64,000 nucleotides of DNA, taken from positions 1 to 64,000 of the forward strand of contig JAQGJU010000146.1 of NCBI GenBank assembly GCA_028290465.1, read 5' to 3'. Of the stretch, positions 1 through 64,000 are shown piece after piece. Every line of letters starts with the position of its first letter. Positions within the stretch are counted from its first letter, which is position 1. Source of the DNA: Xanthobacteraceae bacterium (GTDB taxonomy: Bacteria > Pseudomonadota > Alphaproteobacteria > Rhizobiales > Xanthobacteraceae). The translations under genes were made by a program, and so were the position numbers. The notes under the pieces are model-generated. The model was not told the origin of the DNA, ran no database searches, and worked only from the letters and a program-made list of their open reading frames with translations.

Positions 1-2525
1 TCGACCGGGAAATGTTCTGGCTCGGCAGCATCGCCGACCGCGACCCGACATTCCTGTTGCCGCTGTTGTTCGCGGCGCTGATCTGCGCCTATCTCGACGT
101 CGTCTTTGTCCGCACCCGCACCCAGCGGCTGTTGACATGGCTGATCGGTATGCCGGCCCTGGTCGCGACCGGAACGCTGCTCAGTGCCGCCGCCGACATT
201 TACATGATCGCCAGCGCCGCCTTGCTGCTGGTGCAGCGCGCCTGGGTCAGCGGCAGCATTGCCGCATTCATTCGTCGTATCGGAAGCTGGCGCGACGATG
301 GCATCGTTCCGCTCCAGCAGTCGGATCGCCTGACGGATTGCGGCAACAAGGCCTATCGTCTGAGCGTGATGCTGACCGACGGCATCCCGGTCCCCGATGG
401 TGTGGTATTGACCGGACGCTTTCTTAAGACGTTCGCGACCGCGACGCCGGACTGGCGCCGTCAGCAGCTCGACCGGCTTTACGCACGTCTCGGCTCCCGG
501 CCGCTTGCGGTGCGCAGTTCGGCTAGTGCCGAAGACGGCGGCAAGCACAGCTTCGCCGGCATCTTCGACTCGGTTCTCGGCGTCGATCGCGATCATCTCG
601 AACAGGCAATCCTCGATGTTCACGCGTCCTTCGGCTCGGAGCGCGCGAAAAGCTACGGAGTGTCCGGCGGCGGCAGTAACATTCTGGTCCAACAGATGGT
701 CGAGGCCGAATATGCCGGCGTGATGTTCTCGCGCGATCCGGGTTCCCCCAGCCTGTCGTTGATCGAGATGGTGCAGGGCACGGCTGACCGGTTGGTTTCC
801 GGTGAAGCGGCGCCGGAGTCATTTCGTTTCGCGCGGCTGTCCGGTCGGCTGATGAGTTCGAAAGAGCCGCCGATGGATTTGGCGCCGCTGATCGCGGCGG
901 CGGGTCGCGCGGACGCTTTGTTCGGCAAGCCGCAGGATGTCGAATGGACCTACAAGGATGGACGCTTCTTCCTGGTGCAGAGCCGCGACATCACCCGGTT
1001 GATGGACGGTGCGCCCGGACAAGCGCGCGGCGAGATCAATCGTGAATGGTCGCGCGTGCTCGATCTGGCGTCCGGAGCCGAAGCTGACGAAATGGTGTTC
1101 GCCAAGAACGAACTTTCGGAAATGCTGCCGCGGCCGACGCCGCTGTCGCTGTCGCTTATGTCGTCGCTGTGGCAGAGCGGCGGCAGTGTCGATCTGGCGT
1201 GCCGTTCGCTCGGCCTGCGATATCGTGTCGAGGAAGCGCAGCCGGATCTGCTGGTGACAGTGTTCGGCAGTCTCTATATCGACAAGCGCCAGGAAAAGCG
1301 GCGCTCGCCGGGTCTCGGGGCTTTGGCGGCGCGTCGTTTGATGAAGCGCGACGGCAAGATCGAGACGCACTTCCGCGACGAATTCCTGCCGACCTTCCAA
1401 AAAGAAATGGCCTTACTGGAAGCGGTGAATTTCGACCGTCTGGCCGATGCCGATCTGCAAGCGCTCATCGCACGCGTTCGCGAGGATTTCGTTCACGGCA
1501 CCAATGTGGAAGTGAACGTCATCAATATCGCTGCCGATTTCTATGTTCGGCAGGCGAAGGAAAAGCTGGTCGCGCTTGGACTTGATCCCGCTCACTACCT
1601 GACGCCGGAGCATCAGACGGCCCTGACGCATGCCGTAGCGCGTGCGAAGGCGGCACCGGCCAACCAACGACATGCCGTGCTGGTCGAAGAGCTGGGGCAT
1701 CGCGCGCCATATGATTATGAACTCGCGCAGCCGCGCTATTCCGAGGCGTCGGGCTCGATCGATGCGCTCATGAGCCTGCCGATCGGGTCGCATCGGCATC
1801 GCGAGGACGTCGAGCAGGAGCTGTCACGTCACACCGACGACAAGGCCTTGCGGCGGCTCGTAGCTGTCGCTCGCCGTTATGAATCTTTGAAGGAAGACGC
1901 CAAGCATCATTCGCTGCGGCAGTTGGCCGTGCTGCGCCATGCCGTGCTGGCGCTTGACCGGCGCTTCGCGCTGGAGGGTCTTGCGTTCTATCTGGATTTC
2001 GCCGAGCTCCATGCGCTCAGCCCTGAAAGCCGGAACTCATTGGCACAGTTGGCCGGCGAGCGGCGCATGCGGCTGGATATATTCGGCGATCTGGTGCCGT
2101 TGGAATCCAGCCTGACCATCGCGCGTCTCGAAGATACGGCAGCCGGTGTTGCGACGGTGGCTTCGACTCAGGACATGGCCGGTACGCGCGTATCGGGCAG
2201 CGGCATGGTCGAGGGTCGGGCCTGTGTGTGCTTTGGCCGCGATGCCAAGGACGGCACGATCCCGGGATTTCAGCAGGGCGATATCGTGGTCAGCAGCATG
2301 GTGCCGCCCGGATGGGTGCCGTATTTCCGGCAGGCCGGAGGCTTCGTGGCCGAAGTGGGTGGTTGGCTCAGCCACACCGCCATCGTGGCGCGCGAATGCG
2401 ATGTGTCCTTGATCGTCGGCGCGACCGGGATTCGTTCGATCGAAACCGGCATGCGGTTGCGGCTTCATGCGGACGGCGCGATCGAAATTATCGATCCGCA
2501 GGTTTCCGCCGTTGCGGCGGAATAG
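1..2525 (+). CDS. YidC/Oxa1-like membrane segment fused to PEP-synthase/PPDK-like phosphotransferase (5' end outside window)
   Basis: The frame is open to the window edge: the first ATG is at 12, and the codons before it contain no stop, so the true start is probably upstream. The first 90 visible residues hold hydrophobic segments with a D-P-T-F-L-L-P-L-L stretch, like the late transmembrane part of YidC/Oxa1 insertases. From about residue 100 follows a PPDK/PEP-synthase ATP-grasp domain (KAYRLSVMLTDGIPVPDGVVLT, RSSASAEDGGKHSFAGIFDS, QDVEWTYKDGRFFLVQSRD). A central region with NELSEMLPRPTPLS resembles rifampicin-phosphotransferase-like proteins. The C-terminus has the PEP-utiliser swivel domain with the catalytic His at about 788 (GGWLSHTAIVARE). 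Phosphoryl transfer between ATP, the swivel His and a small acceptor is expected from the family; the acceptor is unknown. The YidC assignment is by motif memory and is less certain than the enzyme part. Confidence 0.8.
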   Translation, partial: DREMFWLGSIADRDPTFLLPLLFAALICAYLDVVFVRTRTQRLLTWLIGMPALVATGTLLSAAADIYMIASAALLLVQRAWVSGSIAAFIRRIGSWRDDGIVPLQQSDRLTDCGNKAYRLSVMLTDGIPVPDGVVLTGRFLKTFATATPDWRRQQLDRLYARLGSRPLAVRSSASAEDGGKHSFAGIFDSVLGVDRDHLEQAILDVHASFGSERAKSYGVSGGGSNILVQQMVEAEYAGVMFSRDPGSPSLSLIEMVQGTADRLVSGEAAPESFRFARLSGRLMSSKEPPMDLAPLIAAAGRADALFGKPQDVEWTYKDGRFFLVQSRDITRLMDGAPGQARGEINREWSRVLDLASGAEADEMVFAKNELSEMLPRPTPLSLSLMSSLWQSGGSVDLACRSLGLRYRVEEAQPDLLVTVFGSLYIDKRQEKRRSPGLGALAARRLMKRDGKIETHFRDEFLPTFQKEMALLEAVNFDRLADADLQALIARVREDFVHGTNVEVNVINIAADFYVRQAKEKLVALGLDPAHYLTPEHQTALTHAVARAKAAPANQRHAVLVEELGHRAPYDYELAQPRYSEASGSIDALMSLPIGSHRHREDVEQELSRHTDDKALRRLVAVARRYESLKEDAKHHSLRQLAVLRHAVLALDRRFALEGLAFYLDFAELHALSPESRNSLAQLAGERRMRLDIFGDLVPLESSLTIARLEDTAAGVATVASTQDMAGTRVSGSGMVEGRACVCFGRDAKDGTIPGFQQGDIVVSSMVPPGWVPYFRQAGGFVAEVGGWLSHTAIVARECDVSLIVGATGIRSIETGMRLRLHADGAIEIIDPQVSAVAAE

Positions 2526-2561
2526 CGATCAGTCGTTGGCCGAAGTGTCCGGCCGACGCCG

Positions 2562-2648
2562 TTACGCCAAGGTCAGCAGCGGAAGCAGGGCCAGCGCTGC
2601 CACGGCGGCCGTATTGGCAAAGTCATAGCGCAGCGAATACCAAAGCAT
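2562..2648 (-). CDS. possible 28-residue hydrophobic small protein
   Basis: A short reading frame starts at an ATG (2648) preceded by a GAAGAGG Shine-Dalgarno-like sequence about 9 nt upstream. It encodes 28 residues: a polar start (MLWYSLRYDF) and then a single hydrophobic stretch rich in Ala and Leu that could span the membrane. Only the ribosome-binding site and the hydrophobic composition support it. It lies convergent with the preceding phosphotransferase gene. No function can be given. Confidence 0.3.
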   Translation of the reverse strand: MLWYSLRYDFANTAAVAALALLPLLTLA

Positions 2649-2919
2649 CTGAACACGCCTCTTCGGGCCAGTAGGTAGGGCGGAACCTAGCGGCGGCGTA
2701 TGACGGCTCGATTGCAGATTTGTGTAAAATTTGACGGGCCGGCCGCCTGCGACAGACGTTGTGAACTTCGCTAAGCCAGCATCTGCTTGGAGGCGAAAAG
2801 TCAGCCTGCTGCAACCCGGGCGGTTGGATTTCCTGAACGGCAATGAGTAGTTAAGCCGACCGTAAGGTCGAATCCTATAGCATCCCAATGGCATGTTGAT
2901 GACATGTATTGGGGATTTT
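2649..2919. other. intergenic region upstream of the PstS-like gene
   Basis: Together with the small candidate frame before it, this makes a stretch of nearly 400 bases without a clear gene. It would hold the promoter of the PstS-like gene at 2920. I see a short hairpin, CGACC-gtaa-GGTCG, at 2857-2870 and a GGGGA ribosome-binding sequence at 2911-2915. I cannot identify a convincing sigma-70 promoter or a Pho box by eye. Confidence 0.5.
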
Positions 2920-3690
2920 ATGAGCATTGCCGCGCGATTCATGGGCTTGACGATTGCGCTGGCCGCGCTGGTGGCCGCCACTGGCGCCGAAGCCAACAAC
3001 TTTGTTGTACAGGGATCAACAACTTTCAACAGAAGGATAATGATTCCTTACCAGCCCGCCATCGAGGCGGCGTCCTCGCACAAACTCACGGTGATCCCCA
3101 ATAAGTCGTCGATCGGCGTTCAGGCGCTGTTCGAGAAGCGCGCCGATTTTGCGATGATTTCAGGTCCGCTCAACGATGAGATCGCGATCCTTGGCAGCAC
3201 CAACCCTAATCTGAGCTTCGACCGGCTGAAAGTATTTCCAATCTCGACGACCCGGATGTCATTCGCCATTCACCCGAATAACCGCGTCCGTCAGGTCACG
3301 ACCGACAAGATGAAACGCGTATTGCTGGGCGAGATCGTCAACTGGAAAGAACTTGGCGGCGACGACCGTCCGATCCGCCTCGTTGTCGTTCGTGAAGGTG
3401 GCGGCGTTCAGGCCACGGTCGAGTCCACCATGATGGGCGGCGCTAAAATCAACCCGGTGGATCCGATCCGGGTTCAGATCAGCACCCAGGTCCTGAAGAT
3501 CGTGGAACAGGAGCCGGGTGCGATCGGGCTCGCGCAACTCAGCGAAGTCATCCAAGCCAAAGGCACCGAACTTCTTTTGGATAAGCCGGTCACGCAGACA
3601 TTGAGCCTGGTGACGCTTGGCGATCCGACGCCCGAAATGCGCAAGCTGATCGATGCGGCCGAACACGTCGCAACCGTCAACCGCGATTGA
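2920..3690 (+). CDS. PstS-like phosphate-type periplasmic solute-binding protein (orphan)
   Basis: The 256-residue product has a Sec signal peptide with a likely cut after AEA (residue about 25). It then shows the PBP-like pattern of phosphate-binding proteins: QGSTTFNRR near the new N-terminus, KRADFAMISGPL, and LLGEIVNWKELGG followed by VVVREGGGVQATVES, which corresponds to the PstS segment IF.G.I.NW...GG ... R..GSGT. The ATG at 2920 was chosen over the in-frame ATG at 2893 because it directly precedes the signal peptide and has GGGGA upstream. No pstC, pstA or pstB is nearby. The next gene is a membrane GGDEF-EAL protein starting at or just after this stop codon, so a ligand-sensing role feeding c-di-GMP signalling is plausible but inferred. 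Binding of phosphate itself is not proven by the motifs. Confidence 0.8.
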   Translation: MSIAARFMGLTIALAALVAATGAEANNFVVQGSTTFNRRIMIPYQPAIEAASSHKLTVIPNKSSIGVQALFEKRADFAMISGPLNDEIAILGSTNPNLSFDRLKVFPISTTRMSFAIHPNNRVRQVTTDKMKRVLLGEIVNWKELGGDDRPIRLVVVREGGGVQATVESTMMGGAKINPVDPIRVQISTQVLKIVEQEPGAIGLAQLSEVIQAKGTELLLDKPVTQTLSLVTLGDPTPEMRKLIDAAEHVATVNRD

Positions 3691-3704
3691 CGAGAACCAG
3701 GCTC

Positions 3705-6197
3705 ATGGCCATTCGCTTCATCCGTAACCGATTAGGAATAGCGGCGAAGCTGTATTGCGTCGCGGCGCTGTCCGGCGTCACGGTTGTCGCGCTGGTCTTT
3801 GCCTCGATCCATTTCGCCGGGGTGACCGAGCAGGCGGCCAATCGGCTCTATCGCGACGGATTCTCGGGCATTCAGGTTGTGACCAATTTGCAGGCGCTGC
3901 TCGAACAGCATCGCCGGATTGTGGAAAGCGCGCCCGCCGAAGTCGATCGCGTGCGCCTGGAAGCCAGCCAGCGCGCGATGATCGACAACGGTGCGCAGCT
4001 TACCGCGCTGGTTCGCGAACTGACCAACAGCAAGAGCGACCCGGTGCAGGACGGGCTTGAGCTGGAGATGCAGTCCTACCTGCCCAATCTCATCAAGTCG
4101 GGACAGGAAGTTCTGTTCTTTGCCTACAATTTTGCGCAGGACAATGCGATCTCGGAGGCGACGAAGTATTCGGCACTGGCCGATCAGTTCGAGGGGCAGA
4201 TAAAACTGTACCGGGTTCATCGCCTCGAACTCGCGAACGGTGCCGTAACAAGCATGTTCGAAAGCGCCCGGTCATTGACCCTGTGGGTTTCGATCAGCGC
4301 GCTCGCGGCGCTGATCCTCATCGGTCCCTTGGGGCTGACCATTACCAGCAGCGTGCTGCGGCGCCTGGCCCGCATCACGGCCAGCATGACCCGGCTAGCG
4401 AACCACGATGCCAGCGCCGAAGTGCCGTCGCGCGGCGACCGCGATGAAGTAGGCAACATGGCGCGGGCCGTGCAGGTCTTCAAGGACAATGCGGTCGAAC
4501 TGTTGCTGCGCAAGACCGAGGCCGAGCAGGCGACGATCCGGCTCGGTGTCGCGATCAACAACATGACGCATGGCCTTTGCATGTTCGGGGCCGACCAGCG
4601 GATGATCATCTGCAACGACCGCTACAAGGCGATGTACGATCTGCCGGACGATCTGACCAAGCCCGGTGCGGTCTGGCAGGACATCCTGTTGCACCGGGAA
4701 AACGTTGGCATGCTTGGTAAGTCGATACGCCAGGCGATCGGCGAGAAGGTCGAAGCTGCCGACACGGGGATCAGCACCTATACTAATTCGCTTCCGGATG
4801 GGCGCGTGATCGCCGTATCCCGGCAGACCATGCCGGAGGGCGGCTGGGTGGCCGTCCATGAGGACGTCACCGAACGCCAGCATGCCGAAGCGCGCATCAC
4901 GCATCTGGCGCATCACGATCATCTGACGGATCTGCCGAACCGGGCGTTCTTCCGGGAAGAGCTGACCCAGGCGGTCGGGCGCATGCGACGGGATGAATCC
5001 TTCGCGGTGCTGTGGCTCGATCTCGACCGGTTCAAGAACGTCAACGATACGTTGGGTCATTCCGTCGGCGACGTTCTGCTCAAGCAGGTCGGCCTGCGGC
5101 TCGGCAATTGCGCCGGCCCGGGAAATTTCACCGCCCGGCTTGGCGGTGACGAATTTTCGATCATCTGCGGCCATGGACAGAACCCCGACGAGATCGGTCG
5201 GTTGGCGCAGCGGATCATCGACGCGGTCAGCTTGCCGTATTCGGTCGACGGTCATCAGATCATCGTCGGCGTGACGATTGGGATCGCGATCGCGCCCAAT
5301 GATGGTGTCGACCCCGACCAGTTGCTGAAGAACGCCGACATCGCGATGTACCGGGCCAAGGCCGAGGGGCGCGGCACCTATCGCTTCTTCGAGCCGGAAA
5401 TGGATCGGCTCATTCAGGCCCGACGCTCGCTTGAAATAGACCTGCGGCAGGCACTGACCAATGGACAACTCGAACTGTACTACCAGCCCCTGATCAATCG
5501 CGTGTCCGGCGGCGTCACGGCGATGGAAGCGCTGTTGCGGTGGAATCATCCGAGCCGCGGATTGATTCAGCCGGGCGATTTCATCCCTCTGGCCGAGGAA
5601 GCCGGTTTGATTTCATCGCTCGGCGAATGGGTGGTGCGAACCGCCTGCGCCGAGGCGCTGACATGGCCGTCCAATATCAAGGTCGCCGTCAACCTGTCGG
5701 CGATTCAGTTCAAGGGCGGAAATCTCGTTCACACGATTCTCAGCGCCTTGGCCCGATCCGGGCTCGTCGCAAGCCGGCTGGAAGTGGAGATCACGGAGTC
5801 GGTGCTGCTCGATGACGATCCGGCGACCGTCGCCGTCCTGCATCAGTTGCGCGGGCTCGGGGTGCGTATCGTGATGGACGATTTCGGCACCGGCTATTCG
5901 TCGCTCAGCTACTTCCGCCGCTTTCCGTTCGACAAGATCAAGATCGATCGCAGCTTCATTCGCGATGTGACCGATGAAAGCGATGGACTTAAGATCGTCC
6001 GGTCGATCATTCAGCTCGCCAACAGCCTTAAGATCGACGTGGTGGCCGAAGGGGTCGAGACCGCTGAGCAATTGCGGATCGTCAGCCAGGAAGGCTGCAC
6101 CGAATTCCAGGGCTACTTCTTCAGCAAGCCGCAGCCGGCGAGCCGGATCGCTGATGTCATCAAGCGCTGTGGCCGCCAGATCAAGGCCGTGGCGTAA
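3705..6197 (+). CDS. membrane-bound diguanylate cyclase/phosphodiesterase (TM-sensor-TM-HAMP-PAS-GGDEF-EAL)
   Basis: The 830-residue protein has a TM helix at about 14-36, a periplasmic helical region of about 150 residues, and a second TM at about 190-212. A HAMP linker, a PAS domain (about 285-395), GGDEF (about 405-565) and EAL (about 580-825) follow. The GGDEF motif (480-484) is intact, and the RxxD inhibitory site expected just before it is replaced by GPGN, so product inhibition is probably absent. The EAL motif (608-610), NLSAIQF, EITES, DDFGTGYSS and EGVE are intact, so both cyclase and c-di-GMP phosphodiesterase activity are possible. An in-frame TTG at 3687 overlaps the stop of the preceding gene (TTGA) and would allow translational coupling; the ATG at 3705 is the conservative start. 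The neighbouring PstS-like protein is the likely periplasmic partner (inference). Confidence 0.92.
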   Translation: MAIRFIRNRLGIAAKLYCVAALSGVTVVALVFASIHFAGVTEQAANRLYRDGFSGIQVVTNLQALLEQHRRIVESAPAEVDRVRLEASQRAMIDNGAQLTALVRELTNSKSDPVQDGLELEMQSYLPNLIKSGQEVLFFAYNFAQDNAISEATKYSALADQFEGQIKLYRVHRLELANGAVTSMFESARSLTLWVSISALAALILIGPLGLTITSSVLRRLARITASMTRLANHDASAEVPSRGDRDEVGNMARAVQVFKDNAVELLLRKTEAEQATIRLGVAINNMTHGLCMFGADQRMIICNDRYKAMYDLPDDLTKPGAVWQDILLHRENVGMLGKSIRQAIGEKVEAADTGISTYTNSLPDGRVIAVSRQTMPEGGWVAVHEDVTERQHAEARITHLAHHDHLTDLPNRAFFREELTQAVGRMRRDESFAVLWLDLDRFKNVNDTLGHSVGDVLLKQVGLRLGNCAGPGNFTARLGGDEFSIICGHGQNPDEIGRLAQRIIDAVSLPYSVDGHQIIVGVTIGIAIAPNDGVDPDQLLKNADIAMYRAKAEGRGTYRFFEPEMDRLIQARRSLEIDLRQALTNGQLELYYQPLINRVSGGVTAMEALLRWNHPSRGLIQPGDFIPLAEEAGLISSLGEWVVRTACAEALTWPSNIKVAVNLSAIQFKGGNLVHTILSALARSGLVASRLEVEITESVLLDDDPATVAVLHQLRGLGVRIVMDDFGTGYSSLSYFRRFPFDKIKIDRSFIRDVTDESDGLKIVRSIIQLANSLKIDVVAEGVETAEQLRIVSQEGCTEFQGYFFSKPQPASRIADVIKRCGRQIKAVA

Positions 6198-6208
6198 GAT
6201 CTAAGCCG

Positions 6209-7543
6209 TTACCGGTTTGCCCGTTCGAACTGCCGCAACAGTTTGTTGCCGCGCTCCACGGCGGCCTCCAGCGCCGCCTGGGCGGTCTTCTTGCCGGCGA
6301 ACGCCTGCTCCAACTCGTCCTCGATCACATCGCGGATTAGCACGAAGGAGCCGAGACGCAAGCCCTTGGAATTTTCCGTCGGCGGCTTGAGCGTGATCTG
6401 TTCGATCGAGATCGCGGTGCCGGGATTGCGATCATAGAAGCCGCGCTGGCGCATCAGATCGTAGGCGGCACGCGTGATCGGCAAGTAGCCCGTGTTCTGA
6501 TGCCATGACGCCTGCACCTCGGGCCGCGACAGGAACGCGAAGAACCGGGCGACGCCCTTGTATTCGGCATTCGGCCGGCCGCGCAGCACCCACAGCGTGG
6601 CGCCGCCGATGATGGTGTTCTGCGGCGCGCCGGCGACATCCGGCCAATACGGCAGCATGCCGAACCCGACTTCGAACTTCGAATTGGCCATGATGTCGGC
6701 GCGGGTCGCGGACGAACCCAGGAAGATGCCGCATTCGCCGCGCTGGAAACGCGGCTCGGCCGAGGTCGCCCGGCCGCTATAATCGAATATCTTGTTCTTC
6801 TGCCATTCGGCCAGCTTGGCGATGTGGCGGATTACGGTCGGATTATTGATGATCAGCTTCGCTCCAAGCCCGCCGAGACCGTTCGCCTCGGTGGCGACCG
6901 GCAGATTATGCAGGGCCGAGAGGTTTTCGACATTGACCCAGGATGGCCAATGCGTGGTGAAGCCGCACGGCACATTGGCGGCGCGCAGCTTTTTCGCCGC
7001 GGCCTCAAGCTCCGGCCAGGTCTTCGGCGGCTGCGACGGATCCAATCCGGCGGACCGGAACAGGTTCTTGTTGTAGTACAGGATCGGCGTCGAGGCGTTG
7101 AACGGAAACGACAGCATGTTGCCGCCCATGTCCGTGTAATAGCCGGTCACCGCCGGCAGATAGGCGGCCGGGTCGAACGTCTCGCCCTGGTCGCGCATCA
7201 GTTCGAAAACCGGGTAGACCGAACCCCGCGCCGCCATCATGGTCGCGGTCGCGATCTCGTTGACCTGGACGATGGCGGGCTGCGTGCTGGACCGGAAGGC
7301 GAAGATCGCCGCCGTCACAGTTTCGGTATAGTTGCCCTTGAAGACCGGGACCACCCGGTAGTCCGACTGCGCGGCATTGAAGTCGCTCGCCAGCTTTTCC
7401 AACTGGCGGCCGAGCTCGCCGCCCATGGCGTGCCACCACAGGATCTCGGTGGCGGCCAAGGCCTGTCCTGTCAAACTGCCCGGCCCTGTCAGGAGCGCGC
7501 TGGCCAGCACCGCGGCCATCGCGACACGTCGCAAATGTGACAT
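6209..7543 (-). CDS. ugpB: sn-glycerol-3-phosphate ABC transporter substrate-binding protein UgpB (orphan)
   Basis: The 444-residue protein has an N-terminal signal peptide ending near QALA. It is collinear with E. coli UgpB as I recall it: WWHAMGGELG, VPVFKGNYTETVTA, LSFPFNASTPILYYNK, FGMLPYWPDVAGAPQN, NTGYLPITRAAYDL, KGLRLGSF and a C-terminal AVERGNKLLRQFE. The start at 7543 was chosen because an ideal AGGAGG lies 12 nt upstream and the signal peptide begins there; the longer frame has no such support. It would bind glycerol-3-phosphate or glycerophosphodiesters in the periplasm. No ugpA, ugpE or ugpC is adjacent, so the permease must be elsewhere or the protein serves sensing. The gene is convergent with the GGDEF-EAL gene, with an 11-base gap. 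Confidence 0.92.
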   Translation of the reverse strand: MSHLRRVAMAAVLASALLTGPGSLTGQALAATEILWWHAMGGELGRQLEKLASDFNAAQSDYRVVPVFKGNYTETVTAAIFAFRSSTQPAIVQVNEIATATMMAARGSVYPVFELMRDQGETFDPAAYLPAVTGYYTDMGGNMLSFPFNASTPILYYNKNLFRSAGLDPSQPPKTWPELEAAAKKLRAANVPCGFTTHWPSWVNVENLSALHNLPVATEANGLGGLGAKLIINNPTVIRHIAKLAEWQKNKIFDYSGRATSAEPRFQRGECGIFLGSSATRADIMANSKFEVGFGMLPYWPDVAGAPQNTIIGGATLWVLRGRPNAEYKGVARFFAFLSRPEVQASWHQNTGYLPITRAAYDLMRQRGFYDRNPGTAISIEQITLKPPTENSKGLRLGSFVLIRDVIEDELEQAFAGKKTAQAALEAAVERGNKLLRQFERANR

Positions 7544-7670
7544 GGGTTTTCGGCCTCCTGGGGCCACATTTGGCTTCCGGCGCCAGCGCGGCCGGCCTAA
7601 GTCCGGATAGCTATTTCCAGTTCCATTCGGTACAATTGTGCCCTGTTTCTGGCAAGCACTGGGCACTTAA

Positions 7671-8696
7671 TTGCTGAGACGGCTGACCAAGATCTCTGTT
7701 GCGGGACGCGGCGCGCGGTACGTTGCGACCGGCGGGTTGGCGCTTGCCACCGTGCTGGTCTTGAGCCTGACCGGCCCGGGCGCATCCTCGCGCGAATTTC
7801 GCGCGGCCGACAATCAGGCCGAGGACTACCCGACCGTCCAGGCGCTGCTGTACATGGGCCGCCTGGTCGCGGAGCGCACCGGCGGACGGCACCAGATCCG
7901 GGTGTTTCATTCGCGACAACTTGGCGAAGAGACCGAAACCATCGCGCAGGCGCAGGCCGGCGTCCTCGACCTGAACCGCACCAATGTGGCGCCGATCGCC
8001 GCGATCGTGCCGGTCTTGAACGTTCTGGCGATGCCGTTTCTGTTCCGCTCCGGCGACCACCTGCACCGCGTGCTCGACGGTCCCATCGGGCAGGAGATTT
8101 TGGCCAGTTTCGAGCCTCACGGATTCATCGGCCTGACGTTCTACGATTCCGGCGCGCGATCGATTTACAACAGTGTGCGCCAGATCCGCACGCTCGCCGA
8201 CATGAAAGGCCTGCGCATCCGCGTGCAGCAATCGGAATTGATGGTCGACATGATCAAGGCGCTGGGCGCCGAACCGATCGAGTTTTCGTACGGGCAGGTC
8301 GGCACCGCATTGGCGACCAAGCTGGTCGACGGCGCCGAGAACAACTGGCCGTCCTATGTCACGACCCACCATTTCAAGTTCGCGCCGAATTATACCCTCA
8401 CCGAGCATTCGATGAGTCCGGAAGTCCTCGTGATCTCGCAAAAAGCCTGGCAGACCCTGTCGGCCGAAGACCGGCAGATATTCCGCGACGCCGCGCGCGA
8501 GTCGAATCTCTACATGCGCGAACAATGGAAGGCGCTCGAGGACAAATCGCGGCGGCAGGCCGAGGCCGCCGGCAATGTCATCATCACGGATTTCGACCGT
8601 AAGCCGTTTGAAGCCGCGATGGCTCCCGTCTACGCCAAGGCGGAGCGGGACCCGCAGATCGGGCGGCTGATCGAGCGTATCCGCCTTGTGCAATGA
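7671..8696 (+). CDS. TRAP-type DctP-like solute-binding protein linked to a sensor kinase
   Basis: The frame encodes 341 residues. It must start at the TTG at 7671, because a TAA precedes it and the next possible starts lie inside or beyond the hydrophobic segment. An N-terminal basic and hydrophobic segment (about residues 1-45) looks like a signal peptide or anchor. The rest matches the DctP family: HSRQLGEETETIAQAQAG, AMPFLFRSGDH, DMKGLRIRVQQSE (the Arg that pairs with a carboxylate ligand), ALGAEPIEFSYGQVGTAL and LVDGAENNWPSY. There are no DctQ or DctM permease genes here. Its stop overlaps the ATG of the histidine kinase gene (ATGA), so translation is coupled. A ligand-sensing role, probably for an organic acid, is more likely than transport (inference). 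Confidence 0.88.
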   Translation: MLRRLTKISVAGRGARYVATGGLALATVLVLSLTGPGASSREFRAADNQAEDYPTVQALLYMGRLVAERTGGRHQIRVFHSRQLGEETETIAQAQAGVLDLNRTNVAPIAAIVPVLNVLAMPFLFRSGDHLHRVLDGPIGQEILASFEPHGFIGLTFYDSGARSIYNSVRQIRTLADMKGLRIRVQQSELMVDMIKALGAEPIEFSYGQVGTALATKLVDGAENNWPSYVTTHHFKFAPNYTLTEHSMSPEVLVISQKAWQTLSAEDRQIFRDAARESNLYMREQWKALEDKSRRQAEAAGNVIITDFDRKPFEAAMAPVYAKAERDPQIGRLIERIRLVQ

Positions 8697-10762
8697 GTTC
8701 GTTCGTGGCCGCCAGCGAGCAACGTAATTCAGCGTCGTCCGGACGGTCGCGGCGCGGGCTGCGGCCGAATGTCGTGCAGCTCGTGCGCGCGTTGCCGATC
8801 CGCTGGCGCATCCTGTCGATCGCCGGACTGAACTCGTTCGTTGTGTTGATGCTGGCTTGGCTGATCTGGGACGGCGCCAAGGTGCTCAGCTCCGCGTGGG
8901 ACGATGTGCGGCAAGTACGACAGTCCGACCGGGTGCTGGCGCTGCTGGAGGGCGAGGCCGGCCGCCTGCAGAACCTCATCCATCGCTATATCAACCAGCC
9001 AAGCCCGGAAATTTTCGCTGAAATTCTGCTGCTGCGCGAAGCCGTGCTCGGCACATTAAGCAGCCGGGCCTCGACGGACCCGATGCTGTCCGGCTCCGTC
9101 GCCGAACTGGAGCGCGTCACCGAGCAATTTCTCGACGGCTTCGGCGATCTGCGGGTGATGCAGGCCACCATCGCCAGCGCCTATCAGGAGCAGGTCCTCA
9201 CGCCATCAAAGGAAATGGCCGGCCTGTACGCCATCATCGACGGCGCAATCGGCCGGAACGACTCGCTGTTGTCGCCGGCGCTCGGCAAGTCGCGCGAGTC
9301 CTTCGCCGCTGCGCTGGTGGCGGCCAACGTGTATTACCTGTCCTACACGGCCGATGCCGCGGACGATGCACGCAAGAACATCGAGACGATCGAGAGAACC
9401 ATTCCGGTGATGATCGATCTCGCCGAGCACGACCTGCAGCGCGCCGCCCTGGTCAAGCTCGGCGAACGGGCGGCTGCGTTGCGCCAAGGCTTGATCGATC
9501 TGGCCGAACATTTCGGCCGCCGTACCTTTCTGCTGCGCACCGGGATCGACGCCAACCAGGCGGCGATGATCGCCGCGATCGACAAGCTGTCGGTGCAAAT
9601 GCGCCAGCGCGAGCAGCAGGCGCAGTCGACCTTCGACCAGGCGCTGCGCGACATCTACCGCAAGGTCGCGTTCATCGCGCTGTTGTTCCTGGCCATCATC
9701 ATCATCGCGGGCGTGATCATCGCGCTCAGCGTTCGCCTGCCGTTGCAGGAACTGATGACCGCGATGGGCGCCATCACGTCGGGCAATTACGACCGGGAGG
9801 TCCAGGGCACCAATGCGACGGACGAGGTCGGCGAGATGGCGCGGTCGGTCGAAGTGTTCCGCGACAACGCCATCGCCAAGCGCAAGGCCGAGGACGAGTT
9901 GCGGGCCTCCAAGGAAAAGGCCGAAAATGCGCTGACCGAACTGCGCGAGGCGCAGCAGAACCTGATCGACGCCGAGCGTCTGGCGGCGCTGGGTGGGCTC
10001 GTCGCTGGCGTGGCCCACGAGGTCAACAACCCGATAGGCATCAGCCTGACGGTGGCGTCCAGCTTCGCGCGGCGCTGCGAGAATTTTTCCGCCGAGTTGA
10101 AGTCCGATGCGCCGCTGCGACGGTCGCGGCTGGAGGAATTCATCGAAGGCAGCCGCGATGCCGCGCAGCAACTGGTCGGAAATCTGCAACGTGCTGCCGA
10201 GCTGATCCAGTCGTTCAAGCAGGTCGCGGTCGACCGCTCGCATGCCGACCGGCGTCAGTTCGACCTGCGTGAGGCGACCGAGCAGATCGTCGCCAGCCTG
10301 CGTCCTGTTCTGAAGAAATCGCGGCTTAGCGTGTCGATCGATGTGCCGGCCGGCCTTGTCGTCGACAGTTATCCGGGCTCCTATGGGCAGGTGTTGACCA
10401 ATCTGTTTCTCAATGCCGTCACCCATGCTTTCCCGGACGGTCAGAGTGGCGTCGTGTCGATCGAGGCCAAGCCGCTCGGGGCCGACGACGTGCAGATCGT
10501 GATTTCGGACGACGGCGTCGGCATGACGTCCGACGTGTTGCGCCAGGCCTTCGATCCGTTCTTCACCACCCGCCGCAATCTCGGCGGCACCGGGCTCGGG
10601 CTGCATATCGTGTATAATCTGGTATCGCAGCAGCTCGGCGGCAGGCTCGGGCTTGATTCTCGGCCCGGCCACGGCACCACATTCCGGATGACCTTGCCGC
10701 GGGTTGCGCCGCGCCAGTCGACCCCGACCCCGACCCCAGCCGCAGCAGATTTGAACCGCTAA
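8693..10762 (+). CDS. membrane sensor histidine kinase (HAMP-HisKA-HATPase)
   Basis: The 689-residue protein has TM1 at about 40-60, a periplasmic helical domain of about 260 residues, TM2 at about 323-346, a HAMP domain (NATDEVGEMARSVEVFRDN), a coiled coil, and HisKA with the phosphoacceptor His442 in VAGVAHEVNNP. The ATPase domain shows the N box (NLFLNAVTHAF), G1 (DDGVGM), F box (FDPFFTT) and G2 (GTGLGLHIV). A Pro/Thr-rich tail (TPTPTPAA) ends the protein. The start codon overlaps the stop of the DctP-like gene, which fits sensing through a periplasmic binding protein. The HAMP-proximal part resembles TorS-like and other binding-protein-linked kinases in general layout only. There is no receiver domain here; the partner receivers are in the next two genes. 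Confidence 0.93.
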   Translation: MSSFVAASEQRNSASSGRSRRGLRPNVVQLVRALPIRWRILSIAGLNSFVVLMLAWLIWDGAKVLSSAWDDVRQVRQSDRVLALLEGEAGRLQNLIHRYINQPSPEIFAEILLLREAVLGTLSSRASTDPMLSGSVAELERVTEQFLDGFGDLRVMQATIASAYQEQVLTPSKEMAGLYAIIDGAIGRNDSLLSPALGKSRESFAAALVAANVYYLSYTADAADDARKNIETIERTIPVMIDLAEHDLQRAALVKLGERAAALRQGLIDLAEHFGRRTFLLRTGIDANQAAMIAAIDKLSVQMRQREQQAQSTFDQALRDIYRKVAFIALLFLAIIIIAGVIIALSVRLPLQELMTAMGAITSGNYDREVQGTNATDEVGEMARSVEVFRDNAIAKRKAEDELRASKEKAENALTELREAQQNLIDAERLAALGGLVAGVAHEVNNPIGISLTVASSFARRCENFSAELKSDAPLRRSRLEEFIEGSRDAAQQLVGNLQRAAELIQSFKQVAVDRSHADRRQFDLREATEQIVASLRPVLKKSRLSVSIDVPAGLVVDSYPGSYGQVLTNLFLNAVTHAFPDGQSGVVSIEAKPLGADDVQIVISDDGVGMTSDVLRQAFDPFFTTRRNLGGTGLGLHIVYNLVSQQLGGRLGLDSRPGHGTTFRMTLPRVAPRQSTPTPTPAAADLNR

Positions 10763-10801
10763 GCTTTGAACCACTAAGCTTCGAACCACTGAGCTTTGGA
10801 C
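10751..10801 (+). repeat. 15-bp tandem repeat, three copies plus a partial
   Basis: The unit TTGAACCACTAAGCT occurs at 10751-10765 (one mismatch), 10766-10780 (exact) and 10781-10795 (two mismatches), with a partial fourth unit from 10796. The stop codon of the sensor kinase lies inside the first unit, and the array fills the gap before the next gene at 10809. In any one frame a 15-bp unit also adds 5 codons per copy, so copy-number change would not shift the frame. It could be slippage-generated filler or a site affecting spacing between the two genes. Confidence 0.85.
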
Positions 10802-10808
10802 CGTCAAA

Positions 10809-12548
10809 ATGGCACCATCCGACGACATCATCCAGTTGATCGAGGACAGCGGGCACGCGCCGTCGCCGGTCACGAATGCCAAGCGCTGGAAGATCGCCGT
10901 GATCGACGATGACCCGGCGGTGCATGACGGCACGCGGTTCGCGCTCAGCGACTACACGCTGCACGGCCAGGGCCTGGAGATCGTGTCGGCGTTTTCGGCC
11001 GCGGAGGGCCGGGCGTTGATGCGCGTGCAGCCGGACATCGCGGCGGTGCTGCTCGACGTCATCATGGAGACGGATGCCGCCGGACTCGATCTCGTCGAGT
11101 TCATTCGCAACGAACTCAAGAACGAGACGGTACGCATCATTCTGCGCACCGGCCAGCCCGGCCAGGCGCCGGAGCGCCGGGTCATCATCGACTACGACAT
11201 CAACGACTATAAAGCGAAGACCGAACTGACGGCCGACAAGCTGTTTACGTCGCTGACGGCGGCGCTGCGCTCCTATCAGCAATTGCAGCGCATGGTCGAA
11301 ACCCGGCGCGGCCTCGAGATCATCATCGATGCGGCGTCTACACTTTACGACTTCAAGTCGATGCAGCGCCTTGCCGAGGGCGTTCTGACGCAGATCGCGT
11401 CGCTGCTCAATGTCGACTGCGCCGGCATTCTGGTGCTGCGGGACGGCGGCAAGGCCGAGGGCGGATTTTCGGTGCTGGCCGGTTCCGGCTGCTACAGCCG
11501 GTTCATCGGTGCGCACGATCCGAAGGCGTTCGACGAGGAATTGCGGCAACTGGTCGAGGCGGCCTTCCTGCGCCGTCAGCATGAATTCAAGGCGCGGCGT
11601 TCGGTGCTTTACATCCGCACCGGCAGCGGCCGCGAGGTCGTGGTGCTGCTGGAGGCCGAGAAGCACCTGTCCGACACGGACCGCGCGCTGGTCGAAATCT
11701 TCGGCAGCCGGTTGTCGATCGCCTTCGACAATGTGATCCTGTACGAGCAACTACAAGAGGCCAATACCAAGTTGGAGGAGCGCGTCACCCAGCGCACCCG
11801 CGACCTGACATCGGCCAACCGCCGGCTGTCGGCGCAATGGTCGCGGCTGCAGCGCGCCAATGCCTTCAAGAGCGAGATCCTCGGCACCGTCGCCCACGAC
11901 CTGAAGAATCCACTCGGCGTGATTCTCGGCCGCACCGAGATGGTCAAGGAACTGATTCATGCGTCCGGATCGGCCGACAACGTCACCGCGCAGGTCGATC
12001 ATATCCGCGATGCCGCCAAGCGCCTGACCTCGATGGTCGACAATCTGATTTCCGACGCGATGGCGGACGCGCTCGACATCACGATCCGCCGCGAGCCGAT
12101 CGACCTCGCTATCCTGGTGAAAGAGGTGGCGGCCGCGAACCAGCCGCTCGCCGCTAAGAAGGAGCAGGCCATCACAGTGTCGGCGCCTGCCGCTCACATC
12201 GCGATGTGCGATGCCGACCGAATTCGCGAAGCCATCGACAATCTTCTGAGCAATGCCATCAAATACAGCCCGCTCGGCGGCCATATTGAGCTTTTGGTAT
12301 CGCGCGACGAATCCGGCACCACGATCCAGATACGCGACGAGGGGGCGGGCCTGTCGCCCGAGGATCTGTCGCGCCTGTATGGCCGTTTCCAGCGCCTGTC
12401 GGCCAAGCCGACCGCCGGCGAAAGTTCGACCGGTCTCGGCCTGTCCATCGTCAAACGCATCGTCGACCTGCATGGCGGCTCGATCGATGCGGAAAGCGGC
12501 GGACCCGGGCTCGGCACAACCTTCATCATGACACTGCCGGCCGCATGA
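10809..12548 (+). CDS. receiver-DUF3369-type histidine kinase hybrid
   Basis: The 579-residue soluble protein has an N-terminal receiver (about 28-150; VIDDD acidic pocket, Asp83 phosphoacceptor, K in DYKAKTE). A GAF-like DUF3369 region follows (about 160-310), then a coiled coil, HisKA with His363 (GTVAHDLKNPLG) and an HATPase_c domain (N box DNLLSNAIKYS, G1 DEGAGLS, G2 STGLGLSIV). It has no TM segment, so it acts as a cytoplasmic relay: it can accept phosphate from the preceding membrane kinase at Asp83 and signal onward to the OmpR-type regulator whose ATG overlaps its stop. The order kinase, receiver-kinase, response regulator suggests a multistep phosphorelay (inference from gene order). 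Confidence 0.92.
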   Translation: MAPSDDIIQLIEDSGHAPSPVTNAKRWKIAVIDDDPAVHDGTRFALSDYTLHGQGLEIVSAFSAAEGRALMRVQPDIAAVLLDVIMETDAAGLDLVEFIRNELKNETVRIILRTGQPGQAPERRVIIDYDINDYKAKTELTADKLFTSLTAALRSYQQLQRMVETRRGLEIIIDAASTLYDFKSMQRLAEGVLTQIASLLNVDCAGILVLRDGGKAEGGFSVLAGSGCYSRFIGAHDPKAFDEELRQLVEAAFLRRQHEFKARRSVLYIRTGSGREVVVLLEAEKHLSDTDRALVEIFGSRLSIAFDNVILYEQLQEANTKLEERVTQRTRDLTSANRRLSAQWSRLQRANAFKSEILGTVAHDLKNPLGVILGRTEMVKELIHASGSADNVTAQVDHIRDAAKRLTSMVDNLISDAMADALDITIRREPIDLAILVKEVAAANQPLAAKKEQAITVSAPAAHIAMCDADRIREAIDNLLSNAIKYSPLGGHIELLVSRDESGTTIQIRDEGAGLSPEDLSRLYGRFQRLSAKPTAGESSTGLGLSIVKRIVDLHGGSIDAESGGPGLGTTFIMTLPAA

Positions 12549-13291
12549 GCCAGTCCCAGCACATTATCGTCGTCGATGACGAGGCACCGGCCCGCGAAAT
12601 GGTCGGCGACTATCTGCGTATGCATGGCTTCGCGGTGATGCTGTGCGACGGCGGCGTCAGCCTGCGCAAGGCGATCGACGTACAAATGCCGGATCTGATC
12701 GTGCTCGATCTCAACATGCCCGAGGAAGACGGCCTGTCGATCATCCGCGATCTGAAGCAGCGCACCAGCATTCCGATCATCATGCTGACCGCGACCGCGA
12801 GCCCGATCGACCGGGTGGTCGGGCTCGAACTCGGGGCCGACGACTATCTGGCCAAACCCTGCGAACTGCGCGAATTGTTGGCCCGGGTGCGCTCGGTGTT
12901 GCGCCGGACCGCGCGGCCGGTCGCGGCGGCGCCATCAGCTCCGATTCCGGCGGCGTCGGCGGCCGAGCCGCCGACTCTGGTCCGTTTCGGCACCAAATGG
13001 CTGGATGTCGATGCCCAGGCGCTGCGCGACGACGATGGCAACGAGCACCCGCTGACCGCCTCGGAATACGGATTGCTGAAGGTCTTTGCGGCCAATCCGA
13101 AGCGGGTGCTGTCCCGCGAGCGACTGCTAGACCTGGCCAATGCCCGCGACGCCGAGGCGTTCGACCGGGCCATCGATCTCCGGATCATGCGGATTCGGCG
13201 CAAAATCGAGCCCGATCCGGCCCATCCGACGGTCATCAAGACCGTCCGCGGCGGTGGCTACGTATTCTCTCCCGGTGGGGAAAAACCATAA
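12545..13291 (+). CDS. OmpR/PhoB-family response regulator
   Basis: The 248-residue product has an N-terminal receiver (VVDDE acidic pocket, phosphoacceptor Asp55 in LIVLDLNMPEEDG, T in MLTATAS, K in YLAKPCE). An Ala/Pro-rich linker joins it to a C-terminal winged-helix Trans_reg_C domain (LTASEYGLLKVF, SRERLLDLA, DRAIDLRIMRIRRKIE, TVRGGGYVF). It overlaps the preceding kinase gene by 4 nt (ATGA) and closes the DctP-kinase-hybrid-regulator operon. A rho-independent terminator follows at 13305. It is the DNA-binding output of the cassette. Targets are unknown; uptake genes for the sensed ligand are likely elsewhere. Confidence 0.95.
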   Translation: MSQSQHIIVVDDEAPAREMVGDYLRMHGFAVMLCDGGVSLRKAIDVQMPDLIVLDLNMPEEDGLSIIRDLKQRTSIPIIMLTATASPIDRVVGLELGADDYLAKPCELRELLARVRSVLRRTARPVAAAPSAPIPAASAAEPPTLVRFGTKWLDVDAQALRDDDGNEHPLTASEYGLLKVFAANPKRVLSRERLLDLANARDAEAFDRAIDLRIMRIRRKIEPDPAHPTVIKTVRGGGYVFSPGGEKP

Positions 13292-13304
13292 CGGGTAGGG
13301 GTAA

Positions 13305-13326
13305 GGGCCGTTTCGGCCCGATTTTT
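13305..13326 (+). terminator. rho-independent terminator of the DctP-kinase operon
   Basis: A perfect stem GGGCCG-ttt-CGGCCC is followed directly by GATTTTT, 13 bases after the stop codon of the OmpR-type regulator gene. This is a textbook intrinsic terminator for the upstream operon. Confidence 0.85.
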
Positions 13327-13338
13327 CCCATTTTAAGA

Positions 13339-13379
13339 CCAATTGTTTCGTGGCGACTCCGGCCGACGAAACAATTTGG
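13339..13379. promoter_or_regulatory. near-perfect inverted repeat upstream of the sigma factor gene
   Basis: CCAATTGTTTCGT (13339-13351) and ACGAAACAATTTGG (13366-13379) are reverse complements apart from one extra T, with a 14-nt spacer. No T-run follows, so it is not an obvious terminator. It sits 122 bases upstream of the sigma factor start and could be an operator or an RNA structure in the sigma leader. A possible ECF-type promoter, TGAAAC at 13388-13393 with CGCAAA 15 nt later, lies just downstream, but this match is weak. Confidence 0.45.
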
Positions 13380-13500
13380 TGTCGGGATGAAACCATTTCC
13401 CGCCTATACGCAAAAATGCGGAAACCGACCGGGTCTATCACTCCCATCACACGACGCGTCGCCTTGAACGTTTCTCGGTGGCGCACCCAGGGAGGGCACC

Positions 13501-14115
13501 ATGCAGACCGTTTCCACCGTTACCGACATCGCTTCGAAGCGGACCTGGGCGGCCATGCAGGACACCACCGACGAGGCGCTGATCGCGAGCATTGCGGCGG
13601 GCGACAAGCGCGCCATGCAGATGCTGTTCGGCCGGCATAACGTGAAGGTGTACCGGTTCATCCTGCGCATGGTCAGCCGCGAGGCGCTGGCCGAAGACCT
13701 CGTCAACGAAGTTTTCCTGGACGTCTGGCGTCAGGCCGGCCGTTTCGAGGGCCGCTCCAAGGTTTCGACGTGGCTGCTCGCCATCGCCCGCTTCAAGGCC
13801 CTGAGCGCGCTGCGCCAGCGCCAGGACGGCGAACTCGACGAGGACGCGGTCGCGGCGATCGAAGACACCTCCGACAATCCGGAAGAGACCCTAGTCAAGC
13901 AGGAGCGCGCCACCCTGATGCGCAAGTGCATGGATCAACTGTCCAGCGCGCATCGCGAGATCATCGACCTCGTCTACTATCACGAGAAGTCGGTCGAAGA
14001 AGTCAGCGAGATCATCGGCGTGCCGCAGAACACCGTGAAGACCCGCATGTTCTATGCCCGCAAGCGCCTCGCCGACCTGCTCAAGGAGCAGGGCATCGAC
14101 CGCCTCGCGTCGTAA
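13501..14115 (+). CDS. ECF-type sigma-70 family RNA polymerase sigma factor
   Basis: The 204-residue protein has a region 2 (about 40-110; LFGRHNVKVYRFILRM, AEDLVNEVFLDVWRQ, FKALSALRQRQ) and a region 4 (about 140-195; MDQLSSAHREIIDLVYYHEKSVEEVSEIIGVPQNTVKTR) with the usual HTH. The start at 13501 is preceded by GGGAGGG. The long N-terminal segment before region 2 (about 25 residues) is slightly unusual. No anti-sigma gene adjoins it: the next gene is a convergent acetamidase and the previous one a terminated operon. Its regulation is therefore either by a distant anti-sigma factor or by transcription, perhaps through the inverted repeat upstream. Confidence 0.92.
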   Translation: MQTVSTVTDIASKRTWAAMQDTTDEALIASIAAGDKRAMQMLFGRHNVKVYRFILRMVSREALAEDLVNEVFLDVWRQAGRFEGRSKVSTWLLAIARFKALSALRQRQDGELDEDAVAAIEDTSDNPEETLVKQERATLMRKCMDQLSSAHREIIDLVYYHEKSVEEVSEIIGVPQNTVKTRMFYARKRLADLLKEQGIDRLAS

Positions 14116-14142
14116 CACCGCCATTCAGTACAAGACGGCACG

Positions 14143-14181
14143 GGCGTAGCCGGATCCCCTGGATCCGGCCACGCCTGTTTT
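14143..14181. terminator. terminator between sigma factor and acetamidase genes
   Basis: A 15-bp stem with one mismatch (GGCGTAGCCGGATCC, loop CCT, GGATCCGGCCACGCC) is followed by TGTTTT on the plus strand. It lies 27 bases after the sigma factor stop and 14 bases before the end of the convergent acetamidase gene, so it can serve both. Confidence 0.8.
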
Positions 14182-14194
14182 CGTACCCGCTATG

Positions 14195-15649
14195 TCAGGC
14201 CTCGCTGCCGGCGAAGATGTCCTTGCGGATTACCGCGTGGACGCCCCAATTGCCGTCGACCACCTGGGTGATACCGAAATCGACCCCGACCGTGATCAGC
14301 GAAATCGCCTCGTCCTCGGTCAGCTTTTTGGTGGTCATCAGGAACTTGCGCATCTTGCGGAACGCATCGCGCAGCGCGAGATCGACCGACGATTTCGAAT
14401 AGATCTCGGACTGCGCCTTCGGTCCCAACTCGGTCAGGTAGTTGGCAAACGAGAAACCGTGCACCAGCCATTCGTTCTGGGTTTCCAGCATCGGATAGTC
14501 GAGCTGCTCCAGCGCGGTGCCGCCGAGATCGGCCTTCTTGTGAAGGATGATCTGGAACGTGCCATTTAGCGAACATTCGATCGCTGTGCCGCATAGCTCG
14601 GAATCGCCCTGCGACGCATGGGGGTCGCCGACCGACAGCAGCGCGCCCGCCACTGCGACCGGGTAATACATCGTCGCGCCTTTGCCGATCCGCCAATTGT
14701 CGATATTGCCGCCGGTGTAGCTCGGCGGGATCGAATCCACCATGTCGGCTTCACTGGGCGCGAGGCCGATCACGCCGAAATGCGGCCGCACCGGAATGCG
14801 CACGCCTTTGAGAATGCCGTGGTTTTCCTTGACGGTCGCGTGGTCGACCGGCACGCCCGGATAGTCGATGGTTTTGTGAACCACGCCGGACGGATCGGTC
14901 TGCGGCGTCCATTGGAAATTATAGACCGCCTGCGCCCAGTTGCGGCTGCCGGTGACGTCGACCTCGTAGATCGTGATCACCTCGCGCTGTTTCGGTTCGG
15001 TGAGCAGATCCTTGTAGTGGAAGCCCCACCAGGCGGCGGCGTTCGACCCATAGGCCTTGCCGGGATATTTCGCGTTGCCGCAGGGCCGCGGCGTCACGTC
15101 GATGATGCGCAGTTCGATCACGTCGCCAGGCTCGGCGCCGCGCACATAGACCGGTCCGGTGCAGATATGCACGCCGAGGCCTTCGCCGGCACCGCGACCG
15201 AACAGCGAGGCGTCCATCGGGCCGGCGCCGCGCCGGTTGACGCCCTTCTTTTCCTTGGTCCACAGGAACACGCTCTCGGCACCCGGATCGCCCTTCACCA
15301 TGCGCTCGGCGTCGTCATTGGCGTGATGGGTCAGCGCCTCGATGGTGACGATGTCGCCCGAGTCGATCTCGACTTGCGGCTTCAGGTTCTTGCTGAAATA
15401 GCCCCAATGCACCGTGTCGGCGGTCGCCGGCAGATGATGATAGGCGCGCTTCGCCGGTTGGCGCGCGGCGGCAGCCTGCGCCATCGCGGGCGTGACCAGC
15501 GAGATGCTGCCGGCGCTGAGCGCCGCGGCGCCGCCCGCCGCCGCGAAGCTCGATTTGAGAAACGAACGGCGTTCGTGGTCGAGCGTGTCCTTGAACTGCC
15601 GGTGGTGCGTCTCAAATTCCGGGCAATTTTTATCGTCGCCTGCGCACAT
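14195..15649 (-). CDS. Tat-exported acetamidase/formamidase family protein
   Basis: The 484-residue product carries a Tat-type signal with Arg27-Arg28 (HERRSFLKSSF) and a hydrophobic Ala-rich segment ending near AMAQA. The rest is the FmdA/AmdA fold (PF03069 type): DTVHWGYFSK, DIVTIEALTHHANDD, RRGAGPMDASLFGRGAGEG, GVHICTGPVYVRGAEPGD, SNAAAWWGFHYKD and VDFGITQVVDGNWGVHA. Family members hydrolyse short amides such as formamide or acetamide to the acid and ammonia. The start at 15649 was chosen because GAGGAGA lies 7 nt upstream; the longer frame upstream has no supporting site. Its closest visible relative is the C-terminal domain of the divergent neighbour. Export suggests that it works in the periplasm, probably with a folded metal-bound active site (inference). 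Confidence 0.9.
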   Translation of the reverse strand: MCAGDDKNCPEFETHHRQFKDTLDHERRSFLKSSFAAAGGAAALSAGSISLVTPAMAQAAAARQPAKRAYHHLPATADTVHWGYFSKNLKPQVEIDSGDIVTIEALTHHANDDAERMVKGDPGAESVFLWTKEKKGVNRRGAGPMDASLFGRGAGEGLGVHICTGPVYVRGAEPGDVIELRIIDVTPRPCGNAKYPGKAYGSNAAAWWGFHYKDLLTEPKQREVITIYEVDVTGSRNWAQAVYNFQWTPQTDPSGVVHKTIDYPGVPVDHATVKENHGILKGVRIPVRPHFGVIGLAPSEADMVDSIPPSYTGGNIDNWRIGKGATMYYPVAVAGALLSVGDPHASQGDSELCGTAIECSLNGTFQIILHKKADLGGTALEQLDYPMLETQNEWLVHGFSFANYLTELGPKAQSEIYSKSSVDLALRDAFRKMRKFLMTTKKLTEDEAISLITVGVDFGITQVVDGNWGVHAVIRKDIFAGSEA

Positions 15650-15946
15650 TTTAGTCTCCTCGCGAAGTTCTGGCGAATGCTCACGGCGCTTCAGTCTGCG
15701 CGCTGGCTTGATCTCCAGCAATGACCGGGAGCGCACAGTTTCTTGTCGCGGCGCCTGCTGGCCGGCGGCGTCATGTTTTTGTGCGTCTGAGGTCAAAACG
15801 GTCTGGACTGGCCCGACCTACGATTGGTCATGCGGCAATCCGGGCGGCTGCACATTGCCGTCGCAAGATAATAAGTGCAGGCTTGGGTGCCGGGCCGACC
15901 ATAGAGCCAATGCGTTGCGCTGTTTGCGCGACGCCGTGGGGGGACT
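15650..15946. promoter_or_regulatory. divergent control region between the two acetamidase genes
   Basis: This gap of about 300 bases must hold the promoters of both divergent genes. A CTGCAC/GTGCAG inverted pair lies at 15848-15853 and 15875-15880, about 70-100 bases upstream of the AraC-acetamidase start. A purine-rich GTGGGGGG precedes that start. AraC proteins normally bind direct repeats of about 17 bp; I do not see a convincing pair by eye. Confidence 0.4.
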
Positions 15947-18295
15947 ATGCCCGCCAAGACCGAACGGATCTCTGTCGACGAGGTTCCGCTGCGCAGCCAG
16001 CGCGACACTTGGCAGGCGGCGTTGGCCGGTCTTTCGCTTGATTTCCGGCTGCCGGAGAATGCGTCCTTTCATTCCGGCGAACTCGCCGCCAAAAGCTCAT
16101 CGACCGGCGCGCGGCTTGCGCTGCTGCGCTCGACCGCGCAGGACATCGTCTGCGCGGGCTCGGGACCGGACCGAAACGTCCATCCGCCGATTGCGATCAT
16201 CTTTCATGCCTATGGACGCGGCACCATCGGCGCCGGTTCTCGCACCTGCGAATTCGCCGATGGCGACCTGTCGGTGTGCGATCTGCAGACCGCATGGACT
16301 CTTCATCTGCGCGAGGATTTCGAAATCCTGCTGTTCGAGGTGCCGCGCGAACGGCTGACCGGCCGGCTCGGCCGCAATCGTGTCCGTCTGCCGGCGGTGC
16401 TCGGCACCACCATCGCGGCGGCCGCGGCGCGGCCGGTACTGCGAATATTGGCCGGAAATTTCAATGGGCTCGATCAGGCCGACCTCGCGTCCGCCGAAGT
16501 CGCGCTGACCGAACTCGTCGCCGGCGCACTGCTCGGCGAGAGCCGACACGACGCCGATACGGCCACACAGGTGCAGGCCGCGCATCTGCGGCGGGTCTAT
16601 GCGACCATCGAGGCGCGGCTCGGCGATGCCGAACTGTCGATGGCCGATGTGGCGCGTCAGGAGGCGCTATCGCAACGCTATCTGCAGCGCCTGTTCGAAT
16701 GTCAGGACACGACATTTTCGAATTTCGTGCGCGAACGCCGGCTGGAGCGCTGCCGGATCGATCTGGTCGATCCGAAATATGCCGCGCAGAGCATCGCCGA
16801 TATCGGCTATCGCCGGGGCTTTCGCGATCAGGCCTATTTCAGCCGCGCTTTCAGCGCGGCCTATGGCACCTCGCCGCGCGATTTTCGCAAAGCCGTGCCG
16901 CGCGATCCGGAAGCCGATCGCACGCGCGGCCGGCCGCTGTTGCGTTCGCTGCCGTTAAAGCCGTTGGCGCGGTCGATGCCGGACGGCGAGGGCGATGTGG
17001 CCAGCGAAGTTGCGCGCGCGGTTCCTGGCGAAGGTGGCGCGCCGGAGCCGGGCGATGCGCCCGCCTATCATCTGGCGGTGTCCAAGGACACCGTGCATTG
17101 GGGCTACCTCAGCCGCGCCATTCCGCCGGTGCTGCGGGTCAAGCCGGACACGCGCGTCACCATCGAGACCCTGACCCAGCATGCGTTCGACGACTACGAC
17201 CGCATGATCAAGGGTGATCCCGGTGCCGAGAGCGTGTTCCACTGGACACCGGAAAGCAAAGCCGTCGAGCGGCGCGGCGCCGGTCCGATGAACGCGTCGA
17301 TCTTCGGTCGTGGCGCCGGCGAAGGCTTCGGCGTGCACATCTGCACCGGGCCGGTGCATGTCTGCGGCGCCGAGCCCGGCGACGTGCTCGAAGTTCAGAT
17401 CCTCGACATAAGGCCGCGACCCTGCGCCAATCCGGAATTCGCCGGCAAGGCGTTCGGCAGCAATGCGGCCGCTTGGTGGGGCTTTCAGTACAACGACCTG
17501 ATCGACCATCCGGCGCGGCGTGAGGTCGTCACTATTTTCGAGACCGATGCGGCGAGCGCCGAGACTGCGCGGGCGGTGTATTCGTATCGCTGGACGCCGC
17601 AGACCGATCCGTTCGGCGTGCGCCACGACACCATGGATTATCCGGGCGTGCCGGTGAACCGCGCCAGCATCGAGGAGCGGCCGGGCGTGCTGGCCAAGGT
17701 GCGGATTCCGGCGCGGCCGCATTTCGGTGTCATGGCGGTGGCGCCGCGCGAATCCGATCTGGTGGACTCGATTCCACCCGGCTATTTCGGCGGCAACATC
17801 GACAATTGGCGGGCCGCCCAAGGCACGACGCTCTATCTGCCGGTCGCGGTGCCGGGCGCGTTGTTCTCGGTCGGCGATCCGCATTTCGCGCAGGGCGACG
17901 GCGAAATCAACGGCACCGCGTTGGAGTTCTCCCTGACCGGCGATTTTCGCTTCGTGCTGCACAAGAACGGACAGAGCGCCAAACCGTTCCTGGAGGGTCT
18001 GGCGTCGCCGCTTTTGGAAACGCCGGACGAGTGGGTGCTGCACAGCTTCAGCTACACCAACTATCTGCGCGAACTCGGCCGCTACGCGCAGTCGGAGGTC
18101 TACAAGAAATCCTCGGTCGATCTCGCTTTGCGCAACGCCTTCCGGGCGGCACGCAAATTCCTGATGGAGCATTATGCGCTGAGCGAGGACGAGGCGGTGG
18201 CGCTGATCTCGCTCGGTGTCGATTTCGGCGTCACCCAGGTCGCCGACGGCAATTGGGGCGTGCACGCGATCATTCGGAAGAAGATGTTCGTGTAA
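15947..18295 (+). CDS. AraC-family transcription regulator fused to an acetamidase/formamidase domain
   Basis: One uninterrupted 782-residue frame holds two unrelated modules. Residues about 10-195 form an AraC-type ligand/cupin-like N-terminal domain (AraC_binding_2 style). Residues about 212-316 form a double HTH of the AraC family (MADVARQEALSQRYLQRLF and the signature SIADIGYRRGFRDQAYFSRAF...GTSPRDFR). A linker of about 50 residues leads to a complete FmdA/AmdA domain (about 372-782; DTVHWGYLSR, RRGAGPMNASIFGRGAGEG, GVHICTGPVHVCGAEPGD, SNAAAWWGFQYND, VDFGVTQVADGNWGVHA), highly similar to the divergent Tat-exported paralogue but without a signal peptide. It probably stays in the cytoplasm, where the amidase domain might act on the inducer or serve as a ligand sensor (inference). 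No frameshift is needed to read through. Confidence 0.9.
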   Translation: MPAKTERISVDEVPLRSQRDTWQAALAGLSLDFRLPENASFHSGELAAKSSSTGARLALLRSTAQDIVCAGSGPDRNVHPPIAIIFHAYGRGTIGAGSRTCEFADGDLSVCDLQTAWTLHLREDFEILLFEVPRERLTGRLGRNRVRLPAVLGTTIAAAAARPVLRILAGNFNGLDQADLASAEVALTELVAGALLGESRHDADTATQVQAAHLRRVYATIEARLGDAELSMADVARQEALSQRYLQRLFECQDTTFSNFVRERRLERCRIDLVDPKYAAQSIADIGYRRGFRDQAYFSRAFSAAYGTSPRDFRKAVPRDPEADRTRGRPLLRSLPLKPLARSMPDGEGDVASEVARAVPGEGGAPEPGDAPAYHLAVSKDTVHWGYLSRAIPPVLRVKPDTRVTIETLTQHAFDDYDRMIKGDPGAESVFHWTPESKAVERRGAGPMNASIFGRGAGEGFGVHICTGPVHVCGAEPGDVLEVQILDIRPRPCANPEFAGKAFGSNAAAWWGFQYNDLIDHPARREVVTIFETDAASAETARAVYSYRWTPQTDPFGVRHDTMDYPGVPVNRASIEERPGVLAKVRIPARPHFGVMAVAPRESDLVDSIPPGYFGGNIDNWRAAQGTTLYLPVAVPGALFSVGDPHFAQGDGEINGTALEFSLTGDFRFVLHKNGQSAKPFLEGLASPLLETPDEWVLHSFSYTNYLRELGRYAQSEVYKKSSVDLALRNAFRAARKFLMEHYALSEDEAVALISLGVDFGVTQVADGNWGVHAIIRKKMFV

Positions 18296-18328
18296 CGGAT
18301 CGTTACGCGCGGCGCTGCTGCATGACGC

Positions 18329-19309
18329 CTATTTGTTCAAGCCGGCAGACTTGAGCACCGCAACCCATTTGTCGATGTCTTCGCGGATGAATGCCGCGAA
18401 CTCGGCCGGCGTGCCGCCGAGCGGATCGATGCCTTGCGCATTCAGCGCGGTCCTGACCGATTCGGTAGTCAGCGCCTCGCTGGTGCCGGCGGCAAGTTTT
18501 TCGACGATCTCCTTCGGCGTGCCGGCCGGCGCCATCAGGCCGATCCAGATGCCGGTGTCGAAGCCCGGCATGCCTTGTTCGGCCATGGTCGGCACGTCCG
18601 GCATCACGCCGGCGCGTTTCGGCTGGGCCATGCCGAGCGGTTTCAGCGAACCCTGCTTGACATGCGGCGCCAATGTCGCGGCGACATTGAACATTAATGT
18701 GATACGTCCGGCCAAAAGATCCGTCACCGCTTGGCTGCTGCCGCCTTGATAATGCACCGCCAGGATCTTGGTGCCGGCCTTGGCATTGAACAGTTCGGCC
18801 GCGAGATGGCTCGCGGTGCTGGCCCCGGAGGTGCCGAAGGTCAGGCTGTCGGGCTTGGCCTTGGCGAGCGCGACAAGCTCCTGGACGTTGGCGGCGGCGA
18901 CCGACGGATGCGCGACCAGCATGTTGGGCACCACGCCGAGCAGCGCGACCGGCTCCATGTCCTTGCCGAGATTGAACGCCGTGCCGTTGACGGCGGGGTT
19001 AAGTGTGTTGGCGACCGTCGCCATGAACAGCGTATAGCCATCCTTGGGTGCGCGGGCGACGGTTTCGGCGGCGATCATGCTGCTGTTGCCCGGCCGGTTT
19101 TCGACGACGACCGGTTGGCCGAATTTCTGCTCGATATGCTTGGCGACCAGCCGGGCCAGGATGTCGGCGCTGGTGCCGGGCCCGAAGCCGATCAGGATGC
19201 GGATCGGGCCGGTCGGATAGGTCTGGGCCAGCGCGGCGCCCGAAGCCATCGCCAGGAGGCCAAGGCCCAGTGCCGTACTTCGAACCCAAGACTGGATGTG
19301 TCGCTTCAT
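18329..19309 (-). CDS. Bug/TctC-family tripartite tricarboxylate-type solute-binding protein
   Basis: The 326-residue product has a signal peptide (cut near GAALAQ) and the Bug family pattern: YPTGPIRILIGFGPGTSADILARLVA, QPVVVENRPGNSSMIAAETVA, DGYTLFMAT, MPDVPTMAEQGMPGF and a C-terminal EDIDKWVAVLKSAG. GGGGGAAG precedes the ATG. Bug proteins bind carboxylates, amides or aromatic compounds in the periplasm. No tctA or tctB membrane genes adjoin. It is convergent with the AraC-acetamidase gene (33-base gap), so a link to amide or carboxylate use is possible but unproven. Confidence 0.93.
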   Translation of the reverse strand: MKRHIQSWVRSTALGLGLLAMASGAALAQTYPTGPIRILIGFGPGTSADILARLVAKHIEQKFGQPVVVENRPGNSSMIAAETVARAPKDGYTLFMATVANTLNPAVNGTAFNLGKDMEPVALLGVVPNMLVAHPSVAAANVQELVALAKAKPDSLTFGTSGASTASHLAAELFNAKAGTKILAVHYQGGSSQAVTDLLAGRITLMFNVAATLAPHVKQGSLKPLGMAQPKRAGVMPDVPTMAEQGMPGFDTGIWIGLMAPAGTPKEIVEKLAAGTSEALTTESVRTALNAQGIDPLGGTPAEFAAFIREDIDKWVAVLKSAGLNK

Positions 19310-19440
19310 AATCTTCCCCCCTGATCGCCTGTTCGGCGTTATCCGGCATTGGTGCCGTTGTGTTGGGGAACCATACCTTGAAATAGCGAACGGGCGTCAA
19401 CACGGACGCCCGGCGTGACACATGATCGTGGGTATGGGTC

Positions 19441-19504
19441 TAGAGCATGATCCCGAAAAGCGGGAACCGGTTTTCGGAAAAGATCATGCTCAAACAAGAA
19501 CCTA
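19441..19504. repeat. intergenic palindromic repeat, short form (copy A)
   Basis: The segment begins AGAGCATGATCCCGAAAAGC, contains GGGAACCGGTTTTCGG and ends AGATCATGCTCAAACAAGAA. The ends AGCATGATC and GATCATGCT are complementary, and CCGAAAA pairs with TTTTCGG, so it folds as one long hairpin. A longer version of the same element is at 32016-32104. Repeats of this type are frequent between genes in Hyphomicrobiales (from memory). Confidence 0.85.
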
Positions 19505-19542
19505 GACTCTGATCCGATTCACCAAATCGGATCAGAGTCTAG
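19502..19542. terminator. perfect 18-bp palindrome at the end of the exoprotein gene
   Basis: CTAGACTCTGATCCGATT and its exact reverse complement AATCGGATCAGAGTCTAG are separated by CACCA. The stop codon and last two or three codons of the exoprotein gene (minus strand) lie in one arm. It abuts the palindromic repeat at 19441-19504. A stem this long at a gene end can stop transcription or protect the mRNA 3' end, although there is no clear T-run. Confidence 0.7.
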
Positions 19543-22500
19543 GCCGGATCGATGAGGTGATATCCGGTGCCTCGCTGGCCGCCGCGTTCAACGCCCCATA
19601 GGCATCGACGAGGCCCGCGCCGTATTCCGCGTCATGTCCCTTGGGCCCAAGATCCTTCGCGGTCGACATCAGGATGCGGCGAACGCCCTCATGGCCGAGC
19701 GTCGGATTGCGCTGCAGCAGCAGCGCCGCCAACCCGCTGACATGCGCGGTGGCGATCGAGGTGCCGGTGGACATTTCGTAGCGGCCGCCCGGCGACAGCG
19801 CCAGCACGTCGACGCCCGGCGCCGCGACGGCGATATACTTGCCGCGATTGGCGCCCGGGAACACCTTGTCGTCGAGATCGGTCGCCGTGACCGCGATCAC
19901 GTTCGGATCGGCGGCCGGAAACAGCGGCGGCGATTTCGGGCCGGCATTGCCGGCGGCGGCAATCAGCACCATGCCCTTGCGGCGGGCGACGGCAAGCGCG
20001 CGCGACAGCATCGGGTCGGGCGGACCGGCGAAGCTCATATTGACGATCTTCGCGCCGTGCGCCGCCGCCCAGTCGAGGCCTTTGATGATCTCGAAGGTGT
20101 TGCCGCCGGCCGAGCCGAACGCCTTGATGGCCAGCACATCGACGCCGGGCGCAACGCCCAGGATGCGGCCGCGCGACGCGATGGCGCCGGTCATGCTGGT
20201 GCCATGCGCGTGCGGCTCGGCCATATTGTCGCCGAGCGCGTCGAAGGCCTCGAACTTGACGGTCTTGAGATCCGGATGCGTGCGGTCGACCTCGGAGTCG
20301 ATGACCGCGACCACGATCTGTTCGCCGCGTGAGACGCGATGCGCTTCGGTCAGCCGCAGCTTGCTGAGGCTGTATTGCAGTGACGACGGGCTGGCAACAC
20401 CGGTGGCGCGGCTGGCCGGATCGGCCGACAGATCCTGCGACGACGACAGGTCCTGCGCCGACGAAAGGTCCGGCGCGGTGCCCTGCGTCAAGCTGTAGAC
20501 GTAGTTCGGTTGCGCGGCGCCGACCTTGTTGCCGCCGGCTTCCATCGCCCGGATCACATCGGCGACGGTGCGGCCGGCCGGAAGGCGGAAGCGGAACATC
20601 GACGTGCCGGCCATGTTGAAGTCCTGCGCGCCAAGCACGTTGAGGCCGAGCTGCCGGGCGATCGCCTCGACGCGGTCGCGCGGCACCGTCTGCTCGATCT
20701 CGAGCGTGACTTCGTTGGAGACGTAACGCGTCTCGGTGATCGGCGGCACACCGCTCGGCAGTTTGTCGAGCGGGGGACGGTTGAGTCCCCGGATGCCGGC
20801 GGTCGTCGCCGGATCGCCGGGACGGCCCGGACGGTTCGTGCCGGGCGTATTGGTGTTCGGCGTGCCGGCCGGATCGTTGTTGACGATCTCGATCACCGTT
20901 CCGGGATTGTCGGTCTTCGCGTCGAGGATGGCGACGTGTTGCAGCAAATCGTCGATCAAATTGACGATGCCGTTGAGGAAGTCCTTCTCGGTCGGATCGA
21001 TATAACCGTTCGGCGATGGTTTCGCGTAGGGCACGGCCGTCAGGTACGGATATGACGTGGGGGGACCGGGATCGATGGTCCAGTCGGTAGTCGAGAACCC
21101 GGGCGGCAGACCAGCTATCAATTGCGCAGTGGTTTTGGGGTCACCGCCGGCGCTGACTGACTGCCCGGTGGTTTCGGTGTTCCAGTAAGAACTCGTCGTC
21201 GTGCCGGCGGTGTTCGACAGCGTCAGAGTAGTCCCGAAACTGAGGCCAATGGCGTTGATCCAGCCGGGCGGTGTGCCGGTCAACAGGTTCTCCGCGACAA
21301 GGCCGCCCTTCACGCTGCCGGGCGCGGCCGTCACGGCGCCGACAGCATAGGTCTGATCGATGGTGCCGCCATTGACGCCGACAAGTCCGCCGACCGCGCT
21401 GCCGCTGTCGCCGTGCACCGCACCGGTCGCGTAGGCTTTCGAGATGCTGGAGGGCGGCGTCAACGCACCATAGCTCAGGCCGCCGTTCACGCCGACGAGG
21501 CCGCCGACCTTGCTGTGAGCACCGCCGTAGACGTCCCCGGCAGCGAACGACAGCGAGATATCGCCGACATTGCCGCCGACAAGGCCGCCGACGTAACTCT
21601 GGTCCCCGCCGACAACGACGCCGCTCGCATAGGAGGTGGTGATCGTGCCGTCCGGACCGTTGCTGCCGACGAGACCGCCGACCATACTGTTGTTGCTGGC
21701 GAGCACGTCGCCCCAAGCGCTTGATTGTGATTGGATCGCGCCCTGATTGGCGCCGACCAGGCCGCCGACCGCGCTGTTTGGGCCGCCGAAAACATCGCCA
21801 CTCGCCACCGCGCCGAAGATTGCGCCGCCGGTTTCGTTGGTGCCGACCAGACCGCCGATATTGGAGCGGCTGGCGCCGGTCACATTGCCATGCGCCGAGG
21901 CAAGGCCGGAGCCGAGGATCGATAGAATGCCAAAATCAGTGATCGAGCCTGAGTTGGTTCCGACGAGGCCGCCCAGACTTGCATGGTCCACCGTGCTGAG
22001 GACATTGCCAAAGGCCTGCGAATGCAGGATGTCGCCGACATTGGTGCCGACAAGACCGCCGGCGGTGGCATTGCAGCAGACGCTGCCCGTATCGGTTCCG
22101 TTGACGGTAACGTTGCCCAGGGCCTGCGAGAGCGTAATCTTTCCGGTATATGTCGTGGGGCCGGACACCATCCACCCGTTCGCGCCGACCAGTCCGCCCA
22201 CCGCCAGACGATCCACGCCGGAAGAACCCGGTCCAAACGATGCCGTGCCGATGACATTTCCTTCGGCGTAGCCGCCCAAGATTTCGCCGGAGTTGAAGCC
22301 GACCAAGCCACCCGCATTGCTGCCGTGCTTGACGCTGACATCGCCGCTGGCGCTCGAGCCCAAGATGGAATTTGCCGCGGTGCTGATGTTCACGCCGACC
22401 AGACCGCCGGCCATGACATACGCGCCGGCCCCGGTCGCGATAACATTTCCTTCCGCACCGCCCCCCGTGATGGTGCCGTTGTTGGTGTTCATGCCGACGA

Positions 22501-24847
22501 GACCGCCAAGATAAGCGAAGATCGGATACGTGCTCAGGGCGCCCTGGCCGCTAACGTTTCCGGTCGCGTAGGAATATTGAATGGTTCCGGCATTGAGGCC
22601 GACCAGTCCTCCGGCCATGCTCGATAAGCCGCTCGTGGCCGCACTCGCACTCACATTCGCGGACGACGACGAATACTGGATGAGGCCGTTGGCAAGATTT
22701 TCGCCCACCAGTCCGCCGACCATGGCACCGGCTGTGGCGCCGCTGCCTACCGTGCCGCTGACCACATGCACGTTCGAAATCGTGCCTTCGTTGGTGGCCG
22801 CCAGGGCACCGGCCTTGCCGTTGGACTGCCCGGTCGCAACGCTGACGTGCTCTAGGAACAAGTTCTGCACCCGTCCGTTCGCGCCGATATAGCCAAACAG
22901 TCCGGCGTTGCTGGCCGACAGATGCAGTGTCAGATTGTCGATGGTGTGAAATTGGCCGTCGAACACGCCGTTGAACTGCGAATACGTGTACGAACTGCCG
23001 ATCGGGTTGGCGAACCCGGTGGCATCGATGTCGCGGCCCAGCGCATAGGCGCCGTTGACGTTGGTCGCAATGGCCTGGAGATTGGTGACGTTGTTCACCA
23101 GCATATAGGCGGTGAAATCAGGCGAGATTACAGAAGTCCCATAGGACGTCGGCGCCGCATAGCTGGTCGGATTGTAGAAGATCGATACCGCGCCACCGGT
23201 ACTGAAATTGACCTGGCCGGTGGTGTTTAGCGTCACCGTGCCGGTCCCGGTGCCGGTATTGTCGGCGCGCATCACCAGCTTGCCGCCGCCGGTGTTGCTG
23301 ATAGCCCCGCTGCCGTCGAAGATAATGTGGCGATACGCGCTCAGCGTCAGCATCGCCGATGTCGTCCAATGGATCGATGCCGCGACGGTGATGTCGCCGC
23401 TGCCGCCGATCCCGCCGAACGACGTCTGCTTGAAGACGTTCGTACCGGAGTTCAGCGACGTTTCGATCGTCGCGGCGAGCGATGCATCAATCAGCAGATC
23501 GTCCGGATCGAGCAGCCAGGTGCCGCCCTGGCCGGCGCTCACCTTGGAGCCGCCGACATTCAGGAACTTGCCCGAGGTCTCGACAAACCCGCCATTGCCG
23601 CCCTTGCGGCCGCCGGTCGCCAGGATGGTGCCGTAGAACGTGGTCGCGCCGTTCGACCACAGCACGACCTTGCCGCCATCGCCCTGGCGCTTCGCGGACG
23701 CATTGATCACCGTCATGGCGTCGGCGGTGAGCGTGGTCGCGTTGGAGATCGCTTCGTTCTCCAGCATGGCTTGCGGCACCAGTGCATTGCCCTTGCCGCC
23801 CCCGACATCGCCGCCGATCAGCACCTTGCCGCCGCCGGCCTTGCCGGAGGCGTCGATGTTCGCGCCGGTCAGCGTGATGCTCTCGCCGGTGATCTTGACC
23901 TTGCCGCCCTTGGTGCCGGCATCCTTGCCGGCTGCCGATAGCGTGCCCGAGACCTTAACGTTCTGCGCCGGCGCGCCCGCGACTTTAGTGGATGCGGTGG
24001 CGGCGCCAAGAATGATCTGGCCGCCTTTCTGGCCGACCGTATTGGCTTCGATCACGCCGGTATTGTTGATCACCGAGTCGACCACCTGCCGGGCGGTGAC
24101 GGCCGACAGTTCGACCCTGCCGCCATTGGCCGACAGCTTGCCGGTGTTCTTGACCAGGGCGTCCAGCGTCTCGCCGGTCGCGACATCCTTCACCGATGCC
24201 GCGATCTGATCGCCGACCTGCAGCGTGATCAGCTTGTCGCCGTAGAAGTCGAGCGTGAAGCCGTTGCCGGACGCAAGACTGACGCTGCCGACATTGGCCG
24301 TGATGGTGCCGCTGTTGCGCACGCCGGGCGCGACCAGCGCCGCGAAGCCGGAATCCGTCGCCGTGATGGTGCCGAGATTGACGATCGAGGCGTCGGGCCG
24401 GCCGGGCCGGTCGAACACATAGCGGCCGGCCATGAAGTCGTCGTTCTTGATGCCGCTCGTGGTCGCCAGGAAGCCGGCGGTGTTCACGATCGAGTTCGGT
24501 CCGAACAGGATGCCGTCCGGATTGACCAGGAACACCTTGCCGTTGGCCGACAGCGTGCCGAGGATCTGCGACGGGCCGAGACCTCCGGTCACGCGGTTCA
24601 GTACGACCGAACCTGAGTTCGGCTGGTTGAAGCGCGTGAGTTCGCCATTGCCGATGTTGAAGGAGCGCCAATCGATGATGGCGCGGTCGGTGTGCTGGTT
24701 GACGATGACGGTTGAGGTGCCGAGGCCGCCGACGGTCGCGGCGCCGCCGACCACGTTCGGGCCGTCCGGATTGGCGCGCGCGGCGCCGCTTGCCAACGCG
24801 GTCAGCGCTACCGTGGTCAGCAGAAGGGAGCGAAACTGGTGCATCAT
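19532..24847 (-). CDS. TpsA-type two-partner secretion exoprotein with GLUG repeats and a C-terminal subtilisin-like protease
   Basis: The 1771-residue protein starts with a Sec signal (cut near residue 25) and a filamentous-haemagglutinin secretion domain (about 26-200) containing the NPDGI motif at 109-113. A beta-helix region follows, then about 15 GLUG-type repeats (GGLVG.N.G.I....A.G.V; about 680-1190), a Pro/Thr/Asn linker, and an I9-like propeptide (about 1373-1452). The C-terminus is an S8 subtilase with Asp1517 (VAVIDSEVD), His1548 (HAHGTS), the oxyanion Asn in AAAGNAG, and Ser1697 (GTSIATAHVSG), so the catalytic set is complete. GGGAGGGG directly precedes two adjacent ATGs; the second (24844) has the better spacing. 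It is 7 bases downstream of its TpsB gene. It probably acts as a secreted or surface adhesin able to cleave itself or other proteins (inference). Confidence 0.93.
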   Translation of the reverse strand: MMHQFRSLLLTTVALTALASGAARANPDGPNVVGGAATVGGLGTSTVIVNQHTDRAIIDWRSFNIGNGELTRFNQPNSGSVVLNRVTGGLGPSQILGTLSANGKVFLVNPDGILFGPNSIVNTAGFLATTSGIKNDDFMAGRYVFDRPGRPDASIVNLGTITATDSGFAALVAPGVRNSGTITANVGSVSLASGNGFTLDFYGDKLITLQVGDQIAASVKDVATGETLDALVKNTGKLSANGGRVELSAVTARQVVDSVINNTGVIEANTVGQKGGQIILGAATASTKVAGAPAQNVKVSGTLSAAGKDAGTKGGKVKITGESITLTGANIDASGKAGGGKVLIGGDVGGGKGNALVPQAMLENEAISNATTLTADAMTVINASAKRQGDGGKVVLWSNGATTFYGTILATGGRKGGNGGFVETSGKFLNVGGSKVSAGQGGTWLLDPDDLLIDASLAATIETSLNSGTNVFKQTSFGGIGGSGDITVAASIHWTTSAMLTLSAYRHIIFDGSGAISNTGGGKLVMRADNTGTGTGTVTLNTTGQVNFSTGGAVSIFYNPTSYAAPTSYGTSVISPDFTAYMLVNNVTNLQAIATNVNGAYALGRDIDATGFANPIGSSYTYSQFNGVFDGQFHTIDNLTLHLSASNAGLFGYIGANGRVQNLFLEHVSVATGQSNGKAGALAATNEGTISNVHVVSGTVGSGATAGAMVGGLVGENLANGLIQYSSSSANVSASAATSGLSSMAGGLVGLNAGTIQYSYATGNVSGQGALSTYPIFAYLGGLVGMNTNNGTITGGGAEGNVIATGAGAYVMAGGLVGVNISTAANSILGSSASGDVSVKHGSNAGGLVGFNSGEILGGYAEGNVIGTASFGPGSSGVDRLAVGGLVGANGWMVSGPTTYTGKITLSQALGNVTVNGTDTGSVCCNATAGGLVGTNVGDILHSQAFGNVLSTVDHASLGGLVGTNSGSITDFGILSILGSGLASAHGNVTGASRSNIGGLVGTNETGGAIFGAVASGDVFGGPNSAVGGLVGANQGAIQSQSSAWGDVLASNNSMVGGLVGSNGPDGTITTSYASGVVVGGDQSYVGGLVGGNVGDISLSFAAGDVYGGAHSKVGGLVGVNGGLSYGALTPPSSISKAYATGAVHGDSGSAVGGLVGVNGGTIDQTYAVGAVTAAPGSVKGGLVAENLLTGTPPGWINAIGLSFGTTLTLSNTAGTTTSSYWNTETTGQSVSAGGDPKTTAQLIAGLPPGFSTTDWTIDPGPPTSYPYLTAVPYAKPSPNGYIDPTEKDFLNGIVNLIDDLLQHVAILDAKTDNPGTVIEIVNNDPAGTPNTNTPGTNRPGRPGDPATTAGIRGLNRPPLDKLPSGVPPITETRYVSNEVTLEIEQTVPRDRVEAIARQLGLNVLGAQDFNMAGTSMFRFRLPAGRTVADVIRAMEAGGNKVGAAQPNYVYSLTQGTAPDLSSAQDLSSSQDLSADPASRATGVASPSSLQYSLSKLRLTEAHRVSRGEQIVVAVIDSEVDRTHPDLKTVKFEAFDALGDNMAEPHAHGTSMTGAIASRGRILGVAPGVDVLAIKAFGSAGGNTFEIIKGLDWAAAHGAKIVNMSFAGPPDPMLSRALAVARRKGMVLIAAAGNAGPKSPPLFPAADPNVIAVTATDLDDKVFPGANRGKYIAVAAPGVDVLALSPGGRYEMSTGTSIATAHVSGLAALLLQRNPTLGHEGVRRILMSTAKDLGPKGHDAEYGAGLVDAYGALNAAASEAPDITSSIRPRL

Positions 24848-24854
24848 CCCCTCC

Positions 24855-26555
24855 CTAATTCCTGACTGTGGCGATGAAGAAGAAGCGCCAGTCGTCGCGC
24901 GGCCCGGCGACAGCTTTCGCGGCCGACAGATCGAGCAGCGCGTTGTCCATCCAACCGAGCCGCAGGCCGAGACCGGCCGAGGTGCCGCTCTGGGTTTCGG
25001 GCGTGCCGGCTGCCGGCTCGCGGCGATAGGCTTCGCCGCGGTCGAGGAACGTATAGATCTGGCTCTGCTTGAGATACTTGAAGGCGTCCGCCTGATCCTT
25101 CGGCAGCCCGCCGAGCGGTAGGTCGTAGCGCAGCTCCGCGCTGGCCATCCAGCAATGGTCGCCGGTCAGTTCGGACGGATCGAAGGCGCGGCCGATATTG
25201 CGGCCGCCGAAGCCGCATTGCTCGGGCGCCAGCAGCGTGGTGAGTGCGTATTGCGTCTCGGCCGCGACGGCGAGAGAGAACCCGGCGCCGAGCGGCTGCA
25301 CGCGGCTGGCGCTGAATTCGACCTTGCTGAAGTCCACCCGGCCGGCCGCGACCGAAGCCAGCAGGTTGCCGTTGTCCGTGCTGCCGAAGCCGTGAACGCC
25401 CTGGCTGTAGGTGGCGCTGAACCGGTTGATGCCGCGCAAGCTGTCGGCCATGTCGAAATCGGCGCGCAAGCGAAAACCGCGCAGCCGGTCGTCGGAAAAC
25501 AGCGACTCCAGCATGTCGCCTTCGCTGTTGCTGGCGAAGATCAGGCCGGTGAGAATCAGGTTGCGTTCCCGGGTGCGGATCACCGGATAGCTCAGCCCGC
25601 CTTCGAACACGAGGCTGCGGGTCTTGAACGCCAGCAGTTCGAGTTCGGACAGGCCCGGCTTGCCGGCGGCGTAGCTGATATTGGCGAAACCGGTCAGGCC
25701 TTCGCTGTTCAGCACCTGCCGATAGCCGGCGCCGACGAACTGCAATTCCTTGAACTGGAACGTGCCCCCATAGGTGAGCGTGAAGGCTTCGTGGGCGCCG
25801 ATCAGATTGTTGGCGGTCCCGGTTACCAGATACTGGTAGGGGCCGCGCGCCTTGCTGCCGCGATTGTCGACCCGCGCGGCGGCGTCATACGGCTTCTCGG
25901 TGACCTCGACGACCAGCGTCGAGGCGCCGGGATTGCGGGTCGAAGGCCGCAGCTTGGTGCTGAATTTCAGGCCCGGCAGGTCGCCGGCGAGCAACAGATA
26001 ACGCTCGAGCGTGCGCACATTGGCCGGCCGGTCGGCCAGGATGCGGGCGGAATAGTCCGAGAAAAAGTCGCGATAGCGCGACAGCTTGTCGGGCCACACC
26101 ACTTGGTCGACATAGCCCTCGACCACCTGGATTTTGACATCGGCGCCGGAGCGGTCGAATTTCTGCGGCGGTACGATGGCACGGGACAGCACATAGCCGT
26201 CATTGCCGTACCGGGCGGTGATCTTCTTGGCGAGGTCGTAGACCTCGGCGAGAGAAACCTCGCGGCCGATCAGGTCGCCATACAGGGCGGCCAATTGCTC
26301 GCGGCTGTATACGGTAGAACCGACCACGGTGACGCTGCGCAGCCGGACCATGATGGTGGCCGCCCCGGCGGGCGGCTCGGTGCTGGGCAATGTGACGCCG
26401 GGCCCGACCGGTCGCGACAGAGGCGGCGTAATATCTTGAAATTGCTCGCGTTCGCGCCCCGGCTGCGCGGTGGGTGGAATCACCTGCGCAGCGGCGGCGA
26501 GCGGCATGCCCGCGACCACGACGGTCAGCGCCAGCCGGTATAACGGCCCCCACAT
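24855..26555 (-). CDS. TpsB outer-membrane transporter (ShlB/FhaC/HecB family)
   Basis: The 566-residue product has a signal peptide (cut near AAAAQ), a Pro-rich N-terminal stretch, and two POTRA domains (about 70-145, SVTVVGSTVYSREQL...ITARYGNDGYVLSRAIVPPQ; and about 145-215). A 16-strand-type barrel follows to the C-terminal aromatic-rich end (DWRFFFIATVRN). The segment GGRNIGRAFDPSELTGDHCW, before a strand ending ELRYD, occupies the place of the conserved L6 loop of FhaC, with an RAF variant of the VRGY motif. It recognises the secretion domain of the exoprotein encoded directly downstream and moves it across the outer membrane. The exoprotein's Shine-Dalgarno sequence overlaps the end of this gene, so translation is coupled. 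Confidence 0.93.
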   Translation of the reverse strand: MWGPLYRLALTVVVAGMPLAAAAQVIPPTAQPGREREQFQDITPPLSRPVGPGVTLPSTEPPAGAATIMVRLRSVTVVGSTVYSREQLAALYGDLIGREVSLAEVYDLAKKITARYGNDGYVLSRAIVPPQKFDRSGADVKIQVVEGYVDQVVWPDKLSRYRDFFSDYSARILADRPANVRTLERYLLLAGDLPGLKFSTKLRPSTRNPGASTLVVEVTEKPYDAAARVDNRGSKARGPYQYLVTGTANNLIGAHEAFTLTYGGTFQFKELQFVGAGYRQVLNSEGLTGFANISYAAGKPGLSELELLAFKTRSLVFEGGLSYPVIRTRERNLILTGLIFASNSEGDMLESLFSDDRLRGFRLRADFDMADSLRGINRFSATYSQGVHGFGSTDNGNLLASVAAGRVDFSKVEFSASRVQPLGAGFSLAVAAETQYALTTLLAPEQCGFGGRNIGRAFDPSELTGDHCWMASAELRYDLPLGGLPKDQADAFKYLKQSQIYTFLDRGEAYRREPAAGTPETQSGTSAGLGLRLGWMDNALLDLSAAKAVAGPRDDWRFFFIATVRN

Positions 26556-26953
26556 ATTGAAAGTCCCAACAGCCCGACATCCACCGTCCCAATTGTACCT
26601 TCAACCGGGCGCTGCAAACCACTGAATTCTTGTGACTGTTAATCATTTTTCAACGAATTGCGGAACGTGGTTAGCGTCGGCGGCCAGTCCCGGTGGCAAG
26701 CCCAATCGGGGCCTGTGGCTGCCAAAAACGCGTTTATGGTGCCCGGCGCCAAATGGGGCGTTGGTCCGCTAAACTCGGTATTGGTTCTGAAATACCAGCG
26801 GGCATAGCCCGCACCCGTGTATGATTCGCACCATCGGCCGCCGAAGGGCGGATCGGTGCTGCGTCTAGTGTCCCGATTTCGACGTTCGCTTAGCTTCGTC
26901 TTACGGTGCCGCTCATGAATATTGACGGATCCGGCAAGCCTTGAGGATTCAGA
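26556..26953. other. divergent intergenic region, tpsB / hybrid kinase
   Basis: This stretch of about 400 bases has no convincing gene. It must carry the promoter of the two-partner secretion operon (leftward) and of the kinase operon (rightward). A 9-codon frame (ATG at 26915, stop at 26942-26944) ends on the GAGG ribosome-binding site of the kinase gene and could couple to it, but nothing else supports it. The 26620-26660 part is AT-rich (TGTTAATCATTTTTCAACG) and is the likeliest place for a leftward promoter. Confidence 0.4.
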
Positions 26954-28864
26954 TTGACGTCGCGTGACCTCCTCCAGCGTTCGGCGCAGCCGATCACCCT
27001 CGCGGTCGGATGTGTTGTGCTGGTCGGGATCGGGGTCGCGGCCACTACCCTGGTGGTGCGCACCGGCGCGAACGAAATCGGCCTTTTGGCCGTCATCCTG
27101 GTCGGCCTTGCAGCGATCGGCGTATTGGCCGGGCTGGCGATCACGCAGGCGTGCCGGGAAAGCCACAGCCGCGACACCGAATTGCGTGAACTGGCCGCCG
27201 CCAAGGCGACGCTGGAAAGCAGCATCGCCGATCGCACCGAACATCTGCGTGAAGCGATCGCCGAAATCCGCCGTTCGGCCGATATCATGCACAAGACCAT
27301 CATCAGCATGGCCGACGCCGTATTGGTCATCGACGAGAACGGCGCCACCATCATCTCGAATCCGGCCGCGCACCGCCTGTTCGGCGCGAGAGCCGATGTC
27401 GGCTCGCCGGACTGGCAGAAGACGTATCACCGCTTTCAGCCCGACGGTACGACGCCATTCCCGGCCGACCTCAGTCCGATCGGGCGGGCGATGCGCGGCG
27501 AGGACGTCGACAATGTCGAATTCGCGTTGCGGCGCGAAGGCGATATCCGCATCACCCAGATCATCGCCAATGGCCGGGTATTCCGGGATCCTGACGGTGC
27601 TCTGCGCGGCGCGGTGCTCGTGTATCGCGATGTGACCCGTTTGCAGGAAACCGAGCGCCAACTGCGACAGGCGCAGAAGATGGAGGCGGTCGGCCAACTC
27701 ACCGGCGGCATCGCGCACGACTTCAACAATATCCTGACCGTGATCATGGGCACGATCGGCATCCTGACCGAGGAGGTTGCCCACCGGCCGGATCTGGCCG
27801 CCATTGCGCAGATGATCGACGAGGCTGCCGAGCGGGGCGCCGAACTTACCAAGCAGTTGCTGGCCTTTGCCCGAAAGCAGCCGCTGCAGCCGCGCATCAC
27901 CGACATCAACACGCTGATCGTCAGCGCCGGCAAGCTGCTGCGGCCGACCTTGGGCGAACGGATTACGATCGAGACCAAATTGGAGGAAGGCTGCAACGCC
28001 TTCGTCGATCCGTCGATGCTCACCAGCACGCTCATTAATCTTGCCGTCAATGGCCGCGACGCAATGCCGGACGGCGGACGGCTGGTGATCGAGGCCTCGA
28101 ATGTGTTCCTGGACGAGACCTATGCGTCGGTCAATCGCGACGCCGCGCCGGGCGCCTATGTGATGATCGCGGTCAGCGACAGCGGCTGCGGCATTCCGGT
28201 CGCGATCCGCGACAAGGTGTTCGATCCGTTCTTCACCACCAAGGGGATCGGCAAAGGTACCGGCCTCGGCCTGAGCATGGTGTACGGCTTCGTCAAGCAG
28301 TCCAACGGCCATATCAAGCTGTACAGCGAAGAGGGCTATGGCACCTCGATCAAGATCTATCTGCCGCGCGCCGGCACCGGCACCGAGGACGCGGTCACGC
28401 TGGTGCCGGCCGAGAAGACCGCCGGCGGCTCGGAGACCATCTTCGTGGTCGAGGACGACGACTTGCTGCGCAGCACCCTGACGGCGCAGCTCACCAGCCT
28501 CGGCTATACGGTTCGGGCGGCCGGCGATGCGGGTGAAGCGCTCGACATGGTGCGATCCGGAATTACCTTCGATCTGCTGCTGACCGACATGATTCTGCCC
28601 GGCAAGATGACCGGTCGCCAATTGGCCGATGCGGTGGCGACGATGCGTGTTTCGCTCAAGGTGATGTTCAGCTCCGGCTACACTGAAAACGCGGTGATCC
28701 ATCACGGTCGTCTGGAGCCCGGCTTGCTGCTGCTGCCGAAGCCGTACCGTAAGGAAGAACTCGCCCGCATGGTGCGAGTCGGCCTGGCGCACGAAGCCTA
28801 TCGGCCATCGGCGCGATCCGAGACCGCGGAGCTGCGGCCTCCCAGCAATGCCGGTCTTGCATAG
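26954..28864 (+). CDS. membrane PAS hybrid histidine kinase with C-terminal receiver
   Basis: The 636-residue protein has two close TM helices at about 14-56 with almost no periplasmic part, then a coiled coil, a PAS domain (about 110-225), HisKA with His255 ([15 protein letters not shown]), an HATPase domain ([45 protein letters not shown]) and a receiver (VVEDDD, phosphoacceptor Asp545 in [10 protein letters not shown]). The start is a TTG at 26954 with GAGG 7-10 bases upstream; no other start fits before the first TM. It is followed 63 bases later by a paralogous kinase with the same kinase-receiver core. With so little periplasmic sequence it probably senses in the membrane or cytoplasm. 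Confidence 0.93.
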
Positions 28865-28927
28865 GCGGTAAGCGCGCGGGTTGTCACCATTGCGGTTGGC
28901 GGCCAAAGCCCACATGATGCGCGCGAC

Positions 28928-31402
28928 ATGTCGAAAACGTTTGCTAGGAATCCGACCGCGTTTGCCAGCGACCGATTGCGTCTGAAGGTCTTCCTCTCAC
29001 TTGGCAGCATAGCGCTGGCGTTCTTCGTGTTTTGCGCGGCGGGCCTCTGGTATCGCTATAACGAGGCGGTCGGGACCGGTCAGCGCCGCGCCGAGAACCT
29101 GACCCTGATCCTGAGCGAGCATTTTCGCCGTTCGGTGGACGCGACCGATGCCACGCTCGCGCAATTGGCGCTGCATGCCGAACGGATCGGCGGCGCCCGG
29201 GCCGCCGGGGCCTGGACGCCGGTGTTGGCGGCGGCGCTGGCCGGTCTGCCGGGCGTCGGATCGCTGACCGTCATCGACGAGAACGGAACGATCACGGCTT
29301 CGACGATCAATGAGATCGTCGGCCAATCCCGCACGGGATTCTTTCTGTTTAAACGTCTGGCGAGCGAGGCGATCACCGGCATGATCGCTGATCCACCTTT
29401 TCCGGCGACGCGGGACGGGCGCATGCTGATCCCGCTCGGCCGCCGGCTGCAATCGTCCGGCGGATTCGCCGGCATCGTCGTCGCGACACTTGAGCCGGCC
29501 CGGCTGCGCGAGTTCTATCGTTCGGTCGATGTCGGCCCAGGCGGCGCCATCTGGGTTTTGCATCCGGCCGGCCTGGTGCTGTTCCGCGAACCGTCGGACG
29601 CCAATCCGATCGGACAGACGGCGGGCGACAATCCGCTGCTGCGCGCGCAGCGTGACAGGCCGCAGGAAGGATTTTTCCGCGCGCCGCTGTTGCCGGGCGA
29701 CACACCATATTTCAATGCCTACCGGACGCTCGCCGATCCATCCGTCATCGTGGCGGTGTCGCTGGCCAGTCGTGATGTTCTTGCCACATGGCGCAGCGAA
29801 GCCGCCATTCTGGGCTTCGTCATCGGCGGCATGAGCATCGCGTTGCTGATCGCCGGTTTCCTGATCGTGCGGGAGATCGGTGCGCGGGCGCTCGCCGACC
29901 GGCAGACCCGCCGCACCGCCGATATTCTCGACAAGACGATCGCCAGCATGGCCGACGCGGTGCTGGTCGCGGATGCGAGCGGCCGTGTGGTGATCGCCAA
30001 TCCGGCCGCCGGGCGAATGTTCAGCCGACGAATTAATTCAACTGCGCTCGATCCCGATCAAGACAAGAAGCCTGCCGCCGAAACCTCCGCGATGGAGCGG
30101 GTCGTGGCCGGCGAAGACCTGGACAACTTCGAATTCGTTTTGCCGCGCGATGGCCAAGGCAAGGAATTAAACGTCGTTGCCAGCGGCCGTCCGATACGCG
30201 ACGTCAACGGTACGCTCGCCGGCGGCGTGGTGGTCTATCGCGACGTCACCCAGGCGCAGGAAACCGAGCGTCAGCTGCGTCAGGCGCAGAAGATGGAGGC
30301 GATCGGTCAGCTCACCGGTGGCGTCGCGCACGACTTCAACAATATTCTCACCGTCATTCTCGGCACCATCGGCATTCTGGAGGAAGAAGTCGCGGCGCGG
30401 CCCAACCTGATGGCGATTGCCCACATGATCGATGAGGCGGCGGAGCGCGGCGCCGGGCTGACGCGGCAGCTTCTGGCTTTTGCGCGCAAGCAACCGCTGC
30501 AGCCGATCGCGACCGACATCAATGGGCTGGTCGACGGCGCCGGCAAGCTGTTACGACCGACGCTGGGCGAGCAGGTCCGGATCGAAACGGTGCTGGAGCC
30601 CGATGCGTGGCCGGCGCTGATCGATCCGTCGCAGCTTACCAATGCACTGATCAATCTGGCGATCAATGCGTGCGATTCCATGCCGGGCGCCGGCAAGCTG
30701 ACCATCGAAACCGCCAACGTCGTGCTCGACGAGATCTACGCCAGCCAGAACGGCGATGTCCGGCCCGGTCCCTATGTGATGATCGCCGTCACCGACAAGG
30801 GTTCCGGCATTCCGTCCGAGATCCTCGACCGGGTCTTCGAGCCATTCTTCACCACCAAGGGGGTCGGCAAGGGCACTGGGCTCGGCCTGAGCATGGTCTA
30901 TGGCTTCGTGAAGCAATCCAACGGCCACATTAAAATTTACAGCGAACTGGGGCAGGGCACCTCGGTCAAGCTATATCTGCCGCGTGCCGGTGAAGTCGCG
31001 GTGCCGGTATCGCCGCCCGCGCCGACCGCTGTCGGCGGCAGCGAGGCCATCCTGGTGGTCGAGGACGATCCACTGGTGCGCGGCTACGTCACGGCGCAGC
31101 TCAACAGTCTCGGCTATACGACTCGCTCGGTCGCCGAAGCCGCAGAGGCGCTGGCGTTGATCGATGCCGGCGTCATGTTCGATCTGCTGCTGACCGACGT
31201 GATCCTGACCGGTGGCATGAACGGCCGGGTGCTGGCCGATGAGATTGTCCGGCGGCGGCCGGCGATGAAGGTCCTGTTCACGTCCGGCTATACCGAGAAC
31301 TCCATCGTTCATCACGGTCGTCTCGATCCCGGCGTGCTGCTGCTGGCGAAGCCATATCGAAAGATCGAACTGGCGCGCATGGTTCGTGTCGCACTGCAAT
31401 AA
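28928..31402 (+). CDS. dCache-like sensor PAS hybrid histidine kinase with C-terminal receiver
   Basis: The 824-residue product has TM1 at about 20-42, a periplasmic Cache-like domain of about 240 residues ([47 protein letters not shown]), TM2 at about 295-318 and a PAS domain (about 335-450). HisKA has His468 ([15 protein letters not shown]); HATPase and a receiver with Asp757 ([11 protein letters not shown]) follow. From the PAS domain on it closely matches the preceding kinase, including the [30 protein letters not shown] block, so the pair arose by duplication with a sensor-domain swap. A single-domain response regulator gene follows after 226 bases. Confidence 0.93.
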
Positions 31403-31628
31403 GATGTGCCTCTCTGGCGTGTGTCGCAGCGAAGTACATGCCAAAGAATCATGAGGCATAGTCATTCCGCTGAATGACAGCCATGATGAGTTGATCTCGG
31501 TGCTGGCGGTTCGAGCTGCTGTCAAATTCACAAGAGATACGACGAATGATTCATTTACTTGTGACTATTCTTTAGGGAGTAGTATGATAGCGAAAATGGG
31601 TCGACTTTAACGTCGTGGCAGCGAGGCG

Positions 31629-32018
31629 ATGCGACGAATTCTGGTCATCGATGACGATCAGGCTGTACGCGGTGCGATCACGATCGTCCTCCAGGCCGAT
31701 GGCTTTGAGGTGGTGACCGCGGAGGACGGCTGGGCGGGATTGGAACTTGCCAGAGCCAGCGAGTTCGATCTGGTGATCGTCGATCTGTTCATGCCCCGCC
31801 TCGGTGGCCTCGATACCATCCGCCAGCTGCGCGAACGCAATCCCTTACTGCCGATCATCGCGATGTCCGGATCGACGCCGCGCCGCGCCACCGATCCGGC
31901 GGATCTGCTCGAGTCCGCGACCCAACTCGGCGATGTCATCAAGATGCCGAAGCCATTTCGGGCCAACGACCTGCTCAAGATCGTGCATGGCGCGATCGGT
32001 GCGGCCGTAAAGAGTTAG
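31629..32018 (+). CDS. single-domain (CheY-like) response regulator
   Basis: The 129-residue product is a receiver domain only: acidic pocket IDDD (residues 7-10), phosphoacceptor Asp52 (LVIVDLFMPRLGG), S in AMSGS, and K in KMPKPF. It has no output domain, so it acts through protein contact or as a phosphate acceptor for the two hybrid kinases just upstream. Its TAG stop codon is the first three bases of the palindromic repeat at 32016. The gap before it contains a small GTCATTC-cgct-GAATGAC palindrome at 31461-31478. Confidence 0.92.
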   Translation: MRRILVIDDDQAVRGAITIVLQADGFEVVTAEDGWAGLELARASEFDLVIVDLFMPRLGGLDTIRQLRERNPLLPIIAMSGSTPRRATDPADLLESATQLGDVIKMPKPFRANDLLKIVHGAIGAAVKS

Positions 32019-32104
32019 AGCATGATCCCGAAAAGCATGCCCTCGGACTTGATCCGTGGGTGGGAACCGGTTTTCGGACAAGATCATGCTCCAACAAAAA
32101 TCTA
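32016..32104. repeat. intergenic palindromic repeat, long form (copy B), supplying both flanking stop codons
   Basis: The ends (TAGAGCATGATCCCGAAAAGC and TTTTCGGACAAGATCATGCT) match copy A at 19441-19504, but about 25 extra bases (ATGCCCTCGGACTTGATCCGTGGG region) are inserted in the middle. Its left end is the TAG stop of the response regulator; its right end (CTA at 32102-32104) is the stop of the minus-strand dehydratase gene. It forms a long hairpin between two convergent genes and may act as a terminator. Confidence 0.85.
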
Positions 32105-33268
32105 AGCCGCCAGTTCGCGCATGATCGCGTAGAGCCGCGCTTGCCCCTCAAAACCGATGCCCGGCCGGTCGGACAGGCTGAGGCGGCCGTTCTCGATGCG
32201 CGCATCGTCGGCGAAACCGCCGAAATCGCCAAACACGCCGGGATAGGATTCCGCGCCGCCGAGGCCGAAGCCGGCCGCGATGGCGAGCGACATCTGATTG
32301 CCGCCGTGCGGAAACAGCGCGCTGCGGTTCCAGCCGTTGTCTTCCAGCATCGCGACCGTGCGGGCGTATTGCACGATGCCAGAGGCTTGCGGCGGATCGA
32401 CCTGGATGATGTCGTGCCCGGCGCGCCAGCCGCCGAACCGCACCAGATTGACCACGTCCTGCGTCGAGTAGAGATTTTCGCCGGTTGCCAGCGGTGGCGC
32501 GTAATGCGTCGCAATCTCGGCCATCAGCGCGAAGTCGAGCGGACAGCATGGCTCCTCGAACCAGCGCAGGCCGAACGGCGCCAAGGCTTTCGCGTAGGCT
32601 AGCGCTTCGTCACGGCCGAACTTGCCGTTGGCGTCGACCGCCAGCCGGTCGCCGCCGCCGACTACTTCGAGCACGACCTCCAGCCGGCGCAGATCCTGAT
32701 CGAGCGGCAGGCCGCCGACCTTCATCTTGACCATGGTATAGCCGGTATCGAGGTGCCGGCGCATTTCGTCTTTTAGGTCGTCGAGGGTCTGGCCCGGCCA
32801 GTACCAGCCGCCGCCGACATAGCAGAACACGCTTTGGCTGATGCGGCCGCCATTGTGTCGCTCGGCCAGCAGCCGGTGCAGCGGTTGCCGGGCGATCTTG
32901 GCGACCGCATCCCACAGCGCGACCTCGATGGTGCCGATCGCGACCGAGCGTTCGGCATCACCGCCGATCTTCTCGCGCTGCTGCATCACGGCGAGGACTT
33001 GGGCCGGATCGAAATTGTCGCCGCTGCTGTCGAGCAGGGACGATGGCGGCGCGGTCAGGATGCGCGGAATGAACCTCGCCCGCATCGCGGCCCCGCACGC
33101 ATAGCGGCCGGTCGAGTTGAACGCATAGCCGACGACAGGTGCGCCGTCGCGCACGACATCGGTGATCAGCGCGACGACCGACGTCGTCATCTCGGAAAAG
33201 TCGAAGCTTGAATTGGCGAGTTTGGACTTCAGTGGGACCGCGGTCTCGCGGATATCGACAATCCGCAT
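32102..33268 (-). CDS. enolase-superfamily sugar-acid dehydratase, D-tartrate dehydratase-like
   Basis: The 388-residue product follows the Bradyrhizobium D-tartrate dehydratase (TarD) along its length as I recall it. The enolase-superfamily residues are all present: Lys181/Lys183 (VKMKVGG), Asp212 (LAVDANGKF), Glu238/239 (WFEEP), Glu264 (ATGENLYSTQD) and His321 (FPHGGNQMSL). Start MRIVDIRETAVPL and end PGIGFEGQ also match. The metal-dependent reaction would abstract the proton alpha to a carboxylate and eliminate water, giving oxaloacetate if tartrate is the substrate. Differences near the active site (EEPCCPLDF where TarD has EEVGDPLDY; HGGN for HGGH) leave the substrate open. It lies just upstream, in the same direction, of a Bug protein gene. 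Confidence 0.85.
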   Translation of the reverse strand: MRIVDIRETAVPLKSKLANSSFDFSEMTTSVVALITDVVRDGAPVVGYAFNSTGRYACGAAMRARFIPRILTAPPSSLLDSSGDNFDPAQVLAVMQQREKIGGDAERSVAIGTIEVALWDAVAKIARQPLHRLLAERHNGGRISQSVFCYVGGGWYWPGQTLDDLKDEMRRHLDTGYTMVKMKVGGLPLDQDLRRLEVVLEVVGGGDRLAVDANGKFGRDEALAYAKALAPFGLRWFEEPCCPLDFALMAEIATHYAPPLATGENLYSTQDVVNLVRFGGWRAGHDIIQVDPPQASGIVQYARTVAMLEDNGWNRSALFPHGGNQMSLAIAAGFGLGGAESYPGVFGDFGGFADDARIENGRLSLSDRPGIGFEGQARLYAIMRELAA

Positions 33269-33309
33269 GGCGCGGCCCCTGCCTTTTCTACACCGTCAGA
33301 TTTGGACGA

Positions 33310-34308
33310 TCAGATCTTGGCGATCTTGGCGTCCGCGATCACCTTCTTCCACTTGGCGACCTCGGACTTGATGTAGGCCGTAAAGTCAGCCGACGAATTG
33401 CCGCCCGGCTCGAAACCGAGTTGCTGGATCTTCGCCTTGACGTCCGGCACCGCGACGGCGGCCGCGATCTCACGCTGCAGAAGTTCGACGATTTCCTTCG
33501 GCGTCGATGCCGGCACCAGCACGCCCTGCATGGTCTCGGCTTCCTGGTCCTTGAGACCGGACTCCTCCAGCGTCGGAATATTAGGCATTGCCGAGGAGCG
33601 AGTCTTGCTGGTCACGGCCAGCGCCCGCAGTCCGCCGGATTCGATCTGCGCCGTGGTCGGCGGCAACGCCGTGAAGGCGATCAGGGTGTGACCCGCGACC
33701 GTCGACTGGATCGCCGGGCCGGCGCCGGTGAACGGCACGCCCGACATGTCGAGACCAAGCGCCAGGCGGAACAACTCGCCGGACAATTGCGGCGTGGTGC
33801 CAATACCCGGATGGGCATAGCTGTTGTACTTGCCCGGAGTGGCCTTGATCAGGTCGATCAGCTCCTTGACGGTCCTGGCCGGCACGCTCGGATGCACGAC
33901 CAGCACGTTCGGCGACGCGCCCGCCATCGTGACCGGGGTAAAGTCCTTCTCGGCGTCAAACGGGATCTTGCTGTACAGGCTCGGATTGACGACGAAGCTC
34001 GAGGACACGAACGCGATAGTGTAGCCGTCGCCCGCCGCCTTCGCGACCTCGGCCGTGCCGGTATTGCCGCCGGCGCCGGCGCGGTTCTCGACATAGAACT
34101 GCTGGCCGAGCTTTTCGCTCAGCTTCTGCGAGATCACACGCGCCATCACGTCGGTCGGACCGCCGGCAGCGAACGGCACGATCACCTTGACCGGATGGTC
34201 GGGATATTTTTGCGCCTGCGCGGGAGCGGCCTGCAGGGCAACCGCCCCGGTAAGTGCCACCAACAGCGTGGCGACGCGACGAGACATCACGGTCATGGCT
34301 CTCTCCAT
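33310..34308 (-). CDS. Bug/TctC-family solute-binding protein of the catabolic cluster
   Basis: The 332-residue product has a signal peptide (cut near PAQAQ) and the Bug pattern: YPDHPVKVIVPFAAGGPTDVMARVI, QQFYVENRAGAGGNTGTAEVA, DGYTIAFVSS, MPNIPTLEESG and a Lys-rich C-terminus. Two starts have ribosome-binding sites: the ATG at 34308 (GAGGAAAC upstream) and the in-frame ATG at 34296 (GGAGAG upstream); the longer is given. It is codirectional with the dehydratase (41-base gap) and the BKACE gene, so the three probably form one operon importing and degrading a carboxylate. No tctAB genes are present in the window. Confidence 0.93.
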   Translation of the reverse strand: MERAMTVMSRRVATLLVALTGAVALQAAPAQAQKYPDHPVKVIVPFAAGGPTDVMARVISQKLSEKLGQQFYVENRAGAGGNTGTAEVAKAAGDGYTIAFVSSSFVVNPSLYSKIPFDAEKDFTPVTMAGASPNVLVVHPSVPARTVKELIDLIKATPGKYNSYAHPGIGTTPQLSGELFRLALGLDMSGVPFTGAGPAIQSTVAGHTLIAFTALPPTTAQIESGGLRALAVTSKTRSSAMPNIPTLEESGLKDQEAETMQGVLVPASTPKEIVELLQREIAAAVAVPDVKAKIQQLGFEPGGNSSADFTAYIKSEVAKWKKVIADAKIAKI

Positions 34309-34413
34309 TGGGGTTTCCTCGTTTTATTTTTTGTCGTTGTTATTTTTGTCGTTGTTCGCGCCAACGTTCGAACGCTACGTTGACGCGGAAATTGGTCGTT
34401 GCCAACTCCGAAC

Positions 34414-35298
34414 TTAGGACGCCAGACCGAGCAGCGCGCGCGCCTCCTTCGGTGTTGCGAGTTCGCCGCCGAGATCGCCGATTATCCGGGCGGCCTTCTC
34501 GCATAGTGCGGCGTTGCTCGGGGCCAGCACGCCCTTCTCGATATAGATGTTGTCTTCCAGGCCGACCCGGACGTGGCCGCCGAGACACCAGGCCTGCGTC
34601 AGCATCGGGTATTCCCAGCGGCCGATGCCGAACGCCGCCCACTCTGCGTCCTTCGGCAGCAGCGACTGCGCGTAAATCAAGGTCTGCGGCGTGGCGACGA
34701 AACCGTAGCGCACGCCCAATACGATCTGAAACAGCGGCGGCGACTTGAGCACGCCCTGATCGAGCAGCACGTTGGCCAGTTGGATATCGCCGCTGTCGAA
34801 CACCTCAAGCTCCGGTTTGCTGCCGGCCTTGTAGATCTCGTTGGCCATGATGGTCACGTTATCGGGCGTGTTGATCACCGCCGCCGTGCCGGACCACATG
34901 GTGTTGAGGTCGAGCGTGGCGATATCGGGCTTGAGCGCGACGATATGCTCGACGCGGCGCAGCGGATGCACGATCGAGGTGCCGGGGCCGGCGATCTTCG
35001 GATCGTCCTTGCTGGGCACGAAACGACCGCCAAGGCCGGTGGTCAGATTGATGATCAGGTCGGAATTCTTGTCGCGGATGCGCTCGACGACCTCGCGATA
35101 GTGCTCCAACTCCTTGCTCGGCCGGCCGTCCGGATAGCGCACATGGATATGGGCGATGGCGGCGCCCGCCTTGGCGGATTCCAGCGACGCATTGGCGATC
35201 TGCTCCGGCGTGCAGGGCAGGCCCGGATGCTGTTGCAGCGTGGTCAGATTGCCGGTGACCGCGACCGTCAGAATCGTCTTGTTGCTCTTGCCCGCCAT
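34414..35298 (-). CDS. beta-keto acid cleavage enzyme (BKACE, 3-keto-5-aminohexanoate cleavage family)
   Basis: The 294-residue product matches the BKACE/DUF849 family. Zn-binding His50 and His52 lie in AHIHVRYPDGRPS, HVRVGLEDNIY lies near residue 250, and SGTAAVINTPDNV and FDSGDIQLANVLL fit the TIM-barrel framework. The family condenses a beta-keto acid with acetyl-CoA, releasing acetoacetate and a new acyl-CoA. Substrate cannot be told from the motifs. It begins the leftward run BKACE, Bug, dehydratase, and is divergent from the TetR-type regulator gene, with a palindrome between them that is a likely operator. Confidence 0.9.
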   Translation of the reverse strand: MAGKSNKTILTVAVTGNLTTLQQHPGLPCTPEQIANASLESAKAGAAIAHIHVRYPDGRPSKELEHYREVVERIRDKNSDLIINLTTGLGGRFVPSKDDPKIAGPGTSIVHPLRRVEHIVALKPDIATLDLNTMWSGTAAVINTPDNVTIMANEIYKAGSKPELEVFDSGDIQLANVLLDQGVLKSPPLFQIVLGVRYGFVATPQTLIYAQSLLPKDAEWAAFGIGRWEYPMLTQAWCLGGHVRVGLEDNIYIEKGVLAPSNAALCEKAARIIGDLGGELATPKEARALLGLAS

Positions 35299-35352
35299 CT
35301 TATTTCCCGTTGGCCTTGCTTCGGTGGCGCGTGCCGCGCCGCTGATTGACTT

Positions 35353-35370
35353 TAAACAAACGACTGTTTA
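35353..35370. promoter_or_regulatory. candidate TetR operator
   Basis: TAAACA-AACGAC-TGTTTA is a perfect 6-bp inverted repeat with a 6-bp spacer (18 bp in all). It is centred in the 111-base gap between the divergent BKACE and TetR genes. TetR-family regulators usually bind palindromes of this size and usually control the divergent neighbour. The assignment rests on position and symmetry only. Confidence 0.55.
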
Positions 35371-35409
35371 CATTTTTTCTTCTCTCAGGTCGGCCGGGAC
35401 GAGTCAAGC

Positions 35410-36174
35410 GTGCGCAAAACAACAGCCTTGAAAGTCGCCGGCGCGAAAGCGCGGTCGCGCGCAGGCGCGGTGAGGACGGCGAAATCCACCGTCAAAACCA
35501 GCGCCGTCGGCGCCTCCAGACCCGTTCCTATCGCCGAAGCATCGGTGCGCGAGCGCATCCTGGAATCCGCCGAGCGCCTGTTTGCCGAACATGGCATGTC
35601 GGGCGTCGGGCTGCGCGCCATCACGTCCGAGGCCAACGTCAATCTGGCGTCGGTCGCCTATCATTTCGGCTCGAAGGAAGGCCTGCTGGAAGCTTTGTTC
35701 GCGCTGCGCGCCGAGCCGATCGCCAAGGAGCGGCTGAATTTATTGGCGCGCTGTTTCGAGAGCACGAAAGCTCCGGCGCTGGAACAGATACTCGATGCGT
35801 TTCTGCGGCCGGCGCTGACGCTCGGCAAGCAGCCACGGCTCGGCGGCCCGGCTTTCGTCAAGCTGCGGGCGCGGCTTGCCACCGAGCCGGAAACGCTGGC
35901 GCGCAAAATCCTGTCCAAGGCGTTCGACCTGTCGAGCCGCAAATTCATCGATGCGATCGCGCAGGCATTGCCGCATCTGCCCCGCGCGGAAGTCGAGTGG
36001 CGCTTTCACTTCATGCTTGGGGCGATGTTCTACACCATGGGCAATAGCGGACGGATCCAGTCATTGACCGGTGGCCACTGCGATCCGGGCGATGTGAAGC
36101 GCGCCCTGCACCACATGATTCCGTTTCTGGCGGCGGGCTTTCGATCCGCTCCGGTGCCACCTGTTTCCAACTAA
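35410..36174 (+). CDS. TetR-family transcription regulator
   Basis: The 254-residue product begins at a GTG (no ATG precedes the HTH in frame). It carries a Lys/Arg/Ala-rich extension of about 45 residues before the TetR HTH (about 46-95; RERILESAERLFAEHG, LRAITSEANVNLASVAYHFGSKEGLLEALF). The C-terminal half is an all-helical ligand domain. The extension is unusual and could add non-specific DNA affinity. It lies between the leftward BKACE operon and the codirectional cyclase gene (22-base gap), so it probably controls both through the palindrome at 35353-35370. Confidence 0.92.
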   Translation: MRKTTALKVAGAKARSRAGAVRTAKSTVKTSAVGASRPVPIAEASVRERILESAERLFAEHGMSGVGLRAITSEANVNLASVAYHFGSKEGLLEALFALRAEPIAKERLNLLARCFESTKAPALEQILDAFLRPALTLGKQPRLGGPAFVKLRARLATEPETLARKILSKAFDLSSRKFIDAIAQALPHLPRAEVEWRFHFMLGAMFYTMGNSGRIQSLTGGHCDPGDVKRALHHMIPFLAAGFRSAPVPPVSN

Positions 36175-36196
36175 AAACACAGTAAGAGGAAAGCCG

Positions 36197-37168
36197 ATGA
36201 CTGCTCGTAAGATCAACCGTCAGGACATGACCGACGCCGCCGAGAAGTACAAAAACTGGGGCAAGTGGGGTCCGGACGACGAGATCGGCACGCTGAATTT
36301 CACCAGTCCCGACGACATCATCGCGGCGGCCCAGCTGGTCAAGAAGGGCAAGGTGATTTCCCTCGCGCTCAACTTCGATCACACCGGTCCGCAGGGCGCG
36401 AAAAGCAAATATCCGTCGATGGGCCGGACCAATCCGATCCACACCATGCTGCGCACCGGCACCGACGCTTATGCGGGTGTGCTCGACAAGCGCGGCATCC
36501 GGGCCGCCGACGACATGGTGGTGATGCCCCTGCAATGCGGCACGCAGTGGGACGGTCTCGGCCATGTGTTCTATGAAAACTACATGTGGAATGGCTATGA
36601 CTGCCGTGAAGTGACGTCGGCCGGTGCGCAGAAGTGCGGCATCGAAAAGACCAAGAACAAGATGGTCGGCCGCGGCGTGCTGCTCGACGTCGCGCGCTAC
36701 AAGGGCGTCGAGGCGCTGGAAGACGGCTATGGCATGACCTGTGCCGATCTCGACGAGACCGCCAAGAAGCAAGGCGTCACGCTAAAGCGCGGCGATTACA
36801 TCATCGTGCGCACCGGCCAGATGGAACGGTGCCTGAAGATCGGCAGTTGGGACGGTTATCCGGGCGGCGACGCGCCGGGCTTCGCGTTTGAGACGCTGGA
36901 ATGGATCAAGCGCACTGAACTCGCGGCGCTGGCCAGCGATACCTGGGGCTGCGAAGTGCGGCCGAACGAAAGCGAAGAGGGCATCAACCAGCCCTGGCAC
37001 TGGATCACCATCCCGATCATGGGCATGACCATGGGCGAGATCTTCAATCTGAAGGAACTGGCCGACGATTGCGCGGCCGACAAGGTCTACGAGTTCATGC
37101 TGGTCGCGCCTGCGATCCCGATCACCGGCGCGGTCGGCTCGCCGGTCAATCCGCTGGCCATCAAGTAG
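36197..37168 (+). CDS. cyclase-family metal-dependent hydrolase (kynurenine-formamidase-like fold)
   Basis: The 323-residue product belongs to the putative cyclase family (PF04199 type): WGPDDEIGTLNF near the start, GRGVLLDVARYKG, LKRGDYIIVRTGQ. The metal motif, usually H-x-G-T-H-x-D-x3-H, reads Q113-C-G-T-Q117-W-D119-G-L-G-H123, so two of the usual His ligands are Gln. This form also occurs in a long-chain subfamily as I recall, so it may bind metal differently or act on a different substrate. AGAGGAAAG precedes the ATG. It follows the TetR gene and precedes a ThDP enzyme, and is probably part of the same regulon. Confidence 0.85.
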   Translation: MTARKINRQDMTDAAEKYKNWGKWGPDDEIGTLNFTSPDDIIAAAQLVKKGKVISLALNFDHTGPQGAKSKYPSMGRTNPIHTMLRTGTDAYAGVLDKRGIRAADDMVVMPLQCGTQWDGLGHVFYENYMWNGYDCREVTSAGAQKCGIEKTKNKMVGRGVLLDVARYKGVEALEDGYGMTCADLDETAKKQGVTLKRGDYIIVRTGQMERCLKIGSWDGYPGGDAPGFAFETLEWIKRTELAALASDTWGCEVRPNESEEGINQPWHWITIPIMGMTMGEIFNLKELADDCAADKVYEFMLVAPAIPITGAVGSPVNPLAIK

Positions 37169-37193
37169 AGCGCGGCACAAGAAGTTGTTCTCC

Positions 37194-37278
37194 GTCATGG
37201 CCGGGCTTGTCCCGGCCATCCACGTCTTCCTTCTTAAGACAGTAAGGCGTGGATGCCCGGCACAAGGCCGGGCATGAC
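37194..37278. repeat. pair of inverted REP-like palindromes
   Basis: GTCATGGCCGGGCTTGTCCC...CACGTC (37194-37226) and GCGTGGATGCCCGGCACAAGG...CATGAC (37247-37278) are inverted near-copies separated by about 20 bases. Each is itself palindromic (CCGGGCTTGTCCCGG; CCCGGCACAAGGCCGGG). This layout is typical of REP/BIME elements common between genes in Hyphomicrobiales. It separates the cyclase and ThDP-enzyme genes. Confidence 0.88.
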
Positions 37279-37314
37279 CGTGTTGAATTCATCATTTGAA
37301 TTTGAGGTCAGACA

Positions 37315-38991
37315 ATGCCCAAAATGACCGGCGCCGAATGCATGGCCGATCTGCTGGCCGGCTATGGCGTCACTCACGTCTTCATGGTGCCGGCCGTCCT
37401 GCGCCGTACCTTTGCCGAAATGGAGCGGCGCACCTCGATCAAGCGCATCCATACCCATGGCGAAAAATCCGCCGTCTACATGGCCGACGGTTACGCCCGC
37501 GCGTCCGGCAAGCCGGGCGTCTGCATGGCGCAGGTGATCGGCGCGCTCAATCTCGCGGCCGGGCTTCGCGACGCGTATCTGGCGCATTCGCCGATCATCG
37601 CGATGACGGGCGGTCGCGATCCGAAGACCAAGTTCCGCAAGGTCTATCAGGAAATCGACGACATGCCGGCGTTCGAACCGGTGACCAAATTGAACGCGAC
37701 CGTCGATGACGTGTCGCGCTTTCCCGACATGGTGCGCCAGGCGTTCCGCGTCGCCACCTCCGGCACGCCCGGCCCGGTGCATCTGCAGTTCCGCGGCAAT
37801 GAGGGCCAGATCGACCAGGAAGAGGCCGACATGGAGCCGCTGGTCGAAAAGCAGTTCGCACAGGTGCCGCCGTTCCGGCCTGAGCCCGACGCCGCACAGC
37901 TGCGCGCCGCGCTCGCGCTGTTGGAAGCGGCCGAGCGTCCGGTGATTGTCGCGGGCGGCGGCGTGCGTTCATCGGGCGCCGGACAGGCGCTGGTCGCGCT
38001 CGCCGAGGCGTTGCAGATTCCGGTCGCGACTTCGCTGAACGGTAAGGACTCGATCCCGGGCACTCATCCGTTGTCGGTAGGCGTCGTCGGCACTTACTCG
38101 CGCGAAAGCGCCAACCGCGTGGTCGCGGAGGCCGATCTCGTCTGCTTCATCGGCACCGAGACCGGCGGCATGACGACGCATTTCTGGGCGGTGCCGAAGA
38201 TCGGCGTCAAGGCGATTCAGATCGATCTCAATCCGGAATCGCTCGGACGCAATTATCCGCTGCAAGCCTCGGTGCTCGGCGACGCACGCGCGACGCTGGT
38301 TCAGATGCGGCAATTGACCAATGCCGAAAGCGCCAAGGGCCGCGCCGGATGGATTGCCGAATGCCAGAAGCGCGTCAGCGACTGGTACGCCAAGTATCAG
38401 GACGTGCTGACCTCCGACGCAAAGCCGATTCGGCCGGAGCGCATCTGCGGCGATCTGACCAAATACATGCCGGACGACGCCATCGTGGTGGTCGATACCG
38501 GCCATGCCGGCATGTGGATGGGCGGCATGTACGATGTGACCAGTCCGAAGCAGAGCTATCTGCGCAGCGCCGGACATCTCGGCTGGGCGTTCTCGGCCGG
38601 CATGGGAGCGAAGTGCGCCTGTCCGGATCGCCCGGTGGTCGTGTTCACCGGAGACGCCGGATTTTGGTATCACATCGGCGAAATCGAGACCGCGGCGCGC
38701 TGGAACATCAACACCGTCACGGTGGTGAACAACAATTCCGGCGGCAATCAGTCGAAGCGCGGTTTCGATCGCGCCTATGGCGGCGAGCAGACCGAACAGG
38801 CGCGTGAGCTGTGGACCTATAGCAAGGTCAACTTCGCCCGCATCGCCGAGGACATGGGCGCCATCGGCATCCGGGTCGAGGATCCGAAGGATCTCGGCCC
38901 GGCTCTGCAACGTGCGCTCAAGGCCGACCGGCCCGTCGTCATCGATGTGGTGACGGACATCGACGTATTGGCGCCGCCGCCGGTCGGATAA
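37315..38991 (+). CDS. thiamine-diphosphate-dependent enzyme, acetolactate-synthase-like
   Basis: The 558-residue product has the three-domain ThDP fold. The catalytic Glu50 lies in HTHGEKSAVYMADGYAR of the PYR domain, the central domain has ERPVIVAGGGVRSSGA, and the PP domain has the metal/ThDP motif GDAGFWYHIGEIETAARWNINTVTVVNNN. Enzymes of this fold decarboxylate or ligate 2-keto acids or acyl-CoAs. The sequence does not look like a canonical biosynthetic IlvB, and no small regulatory subunit is adjacent, so a catabolic lyase or decarboxylase is likelier. It follows the cyclase gene across a REP-like repeat and ends at a strong terminator. Confidence 0.88.
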   Translation: MPKMTGAECMADLLAGYGVTHVFMVPAVLRRTFAEMERRTSIKRIHTHGEKSAVYMADGYARASGKPGVCMAQVIGALNLAAGLRDAYLAHSPIIAMTGGRDPKTKFRKVYQEIDDMPAFEPVTKLNATVDDVSRFPDMVRQAFRVATSGTPGPVHLQFRGNEGQIDQEEADMEPLVEKQFAQVPPFRPEPDAAQLRAALALLEAAERPVIVAGGGVRSSGAGQALVALAEALQIPVATSLNGKDSIPGTHPLSVGVVGTYSRESANRVVAEADLVCFIGTETGGMTTHFWAVPKIGVKAIQIDLNPESLGRNYPLQASVLGDARATLVQMRQLTNAESAKGRAGWIAECQKRVSDWYAKYQDVLTSDAKPIRPERICGDLTKYMPDDAIVVVDTGHAGMWMGGMYDVTSPKQSYLRSAGHLGWAFSAGMGAKCACPDRPVVVFTGDAGFWYHIGEIETAARWNINTVTVVNNNSGGNQSKRGFDRAYGGEQTEQARELWTYSKVNFARIAEDMGAIGIRVEDPKDLGPALQRALKADRPVVIDVVTDIDVLAPPPVG

Positions 38992-39024
38992 CGCCCGCAA
39001 GGCTATGATTTGTCGTCGATGATT

Positions 39025-39056
39025 GGCCGGTTCCGCATGGAACCGGCCGCTATTTT
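39025..39056 (+). terminator. rho-independent terminator after the ThDP enzyme
   Basis: GGCCGGTTCC-gcat-GGAACCGGCC is a perfect 10-bp stem followed by GCTATTTT. It lies 33 bases after the stop codon. A second 8-bp hairpin (GCCCCTGC-gcgatt-GCAGGGGC) follows at 39066-39087. Confidence 0.88.
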
Positions 39057-39170
39057 GTCGCATTTGCCCCTGCGCGATTGCAGGGGCTGCTGAATTTAAG
39101 CCTCGTCGCGATTCACGGTTTGTGAAAGGATGGCGACGCACGGAATCTTCATTGAACCATTGCAGCCCGC

Positions 39171-41348
39171 ATGCGGTCGGCCCCACGTTCCGCGATTCGA
39201 GTCTTGCAGTTGATGATGGTGGCCTCGGTGGTTTTGCCGGCGGCCCTGTTTGCCGTCGCCTCATGGGTCAGCCATCGCGACACCCATGCTGTCGCCGACG
39301 AGCGCCTCGATCGTTCGCTCGATATTCTGCATGAACATGCCCTGAAAGTATTTCAGACCGTCGAGCGGGTGATCGCCGAGGTCGAGGAAGTGCTGCGCGG
39401 CATGTCGGACGACGAGATCCGCGCCAATGATCGGCGGCTGAACGCGCGCTTCAAGCAGATCACTGACGCGCTGCCGCAATTGCAGGGCATTGCGGTGATC
39501 GACCGCAGCGGCCGGGCGCTGGTGTCCAGCAACGCGGTGCCGACACCGCGCCATGACCTGTCGGACCGAAGCTACTTTACGGCCCATCTTGATGGCGATG
39601 CCGGCACCTATGTCAGCGAAGTGCTGTCGCCGCGGCTGCCCGGCCTTGGCACCTATTTCTTTACGCTGTCACGCCGCCGGCCGCCGATCGATAGCCAATT
39701 CAACGGCGTCGTTTCGGTCGCGGTGTTGCCCGGCTATTTCGAGGAGTTCTACGCCCGCATCGGCCGCAGCGCCGGCAGCTATTACGCCATGGTGCGTGAC
39801 GATGGCGCCTTTCTGGCCCGCTATCCGGTCCCGACCTACCGGACCGAGAAGCTCGGCCCGCAGAGTGGGTTGCGTCGTTCCCTCGCCAAAAATCCCGATC
39901 GCTCGATATATTCGGGGCGGGCGCAGACCGACAGCGTCGAGCGCCGGTTTGGATACCGCAAGCTGGCCGGCTTCCCGATTTACGCCCTTGCCGGAACCGA
40001 GATATCGGCGATCCAGGCCGAATGGCTCGGCGTGGCGCGCAGCCATCTGGTGTTCGGACTGCCGGCGACACTGTTGCTGTTCGCCATCATCGGGCTGACG
40101 CTCAAGCGCACGCAGCGACTTTACGCCGAAGCCGACCGGCGCGAGGTCGCGGAGTCGGCGCTGCGTCAGTCGCAACGCCTGGAAGCGCTCGGCCAACTCA
40201 CCGGCGGCGTCGCGCACGACTTCAACAATCTGCTGATGGTGGTCAGCGGCAGCGCACAGCGGCTGCGCCGCGATCTGACCGAAGACAAGCATACGCGGCT
40301 GCTGGACATGATCGCGTCCGCGACCCAGCGCGGCGAAAGCCTGACCCGTCAGCTTCTGACCTATGCGCGCCGCCAGATGCTGACGCCGGTGGTGGTCGAT
40401 CTCACGCAGCAATTGCCCAAGATGGAAGACATGCTGGTGCGCTCGCTGCGCGGCGACATCGAGGTCCGGGTGGTAGTGCCCGAGGTGCCGTGCCGTGTTC
40501 TCATCGACATCGGCGAGCTTGAGATCGCGGTGCTTAATCTCGCTGTCAACGCGCGGGACGCGATGCCGAGCGGCGGGGTGCTGACGCTGCGGGTCAAGCC
40601 GGTGACGCTCAAGGGCGAGGCCGTGGCCGACGGCCTGTCGGGCGATTTCGCGGCGTTACGCGTCGCCGACAACGGCGAGGGCATTCCGCCGGACGTGCTG
40701 GCGCGGGTGTTCGAACCGTTCTTCACGACCAAAGAAATCGGCAAGGGTACCGGACTCGGTCTCAGCCAGGTCTACGGCTTTGCCAAACAGTCCGGCGGCA
40801 CCGCGACGGTTACCAGTCAGGTCGGGCGCGGTACCACCATCACGCTGTATCTGCCGCAGACCGAGGAAGCGCTGCCGGAAGTTCTGCTGGCGCCGGAGCC
40901 ACCGGTCGTCACGCGGAAGAGCGGCTCCGTACTGGTGGTCGAAGACAATGCCGAAGTGGCCGAGGTCTGCGCCGGCTATTTCGATCAGATCGGCTATCGG
41001 GTCGAAGTGGCGTCCACCGGTCATGCGGCGCTCGACCTGCTGCAGGCCGGCGCCGCGGTCGATCTGGTGTTCTCCGACATCCTGATGCCGGGCGGTATGA
41101 ACGGAGTCGATCTCGCCTATGCGATCCGGCAGCAATATCCGCATCTGCCGGTGCTGTTGTCGACCGGCTATAGCAGCAGCGCCCAGCATGCCTTGCGCCA
41201 GGGTTTTGTCGTGTTGCAGAAGCCCTATGGCCTCGCCCAGTTGGAAAAAGCCTTGGCCGAACTGTTCGCGCGCGCCGAGCCCGGCGAGAGGCAGGAAGGC
41301 AAGGTACGCCGCGCGCAGATGCGTTCGGGCGCCGCAGCCGGTCATTGA
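39171..41348 (+). CDS. Cache-domain hybrid histidine kinase with C-terminal receiver
   Basis: The 725-residue protein has TM1 at about 10-32, a periplasmic dCache-type domain of about 250 residues (ALPQLQGIAVIDRSGRALVSS, DLSDRSYFTAHL, GVVSVAVLPGYFEEFY), and TM2 at about 293-312. HisKA has His349 ([15 protein letters not shown]). HATPase ([45 protein letters not shown]) and a receiver with Asp636 (LVFSDILMPGG) follow. There is no PAS domain, unlike the two kinases at 27-31 kb. The ATG at 39171 has no strong ribosome-binding site. It stands alone between a terminator and a convergent CoA-transferase gene, so its partner is unknown. Confidence 0.92.
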   Translation: MRSAPRSAIRVLQLMMVASVVLPAALFAVASWVSHRDTHAVADERLDRSLDILHEHALKVFQTVERVIAEVEEVLRGMSDDEIRANDRRLNARFKQITDALPQLQGIAVIDRSGRALVSSNAVPTPRHDLSDRSYFTAHLDGDAGTYVSEVLSPRLPGLGTYFFTLSRRRPPIDSQFNGVVSVAVLPGYFEEFYARIGRSAGSYYAMVRDDGAFLARYPVPTYRTEKLGPQSGLRRSLAKNPDRSIYSGRAQTDSVERRFGYRKLAGFPIYALAGTEISAIQAEWLGVARSHLVFGLPATLLLFAIIGLTLKRTQRLYAEADRREVAESALRQSQRLEALGQLTGGVAHDFNNLLMVVSGSAQRLRRDLTEDKHTRLLDMIASATQRGESLTRQLLTYARRQMLTPVVVDLTQQLPKMEDMLVRSLRGDIEVRVVVPEVPCRVLIDIGELEIAVLNLAVNARDAMPSGGVLTLRVKPVTLKGEAVADGLSGDFAALRVADNGEGIPPDVLARVFEPFFTTKEIGKGTGLGLSQVYGFAKQSGGTATVTSQVGRGTTITLYLPQTEEALPEVLLAPEPPVVTRKSGSVLVVEDNAEVAEVCAGYFDQIGYRVEVASTGHAALDLLQAGAAVDLVFSDILMPGGMNGVDLAYAIRQQYPHLPVLLSTGYSSSAQHALRQGFVVLQKPYGLAQLEKALAELFARAEPGERQEGKVRRAQMRSGAAAGH

Positions 41349-41393
41349 ATTGGATAGGCCGCGCTACCGCTTCAACGCCGAGCGCGGCCGGTA

Positions 41394-42563
41394 TCACGCT
41401 TCGCCGATCTCACGCAAAATTTCCTGCGTGTGCTCGCCGACCTGCGGCGAGGCGCGTTCGGCCGCCATCGCCAAGCCATCGATCACGATCGGCGTGCGCA
41501 CGCCCGGAATGCTGCCGCCCTTGGCGGCCGGGCTCGGCCGGTCGATCCGCATCTTGCGGGCCAGCACCTGCGGATCGGCGAACACGTCGGCGAGATCGTT
41601 GATCGGACCTGCCGGCACGCCGATCGCCTCCAGCTTGGCGAGCAAATCGTTGCGGGCATATTGGGCGATCGGCGGCACCATCGCCGGAATCAAACGCTCG
41701 CGGTTCACCACGCGGCCGGCATTGGTCTTGAAGGTGCCTTCCGCCCATTCCGGATGGCCGAGCAGGCCGACGAGCCGCGCGAACTGTCCGTCATTGCCGC
41801 ACGCGATGATGATGTGGCCATCGGCAACCGCGAATACCTGATACGGCACCACGGTGGCATGCGCGTTGCCGAGCCGCGGCGGCACATGGCCGGCCACCAG
41901 ATAGAACAGCGCCTGATTGGCCAGCACGCTGACCTGCGTGTCGAGCAGCGCCATGTCGACATGCGAGCCGTGCCCGCTCTTCTCGCGCGCCGCCAGCGCT
42001 GCCAGGATGCCGACCACCGAATAGACGCCGGTGAACACGTCCGCGAAAGCGACGCCGAGCCGCATCGGATCGCCATCCGCCTCACCCGTGAGGCTCATGA
42101 TGCCGCCGAGGCCCTGCACCATCAGGTCGTAGCCGGCGCGGTGCTGGTATGGGCCGTCCTGGCCGAAGCCGGTGATCGAGCAATAGATCAGGCGGGGGTG
42201 CTCGGCGCTCAAGCTGGCATAATCGAGCCCGAATTTGGCGAGGCCGCCGACCTTGAAATTCTCGATCACGATGTCGGACCGCGCCGCCAGTTTGCGCACG
42301 ATGCGGCGGCCTTCCTCACCCTCGAAATCGACCGCGATCGAGCGCTTGCCGCGATTGCAGGAATGGTAATACGCGGCGCTGAGGTTTTCGCCGGCCGGGC
42401 CCTCGACGAAGGGCGGTCCCCAGCCTCGGGTGTCGTCGCCCGCGCCCGGCCGCTCGACCTTGATCACGTCGGCGCCAAGGTCAGCCAGGATTTGCCCGGC
42501 CCAGGGGCCGGCCAGCACCCGGGCGAGTTCCAACACGCGAATTCCGCTTAAAGGCCCGGGCAT
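41394..42563 (-). CDS. CaiB/BaiF class III CoA-transferase
   Basis: The 389-residue product carries the class III CoA-transferase pattern: PLSGIRVLELARVLAGPWAGQILADLGADVIKVE at the start, the catalytic Asp146 in AGYDLMVQGLGGIMSLTG, and HVDMALLDTQVSVL and PNIPL-like segments later. The start at 42563 was chosen because the family begins at this point and CGGAG lies 7 nt upstream; the longer frame adds 42 unrelated residues. The enzyme moves CoA between carboxylic acids. It is divergent from the malonate operon, so a role in activating or recycling a dicarboxylate CoA ester is possible, but its substrate cannot be read from sequence. Confidence 0.92.
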   Translation of the reverse strand: MPGPLSGIRVLELARVLAGPWAGQILADLGADVIKVERPGAGDDTRGWGPPFVEGPAGENLSAAYYHSCNRGKRSIAVDFEGEEGRRIVRKLAARSDIVIENFKVGGLAKFGLDYASLSAEHPRLIYCSITGFGQDGPYQHRAGYDLMVQGLGGIMSLTGEADGDPMRLGVAFADVFTGVYSVVGILAALAAREKSGHGSHVDMALLDTQVSVLANQALFYLVAGHVPPRLGNAHATVVPYQVFAVADGHIIIACGNDGQFARLVGLLGHPEWAEGTFKTNAGRVVNRERLIPAMVPPIAQYARNDLLAKLEAIGVPAGPINDLADVFADPQVLARKMRIDRPSPAAKGGSIPGVRTPIVIDGLAMAAERASPQVGEHTQEILREIGEA

Positions 42564-42682
42564 GGCGCACTCCGCGATGGACAGATCCGCGCCACAGTCT
42601 CCAGGCGCGCGCCTGTCTGGCAAGGCACGGATATTTTGTCCAGCAAACCGCCCGTAGGGCATGCGTGCCACAACCTCCGGCT

Positions 42683-42711
42683 TTGACAATACGGCTGAAC
42701 TGCCGTTCCAT
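42683..42711 (+). promoter_or_regulatory. possible promoter of the malonate operon
   Basis: TTGACA at 42683-42688 is a perfect sigma-70 -35 element, but the hexamer 17 bases later (TTCCAT) is a poor -10. A small CGGCA-gatt-TGCCG palindrome follows at about 42714-42727 and could be an operator. No GntR-type matR gene is present in the window. Confidence 0.3.
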
Positions 42712-42766
42712 ACCGGCAGATTTGCCGATAATTCAAAAAACCTAAAACAAGCCCATGGAGGAAATC

Positions 42767-43756
42767 ATGCGAATCATCACCACGATTCTGGCCGGCGCAC
42801 TGGTCGCGCTATCGAGCGCCGCGAGCGCCCAGGTCACCCTGAAGGCGTCGCACCAGTTTCCCGGCGGCAAGGGCGACGCCCGCGACGAGATGGTGCAGAT
42901 CATCGCCCGAGAGGCCAAGGCGGCCAATGTCGGTCTGGAAGTCCAGGTCTATCCGGGGGCCTCGCTGTTCAAGCCGAACGACCAGTGGAATGCGATGGTC
43001 AGCGGCCAGCTCGACATCTCGTCGTTCCCGCTCGACTACGCCAGCGGCAAGATCGGCGCTTTCAGTGCGACATTGATGCCCGGCCTGGTACGCAACCATG
43101 ATCGGGCGTCGCGACTCAACGACTCGCCTTTCATGAAGGAGATCAAGGCCAAGATCGAGAAGGCCGGCGTCGTGGTGTTGGCAGACGCCTGGCTGGCCGG
43201 CGCCATCGCGTCGAAGAAAGGTTGCATCCGCAAACCCGAGGACATCAAGGGCCAGAAGGTCCGCTCGGCGGGTCCGACCTTCGCGGCGATGTGGCAGGAG
43301 GCCGGCGCCTCGATCGTCTCGATCCCGAGCAACGAGGTGTACAACGCGTTGCAGACCGGCGTCGCCGAAGCCACCGATACCAGCTCGGGCAGCTTTGTCT
43401 CGTTCCGCATCTACGAACAGGTCAAGTGCATTACGGCGCCGGGCGATAACGCCCTGTGGTTCATGTATGAGCCGGTGCTGATGTCGAAGAAGAGCTTCGA
43501 TAAGCTCAGCAAGCCGCAACAGGATGCGCTACGCGCCGCCGCCAAGAAGTCCGAAGACTATTTCAACAAGGCGACCAAGACGCTCGACGACGACATGGTC
43601 ACGGCGTTCAAGAAAAACAATGTCGAGGTCGTGACCCTGACGCCCGCCGAATATGATGCGTGGGTCAAGGTCGCCCAGGACAGCTCGTACAAGCTGTTTG
43701 CCAGCGAAGTATCGGACGGCAAGAAGCTGATCGATGCCGCTCTGGCGGTGAAATAG
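42767..43756 (+). CDS. matP: TRAP transporter solute-binding protein, probable malonate-binding MatP
   Basis: The 329-residue product has a signal peptide (cut at ASAQ) and the DctP-type fold: LKASHQFPGGKGDARDEM, VQVYPGASLFKPNDQ, GQKVRSAGPTFAAMWQEAGASIVSIPSNEVYNALQTG and VAEATDTSSGSF. The ATG at 42767 is used because GGAGGAAAT lies just upstream; an ATG at 42755 is part of that site. It heads the genes for DctQ-type and DctM-type permeases, malonyl-CoA decarboxylase and malonyl-CoA synthetase, the order known for the matPQMAB malonate system of Sinorhizobium meliloti. That context, more than the sequence, assigns malonate as ligand. Confidence 0.85.
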   Translation: MRIITTILAGALVALSSAASAQVTLKASHQFPGGKGDARDEMVQIIAREAKAANVGLEVQVYPGASLFKPNDQWNAMVSGQLDISSFPLDYASGKIGAFSATLMPGLVRNHDRASRLNDSPFMKEIKAKIEKAGVVVLADAWLAGAIASKKGCIRKPEDIKGQKVRSAGPTFAAMWQEAGASIVSIPSNEVYNALQTGVAEATDTSSGSFVSFRIYEQVKCITAPGDNALWFMYEPVLMSKKSFDKLSKPQQDALRAAAKKSEDYFNKATKTLDDDMVTAFKKNNVEVVTLTPAEYDAWVKVAQDSSYKLFASEVSDGKKLIDAALAVK

Positions 43757-43833
43757 CGTCAATTTGACCGGACGGCCGGTGGCGTCGAGCGGGCGTCGCC
43801 GGCCGATTCCGCAATGGTGCGGGTGGGGCATTC

Positions 43834-44358
43834 ATGGACTACTACATTCGTGGCATCACACGTATCTCGATGGGGTTCGGCATCCTGGCCGCGCTGCTGA
43901 TCGCGGCCAGCGTGGTGATCGTATGCCAGATGGTGTTCCTTCGGTTCGTGCTGAACCAGAACACGATTTGGCAGACCGACTTCGTCACCTTCAGCATCGT
44001 GGCGGCGACGTTTCTCGGCAGTCCGTATCTGTTGCTTAGCCGCGGCCACGTCAATGTCGACGTGTTGCCGCTCTATCTGGGCAACACGGCGCGCTATCGG
44101 CTGGCGATCGCGTCGGCGCTGATGTCGCTGGGCTTCTGTCTGGTGATGGCCATCCTGACGGCGCAGTTCTGGTCCGAGGCCTGGGATAATAATTGGCGCT
44201 CGGAATCGATGTGGCGCGCGCGTTTGTGGATTCCCTACATGGCGATGCCGATTGGCTTCGGGCTGCTGTGCCTGCAATATGTCGCCGAACTGATGAAGCT
44301 GATGTCGGGACGCGAGTTGCCGTTCGGGTTGAAGCCGAAGCAAGAGGATCTGGTATGA
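43834..44358 (+). CDS. matQ: TRAP transporter small permease (DctQ type), MatQ
   Basis: The 174-residue membrane protein has four predicted TM helices (about 13-38, 48-70, 88-110, 128-150), the layout of DctQ subunits, with WQTDFVTFSIVAATFLGSPYLL in the second helix region. Its stop codon overlaps the ATG of the large permease gene (ATGA). It forms the membrane part of the Na+-driven uptake system with the next gene. The 77-base gap after matP has no clear terminator. Confidence 0.9.
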   Translation: MDYYIRGITRISMGFGILAALLIAASVVIVCQMVFLRFVLNQNTIWQTDFVTFSIVAATFLGSPYLLLSRGHVNVDVLPLYLGNTARYRLAIASALMSLGFCLVMAILTAQFWSEAWDNNWRSESMWRARLWIPYMAMPIGFGLLCLQYVAELMKLMSGRELPFGLKPKQEDLV

Positions 44359-45677
44359 GCCCCGCCGTTCAAGGCGCCATCGTTCTGACCGTCACCTTGG
44401 TCGTTTTGCTGTCGGGAGCGCCGGTTGCGTTCGGACTCGGCGCCATCGCGATTTCGTTCTTGGTGATATTCCGCGGCTTCGATGCGCTGCATGTCGCGGC
44501 TGAGACGTTCTACTCCGGCCTGCACGACTTCACCCTGGTGTCGATCCCGATGTTCGTGATGATGGGCGCCGCCATCGGCTCATCGCCGGCCGGCAAGGAT
44601 CTGTACGAGGCGCTCGACCGCTGGCTGTATCGCGTGCCCGGCGGCCTGGTGATTTCTAATATCGGCGCCTGCGCGCTGTTCGCGGCGCTGACCGGTTCGT
44701 CGCCGGCCTGCTGCGCGGCGATCGGCAAGATGGGTATCCCGGAAATGCGCCGTCGCGGCTATCCGGACGACATCGCGACCGGCTCGATCTGCGCCGGCGG
44801 CACACTCGGCATTCTGATTCCGCCGTCAATCACCTTCATCCTGTACGGCATCGCCACCGAGACCTCGATCGGTCGGCTGTTTCTGGCCGGCGTGCTGCCC
44901 GGCCTGATGCTGACCGGACTGTTCATCCTGTGGACGCTGTTCATCATCTGGAAACGCGGCTTCCGCACCCACGCGGCCGACTTTCGCTACAGCTGGAAAG
45001 AGAAATTCCAGTCGATCCCGAAAATCGCGCCATTCCTTTTGATCATCGCCGGCGTGATGTACACGCTGTATGGCGGCGTCGCGACGCCATCGGAAGCGGC
45101 CGGGGTCGGCGCGGCGCTGTGCGTCGTGCTGGCGGTCGTGATCTACCGGATGTGGTCGCCGGAAAAATGGTGGGCGATCCTGCGCGACACCACCCGCGAG
45201 TCGGTGATGATCCTGATGATCATCGCGGCCGCGGTGCTGTTCGGCTACATGCTGACATCGCTGTACCTGACCCAGACCCTGGCCCAGGGGATCGCCGATC
45301 TGCACGTCAACAAATGGGTGCTGATGGGGCTGATCAATGTGTTTCTGCTGATCAGCGGCTTCTTCATTCCGCCGGCCGCCATCATTCTGATGACGGCGCC
45401 GATCCTGTATCCGATCATCACGGCCGCCGGGTTCGACCCGGTCTGGTTCGGCGTGATCATCACCATCAATATGGAGATCGGCCTGATCCATCCGCCGGTC
45501 GGGCTGAACATCTACATCGTCAATTCGATCGCGCCAGACGTGCCGGTCACCACCGTGATGTGGGGAACGATTCCTTATGTCCTCTGCATGATGCTGGCGA
45601 TCTTGCTCTTGTGTATTTTCCCGGAAATAGCCACATGGTTGCCGGACCATCTGATGGGGCCGGCGGTACATAAATGA
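44355..45677 (+). CDS. matM: TRAP transporter large permease (DctM type), MatM
   Basis: The 440-residue polytopic protein matches DctM: LVSIPMFVMMGAAIGSSPAGKDLYEALDRWL, GACALFAALTGSSPACCAAIGKMGIPEMRRRGY, GGTLGILIPPSITFILYG, GGVATPSEAAGVGA and IGLIHPPVGLNIYIVNSIA. The start at 44355 overlaps the matQ stop; the frame is open further upstream inside matQ, but only the overlapping ATG fits the family. Its own stop overlaps the start of the decarboxylase gene (ATGA), so transport and catabolism genes are translationally coupled. Confidence 0.93.
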   Translation: MSPAVQGAIVLTVTLVVLLSGAPVAFGLGAIAISFLVIFRGFDALHVAAETFYSGLHDFTLVSIPMFVMMGAAIGSSPAGKDLYEALDRWLYRVPGGLVISNIGACALFAALTGSSPACCAAIGKMGIPEMRRRGYPDDIATGSICAGGTLGILIPPSITFILYGIATETSIGRLFLAGVLPGLMLTGLFILWTLFIIWKRGFRTHAADFRYSWKEKFQSIPKIAPFLLIIAGVMYTLYGGVATPSEAAGVGAALCVVLAVVIYRMWSPEKWWAILRDTTRESVMILMIIAAAVLFGYMLTSLYLTQTLAQGIADLHVNKWVLMGLINVFLLISGFFIPPAAIILMTAPILYPIITAAGFDPVWFGVIITINMEIGLIHPPVGLNIYIVNSIAPDVPVTTVMWGTIPYVLCMMLAILLLCIFPEIATWLPDHLMGPAVHK

Positions 45678-47041
45678 ACACGTCTTTTTTCGGCGAACTG
45701 CTCCAGACCATTTCCGAGCGCGGCCGTGACCTGCTCGACCTCGCGCGCCCCCGGCGCGGCGACGCGGCGGCCCGTTCGGAGGATCTGGCGCAACTGTGCG
45801 AGGATTTGCTGTCCGGCCGGGGCGAGGCGTCGGGCGTGGCGCTGGCGCGTGAAATTCTCAACCGCTACTCGGACCTGACAACCGGTCCGCGCATTGCCTT
45901 CTTCGAGGCCCTGGCCGGCAATTTCGGCCCGGATCATGACCGGCTGGCCGAGGCGGTAGCCGCCTGGCAGCAAAATCCGACCGACGAGACCGCAGCCGTC
46001 CTGCACGAGGCGGCCGAGCCGCGCCGGCAGAGCTTGTTCCGGCGGCTCAATCTGGCGCCGGGCGGCACCGCCGCGCTGGTCAAGATGCGCGAGCAATTGC
46101 TCGATGCGCTGGACCATCGCGAAGACCTGTCGGCCGTCGATGCCGATTTCGTGCATTTGTTCTCGTCGTGGTTCAACCGCGGCTTCCTGGTGCTGCGCAA
46201 GATCGACTGGTCGACCCCGGCGATCGTGCTGGAGAAAATCATCCGCTATGAGGCCGTCCACGCGATCCGCGACTGGGACGATCTGCGCACCCGGATCGAT
46301 CCGCGCGACCGCGCCTGCTATGCATTCTTCCATCCGGCGCTGGTCGACGAGCCGCTGATCTTCGTCGAAGTCGCGCTGTGCAAGGACATTCCGGGCGCCA
46401 TCGCGCCGATCCTGGCCGCCAAGCGCGAGCCGGTCGATCCGACCAAGGCCACGACGGCGGCGTTCTATTCGATCTCGAATTGTCAGCGCGGCCTTGCCGG
46501 CGTGTCGTTCGGCCATTTCCTGATCAAGCAGGTGGTCGAGGAGATCACCCGCGAATACGCCAAGCTGTCGACCTTCGTGACGCTGTCGCCGGTGCCGAAC
46601 TTCGCCAAATGGCTGACCCACGAACGCCAGTCGGAATCTTCCACGGCGCTGAGTCCCGATGACACCGCCGCATTGGCCTTGCTCGACGACCCGGCCTGGG
46701 CGGCCGATCCGGCCAAGGCGACCGCCGTGCAGGAGCCGCTGCTGCGCGCCGCCGCCTATTATTTCCTGCGCGCCCGCAACGAGCACGGCGCCCCGGTCGA
46801 CGCGGTCGCCCGCTTCCATCTCGGTAATGGCGCGCGGCTGGAACGGCTGGATTTTCTCGGCGACGCTTCGGACAAGGCGCTGCGCCAGTCGCATGGCCTG
46901 ATGGTCAATTACCGCTACGAGCTCGACCACATCGAAGAGAACCACGAAGCCTATGCCGAAGACCGCACGGTCGTTGCGGCCAACGCGATCAAGAAATTGG
47001 TCCGCGCGCCGCAGCGCGAACCTGTCACCGTTGGCGGTTGA
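45674..47041 (+). CDS. matA: malonyl-CoA decarboxylase MatA
   Basis: The 455-residue product matches malonyl-CoA decarboxylase in full length. Its helical N-terminal domain is followed by the acetyltransferase-like catalytic domain with HPALVDEPLIFVEVAL, FYSISNCQRGLAGVSFG (catalytic Ser region, 266-268), LSPVPNFAKWL and ARFHLGNGARLERL (catalytic His382). It converts malonyl-CoA to acetyl-CoA and CO2 in the cytoplasm. It overlaps the permease gene by 4 nt and is followed 85 bases later by malonyl-CoA synthetase, completing a malonate-to-acetyl-CoA route. Confidence 0.95.
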   Translation: MNTSFFGELLQTISERGRDLLDLARPRRGDAAARSEDLAQLCEDLLSGRGEASGVALAREILNRYSDLTTGPRIAFFEALAGNFGPDHDRLAEAVAAWQQNPTDETAAVLHEAAEPRRQSLFRRLNLAPGGTAALVKMREQLLDALDHREDLSAVDADFVHLFSSWFNRGFLVLRKIDWSTPAIVLEKIIRYEAVHAIRDWDDLRTRIDPRDRACYAFFHPALVDEPLIFVEVALCKDIPGAIAPILAAKREPVDPTKATTAAFYSISNCQRGLAGVSFGHFLIKQVVEEITREYAKLSTFVTLSPVPNFAKWLTHERQSESSTALSPDDTAALALLDDPAWAADPAKATAVQEPLLRAAAYYFLRARNEHGAPVDAVARFHLGNGARLERLDFLGDASDKALRQSHGLMVNYRYELDHIEENHEAYAEDRTVVAANAIKKLVRAPQREPVTVGG

Positions 47042-47126
47042 ACGAGGCCGTCAATTTGTAATGCGTAGGCGGCCGGCAAAATCTGCCTGAAACAAGTCCG
47101 CCCGAAAAAATTGGAAACGCCCTGAG

Positions 47127-48635
47127 ATGAATTTGTTCGAGCAGATCCGTCGGCGCATCGCGTCGCCGCAGCAGACCTTGATGGAGACGGCGACCGGCAC
47201 GCGCATCACCTATGGCGATATGCTGAAGCGTACCGGGCGCCTCGCCAACATTTTGGTCATGCGGGGCGTCGAGCCCGGCGACCGGGTCGCGGTGCAGATC
47301 GAGAAGAGCCCGGAAAATCTACTGCTGTATCTCGCGGTGCTGCGGGCTGGCGCGGTGTTCCTGCCGCTTAACACCGCCTATACGACGACCGAACTCGATT
47401 ATTTCATCGGCGACGCCGAACCGAAGCTGGTGGTCTGCGATCCGAAGAAGCGCGATGGGCTTGTGGAGATTGCCAATAAGCACAACGTCGCCGCGCTCGA
47501 GACGCTGGATGCCAATGGCAAAGGCTCGCTGATCGATGCGGCCGCCGAGGCGCCGGCCGACTTTGCCGACGTGCCGCGCGCGCCCGACGATCTTGCGGCG
47601 ATTCTGTACACGTCCGGCACCACCGGGCGTTCCAAGGGCGCGATGCTGAGCCATCGCAATCTCGGCTCCAATGCCGAGGTGCTGGTCGACTACTGGCGCT
47701 TCACGTCCAAGGACGTGCTGCTGCACGTGCTGCCGATCTATCACACGCACGGCCTGTTCGTGGCCTGCAACGTGGTGATGCTGGCCGGCGCGTCGATGCT
47801 GTTCCTGCCGAAATTCGATGCCGACGAGGCGATGCGGCTGCTGCCGCGCGTCACGACCATGATGGGCGTGCCGACGTTCTATACGCGGCTGTTGCAGCAT
47901 CCTGGACTGACCAAGCAGGCGACCGCCCATATGCGGCTGTTCACCTCGGGATCGGCGCCGCTGCTGGCCGAGACCCATCGCGAGTTCAGCGAAAAAACCG
48001 GCCATGCCATCCTCGAGCGCTACGGCATGACCGAAACCAACATGAACACCTCGAACCCGTATGACGGCGATCGTGTTCCTGGCACCGTCGGCTTTCCGTT
48101 GCCGGGCGTCGAGGCGCGCATTGCCGATCCGGACAGCGGCAAGGCGCTGCCGCAGGGCGAGATCGGCATCATCGAGGTCAAGGGCCCGAACGTGTTCGCC
48201 GGCTATTGGCGTATGCCGGACAAGACCAAGGCGGAATTCCGACCCGACGGGTTCTTCATCACCGGCGATGTCGCGATGATCGACGCGCGCGGCTATGTGC
48301 AGATCGTCGGCCGCGCCAAGGATCTGATCATCACCGGCGGCTTTAACGTTTATCCGAAGGAAGTCGAGACCGAGATCGATGCGCTGCCCGGCGTGATCGA
48401 ATCCGCCGTGATCGGCTGCCCGCATAAGGACTTCGGCGAAGGCGTCACGGCGGTCGTGGTGTGCCAGAAGGAGTCGACCTTGAACGAAAAGGCGGTGCTG
48501 GACGCGCTCAACGCGCGGCTCGCCAAGTTCAAGCTGCCGAAGCGCGTGATCTTCGTCGACGATCTGCCGCGCAACAATATGGGCAAGGTGCAGAAGAACG
48601 TGCTGCGCGAGCAGCATAAGGCGCTGTACGGTTAA
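47127..48635 (+). CDS. matB: malonyl-CoA synthetase MatB
   Basis: The 502-residue product is an ANL-superfamily acyl-CoA synthetase nearly collinear with Rhodopseudomonas palustris MatB as recalled. Shared segments include LYTSGTTGRSKGAMLSH (about 160-176), LPIYHTHGLFVA, MGVPTFYTRLLQ, ERYGMTETNMNTSNPYDGDR, ITGDVAMID, RAKDLIITGGFNVYPKEVE and the C-terminal PRNNMGKVQKNVLRE with the adenylation Lys. It makes malonyl-CoA from malonate, ATP and CoA. Together with the TRAP transporter and decarboxylase it lets the cell use external malonate as carbon source. No terminator of its own is visible before the DUF559 cassette, whose left inverted repeat starts 4 bases after the stop. Confidence 0.95.
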   Translation: MNLFEQIRRRIASPQQTLMETATGTRITYGDMLKRTGRLANILVMRGVEPGDRVAVQIEKSPENLLLYLAVLRAGAVFLPLNTAYTTTELDYFIGDAEPKLVVCDPKKRDGLVEIANKHNVAALETLDANGKGSLIDAAAEAPADFADVPRAPDDLAAILYTSGTTGRSKGAMLSHRNLGSNAEVLVDYWRFTSKDVLLHVLPIYHTHGLFVACNVVMLAGASMLFLPKFDADEAMRLLPRVTTMMGVPTFYTRLLQHPGLTKQATAHMRLFTSGSAPLLAETHREFSEKTGHAILERYGMTETNMNTSNPYDGDRVPGTVGFPLPGVEARIADPDSGKALPQGEIGIIEVKGPNVFAGYWRMPDKTKAEFRPDGFFITGDVAMIDARGYVQIVGRAKDLIITGGFNVYPKEVETEIDALPGVIESAVIGCPHKDFGEGVTAVVVCQKESTLNEKAVLDALNARLAKFKLPKRVIFVDDLPRNNMGKVQKNVLREQHKALYG

Positions 48636-48638
48636 GTA

Positions 48639-48714
48639 CTTTCTTGTCCCTCTCCCCGTTCTTACGGGGAGAGGGTGACTTCCGAGCGCAGCGAGGAAGT
48701 CGGGTGAGGGGCAA
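48639..48714. repeat. left inverted repeat of the DUF559 cassette
   Basis: The arm CTTTCTTGTCCCTCTCCCCG...GGGTGAGGGGCAA is an inverted copy of 49074-49140. It contains two hairpins of its own: CCCCGTTCTTACGGGG and GACTTCC...GGAAGTC. In the first hairpin a T-A pair here corresponds to a C-G pair in the right arm, a compensatory change that keeps the stem. Confidence 0.92.
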
Positions 48715-48719
48715 CGGTG

Positions 48720-49070
48720 ATGCGTGGTCCACGGTCATCTGTCGGTACGGAAAGACGTTTGCGCCGTCAATCGACCAAAACTGAAACTGTGCTTTGGTTT
48801 GCATTGCGGGATCGGCGCCTCAATGGTTTTAAATTTGTCCGCCAGGAAGCCATCGGCATCCACATCGCCGATTTTGTTTGCCGCGATCGGATGCTGATTG
48901 TTGAGGTCGATGGCGGCCAGCATGCCGATAATCCGCGCGATGTAGTGCGCGACGCTTGGCTAGCAGCCGAAGGCTATCGCATTCTGCGCTTTTGGAATTC
49001 CGATGTGCTGTCCAATAAGGACGGCGTGTTGCTGACTATCCTTGAAGCTCTTGGTGCGAGTGATCGCTAG
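48720..49070 (+). CDS. DUF559 (Vsr/PD-(D/E)XK-like) endonuclease-domain protein inside inverted repeats
   Basis: The 116-residue product matches the DUF559 family: KTETVLWFALRDRRLNGFKFVRQEAIG, HIADFVCRDRMLIVEVDGGQHA, VVRDAWLAAEGYRILRFWNSDVL. The D...EVDGGQH block is the nuclease-like core, related to very-short-patch-repair endonucleases. A GTG at 48717 could also start it. The gene fills the space between two inverted repeats almost exactly: the start is 5 bases after the left arm and the TAG stop 3 bases before the right arm. It separates matB from an unrelated minus-strand gene. Whether it cuts DNA is not known; the structure suggests a small mobile cassette. Confidence 0.88.
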   Translation: MRGPRSSVGTERRLRRQSTKTETVLWFALRDRRLNGFKFVRQEAIGIHIADFVCRDRMLIVEVDGGQHADNPRDVVRDAWLAAEGYRILRFWNSDVLSNKDGVLLTILEALGASDR

Positions 49071-49073
49071 AGT

Positions 49074-49140
49074 TTGCCCCTCACCCGGCTCGCTTCGCTC
49101 GCCACCTCTCCCCGCAAGAGCGGGGAGAGGGACAAGAAAG
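49074..49140. repeat. right inverted repeat of the DUF559 cassette
   Basis: TTGCCCCTCACCCGGCTCGC...GAGGGACAAGAAAG is the inverted partner of 48639-48714. The outer hairpin (CCCCGCAAGAGCGGGG) and terminal bases match closely; the inner hairpin (GGCTCGCTTCGCTCGCC) differs in sequence from the left arm but also folds. TTTTTT follows at 49145-49150, so the arm may also work as a terminator for rightward transcription. Confidence 0.92.
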
Positions 49141-49158
49141 CGCGTTTTTTCCCAACAT

Positions 49159-49851
49159 CTAACTCTTCCCATACACCGGCACGATGGCGCCGCGTGTGAC
49201 CTTATTGGCGGGCGATGCGAGAAACAGAATAGTCGCCGCGACTTCTTCGACTTTCGGCCAGGCGGCGAAATCCGCCTTCGGCATCGCCTTGCGGTTGGCC
49301 GGCGTATCCATGATCGAAGGCGCGACGGCGTTGACCAGAATGCCGTCCTTGGCGACCTCTTCGGCCAGCGCCGCCGTCAGCGATGCGACGGCCGCCTTGC
49401 TGGCCGTATAGGCCGCCATGCCGGCGCCGCTGCGCCATTCCAGCGCCGGACGCGCCGCCACATTGACGATGCGTCCTCCGCCGGTCATCGCCTTCACGGC
49501 TTCGCGGCAGCACAGGAAGGCCGTGACGAAATTCGTGTCCATCTGCCGCATCAAATCGGCCTTGGACGTTTCCGCAACCTTGGCCATCGCGAAGCCGCCG
49601 GCCAGATGGACAGAGGCCCAGACCGTGCCGACCGACGCGAACAGCGCCGCGACGTCGGCCTCTTCCGAAAGGCTTTTCACCTCGACCAGCTTGACCCGTT
49701 CATGCGCGCGATGCGGAAAGCGTTCGGCTTCGGCGGCATCCCGATAGGACACGTGACAGATAGCGCCGGCTTCCAACAGCGCGCCGACCAGCGCGATGCC
49801 GAGCGCACCGGTGCCGCCGGTCACCACGACATGACGATCGCGGAAGTCCAT
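49159..49851 (-). CDS. short-chain dehydrogenase/reductase family protein
   Basis: The 230-residue product has the Rossmann cofactor motif TGGTGALG (about 11-18), HLAGGF in place of NNAG, and the catalytic YTASK. The serine expected 13 residues before the Tyr is absent (AARPALEWRSGAGMAAY), which resembles quinoid dihydropteridine reductase, where this Ser is also lacking (family knowledge). It may therefore be a reductase of an easily reduced substrate or a non-classical SDR. It stands alone between the DUF559 cassette and a glutamine amidotransferase gene in the same direction (51-base gap). Confidence 0.88.
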   Translation of the reverse strand: MDFRDRHVVVTGGTGALGIALVGALLEAGAICHVSYRDAAEAERFPHRAHERVKLVEVKSLSEEADVAALFASVGTVWASVHLAGGFAMAKVAETSKADLMRQMDTNFVTAFLCCREAVKAMTGGGRIVNVAARPALEWRSGAGMAAYTASKAAVASLTAALAEEVAKDGILVNAVAPSIMDTPANRKAMPKADFAAWPKVEEVAATILFLASPANKVTRGAIVPVYGKS

Positions 49852-49902
49852 GGGGTGCTCCTTCGTCCGGCTGCCGAGCTTATCTCGCCGTCTGAAGTAG
49901 GC

Positions 49903-50808
49903 CTATTCCCGGCCGCGTAGGCTTCGCGTCGGCAGCACCAGATGTTGCAGCCAGTTTGCGAGTTCGGCAAGGCGGATGCGGCGGTCGAGGATATTGCCGT
50001 CGATGCCATAGCGGAACGCCAAGACCTTGTTGGCCGGATTGACCTGCAGCATGTCGAGATCGACCGCATAGGCCGTCGCGTCGGCAAGATCGCGGAAAAA
50101 GCCTTCCTCGATGAAATGCTTGGCACCGCGCCGCACGATCGCGGCGATCTCGGCCAGCGAATATTCGGGATGGTATTGCACGGCCCAGGCGACGGTATCG
50201 CCACGGCGGATTTCGACGGCCTGCACTTTCGACAATGCGTTCGACGCCAGCAATGTCGCGCACGGCGCCAGCGTATCGATCTCGTCGAGATGCACCGCCG
50301 GCGCGTCGAACACGTCGTCCTTGCCGGTGAACATCTCATGGGCGCGACCGGCCAGCGTCAGCCGTACGTTGCGGGCGATCGCAACCTCGCGGCCTTTCGG
50401 GTTCGGCCGCACGCTGCCGCCGGCCGCCTGATTGAGCAATTGCAGGCCCCAGCAACTGCCGAAGATCGGTGTGCCGGCGTTCAGCAGCGCATCGGCGAGT
50501 TCGAGCTGACGCGTCACCGCCGGGCCGCCGTCATAGACATGCAACGAAGAGCCGGTAATCGCGATGCCGTCATAGCCTTCCAGCGCCGCGCCATCCGGCA
50601 GCGCGCCGTCCGGGTCGGCCGGATAGCAGATGTCGACATCGGCGCCGGGCAACAGTTCGTGCAGCAGCCGCGCCGTGCGGTCGCTGGTCACGGTGCCGCC
50701 ATGGGCGACCTGTTTGGCGCGGCCTTCGGCGGTATTGCCTTCGACGACAAGCAGACGGGGGGAGGACATCAGGGGCGGGGAACCGACATTGAAGATGTGA
50801 CCGCCCAT
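49903..50808 (-). CDS. class I glutamine amidotransferase (GMP-synthase-like)
   Basis: The 301-residue product has a GATase1 domain with the nucleophile Cys119 (FGSCWGLQLLN) and the His213/Glu215 pair (VQYHPEYS). A C-terminal extension of about 75 residues is not recognised. It lacks any synthetase domain, so it may be a gamma-glutamyl hydrolase, a subunit, or a stand-alone amidase. The ATG at 50808 is chosen because GGAGG lies 5-6 bases upstream; the internal ATG at 50769, closer to the core domain start, has no such site. It is divergent from glpD, with a 109-base gap. Confidence 0.85.
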   Translation of the reverse strand: MGGHIFNVGSPPLMSSPRLLVVEGNTAEGRAKQVAHGGTVTSDRTARLLHELLPGADVDICYPADPDGALPDGAALEGYDGIAITGSSLHVYDGGPAVTRQLELADALLNAGTPIFGSCWGLQLLNQAAGGSVRPNPKGREVAIARNVRLTLAGRAHEMFTGKDDVFDAPAVHLDEIDTLAPCATLLASNALSKVQAVEIRRGDTVAWAVQYHPEYSLAEIAAIVRRGAKHFIEEGFFRDLADATAYAVDLDMLQVNPANKVLAFRYGIDGNILDRRIRLAELANWLQHLVLPTRSLRGRE

Positions 50809-50917
50809 AAGGCCTCCGCGATGTGGCCATCGCAAGGCTGAATCGGCCTTTTCCGCATAATTTGCGAAATTCAGCGGCTTCGCGCCATGTTATCGCTGAA
50901 CAGGCAAGCGAATCGAC

Positions 50918-52426
50918 ATGGCCCAAGACAACATGGCCGACTACGACATCGCGATCATCGGCGGCGGCATCAACGGCACCGGCATCGCCCGCGATGCGGC
51001 CGGGCGCGGCCTGCGCGTGGTGCTGTTTGAGCAGAACGATCTCGCCTCCGGCACGTCTTCGGCGTCGACCAAGCTGATCCATGGCGGGCTGCGCTATCTG
51101 GAGCATGGCGCGCTGCGGCTGGTGCGCGAAGCGCTGACCGAGCGCGAGGTGATGCTCCGGATGGCGCCGCATCTGATCCGGCCGATGCGCTTCGTGCTGC
51201 CGGCGCCGCCGGAACTGCGCTCGCCGCTACTGCTGCGGCTCGGCCTGTTTGTGTACGACCATCTCGGCGGCCGGCGCATTCTGCCCGGCACCCGGACCCT
51301 CGATCTGCGCGATGGCGAACTGGCGGCGCCGCTGCGGCAGCGCGTCCGCTTCGGCTTCGAATATTCCGACTGCTGGGTCGACGATGCCCGGCTGGTGGTG
51401 CTCAACGCGGTTGATGCGGCGGCGCGGGGCGCGGTGATCCGCACCCGAACCCGGGTGGTGCGGGCCGAGCGCGAAGAGCTGTGGCGCGTGGTGGTCGAAT
51501 CGCGCGGCCGGCGCGATGTGGTCAGCGCCCGGGTGCTGATCAATGCGGCGGGGCCCTGGGCCGGGCAGGTCGCCGAGAACGTGCTGCACGACACCGCAAG
51601 GCTGCCGTTACGGCTCGACAAGGGCAGCCATATCGTGGTGCCGCGCCTGTTCGACCATGACCGGGCGTACATCCTGCAGACCGCCGACCGCCGCGTCGTC
51701 TTCGCGATTCCGTACGAGAACGATTTCACCCTGGTCGGCACCACCGATGCCGGCTTTACCGGGGAACTCGGCGCAGTGACCTGTTCGGCCGAGGAGACCG
51801 AATATCTGTGCGGCGTGGTGAACGATTACTTTCGCAAGCAACTCAAGCCGGACGACGTGGTGTGGTCGTTCGCCGGCGTGCGCTCGCTGTACGACGATGG
51901 CGCCAGCGAAGCCAAGGATGCCACGCGCGATTACGTGCTGGATCTGGATGATCCGCTCCAAGGGGCGCCGCTGCTGACCGTCTATGGCGGCAAGATCACG
52001 ACCTATCGCCGGCTGGCCGAGGCGGCTCTGGAAGAGATCGAGCACCTTTTCAAACGACGGAGGAACTGGACCGCGAAGTCGCGGCTGCCGGGCGGCGATT
52101 TTGACCACGACGGCGTGGATGCCCTGGTTTCGCAGGCGCGCCGGCGCTGGCCGTTTTTGACGGAAGCGCATGCGCTGCGGCTGGTGCGAGCCTACGGCAC
52201 GCGGGTCGAGCAGGTGCTCGGCAATGCGCCGAACCTCGCGGCGCTGGGGCCGCGCTTCGGCGGCGATCTCACCGGCGCCGAGGTGCTGTATCTGATGACC
52301 AATGAATGGGCGCAGACCGAGGACGACGTGTTGTGGCGCCGCTCCAAACTGGGGCTGCGGCACACCCCGGCCGAGCGCGAGGCGCTGGCCCGATTCATGG
52401 TGGAATCGATCGGCCGGGCCGCATGA
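50918..52426 (+). CDS. glpD: aerobic glycerol-3-phosphate dehydrogenase GlpD
   Basis: The 502-residue product has the FAD-binding motif IAIIGGGINGTGIARDAAGRGL at the N-terminus, followed by GTSSASTKLIHGGLRYLEHG, KGSHIVVPRLF, FAIPYENDFTLVGTTD, WSFAGVRSLYDDG and YGGKITTYRRLAE, all typical of GlpD. It oxidises glycerol-3-phosphate to dihydroxyacetone phosphate at the membrane, passing electrons to quinone. The next gene is a response regulator, and glpK follows; with ugpB at 6.2 kb this locus provides glycerol catabolism. A second ATG at 50933 is less likely as start because it would cut close to the FAD motif. Confidence 0.96.
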   Translation: MAQDNMADYDIAIIGGGINGTGIARDAAGRGLRVVLFEQNDLASGTSSASTKLIHGGLRYLEHGALRLVREALTEREVMLRMAPHLIRPMRFVLPAPPELRSPLLLRLGLFVYDHLGGRRILPGTRTLDLRDGELAAPLRQRVRFGFEYSDCWVDDARLVVLNAVDAAARGAVIRTRTRVVRAEREELWRVVVESRGRRDVVSARVLINAAGPWAGQVAENVLHDTARLPLRLDKGSHIVVPRLFDHDRAYILQTADRRVVFAIPYENDFTLVGTTDAGFTGELGAVTCSAEETEYLCGVVNDYFRKQLKPDDVVWSFAGVRSLYDDGASEAKDATRDYVLDLDDPLQGAPLLTVYGGKITTYRRLAEAALEEIEHLFKRRRNWTAKSRLPGGDFDHDGVDALVSQARRRWPFLTEAHALRLVRAYGTRVEQVLGNAPNLAALGPRFGGDLTGAEVLYLMTNEWAQTEDDVLWRRSKLGLRHTPAEREALARFMVESIGRAA

Positions 52427-52585
52427 ATCCCGTTAACGCTGATTGAGACCGCGATCGGTTCTGCAGCCTCGTCGCGATCATTCAAATTTTAGCAATCGAA
52501 TTTAAGCCAAACTCATACGGCTTTGTTCTTATGGCCGGCGTGGACACCGTGCGCTGGCGCGCACCTCTCCGCGACGGGATCGACC

Positions 52586-53101
52586 ATGATTCAGCCGCCG
52601 AAACATCTTGAGTCCATGCTGGTGCCGCTCAAGGTGCTCATCGTCGACGATGAGCCCTATATGCGTAAGGTGATCCGTACCTTGCTGCTGTCGCTCGGAA
52701 TCAAGAACGTGACCGAGGCGGCCGACGGCGTGCAGGGCCTCGAAGAGATCCGTACTGCCGCGCCGGACATCGTGCTGCTGGACTGGGAAATGCCCGGCAT
52801 GAACGGCAACACGTTCGTGCGTCATGTGCGTTCGCCGAAGACCTTCCCGCGGCCGGGCGTGCCGATCATCATGCTGACCGGCAAGTCGGAACGAAAGCGC
52901 GTCGTCGAAGCGGTTCTGATCGGTGTCAACGAATATCTGCTCAAGCCGGTGTCGTCGCAGGCGCTGCTCACCCGCATCATCGCGGTGGTGGCCAAGCCGC
53001 GTCCCATCGTGCAGATCGGCGACTATTATGGTCCCGAGCCGCGCAAGATGAATACCTACAAGCCCGAGTCCGACGTCGGCCACACCTTGACGATGGTCTG
53101 A
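52586..53101 (+). CDS. single-domain response regulator between glpD and glpK
   Basis: The 171-residue product is a receiver (about 13-135; VDDEPYMRK, phosphoacceptor Asp66 in VLLDWEMPGMNG, T in MLTGKSE, K in YLLKPVS) with a C-terminal tail of about 40 residues containing IVQIGDYYGPEPRKMN. The tail has no recognised DNA-binding domain. The ATG at 52586 was chosen over an upstream TTG because the receiver begins soon after it. It is a clear paralogue of the receiver protein after glpK, sharing YMRKV, AADG, VLDWEMP, GVNE.L.KPVS and GDYYGPEPR. Confidence 0.9.
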   Translation: MIQPPKHLESMLVPLKVLIVDDEPYMRKVIRTLLLSLGIKNVTEAADGVQGLEEIRTAAPDIVLLDWEMPGMNGNTFVRHVRSPKTFPRPGVPIIMLTGKSERKRVVEAVLIGVNEYLLKPVSSQALLTRIIAVVAKPRPIVQIGDYYGPEPRKMNTYKPESDVGHTLTMV

Positions 53102-53181
53102 TAGCCGCGCCGCGGCGCCATTGCCGCCCTCTCACCAACCCGCGTATCCTGCCTCGCACAAGAAAACGCTGAGGGGGAAAC

Positions 53182-54669
53182 GTGAACTACCTTCTCGCCA
53201 TCGATCAGGGCACCACGTCAACGCGCGCGATGCTGTTCGACGCGGCGCTGGTGCCGCGCGCCGTCGCGCAGCGCGAACTGACCCAGCACTTTCCGGCGCC
53301 CGGCCTCGTCGAGCACGACCCGGAAGAGATCTGGTCCAGCGTGGTCGCGACCGTGCGCGACGCGATGGCCAAGGCAAATGTCGGCGCATCCGACATCGCG
53401 GCCATCGGTATCACCAACCAGCGCGAGACCGCGATCGTGTGGGACCGCGCCACCGGCAAGCCGATTCACAACGCCATCGTCTGGCAGGACCGCCGCACCG
53501 CGCCGCAATGCGACGCGCTGCGCGCCGCCGGCCATGAAGCGATGATCGCGAGCCGCACCGGCCTGCTGATCGATCCATATTTTTCCGCGACCAAGATCGC
53601 CTGGCTGCTCGATCATGTCGACGGTGCCCGCGCCAGGGCGGAGGCCGGCGCGCTGGCCTTCGGCACGGTCGACAGTTTTCTGCTGTGGCGGCTGACCGGC
53701 GGCGCCGTGCATGCGACCGACGCCACCAACGCGGCCCGCACCCAGTTGTTCGATATCCATCGCGGCGTGTTCGACGACGAACTGTGCCGGCTGTTCGGCG
53801 TGCCGGCCGCGCTGTTGCCGAAGGTGCGCGACTGCTCGGGCGAATTCGGCACCACGCTGCCCGAGTTGTTCGGAGGGCCGATCGCGATCCGCGGCGTCGC
53901 CGGCGACCAGCAGGCAGCGACCGTGGGGCAGGGCTGTTTCGAGCCCGGCATGATGAAGGCGACCTACGGCACCGGCTGCTTTGCGCTGATCAATACCGGC
54001 GAGAAACCTATCCTGTCGCGGCACCGGTTGCTGACCACCATCGCCTATCAGTTCGGCGGCAAGCGCACCTATGCGCTGGAGGGCGCGATCTTCATTGCCG
54101 GCGCGGCCGTGCAATGGCTGCGCGACGGGCTGAAGATCATCACCCAGGCATCCGACGTCGGCCCGCTCGCCGAACAGGCCGATCCGGCCGAGCAGGTCTA
54201 TCTGGTGCCGGCCTTTGTCGGGCTCGGTGCGCCGTATTGGGACGCCCGCGCGCGTGGGTCGATCCACGGATTGACCCGAAACTCCGGCGCCGCTGAACTC
54301 GCGCGTGCGGCGCTCGAATCGGTCGGCTATCAGACCCGCGACCTGATCGAGGCGATGCGGGCCGACTGGCCGGAGGCGCCGCATACGGTGCTTCGGGTCG
54401 ATGGCGGCATGACGGCGAGCGATCCCTGCATGCAGTTCCTGGCGGACATCCTCGATGCGCCGGTCGACCGCCCGACCGTGATGGAAACGACGGCGCTCGG
54501 CGCGGCGTATCTCGCCGGGCTGTCGGCCGGCCTGTGCCCGGATCTGGCCGGCTTTCAGGCCACTTGGCGCCGCGACCGGCGCTTTACGCCGGGCATGGAC
54601 GAGCCCGCGAGGGCACGTAAATGGGCCGGCTGGCAGGATGCGGTCGGGCGGACGCGCTCGGGGTTCTGA
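53182..54669 (+). CDS. glpK: glycerol kinase GlpK
   Basis: The 495-residue product is a FGGY-family kinase with the GlpK features: [111 protein letters not shown] and [16 protein letters not shown]. It phosphorylates glycerol to glycerol-3-phosphate, the substrate of GlpD encoded upstream. The start is a GTG at 53182 preceded by GAGGGGGAAA. No glpF or glpR gene lies in the cluster. Confidence 0.96.
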
Positions 54670-54794
54670 CCGAAGCCTTTCGGCCATCGCTCAAATTAAA
54701 AGTAATTGCCGAGCGCTGGTTTCACCGGCCGGCAAGTGCCCTGTGGTCATATGCCGTAACCCGGCGCCCCGTGCGTCGCCTCGGAACGCGTGAT

Positions 54795-55328
54795 ATGCAA
54801 TCGGGTATGTCGAAAAAAGATATCGAACGTCTGATTCAGTCGATCAGCGTGCTGCTGGTCGATGACAACCATTACATGCGCAAGGTCGTGCGCAATCTGT
54901 TGGTCAATGTCGGCGTCAAGAACGTCTACGAGGCGGCCGACGGCATTTCGGGCCTGGAGGCGATCCGCACCATCGCGCCGGACATTCTGGTGCTGGACTG
55001 GGAAATGCCGCTGCTTAACGGCGCCGAGCTGACCCGCATCGTGCGCTCCCCCGGCGTATTCCCGATGCCGGACATTCCGATCATCATGCTGTCCAGCCAC
55101 GGCGAGCGCTGGCGCGCGGTCGAGGCGGCGCGTCTTGGCGTCAACGAATTCCTGATCAAGCCGGTCTCGGCCAAGGCGCTGTTCGACCGCATGGTGGCGA
55201 TCCTGGCCAGCCCTCGCCCGATCGTGAAGCTCGGTGACTATTATGGTCCCGAGCCGCGCCGGACTTTCGCTGAGCCGGAGCGTCCGATCGTGCCGGCCAA
55301 GGTTCCGGCCGGTGCCGCGCTGAACTGA
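54795..55328 (+). CDS. single-domain response regulator after glpK (paralogue)
   Basis: The 177-residue product has a receiver (about 16-140; LVDDNHYMRKV, phosphoacceptor Asp68 in ILVLDWEMPLLNG, S in MLSSHGE, K in FLIKPVS) and a tail with IVKLGDYYGPEPRRTF. ATGs at 54795 and 54807 are both possible; GGAAC lies before the first. It is closely related to the receiver protein between glpD and glpK. Neither has an output domain, so they probably act by protein-protein contact. Their kinase is not adjacent. Confidence 0.9.
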   Translation: MQSGMSKKDIERLIQSISVLLVDDNHYMRKVVRNLLVNVGVKNVYEAADGISGLEAIRTIAPDILVLDWEMPLLNGAELTRIVRSPGVFPMPDIPIIMLSSHGERWRAVEAARLGVNEFLIKPVSAKALFDRMVAILASPRPIVKLGDYYGPEPRRTFAEPERPIVPAKVPAGAALN

Positions 55329-55430
55329 TTTCGGCGGTCTCGGCTCCATCCACAGCATCCCGGTTGAGCGGCCATACGATGGCGGCTAGTTTGCCCGCGC
55401 GGTATATCGAGCCGCGCGCGGGGATCCGGG

Positions 55431-56591
55431 ATGGACATGACAAGCGGCCGACGTGGCGATGCCGGGCGGCGCCAATTCGCGCCGTGGGCCGATCCCGCCG
55501 CGCAGCCGCTAGTGCGGTTCGAGCGCGTGGCCAAGCGCTTTTCCGGCCATGTCGCGCTGGACGATCTATCGCTCGACATCTTCGAGGGTGAGTTTTTCGC
55601 GCTGCTCGGCCCGTCCGGCTGCGGCAAGACCACGCTGTTGCGCCTGCTGGCCGGATTCGAAACCGCCGATAGCGGACGCGTATTGCTGGACGGGCAGGAC
55701 ATCTCGCCGGTGCCGCCGTATCGGCGGCCGGTCAACATGATGTTCCAGAGCTACGCGCTGTTTCCGCACCTGACGGTCGCCGGCAATATCGCGTTCGGGC
55801 TGAAGCAGGACGGGTTGTCGAAGTCCGAGATATCCGTCCGCGTGGCCGAGATGCTGGCGCTGGTCCGGCTCGAAGCCTTGGCGGCCCGCAAGCCGCACCA
55901 ACTGTCCGGCGGCCAGCGCCAGCGGGTCGCGCTGGCGCGCTCGCTCGCCAAGCATCCGCGCGTGCTGCTGCTCGACGAACCGCTCGCCGCGCTCGATCAG
56001 AAGCTGCGTCAGGACACCCGCTTCGAACTCAAGGAATTGCAGGCCCGGCTCGGCCTGACCTTCGTGATCGTCACGCATGATCAGGAAGAGGCGATGACAG
56101 TCGCCGACCGCATCGGCGTGATGGACCAGGGCAGGCTGGTCCAGGTGGCGCCACCGGCCGAGATCTACGAACAGCCCTTGAACCGCTGGGTCGCCGGCTT
56201 CATCGGCGACGTCAATCTGTTCGAGGGCAAGGTGGCGTTGCAGGACGTGGATGGCGTGGCCGTCGACAGCGCGGCCGGCCGCTTACGCGCATTTTCGACT
56301 GACAAAGTGACCATGGGCGATACCGTATGGATCGCGGTGCGGCCCGAGCGCATTCGCCTCGTGCCGGCGCGGCCCGGCGATGCCGCGCCAACCGGCAACG
56401 CCATCGCGGGCCGCGTCGCCGACATCGGCTATCTCGGCGGTGTATCGGTCTATCAGGTCGCATTGCCGGACGGCACCAAGGTGAAGGCGACGCTCGCCAG
56501 CACCACGCGCCTGACCGAACGGCCGATCGGCCTCGACGACGAGGTGTGGCTGAACTGGCCGGCGGATGCCGGACGGGTGCTGGTCCGATGA
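55431..56591 (+). CDS. spermidine/putrescine-type ABC transporter ATP-binding protein (PotA/PotG-like)
   Basis: The 386-residue product has an ABC domain with Walker A GPSGCGKTT (60-68), Q-loop FQSYALFPHLTV, signature LSGGQRQR (158-165), Walker B VLLLDEPLAALD (178-189) and H-loop VTHDQEEA. A TOBE-like regulatory domain follows (about 290-385). The pattern is that of PotA/PotG. Its stop overlaps the start of the first permease gene (ATGA). It drives import of a polyamine or similar cation together with the two following permeases; no binding protein gene is adjacent. Confidence 0.92.
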   Translation: MDMTSGRRGDAGRRQFAPWADPAAQPLVRFERVAKRFSGHVALDDLSLDIFEGEFFALLGPSGCGKTTLLRLLAGFETADSGRVLLDGQDISPVPPYRRPVNMMFQSYALFPHLTVAGNIAFGLKQDGLSKSEISVRVAEMLALVRLEALAARKPHQLSGGQRQRVALARSLAKHPRVLLLDEPLAALDQKLRQDTRFELKELQARLGLTFVIVTHDQEEAMTVADRIGVMDQGRLVQVAPPAEIYEQPLNRWVAGFIGDVNLFEGKVALQDVDGVAVDSAAGRLRAFSTDKVTMGDTVWIAVRPERIRLVPARPGDAAPTGNAIAGRVADIGYLGGVSVYQVALPDGTKVKATLASTTRLTERPIGLDDEVWLNWPADAGRVLVR

Positions 56592-57523
56592 GCGCATCGT
56601 CCACCGACAGCTCCGTTACGCCCGCGCGTTCGCTCGGCCAGCGCCTCGTGATCCTGGTGCCGTATCTGTGGCTGGCGGCGTTCTTTCTGCTGCCGTTCGG
56701 CATCGTGCTGAAAATCAGCCTGTCGGAGACCGCGCTGGCGCAGCCGCCCTATGTTCCGCTGCTCGACCTTTCGGCCGGCTGGGACGGGATCAAGGCGTTT
56801 CTCGGCGGGCTTTCGCTGGACCGGTACGGGCTGATCTTCTCCGACTCGCTGTATCTGTCGTCTTATCTGCGCAGCCTGGAAGTCGCGACGCTGTCGACCC
56901 TGATGCTGCTGGCGATCGGCTACCCGATCGCCTATGCGGTCACCCGCATGCCCGCGCGGACGCAGGGTGTGCTGGTATTGCTCATCGTGTTGCCGTTCTG
57001 GACCTCGTTCCTGATCCGCGTCTATGCCTGGATCAACATTCTGCAGCACGACGGATTGTTGAACCAGGCGCTGCTGGCGCTCGGCCTCGTCAGCGAGCCG
57101 ATCGCCTTCCTGGCGACCGACAAGGCGCTCTATATCGGCCTCGTCTATTCGTATCTGCCGTTCATGGTGCTGCCGATCTACGCCACGCTGGTCAAACTCG
57201 ACGACACGCTGCTGGAAGCCGCCGCCGATCTCGGCTGCCGCCGTTGGCAGGCATTCTGGTGGGTGACGCTGCCGCTGTCGCTACCCGGCGTCGCGGCCGG
57301 CGTGCTGCTGTGCTTCATCCCGATCGTCGGCGAATTCGTCGCGCCCGACCTGCTCGGCGGTTCGGTGGACCCGATGGTCGGCCAGACGCTATGGACCGAA
57401 TTCTTCGCCAACAAGGACTGGCCGGTCGCGTCCGCGATCGCGGTCACGCTGCTGTTGCTGCTGGGCGGGCCGATCCTCATTTACCAGCACCTTCAGGCGC
57501 GCAATTTGCGCGTAGGACCGTAA
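56588..57523 (+). CDS. ABC transporter permease, PotB/PotH-like
   Basis: The 311-residue membrane protein has six predicted TM helices and the EAA loop ETLLEAAADLGC-type segment (LDDTLLEAAADLGCRRWQAF) needed to contact the ATPase. Other PotH-like signs are the IYLWLAAFFLLPFGIVLKISL start region and IPIVGEFVAPDLLGG. The start at 56588 overlaps the ATPase gene stop. It forms one half of the membrane channel with the next gene, which starts 3 bases after its stop. Confidence 0.92.
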   Translation: MSASSTDSSVTPARSLGQRLVILVPYLWLAAFFLLPFGIVLKISLSETALAQPPYVPLLDLSAGWDGIKAFLGGLSLDRYGLIFSDSLYLSSYLRSLEVATLSTLMLLAIGYPIAYAVTRMPARTQGVLVLLIVLPFWTSFLIRVYAWINILQHDGLLNQALLALGLVSEPIAFLATDKALYIGLVYSYLPFMVLPIYATLVKLDDTLLEAAADLGCRRWQAFWWVTLPLSLPGVAAGVLLCFIPIVGEFVAPDLLGGSVDPMVGQTLWTEFFANKDWPVASAIAVTLLLLLGGPILIYQHLQARNLRVGP

Positions 57524-57526
57524 GCG

Positions 57527-58339
57527 ATGCACAAGCGCGCCTCGCTGTTCTGTCTCGCGTCGCTCGGCTTCGGGCTCGCTTTCCTGTATCTGCCGATGGT
57601 CATCCTGGTGATCTATTCGTTCAACGCCTCGCGTCTGGTCACGGTGTGGGGCGGCTGGTCGACGCGCTGGTATGCCGAACTGCTGCGCGACGAAGCGATG
57701 CTGGATGCGGCCTGGACCAGTCTCCGCGTCGCATTGCTGTCGGCCGGCGCCGCGACGGTACTCGGCACGCTCGCCGCGCTGGCCTTGACCCGGATCGGCC
57801 GGTTTCGTGGCCGGCTGCCGTTTTCGGCGATGGTCTATGCGCCGCTGGTAATGCCCGAAGTGATCACCGGCCTGTCGCTGCTGCTGCTGTTCGTCGCCGC
57901 CGACATCGATCGCGGCTTCTGGACCCTGTCGGTCGCCCATACCACCTTGACCATGTGTTTCGTCACCATCATCGTGCAGGCCAGCCTGATCGGGTTTGAC
58001 GGCTCGCTGGAAGAGGCTGCGATGGATCTCGGCTGCCCGCCGCTGCGCACGTTTCTGACGGTGACGCTGCCGCTGATCGCGCCGGCGCTGGCCTCCGGCT
58101 TCATGCTGGCCTTCGCGTTGTCGCTGGACGATCTGGTGATTGCGTCGTTCACCTCCGGCCCCGGCGCCACGACCCTGCCGATCCAGATCTATTCGCAGGT
58201 CCGGCTCGGTGTGAAGCCCGAGATCAATGCCATCTGTACGATTATGATCGCGGTGGTTGCGGCGGCCGTGATCGCAGCTTCGCTGATCGCCAAATGGCGG
58301 GATCTGCGCAGCGCCGGAACAGGCCTGCCGGCGGCTTAA
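57527..58339 (+). CDS. ABC transporter permease, PotC/PotI-like
   Basis: The 270-residue membrane protein has six predicted TM helices, with YLPMVILVIYSFNASRLVTVWGGWS at the start, MVYAPLVMPEVITGLSLLLLF, the EAA loop GSLEEAAMDLGCPPLRTF and AFALSLDDLVIASFTSGPGATTLP. This matches PotC/PotI subunits. It completes the ATPase-permease-permease set, and no periplasmic binding protein gene follows; the next gene is carbonic anhydrase. Confidence 0.92.
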   Translation: MHKRASLFCLASLGFGLAFLYLPMVILVIYSFNASRLVTVWGGWSTRWYAELLRDEAMLDAAWTSLRVALLSAGAATVLGTLAALALTRIGRFRGRLPFSAMVYAPLVMPEVITGLSLLLLFVAADIDRGFWTLSVAHTTLTMCFVTIIVQASLIGFDGSLEEAAMDLGCPPLRTFLTVTLPLIAPALASGFMLAFALSLDDLVIASFTSGPGATTLPIQIYSQVRLGVKPEINAICTIMIAVVAAAVIAASLIAKWRDLRSAGTGLPAA

Positions 58340-58387
58340 CAGGCTAACGACTTGTCGCCAGCGCCACTTAGCGGTATTTGCATCCTC

Positions 58388-59008
58388 ATGCTAGACCATC
58401 TGAAAGCCAACAATCGCGCCTGGGCCGAGCGGAAGATCGCCGCCGATGCCGGTTTTTTTCACCGTCTCGAAAGCCAGCAGGCGCCTGAATATCTGTGGAT
58501 CGGCTGCTCCGACAGCCGGGTGCCGGCCAACGAGATCGTCGATCTCGATCCGGGCGAACTGTTCGTGCACCGCAATGTCGCCAATTTGGCGCCGCCGCAG
58601 GACGCCAATTATCTCTCGGTGCTGCAGTTCGCGGTCGACGTCATCAAGGTGAAGCACATCATGGTGGTCGGGCATTACGGCTGCGGCGGCGTCAGCGCGG
58701 CGGTGGACGGCAAGCGCCGGGGACTGGTGGATCACTGGCTGCATCCGATCCGCGAGATCGCCCACGAGCATCACCACGAACTGGAAGCCATTCCGGATGT
58801 GCGGGTCCGCCTCGACCGGCTGTGCGAACTCAATGTGATGCGGCAGGTCCGCAACGTCAGCCATGACGTGTTCGTGCAGGATGCCTGGGCACGGGGCCAG
58901 GAAATTCATGTTCACGGCTGGGTCTATTCGATCGCCAACGGTCTAGTGACCGACCTGAACGTCACGGTCAGCGGACCTGACGAGGCGTCGTATTCGTTGC
59001 CGCGTTAA
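58388..59008 (+). CDS. beta-class carbonic anhydrase
   Basis: The 206-residue product has the beta-carbonic anhydrase zinc ligands Cys40 (CSDSRVP; with Asp42 and Arg44 of the dyad), His96 and Cys99 (HYGCGG), and WGWVYS-like end motif VHGWVYSIANG. It interconverts CO2 and bicarbonate in the cytoplasm. The ATG at 58388 fits the family start (MLDHLKANNRAWAE); the frame upstream has only non-family residues. Its last 41 bases overlap the antisense tail of the truncated reductase remnant. Confidence 0.95.
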   Translation: MLDHLKANNRAWAERKIAADAGFFHRLESQQAPEYLWIGCSDSRVPANEIVDLDPGELFVHRNVANLAPPQDANYLSVLQFAVDVIKVKHIMVVGHYGCGGVSAAVDGKRRGLVDHWLHPIREIAHEHHHELEAIPDVRVRLDRLCELNVMRQVRNVSHDVFVQDAWARGQEIHVHGWVYSIANGLVTDLNVTVSGPDEASYSLPR

Positions 59009-59429
59009 ATCGTTGGCGCGTTAGCCTGTCGGCCCCGAAGCGTTCGGTCTTGACCAGGTTCGGCGCGTGGCCGAGCTCCAGCAGGGTGCGCGATACCGTT
59101 TCGACCAGCGGCGTCGGCCCGCAGATAAAAATACGCGGCGGCGTATCGGCCGCCAGCCGAATGCCCGCCAGCATGTCGCGATCGATCCGGCGCGCGTAGC
59201 CGTGCCATTCCGGCGGTTGCCGGGGCGTCAGCGTGTGCGTGACCGTGAGGCCATCGTTGCGTGCCACAAGCCCGTTTAACTCCTCGCGATAGATCACATC
59301 ATCGAAGCTGCGCGACGAATACAACAGATGCGTTACAAGCGTACCGGCTGTGAGGGCGCGATGCCGCAGCATCGCCATCAACGGCACGATGCCGGAGCCG
59401 CCGGCGATCAGGAATAGCGGGCCGCCGAG
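58968..59429 (-). pseudogene. truncated FAD/NAD(P)-binding oxidoreductase (ferredoxin-reductase-type, C-terminal part only)
   Basis: The readable frame begins near 59429 with IENALGGPLFLIAGGSGIVPLMAMLRHR, which is the NAD-binding domain start of ferredoxin-reductase-type enzymes, and continues through LLYSSRSFDDVIYREEL to ICGPTPLVETVSRTLLELGHAP and KTERFG. The N-terminal FAD domain with RxYS is missing, and the sequence before the junction is unrelated. After ERFG the frame runs on for about 20 extra residues into the carbonic anhydrase gene on the other strand, so the original stop seems lost as well. An inverted repeat (CGAGAGCG...CGCTCTCG) lies at the junction, about 59427-59460. Confidence 0.8.
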
Positions 59430-59726
59430 AGCGTTTTCAATTGCTGAACGCGCTCTCGAGTGGGATCGGCCTTCTCAAAACGATCCGCACAGGCACCGAT
59501 CTGGCGCGCTCCTCGCATTAATTAATGGTGTTGGGTTCGGTACGCGCTTGTACGCATATCTGTTGCCGTGCATTGAGCGTCAATCTACGTCGATCCATCC
59601 AGGGTTCTTAAGTTTAGCGTGCCCGACCGGTGCCGAGCGCTGCTTAGCAGGCTGGGCCGGCAACAAACGCGGCTTTCGACGTGGTGCTCGCCATCGCGCA
59701 GTCAATAACGAAAGGACGGACTACGG
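59430..59726. other. intergenic region after truncated gene
   Basis: About 300 bases with no recognised gene. A hairpin CGAGAGCG-ttTTCA...TGAA-cg-CGCTCTCG lies at about 59427-59460, where homology to the reductase stops. The rest is less GC-rich in part (ATTAATTAATGG near 59517-59529). It must carry the promoter of the hybrid kinase gene; I see an AAAGGACGG ribosome-binding region near 59711 but no clear promoter. I detect no transposase remnant. Confidence 0.5.
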
Positions 59727-61607
59727 ATGGGTGCGCCGCTACTCAAATCTCTTACGAGTCATTCGTTCCGCATTCTTCTCGTGGAGAACAATGCGGAGAA
59801 TGCCGACCTCGCGCGCCAGCGGCTCTCCGAGGTTGCGGATTATTCCATCGAAGTGCTTCAAGTCACGCGTTTGAGCGACGCCATCACCACGCTGGATAAG
59901 ATGACCGTCGATGCCGCCATCGTGGGACTCGACCTGCCGGATTCGAGTGGGATCGACACGCTGCGACGCTTACGCGATCTCCGGCCGGACATTGCCGTCG
60001 TGGTAATTGCCGGCGATGCGACCGAAGATCTATGCAACATGGCGTTGCGTGAGGGCGCGCTGGACTTCTTGAACAAGAGCGAATTGGGCTCGCGCCTCGT
60101 CACCCGCACCATCGTTCACGCCTTGGAGCGCCTCAAGGCACAAAAACGCCAGAGCCAGATCGAAGCCCTGCTTTCGGTCAATCCCGAAGCGGTCGTCGTG
60201 ATTGATCAGGACGGCATGGTCAAACTCGCCAATGACGCGGCCCTCAAGCTGTTCGGCAAGGATCATGCGGAGCTGTTGGACAAGGACTTCGGTTTGCCTG
60301 TGATGGTTGGGAAGGTGTCGGAGGTGCAGTTCTTGTGCTGTGGCGTGTCGCACACCGCCGTGATGCGCGTTGTCGATTGCGAGTGGGAAGGGAAACCCGC
60401 ATTTCTCGCTTCGATCCGCGACACCACCGAGGAAAGGCAACTCGCCGAGCAACTGCGCAAGGCGCAAAAGATGGAGGCAATCGGTTTGCTCGCCGGCGGC
60501 ATTGCGCATGATTTCAACAATCTTCTGCTGGTCATGGTGATTTACGCGGAGATTGTTTTTAACGGCCTCGACCCGGGCGACCGACGCCGCGCCGATGTGC
60601 AGGAGATCCTCGATGCCGTCGAGCGCGCCCAGGCTTTGACCGAGCAGCTTCTGGCGTTTGCCCGGCATCAGCCGATCGAGCCCCGCATCGTCGACTTGAA
60701 CGAGGTCGTCAACGGGGTTCACAATCTGCTGCGGCGAACCCTGCCGGCAAACATCGACATCCAGGCGGTGAACCAGCAAGGCCTCTGGCCGGTGACCGTC
60801 GATCCACGCCGCGCCGAACAGGTCCTGATGAATCTCGCCGTCAATGCCCGGGACGCCATGCCGTCCGGCGGCAAGTTCACGGTTGTCGTCGAGAACACCG
60901 CCCTGGCCGAACCGACCGCGCAATTGCCGGTCGGGGACTATGTCTCGATTCGCGTGAGCGACGATGGAGCGGGCATTCTGCCAGAGGACATCAGCCGGAT
61001 CTTCGATCCGTTCTATACGACGAAGGATGTCGGCAAGGGCACCGGCCTCGGTCTTGCGACGTGCTATGGCATCATCCGCCAGTCGAACGGCGACATTACA
61101 GTGCAAAGCGAGGCCGGGATCGGCACCACGTTTACGATCATGCTGCCGCGCACACGAGAGACGGTGGCCGTGGTGATGAAATCAACGGTTCTTACTGGCC
61201 CGCGCGTCAGAGGGACCGAGACCATTGTCGTGGTCGAGGACGAGCCCGCGGTGCTGCGCTCGACATCGCGGATTTTGCGCGACGCCGGATACACGGTCGT
61301 CGAAGCCGTCAACGGCGTTGACGCACGCGAGGTCATTGCTCGGCAGACGAAAGTCGATCTGGTCCTCACCGACGTCATCATGCCGAAAATGGGCGGCACG
61401 CAGCTTGCTGAACACCTTGTGGTGGATTTCCCGCAGCTGAAAATTCTGTTCATGACCGGCTACGCCAATGACCCGTCCCTCACCGCGAGCACGGAACGGC
61501 ATGTCCTGTTCAAGCCGTTTCAGTCCTTGGATCTCCTGGGAAAAATCCGGGAGGTGCTAAGCACGGCGGAAGTCGCGGTTAAGCCCATTGAGGCGCTCAG
61601 CGCATAG
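59727..61607 (+). CDS. soluble hybrid histidine kinase (REC-PAS-HisKA-HATPase-REC)
   Basis: The 626-residue protein has no TM segment. An N-terminal receiver (about 14-130; phosphoacceptor Asp69) has VENN in place of the usual paired aspartates. A PAS domain (about 143-230), HisKA with His261 ([16 protein letters not shown]), HATPase ([43 protein letters not shown]) and a C-terminal receiver with Asp549 (LVLTDVIMPKMGG) follow. Two receivers in one soluble kinase suggest input from another kinase and output through phosphotransfer. It lies downstream of a gene remnant and a GC-shifted gap, so it may have been acquired with a rearrangement. Confidence 0.92.
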   Translation: MGAPLLKSLTSHSFRILLVENNAENADLARQRLSEVADYSIEVLQVTRLSDAITTLDKMTVDAAIVGLDLPDSSGIDTLRRLRDLRPDIAVVVIAGDATEDLCNMALREGALDFLNKSELGSRLVTRTIVHALERLKAQKRQSQIEALLSVNPEAVVVIDQDGMVKLANDAALKLFGKDHAELLDKDFGLPVMVGKVSEVQFLCCGVSHTAVMRVVDCEWEGKPAFLASIRDTTEERQLAEQLRKAQKMEAIGLLAGGIAHDFNNLLLVMVIYAEIVFNGLDPGDRRRADVQEILDAVERAQALTEQLLAFARHQPIEPRIVDLNEVVNGVHNLLRRTLPANIDIQAVNQQGLWPVTVDPRRAEQVLMNLAVNARDAMPSGGKFTVVVENTALAEPTAQLPVGDYVSIRVSDDGAGILPEDISRIFDPFYTTKDVGKGTGLGLATCYGIIRQSNGDITVQSEAGIGTTFTIMLPRTRETVAVVMKSTVLTGPRVRGTETIVVVEDEPAVLRSTSRILRDAGYTVVEAVNGVDAREVIARQTKVDLVLTDVIMPKMGGTQLAEHLVVDFPQLKILFMTGYANDPSLTASTERHVLFKPFQSLDLLGKIREVLSTAEVAVKPIEALSA

Positions 61608-61759
61608 CGCCGAATGGCGAAGTGCATTTCGCCGGCTATCAATAACATGACGAAGCGTTGAGCACCGATCGGTTCGAGGCTATGGTAAGGTGCTTGTCCG
61701 CTCAGGTCCGACGCAAGATCGTGTGTAGCGGCTGTCTCCACCGCTAGCTGCGAGGCCGC

Positions 61760-63493
61760 ATGCCGCCTGACGCTCCACTCGGTACGTCCGCCTCGCCGTC
61801 CAATCCCGGCACCGCTGCGCCGTCGGCGGTGCATCCGCGCCACGAGCAGATGTTTCCGACATTGACCTTGGCCGAGATCGAGCGGCTGCGCCGGTTCGGC
61901 GAAGTCCGCCGCTATGCCGACGGCGACTATCTGTACAAAGCCGGGCAGCCGGCGCCGAACGCGTTCATCGTGATCGCAGGCTGTGTGGGGATCACGCAGC
62001 GCGATGGTCTTGGCCATGTGACACCGGTAGTCGAGCAGGGGCCGGGGCAGTTTCTCGGCGAGGTCGGCCAACTGTCCAATCAGCCGGCACTGGTCGATGG
62101 CCGCGCCGAGGGCGACGTCGAGGCGCTGCTGATCTCGCCGGAGCGGCTGCGCACGCTGCTGGTCGCCGAGGCGGTGCTCGGCGAACGCATCATGCGCGCG
62201 CTGATCCTACGCCGCGTCGGCCTGATCGATTCCGGACATAGCGGCGCCGTGCTGGTCGGTCCGCAGAATTCCAGCGGCATGGTGCGGTTGCGCAATTTTC
62301 TGTCCCGCAACGGCCAGCCGCATCATGTGCTCGATCCGGCCGAGGATCCGGAAGCCGGGCAGTTACTGCAGCGCTGCACGGTCAAGCCGGACGATTTGCC
62401 GCTGGTGATCTGCCCGAACGGCACGGTGCTGAGGAATCCGACCGAGGCCGAATTGGCGCGCGCGGTCGGCATGGTCGGCGGCCGTGCCGGCAAGGAGATT
62501 TACGACGTCGCTGTGGTCGGGGCCGGACCGGCCGGGCTGTCGACGGCGGTCTATGCGGCTTCCGAGGGCCTGTCCGTGGTCGTGCTCGATCAGCGCGCCT
62601 TCGGCGGTCAGGCCGGCGCCAGCGCGCGCATCGAGAATTATTTCGGCTTTCCGACCGGCATCACCGGACAGGCGCTGACCGGCCGGGCCTATCTGCAGGC
62701 GCAAAAATTCGGTGCTGAGATGCTGATCCCGGCCGAGGTGCGCACGCTGGATTGTTCGGGGCGCGACGGCCATTTCGCGCTCGATCTGACCGACGGCGAA
62801 CGGGTGCGGGCGCGCTCGATCGTCATCGCCAGCGGTGCGCGCTACCGCCGGCCCGGGATCGAACGCCTGTCGGATTTCGAGGGCAAGGGCGTGTGGTACT
62901 GGGCCTCGCCGATCGAAGCCCGCATGGTCGCAGGCGAAGAGGTCATTCTGGTCGGCGGCGGCAATTCGGCCGGACAGGCCGCGGTGTTTCTGTCCGATCA
63001 TGCGTCCAAGATACGCATGATGGTGCGGGGCCCTGATCTCGCCGCCAGCATGTCGCGCTATCTGATCGATCGTATTGCGGCGACCGCCAATATTGAACTG
63101 ATGACGCAGACCGAGATCGTCGAACTGCACGGCGACGCCGAATTGGAACGCGTGTCTTGGCGTCGCCGCGATAGCGGCGAAGCCGCGACCGCCGCGATCC
63201 GCAATGTGTTCCTGTTCGCGGGCGCCGATCCGGCGACCGGCTGGCTGGACGGTTGTGGTGTGGCGGTCGACAAACATGGTTTCGTCATCACCGGGGCCGG
63301 GCAGGCGCATGAATCCGGCCGGCCGGTTGGCCTGCTGGAATCCAGTGTGCCGGGCGTATTCGCGGTCGGCGACGTGCGGTCCGGATCGGTGAAGCGCGTC
63401 GGCGGCGCCATCGGCGAGGGCGCGCAGGTCGTCGCGACACTGCACGGATTTCTCACCGATCCGTTGAAGCAGACGGTCGCGCCGGGGGCTTAA
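61760..63493 (+). CDS. cNMP-binding domain / thioredoxin-like / thioredoxin-reductase-like flavoprotein fusion
   Basis: The 577-residue product has a cyclic-nucleotide-binding-type domain (about 35-155; FGEVRRYADGDYLYKAGQ, GPGQFLGEVGQLSNQP), a thioredoxin/glutaredoxin-like middle part (about 163-245), and a thioredoxin-reductase-type domain (about 250-565) with GAGPAGLS, ASGARYRRPGIE, LVGGGNSAGQAAVFLSDHASK and FAVGDVRSGSVKR. The CxxC of thioredoxin reductases is missing: WYWASPIEA (about 379-387) stands in its place. It probably binds FAD and NAD(P)H but cannot reduce thioredoxin in the usual way; the nucleotide-binding domain may regulate it (inference). A UBP-type zinc-finger gene follows after 29 bases. 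Confidence 0.9.
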   Translation: MPPDAPLGTSASPSNPGTAAPSAVHPRHEQMFPTLTLAEIERLRRFGEVRRYADGDYLYKAGQPAPNAFIVIAGCVGITQRDGLGHVTPVVEQGPGQFLGEVGQLSNQPALVDGRAEGDVEALLISPERLRTLLVAEAVLGERIMRALILRRVGLIDSGHSGAVLVGPQNSSGMVRLRNFLSRNGQPHHVLDPAEDPEAGQLLQRCTVKPDDLPLVICPNGTVLRNPTEAELARAVGMVGGRAGKEIYDVAVVGAGPAGLSTAVYAASEGLSVVVLDQRAFGGQAGASARIENYFGFPTGITGQALTGRAYLQAQKFGAEMLIPAEVRTLDCSGRDGHFALDLTDGERVRARSIVIASGARYRRPGIERLSDFEGKGVWYWASPIEARMVAGEEVILVGGGNSAGQAAVFLSDHASKIRMMVRGPDLAASMSRYLIDRIAATANIELMTQTEIVELHGDAELERVSWRRRDSGEAATAAIRNVFLFAGADPATGWLDGCGVAVDKHGFVITGAGQAHESGRPVGLLESSVPGVFAVGDVRSGSVKRVGGAIGEGAQVVATLHGFLTDPLKQTVAPGA

Positions 63494-63522
63494 CCTAAAC
63501 GCTCGCATCAGGGAGTCACGCC

Positions 63523-63831
63523 ATGGCCGACGACTGCAGCCATCTCGACACCATCCGCGACGTAACGCCGAGTACGCGCGGCTGCGAGGAATGCCTGAAG
63601 ATCGGTTCGCCCTGGCTGCATCTGCGGATATGCCGGACCTGCGGCCATGTCGGCTGCTGCGATCAGTCGCCGAACAAACACGCCACCAAGCATTTTCACG
63701 CGACCCGGCATCCGATCATCGAGGGATACGATCCGCCGGAAGGCTGGGGCTGGTGCTATGTCGATGAGGCGTTCTTCGACCTGTCGGATCGCGCGACGCC
63801 GCAGCTCGGACCGATTCCGAAATTTTACTGA
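63523..63831 (+). CDS. UBP-type zinc-finger protein
   Basis: The 102-residue product is almost entirely a Zf-UBP domain: the Zn ligands Cys5 and His7, Cys21 and Cys24, Cys37 and Cys40 and Cys45, and His residues in NKHATKHFHATRH fit the family pattern (C..C...C..C...H...H). In eukaryotes this fold binds free ubiquitin C-termini. No ubiquitin system is visible here, so the bacterial partner is unknown. CAGGGAG precedes the ATG. It forms a probable two-gene operon with the cNMP-flavoprotein upstream. Confidence 0.92.
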   Translation: MADDCSHLDTIRDVTPSTRGCEECLKIGSPWLHLRICRTCGHVGCCDQSPNKHATKHFHATRHPIIEGYDPPEGWGWCYVDEAFFDLSDRATPQLGPIPKFY

Positions 63832-63860
63832 CCCGGCATTTCAAACAAACAGAACTCAAA

Positions 63861-64000
63861 TCAGAACGGCGCCTTCGGGCGTTCGTTCGGACACAGCGAG
63901 GCGACCAGTTCGAGCGCCTTCTGGGTCTGCTCGACATTGCCGGCGACCGGGATCTGCGTCGACTTGAAGCCGAAGCTGACGCGCGCTTTATCGGGCGTCA
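63861..64000 (-). CDS. 3' part of an unrecognised gene (start beyond window)
   Basis: A minus-strand frame without stops runs from the window edge to a TGA at 63861-63863. The 46 visible residues end in GFKSTQIPVAGNVEQTQKALE...LCPNERPKAPF. I do not recognise it. Codon use is GC-rich and gene-like. It is convergent with the zinc-finger gene, 29 bases away. Confidence 0.6.
   Translation of the reverse strand, partial: TPDKARVSFGFKSTQIPVAGNVEQTQKALELVASLCPNERPKAPF

Follow-up and report, generated by a model that had tools for sequence, protein, structure and literature searches.

Can a transcriptional regulator use a copy of the enzyme that it controls as its own sensor? This question is raised by a gene found in a window of 64,000 nucleotides (the whole stretch of DNA analysed here) from a Xanthobacteraceae bacterium. 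The initial annotation described the product of this gene as an AraC-type regulator fused in one frame to an acetamidase/formamidase that shares its conserved blocks with an exported paralogue. In the databases, proteins of this kind are named either "acetamidase/formamidase family protein" or "AraC family transcriptional regulator", so that the other half is hidden in each case, and the open-licence papers searched gave no description of an AraC-acetamidase protein.

Domain organization of the fusion protein

The gene occupies positions 15947-18295 of the forward strand and is a single open frame of 782 codons without interruption. Three Pfam domains, AraC_binding_2, HTH_18 and FmdA_AmdA, are found along the protein in this order, all above their gathering cut-offs, and the fold matches follow the same order, which bears out the fusion proposed initially. 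The structure of the protein was modelled with AlphaFold2 using an alignment of 50 fusions (mean pLDDT 84), and low confidence is limited to the linker (residues 320-368 in the model), a short stretch (residues 202-205) and a loop (residues 444-460).

The N-terminal part is a cupin-like domain (residues 1-200; 15947-16546) with the AraC_binding_2 match at residues 86-195, and residues 4-202 of the model match the N-terminal domain of the CuxR/AraC type. The AraC-type double helix-turn-helix (HTH) follows at residues 208-318 (16568-16900). Its HTH_18 match (residues 236-315) reaches 59.9 bits against a cut-off of 33.6, which identifies it as a double HTH of the AraC/XylS family, and residues 206-321 of the model match AraC-type double HTHs with Z scores of 12-16. 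A variable linker (residues 319-368; 16901-17050), which contains the sequence RGRP (residues 327-330; 16925-16936), leads to a complete FmdA/AmdA amidase domain (residues 369-782; 17051-18292). This last domain scores 102.4 bits with FmdA_AmdA (PF03069) against a cut-off of 27, and its model superimposes on PDB 3b9t over the whole mature length of the latter (Z 52.7, rmsd 2.5 Å, 59% identity). No Tat signal was seen on the fusion protein, which is therefore presumably cytoplasmic.

The names that can be given to the two halves are limited by more specific models. The protein scores 117.2 bits with the FeaR equivalog (NF007243), below its cut-off of 199, and 61.1 bits with the NCBIfam formamidase model NF045496, whose cut-off is 500; the neighbouring paralogue scores 60.8 bits with the latter. 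Neither protein should therefore be called a formamidase. Thus, the name "acetamidase/formamidase" given initially stands for the complete FmdA/AmdA domain at the level of the family, and not beyond it. For the same reason, and because the gene contexts described below point to various amides, the substrate should not be taken to be acetamide or formamide.

Occurrence and origin

With one genome scanned per species, 155 stretches encoding relatives were obtained, and among the best 80 of these 155 the fusion is present in one frame at 78 loci besides that of the window, either at full length or truncated by the contig end. The carriers belong to the Alpha-, Beta- and Gammaproteobacteria and include Bradyrhizobium, Ancylobacter, Devosia, Mesorhizobium, Novosphingobium, Sphingomonas, Caulobacter, Parvibaculum, Roseibium, Burkholderia, Ramlibacter, Oxalicibacterium and a Moraxellaceae MAG, among others. 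The fusion is widespread but sparse: it was found in 8 of 398 genomes sampled from the phylum, and in 10 of 297 genomes drawn evenly from the same order as the window's genome, 21 of which carry the standalone enzyme alone. In nine of these ten fusion genomes the standalone paralogue directly adjoins the fusion.

The chance that the fusion is an artefact of annotation or assembly, or a chance in-frame join, is negligible. No support for such an artefact was found; the gene of Bradyrhizobium pachyrhizi (L037) appears to be split, but has unknown bases in its linker. The idea is refuted by the 78 other loci together with long matches on complete plasmid records. Both objections foreseen by the initial annotation, namely a faulty join and the lack of the architecture in any other genome, fail on the same grounds. 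A 661-aa open frame (C147) was considered as a second fusion and rejected, since its amidase is a 321-aa open reading frame.

The regulator half has hardly any close relatives that are unfused. When this half alone was used as the query, nine of the ten strong matches lay in fused frames, and the tenth was a short frame close to the beginning of a contig. Compared with the standalone enzymes, the fused amidase domains group in one clade, with an SH-aLRT support of 95 that rises to 97 once the standalone enzymes of fusion-free genomes are added. The simplest account is a single ancient fusion followed by inheritance and transfer.

Neighbouring paralogue and gene contexts

The paralogue in the window was initially taken to be an exported enzyme, and this is confirmed by a Tat signal with an RRSFL motif. 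Its gene lies on the reverse strand (14195-15649, with a probable ATG start at 15649 in a frame that is open to 15796), and the FmdA-type product is 61% identical to the fusion over residues 355-781 of the latter. A divergent intergenic region (15650-15946) separates the two genes.

Three arrangements of the fusion gene are found. In arrangement A, that of the window, the fusion gene and the gene of a Tat-exported paralogue are divergently oriented, and these paralogues carry an RR[SG]F[LM] twin-arginine motif. In arrangement B, it is the last gene of an apparent operon that also encodes a family-3 solute-binding protein, an ABC permease-ATPase, and a cytosolic paralogue without a Tat signal. 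Arrangement C comprises the fusions without a close neighbouring paralogue. In Ancylobacter and its relatives (L015-L025, L036, L053 and L074; about 1000-6000), genes for a TRAP transporter (DctP, DctQ, DctM) and a gamma-glutamyltranspeptidase are divergent from the fusion, which suggests the uptake of a gamma-glutamyl or other amide. In the sphingomonads and Parvibaculum (L047-L050, L055, L080), the fusion is found near Rieske oxygenases, a LigB-type dioxygenase or a shorter amidase of a separate subfamily (about 363 aa, with a THHAGDAP block), a context that suggests an aromatic amide pathway. At one of these loci (L080, 12744-13700), an unfused AraC regulator directly follows the gene of the shorter amidase and represents an unfused counterpart of the same pairing. 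In Ancylobacter polymorphus, Ancylobacter defluvii and Rhizobium halophytocola (L016, L020 and L036), the genome has no close member of the subfamily other than the fusion.

Given that ABC uptake, TRAP transport with gamma-glutamyltranspeptidase, and Rieske oxygenases accompany the fusion at different loci, its ligand may differ from one locus to another. Since the partner is either exported or cytosolic and the fusion has no export signal, we infer that the regulator must read a cytoplasmic signal.

Predicted operator

When 16 divergent regions were submitted to a Gibbs search, a 26-bp motif emerged, roughly TGNNC-N5-CG[CA]ACAA-N4-TTGNC, with a score of 393 versus 234-239 in shuffled sequence. 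The window contains two predicted operators facing opposite ways, both within 15650-15946, the region named in the initial annotation: TGACCGGGAGCGCACAGTTTCTTGTC (15722-15747, forward strand), at 73 bp from the probable start codon of the paralogue, and TGACCTCAGACGCACAAAAACATGAC (15770-15795, reverse strand), at 152 bp from the start codon of the fusion gene. We next applied a matrix built on 14 group-A sites to 63 held-out loci; at a threshold of at least 14 bits, it gave 41 matches against 5.0 expected from dinucleotide shuffles. Many of these lie 47-105 bp upstream of amidase, solute-binding-protein, Rieske or fusion genes, in the opposite orientation to them; several that the script marked as lying inside open reading frames fall in frames that are over-extended at the 5′ end or on the opposite strand, with start sites that are not settled. 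The motif is also present between the fusion and the TRAP/gamma-glutamyltranspeptidase genes in Ancylobacter and relatives, and upstream of the Rieske gene in Parvibaculum. The group-A loci L031 and L035 have weak copies only, and no recognisable copy was seen near the fusion operon at the Roseibium/Rhodobacterales tandem loci.

In the 5.5-Mb genome to which the window belongs, no site besides the two intergenic ones of the window fits the pattern with fewer than two mismatches; the pattern was written from these same two sites, so that their zero mismatches are by construction and only their uniqueness counts. The single match with two mismatches (G000:C132) was dropped as a further operator, being located inside a thiolase open reading frame.

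Conservation across the protein

Conservation of each domain was obtained from an alignment of 50 fusions. It is highest in the amidase half, with a mean identity of 63% and 90 invariant columns out of 412, and the HTH has a mean identity of 51% (14 of 111 columns invariant). The cupin-like domain is the least conserved folded part: its mean identity is 27%, and one column in 200 is invariant. In the linker (mean identity 21%), the three invariant columns out of 52 are the R, G and P of an RGxP motif. This is the sole conserved feature of the linker, occurring in all 79 fusions (as RGRP in 55), and it was absent from all the unfused AraC tails looked at. Although RGRP looks like an AT-hook, this name was rejected because 24 of the 79 proteins have W, K, S, L or M in place of R329. 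The possibility that a free amidase is made from an internal translation start within the linker was also discarded, as a Shine-Dalgarno-like start is found in only 12 of the 79 linkers and is not conserved.

In the amidase domain, H464, D619, D644, H646, D651, E653, E660 and D759 are kept in all 79 fusions, and Q649, Q764 and H773 in 78 of them. The polar residues common to nearly all the amidases compared, including those of the GGN-D and GD-H--QGD-E blocks, are thus retained; the conserved blocks that the initial annotation saw in both the fusion and its exported paralogue are motifs of the family, and both blocks are largely present in solved acetamidases too. No published assignment of the active site of the FmdA_AmdA family was found in the open-licence literature searched. 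At the level of the family motif residues, the amidase centre of the fusion looks intact.

Other positions differ. The evolutionary rate of the fused domain is about 2.5 times that of the neighbour enzyme in the same genomes; D402, R484 and K673 vary in the fusions though they are nearly invariant in standalone enzymes, and H411 is replaced by Q in 57 of the 79 fusions. The latter is not regarded as a lost catalytic residue, since this histidine is also absent from the classical acetamidase-type proteins of the same genome (L003, L004). F614 and L631 are invariant in the fusions and separate them completely, or nearly so, from the neighbour enzymes, most of which have T at the first position and which have Y at the second. 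These two residues were at one point considered as derived in the fusion; the idea was dropped because the classical acetamidase-type proteins share F and L, and for this reason the derived state may lie with the neighbour enzymes.

A captured amidase as the probable sensor of the regulator

The fusion is probably a local, self-regulated activator of the AraC type that recognises its signal through a captured copy of the amidase that it controls. An amide substrate, or its product, would enter the cytoplasm and bind to the amidase domain; binding would alter the seating of the linker-held double HTH on the two intergenic sites, and the repositioned HTH would then activate both the exported amidase and the gene of the regulator itself. 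With so small a predicted regulon, the fusion would act as a dedicated local switch. This reading is supported by the conservation of the fusion as a unit, its single clade, the intact fold and motif residues, the stronger conservation of the amidase half than of the cupin-like one, the neighbouring enzyme and uptake genes, and the shared predicted operator. Against it, the N-terminal domain, which is of the kind that binds the ligand in other AraC proteins, is still present, the motif is weak or missing at some loci, and the gene contexts vary.

Since its centre looks intact, the amidase domain may also hydrolyse the inducer, thereby resetting the switch. The cycle could then be complete in a single protein: the domain would bind the amide, induce the exported or cytosolic amidase together with its own gene, and destroy the inducer at the same site. 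We put this forward as a tentative possibility. The suggestion of the initial annotation that such a regulator hydrolyses or senses its inducer would fit these observations. Judging by sequence, the retention of the motif residues favours such hydrolysis, and the faster evolution and the changes at nearly invariant positions leave room for a domain that only binds.

A domain of this second kind, which would bind its ligand but have lost its activity, as the shikimate-kinase-like domain of BzdR has, would account for the rate of evolution and for the variation at D402, R484, K673 and H411, and has in BzdR a precedent in which the loss of activity was judged essential (PMC3602430). Against it, all or nearly all copies retain every polar residue of the family motif, unlike typical dead enzyme domains, and H411 loses its weight once the classical proteins of the same genome are considered; we regard a fused domain without activity as improbable. 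It is also rather unlikely that the protein is bifunctional, with the cupin-like domain sensing the inducer and the amidase being a tethered cytoplasmic enzyme whose co-expression the fusion ensures. The fully kept motif residues would suit such an enzyme, as would the genomes where the fusion is the sole close member of its subfamily (A. polymorphus, A. defluvii and R. halophytocola, for example), and the N-terminal domain is modelled with good confidence. However, the poor conservation of the cupin-like domain weakens this possibility, because a single invariant column is hard to square with a shared ligand pocket; in addition, the gene of a standalone enzyme from this subfamily usually lies beside the fusion, which would make an extra tethered copy redundant, and the invariant F614 and L631 set the fusions apart from these neighbours.

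Relation to known systems

The amidase half shares its fold and sequence with 3b9t, an FmdA/AmdA protein of the Tat pathway from Methylobacillus flagellatus. Unlike the fusion, the latter is standalone and exported, has no DNA-binding part, and carries Y at position 631 instead of the L of all fusions. It is a structural genomics entry, and we know of no tested function for it. The regulator half, on the other hand, has the N-terminal domain and AraC double HTH of FeaR and other AraC_binding_2 regulators and of CuxR (PDB 5nla), but these end after the HTH, with neither an RGxP linker nor an enzyme domain. The AraC-FmdA fusion is real and apparently undescribed, and is probably a type of sensor.

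An enzyme fold and DNA binding are also combined in one protein in MocR/GabR, PutA and other trigger enzymes, with folds and pathways unrelated to those of the fusion. The HTH of BzdR is of the XRE type. The conversion of an enzyme domain into an effector domain is already a known idea from BzdR, a one-component regulator with an enzyme-derived effector domain that is similar to the fusion in principle (PMC3602430). The fusion family differs from it in both domains: BzdR has another HTH and another enzyme fold, lacks a cupin-like domain and has lost its activity, while the fusion keeps the motif residues and is encoded next to an enzyme of the parent type.

The evolution of enzymes into sensors is usually inferred from regulators with a long-dead enzyme domain; here, the motif residues are kept. 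A close paralogue that is both neighbour and probable target, an apparent single origin, the spread across Proteobacteria and the predicted operators make the question directly testable, and the fusion offers a ready-made architecture for an amide biosensor. If the switch does reset itself, the reading and the removal of the signal would share one active centre, and the fusion would represent in nature the "missing link" between enzyme and regulator that had to be constructed artificially for BzdR.

Other genes of the window

Convergent with the fusion gene is a gene for a TctC-type periplasmic binding protein (18329-19309, reverse strand), outside the motif regulon as far as seen. Further along, also on the reverse strand, 19532-24847 encodes a two-partner-secretion exoprotein of 1771 aa with a TPS domain (residues 25-290) and GLUG repeats, and its TpsB-type transporter is encoded on the same strand at 24855-26555. 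The C-terminus of the exoprotein is a subtilisin-like protease domain (Peptidase_S8, residues 1508-1745), an unusual-looking combination.

Follow-up and report, generated by a model that had tools for sequence, protein, structure and literature searches.

Genes of the DUF559 family are almost universally accompanied by BoxC/PIT repeats, and the repeat arms found beside each of these genes are specific to their own gene. This association was brought to light by a locus in the window, that is, the whole 64,000-nucleotide stretch of contig JAQGJU010000146.1 (Xanthobacteraceae bacterium, assembly GCA_028290465.1), in which an earlier note had described a DUF559 nuclease-like gene tightly enclosed by inverted repeats of about 70 bp and resembling a mobile cassette. 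Its recurrence, close to 90% of the genes sampled, suggests that BoxC/PIT elements have in the DUF559 nuclease the enzyme partner that they had lacked so far. The unit present in the window is best read, with moderate confidence, as a small mobile or recently mobile element of ~0.5 kb whose nuclease would act on potentially triplex-forming arms.

Organisation of the locus

The DUF559 gene is located at 48717..49070 on the plus strand and encodes 117 amino acids, starting at a GTG (48717) or at an ATG (48720), with a predicted PD-(D/E)XK fold of the Vsr/EDxHD type. On one side of the element is matB, which ends at 48635, and on the other a gene for an SDR protein (49159-49851, minus strand). 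The gene lies between a left arm (48639..48714, plus strand) and a right arm (49074..49140, minus strand) that is an inverted copy of it, both defined by inverted-repeat search and by the sequence. The ATG at 48720 is placed 5 bases past the left arm, and the TAG ending at 49070 falls 3 bases short of the right one, as had been claimed; this enclosure is upheld by the coordinates and by the inverted-repeat score of the flanks, which reaches 82, while none of the 830 dinucleotide shuffles made from DUF559 flanks scored above 33, ruling out a chance origin of the arms.

From the outside towards the gene, each arm consists of a first hairpin (CCCTCTCCCC..GGGGAGAGGG), a second hairpin and a G-rich tail, GGGTGAGGGG. 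The left arm, in which the outer CTTTCTTGT is included, is a class II PIT whose pyrimidine tract, purine tract and third strand read towards the gene. Its hairpin 1 (CCCTCTCCCCGT-TCTT-ACGGGGAGAGGG; 48648..48675, plus strand) is 100% complementary, and it is followed by hairpin 2 (GACTTCC...GGAAGTC; 48677..48701, plus strand), recognised by sequence and spacer folding, and by the putative reverse-Hoogsteen third strand (48702..48711, plus strand), a mirror of the hairpin 1 purine strand supported by the sequence, the PIT detector and the motif definition given in PMC4666352. The right arm, on the minus strand, carries the corresponding third strand at 49077..49086 (CCCCTCACCC on the plus strand; sequence), hairpin 2 at 49087..49103 (GGCTCGCTTCGCTCGCC; sequence and spacer folding) and hairpin 1 at 49105..49131 (CCTCTCCCCGC-AAGA-GCGGGGAGAGG(G); sequence and inverted-repeat search).

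Two hairpins per arm had been proposed in the earlier note, and both exist. The single repeat of about 70 bp held only in part: the arms do not form one continuous repeat, and their inverted matches are confined to an outer block of 36 nt (48639-48674 / 49105-49140, 94%) and an inner block of 17 nt (48698-48714 / 49074-49090, 94%). Thus, hairpin 1 and the inner motif are kept between both arms, whereas hairpin 2 is unrelated in sequence (GACTTCC..GGAAGTC versus GGC..GCC), each version being self-complementary. The claimed compensatory change from T-A to C-G was confirmed at the loop-closing pair of hairpin 1 (CCCCGT..ACGGGG on the left, CCCCGC..GCGGGG on the right). Selection on structure, which had been deduced from that change, receives further support, since all the hairpin-2 spacers of the window genome (30 distinct spacers in 32 distinct arms) fold better than the mean of their own shuffles, making a stronger case for it. 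What had been overlooked is that the inner tail mirrors the purine strand of hairpin 1, with A or T standing opposite A, so that each arm has the potential to form an intrastrand triplex of the purine type, as expected of a BoxC/PIT/TM element.

The arms are dispersed repeats, with 95 matches in the window genome, intergenic and many of them in inverted pairs; inverted PIT pairs that lack a gene and have ~25 bp at their centre are frequent there. These genome-wide counts are based on pattern and BLAST searches, and a reversed-pattern control for the PIT pattern search gave 0 matches.

The arms as BoxC/PIT/TM-type repeats

Triplex repeats of the BoxC/PIT type were already known in E. coli in the 1990s. 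BoxC, PIT and TM are names for the same elements, which have been reported in >260 genomes and whose triplex is stable in vitro, as was shown for TMECO (Holder et al. 2015 NAR, PMC4666352; see also Hoyne & Maher 2000, cited therein). The same authors found neither a stable triplex in double-stranded DNA nor in vivo footprints, and the earlier work that they cite detected no promoter or terminator activity in PIT elements. According to them, no transposase or integrase remnants are found near these elements, whose "mechanism and evolutionary origins ... remain unanswered". DUF559 is not mentioned in that paper, and no link between DUF559 and PIT/BoxC elements, or between DUF559 and inverted repeats, was found in the literature searched, which lacks most subscription journals, so that a report elsewhere cannot be excluded.

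The rule defining the PIT motif (a pyrimidine tract, its complementary purine tract and a mirror purine tract, with G*GC, A*AT and T*AT triads) is met at 48648-48711 and at 49077-49131. The mirror rule fits 39% of asymmetric hairpins, versus 17% for a direct, 7% for a complement and 19% for a swapped relation. The exact spacing of TMECO (N3 between duplex and third strand) is not met, the spacer hairpin being ~18-31 nt long in the window genome; short spacers at this position are present in other taxa. Taking these data together, the arms of the window are BoxC/PIT/TM-type repeats by motif, while their folding into a triplex is inferred from sequence alone.

Other structures were also considered. 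A G-quadruplex formed by the four G runs is not excluded, although the mirror placement of A and T fits the triplex rule better than it does a direct repeat. A structured RNA has in its favour only a weak match to whalefall-1 (Rfam RF01762; 48646-48711, 22.3 bits, below the gathering cut-off of 37), and purine-motif triplexes are impossible in RNA (PMC4666352, introduction). Matches of miRNA type at other loci were chance matches to palindromes, below cut-offs. As a separate observation, the whalefall-1 consensus (a UCUCUCC hairpin, a second hairpin and GGGUGAGGAC) shares the architecture of the arms; it is conceivable, with the match below cut-off, that this "noncoding RNA", found only in metagenomes, is a PIT DNA repeat.

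The DUF559 protein

The DUF559, PD-(D/E)XK-like identity that had been assigned to the product held: the protein belongs to PF04480 (E 1e-35, 122.3 bits against a gathering cut-off of 20.6). Across 25 sequences, the active-site residues E23, D52, D65 and H69 are invariant and E63 is nearly so. The gene is under strong purifying selection, as indicated by a mean dN/dS of 0.06 among Bradyrhizobium orthologues and likewise among dispersed copies. In Foldseek searches, the AlphaFold2 model of the protein (pLDDT 86) matched 3hrl (E 2e-9), which corresponds to NGO0050, itself a DUF559 protein of the same family (E 2.8e-21 for the window protein against 3hrl), followed by the catalytic domain of the homing endonuclease I-Bth0305I (3r3p; E 3.4e-4, TM 0.64) and by Vsr (E 0.03). 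Thus, the model predicts a nuclease fold of the Vsr/EDxHD type, nuclease activity being inferred. In Caulobacter, the DUF559 protein VsrA damages DNA in living cells (PMC12907096).

Association of DUF559 genes with PIT repeats across genomes

Loci were collected from 200 Pseudomonadota genomes, 47 of which contain DUF559 (<=8 copies each), together with 80 named loci, yielding 166 full-length DUF559 genes with flanks. The PIT detector was run at one fixed setting (8-nt stem, <=1 mismatch, either strand) over a range of 250 nt, and the flanks were tested through a Smith-Waterman inverted-repeat score >=34 between the 300 nt on either side of the gene.

A PIT was found within 250 nt of 149 of the 166 genes (90%), versus 10 of 631 shifted windows (1.6%). 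Stricter controls in the same loci gave 32/321 for the flanks of other genes (10%) and 11/49 for other intergenic regions (22%), with odds ratios of 12.5 and 30. The flank score was reached by 42% of DUF559 genes, compared with 0.9% of shifted pairs taken from those loci and 0/830 dinucleotide shuffles. Among genomes, the PIT pattern appears in 30/47 of those with DUF559 versus 9/153 of the others (p=5.5e-16), and among genera in 24/33 versus 5/77 (p=2.5e-12). Since DUF559 loci share ancestry, the counts are not fully independent and the p-values assume more independence than there is; the effect, even so, is very large. The generality that the earlier note had set as a condition is thus sustained across the sampled genes. 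DUF559 genes of Deinococcus plasmids are flanked by PIT arms and those of cyanobacterial plasmids have PIT-like repeats alongside, some too short for the detector.

The arms also match their own gene. The three DUF559 loci of the window genome carry three families of arm sequences, with scores of 45, 80 and 82 between own partners and <=29 across loci; in the wider sample, a score of 34 was attained by 37% of own pairs versus 7% of same-genome cross pairs. That the arms would be ordinary dispersed repeats with no link to DUF559 had been set as a refutation of the cassette reading: dispersed they are, but the link is very strong, and a generic repeat without it is ruled out by these gene-matched arms and by the 90% versus 10-22% linkage.

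The same data bear on a passive explanation, in which PITs would be generic repeats that gather in intergenic regions and DUF559 genes would merely reside in repeat-rich hot spots. In its favour, PITs are frequent in these loci in general (the 22% of other intergenic regions), and a Bradyrhizobium site described below hosts unrelated repeats too. Against it stand the difference in linkage, the matching of arms to their own gene and the lack of any such co-occurrence for Y1_Tnp (PF01797, the REP transposase family), present in 15/39 PIT genomes versus 78/161 others. This explanation is strongly disfavoured, to the point of being practically discarded. Spread driven by RAYT enzymes was likewise rejected, taking into account that the window genome has no Y1_Tnp and that this family does not co-occur with PITs, and a phage-borne origin of DUF559 was rejected with only two weak phage matches.

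With respect to position, the PIT is upstream in 130 of the 166 genes (78%), downstream in 63 (38%) and on both sides in 44 (27%). The nearest upstream PIT directs its third strand towards the gene in 115/130 cases, the median distance from PIT to nuclease domain is 40 nt, and class II PITs found on both sides are inverted in 30 cases and direct in 13 (p=0.014). A regulatory or repair role could be proposed from this layout: DUF559 would be a Vsr-like repair nuclease and the PIT at its start a control or self-recognition site, the unit not being mobile. The predominance of upstream PITs, their fixed orientation and short distance favour it, as does the chromosomal VsrA of Caulobacter, tied to methylation-dependent damage (PMC12907096). 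However, it leaves unexplained the locus-specific matching arms on both sides, the presence/absence polymorphism, the copies at non-homologous loci and the several copies per genome, and PITs lack promoter or terminator activity in the work cited in PMC4666352. It is regarded as improbable.

Several individual loci deserve description. In E. coli K-12, a BoxC/PIT lies ~190 nt downstream of ycjD (NC_000913.3:1351150-1351830, L243), a half hairpin overlaps the 3' end of the gene, and a different long palindrome is found at its start. The ycjD segment with its flanks is covered in 3364/5426 E. coli genomes; it does not qualify as a clean empty site, since both of the other alleles inspected carry an efflux operon next to fabI. 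In Deinococcus plasmids (L250, L301, L302, L307), the DUF559 gene is inside the hpa (4-hydroxyphenylacetate) cluster, with neighbours varying by species.

Empty sites and copies at other loci

Empty sites exist, and copies of gene plus arms occur at non-homologous loci. At the site of the window, a single hairpin is all that separates matB from the SDR gene in one relative (G017, locus L047), and in G001 (same genus) no element follows matB. Identical occupation in all relatives, the other refutation that had been set, is therefore not observed.

In a Mesorhizobium-like genus, one element (L080) has near-identical arms of ~100 bp. Its flanks are found in ~100 other genomes, where the matches break at the ends of the element, and its site is empty in ~17 fetched species, with a gap of 6-69 bp. 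Copies of this type, arms plus gene, 85-89% identical, are located at non-homologous loci in three genomes (G253, G334, G364). At a Bradyrhizobium intergenic site the full element is present in at least 10 genomes, while others contain single-arm or hairpin remnants, only 12 bp (L344), or unrelated repeats or other PIT pairs. The Mesorhizobium-like and Bradyrhizobium labels are partly inferred, from kinship and from named loci, and no tree polarises insertion versus deletion in these comparisons. No clear or consistent target-site duplication was detected, the outer palindromes blurring the ends in Mesorhizobium-type copies.

The main rival to the mobile-element reading is homing. In this model, PITs would have spread by another route, or by DUF559 acting in trans, and the gene, as a free-standing EDxHD homing endonuclease, would invade PIT pairs already in place; it would cut PITs, and the arms would serve as homology for the repair. 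It is supported by the structural match to the I-Bth0305I catalytic domain (family in PMC3943268), second-best of those obtained, by the placement of the gene exactly between the arms, and by the common gene-less inverted pairs of the window genome, which could be unoccupied homing sites. Against it, there are arm-free empty sites opposite gene-bearing ones (6 bp in L281, 12 bp in L344), and the same arm family was never met, intact but without the gene, at a site where a relative carries the gene. Homing is considered unlikely, and the reading of the unit as an element that moves with its arms is retained.

That gene-less pairs derive from a gene-bearing copy by internal deletion is unsupported in the window genome (mean match 10.1 versus 9.7 in shuffles). 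Broken DUF559 genes, with stops or truncations, are found beside arm-like repeats at G000:C11:193-506 (L005/L007) and G000:C31:35352-35462 (L006), and they seem to trace a gradual decay by which gene-bearing forms become gene-less.

Other features of these sites were also recorded. The Bradyrhizobium site (L338-L357) is an insertion hot spot that hosts, depending on the species, the DUF559 element, other PIT pairs or CGTCATTGCCGGGCTTGACCCGGC repeats. The outer ends of L291, L282 and L105, of Mesorhizobium type, bear one more palindrome on the outside, whose variants are compensatory (GCGCCGGCGC, GCGTCGACGC, GCGGTGCCGC). YGCCGGCR is present in some of these Mesorhizobium-type palindromes; in Caulobacter this is the motif methylated by ScmA, and loss of that methylation leads there to DNA damage dependent on VsrA (PMC12907096).

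Proposed mechanism, limits and meaning

The element comprises one DUF559 gene between two inverted BoxC/PIT arms, each of which could form, besides a second hairpin, an intrastrand triplex of the purine motif. It is proposed that the arm folds once single-stranded, for instance on the lagging-strand template; that the Vsr/EDxHD-type nuclease of the element recognises the folded arm, or the junction between arm and target, and nicks or cuts it; and that, in the repair that follows, a copy of the element is placed at a new intergenic site. Arm pairs without the gene, and single arms, would be non-autonomous or decayed derivatives mobilised in trans.

The mobile cassette anticipated in the earlier note is therefore supported, although movement of the unit by its own nuclease is still inferred. 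That the triplex forms in the cell, that DUF559 cleaves the arms and that it drives the mobilisation are all inferences, and there is no biochemical evidence of PIT cutting. Several facts weigh against the mobile-element reading: a detected PIT on both sides in only 27% of genes, many having the upstream one alone; the lack of a clear target-site duplication; gain and loss unpolarised by a tree; gene-less pairs that are not visibly internal deletions; and a stable PIT triplex unseen in double-stranded DNA or in vivo footprints (PMC4666352).

A bolder reading, slightly more likely than not to hold, is that DUF559 and BoxC/PIT form a hitherto unrecognised class of bacterial mobile element. Found in several phyla, it would rely on a stand-alone Vsr/EDxHD-type nuclease to mobilise DNA through ends that fold into three strands, and the dispersed BoxC/PIT of E. 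coli and of hundreds of other genomes, and perhaps whalefall-1 RNA, would be its non-autonomous descendants. The link provides BoxC/PIT repeats, of unexplained origin ever since the 1990s, with a candidate enzyme, and DUF559/YcjD with a candidate substrate, both testable in ordinary laboratory strains. Should the nuclease truly act on folded arms, the system would be transposition-like, with a DNA triplex as its recognition signal, and it could offer a reason for the reported strain-to-strain variation at BoxC/PIT sites.

Comparison with known systems

Insertion sequences and MITEs share with the element the terminal inverted repeats, a trait met in the window, and the existence of gene-bearing and gene-less forms; they differ in that no DDE transposase is present, DUF559 being the sole gene inside, and no clear target-site duplication was detected. 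The EDxHD homing endonuclease I-Bth0305I is alike in its predicted catalytic fold and its logic of self-spreading, but the DUF559 protein of the window is a stand-alone catalytic domain without extra DNA-binding modules and is flanked by its own repeats. No intron or intein was seen at this gene; empty alleles exist, and homing is at most inferred. Members of the same protein family (NGO0050, E. coli YcjD, Caulobacter VsrA) have been treated as repair or unknown nucleases, and their repeat context is unreported in the papers found.

REP/BIME repeats and their RAYT (TnpA-REP) enzymes are similar in having dispersed palindromic repeats, inverted pairs, many gene-less copies and one small enzyme gene with its presumed substrate repeats on either side. 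The comparison, already drawn in the earlier note, holds as an analogy only: the enzyme of the window is a PD-(D/E)XK/EDxHD nuclease and not a Y1 HUH transposase (PF01797), of which none was found in the window genome; GTAG or CGTC tags, or their complements, are absent from both arms; and the repeats are BoxC/PIT triplex repeats.

Finally, BoxC/PIT/TM elements coincide with the arms in their build (pyrimidine tract, purine tract and mirror purine tract), in being dispersed, intergenic and often in inverted pairs, and in their strain-variable presence. Unlike them, the arms of the window carry an extra hairpin between duplex and third strand (a 26-nt spacer versus ~3 nt), and whereas no mobility gene was reported for those elements in PMC4666352, the matched arms of the window enclose the gene of a predicted nuclease.
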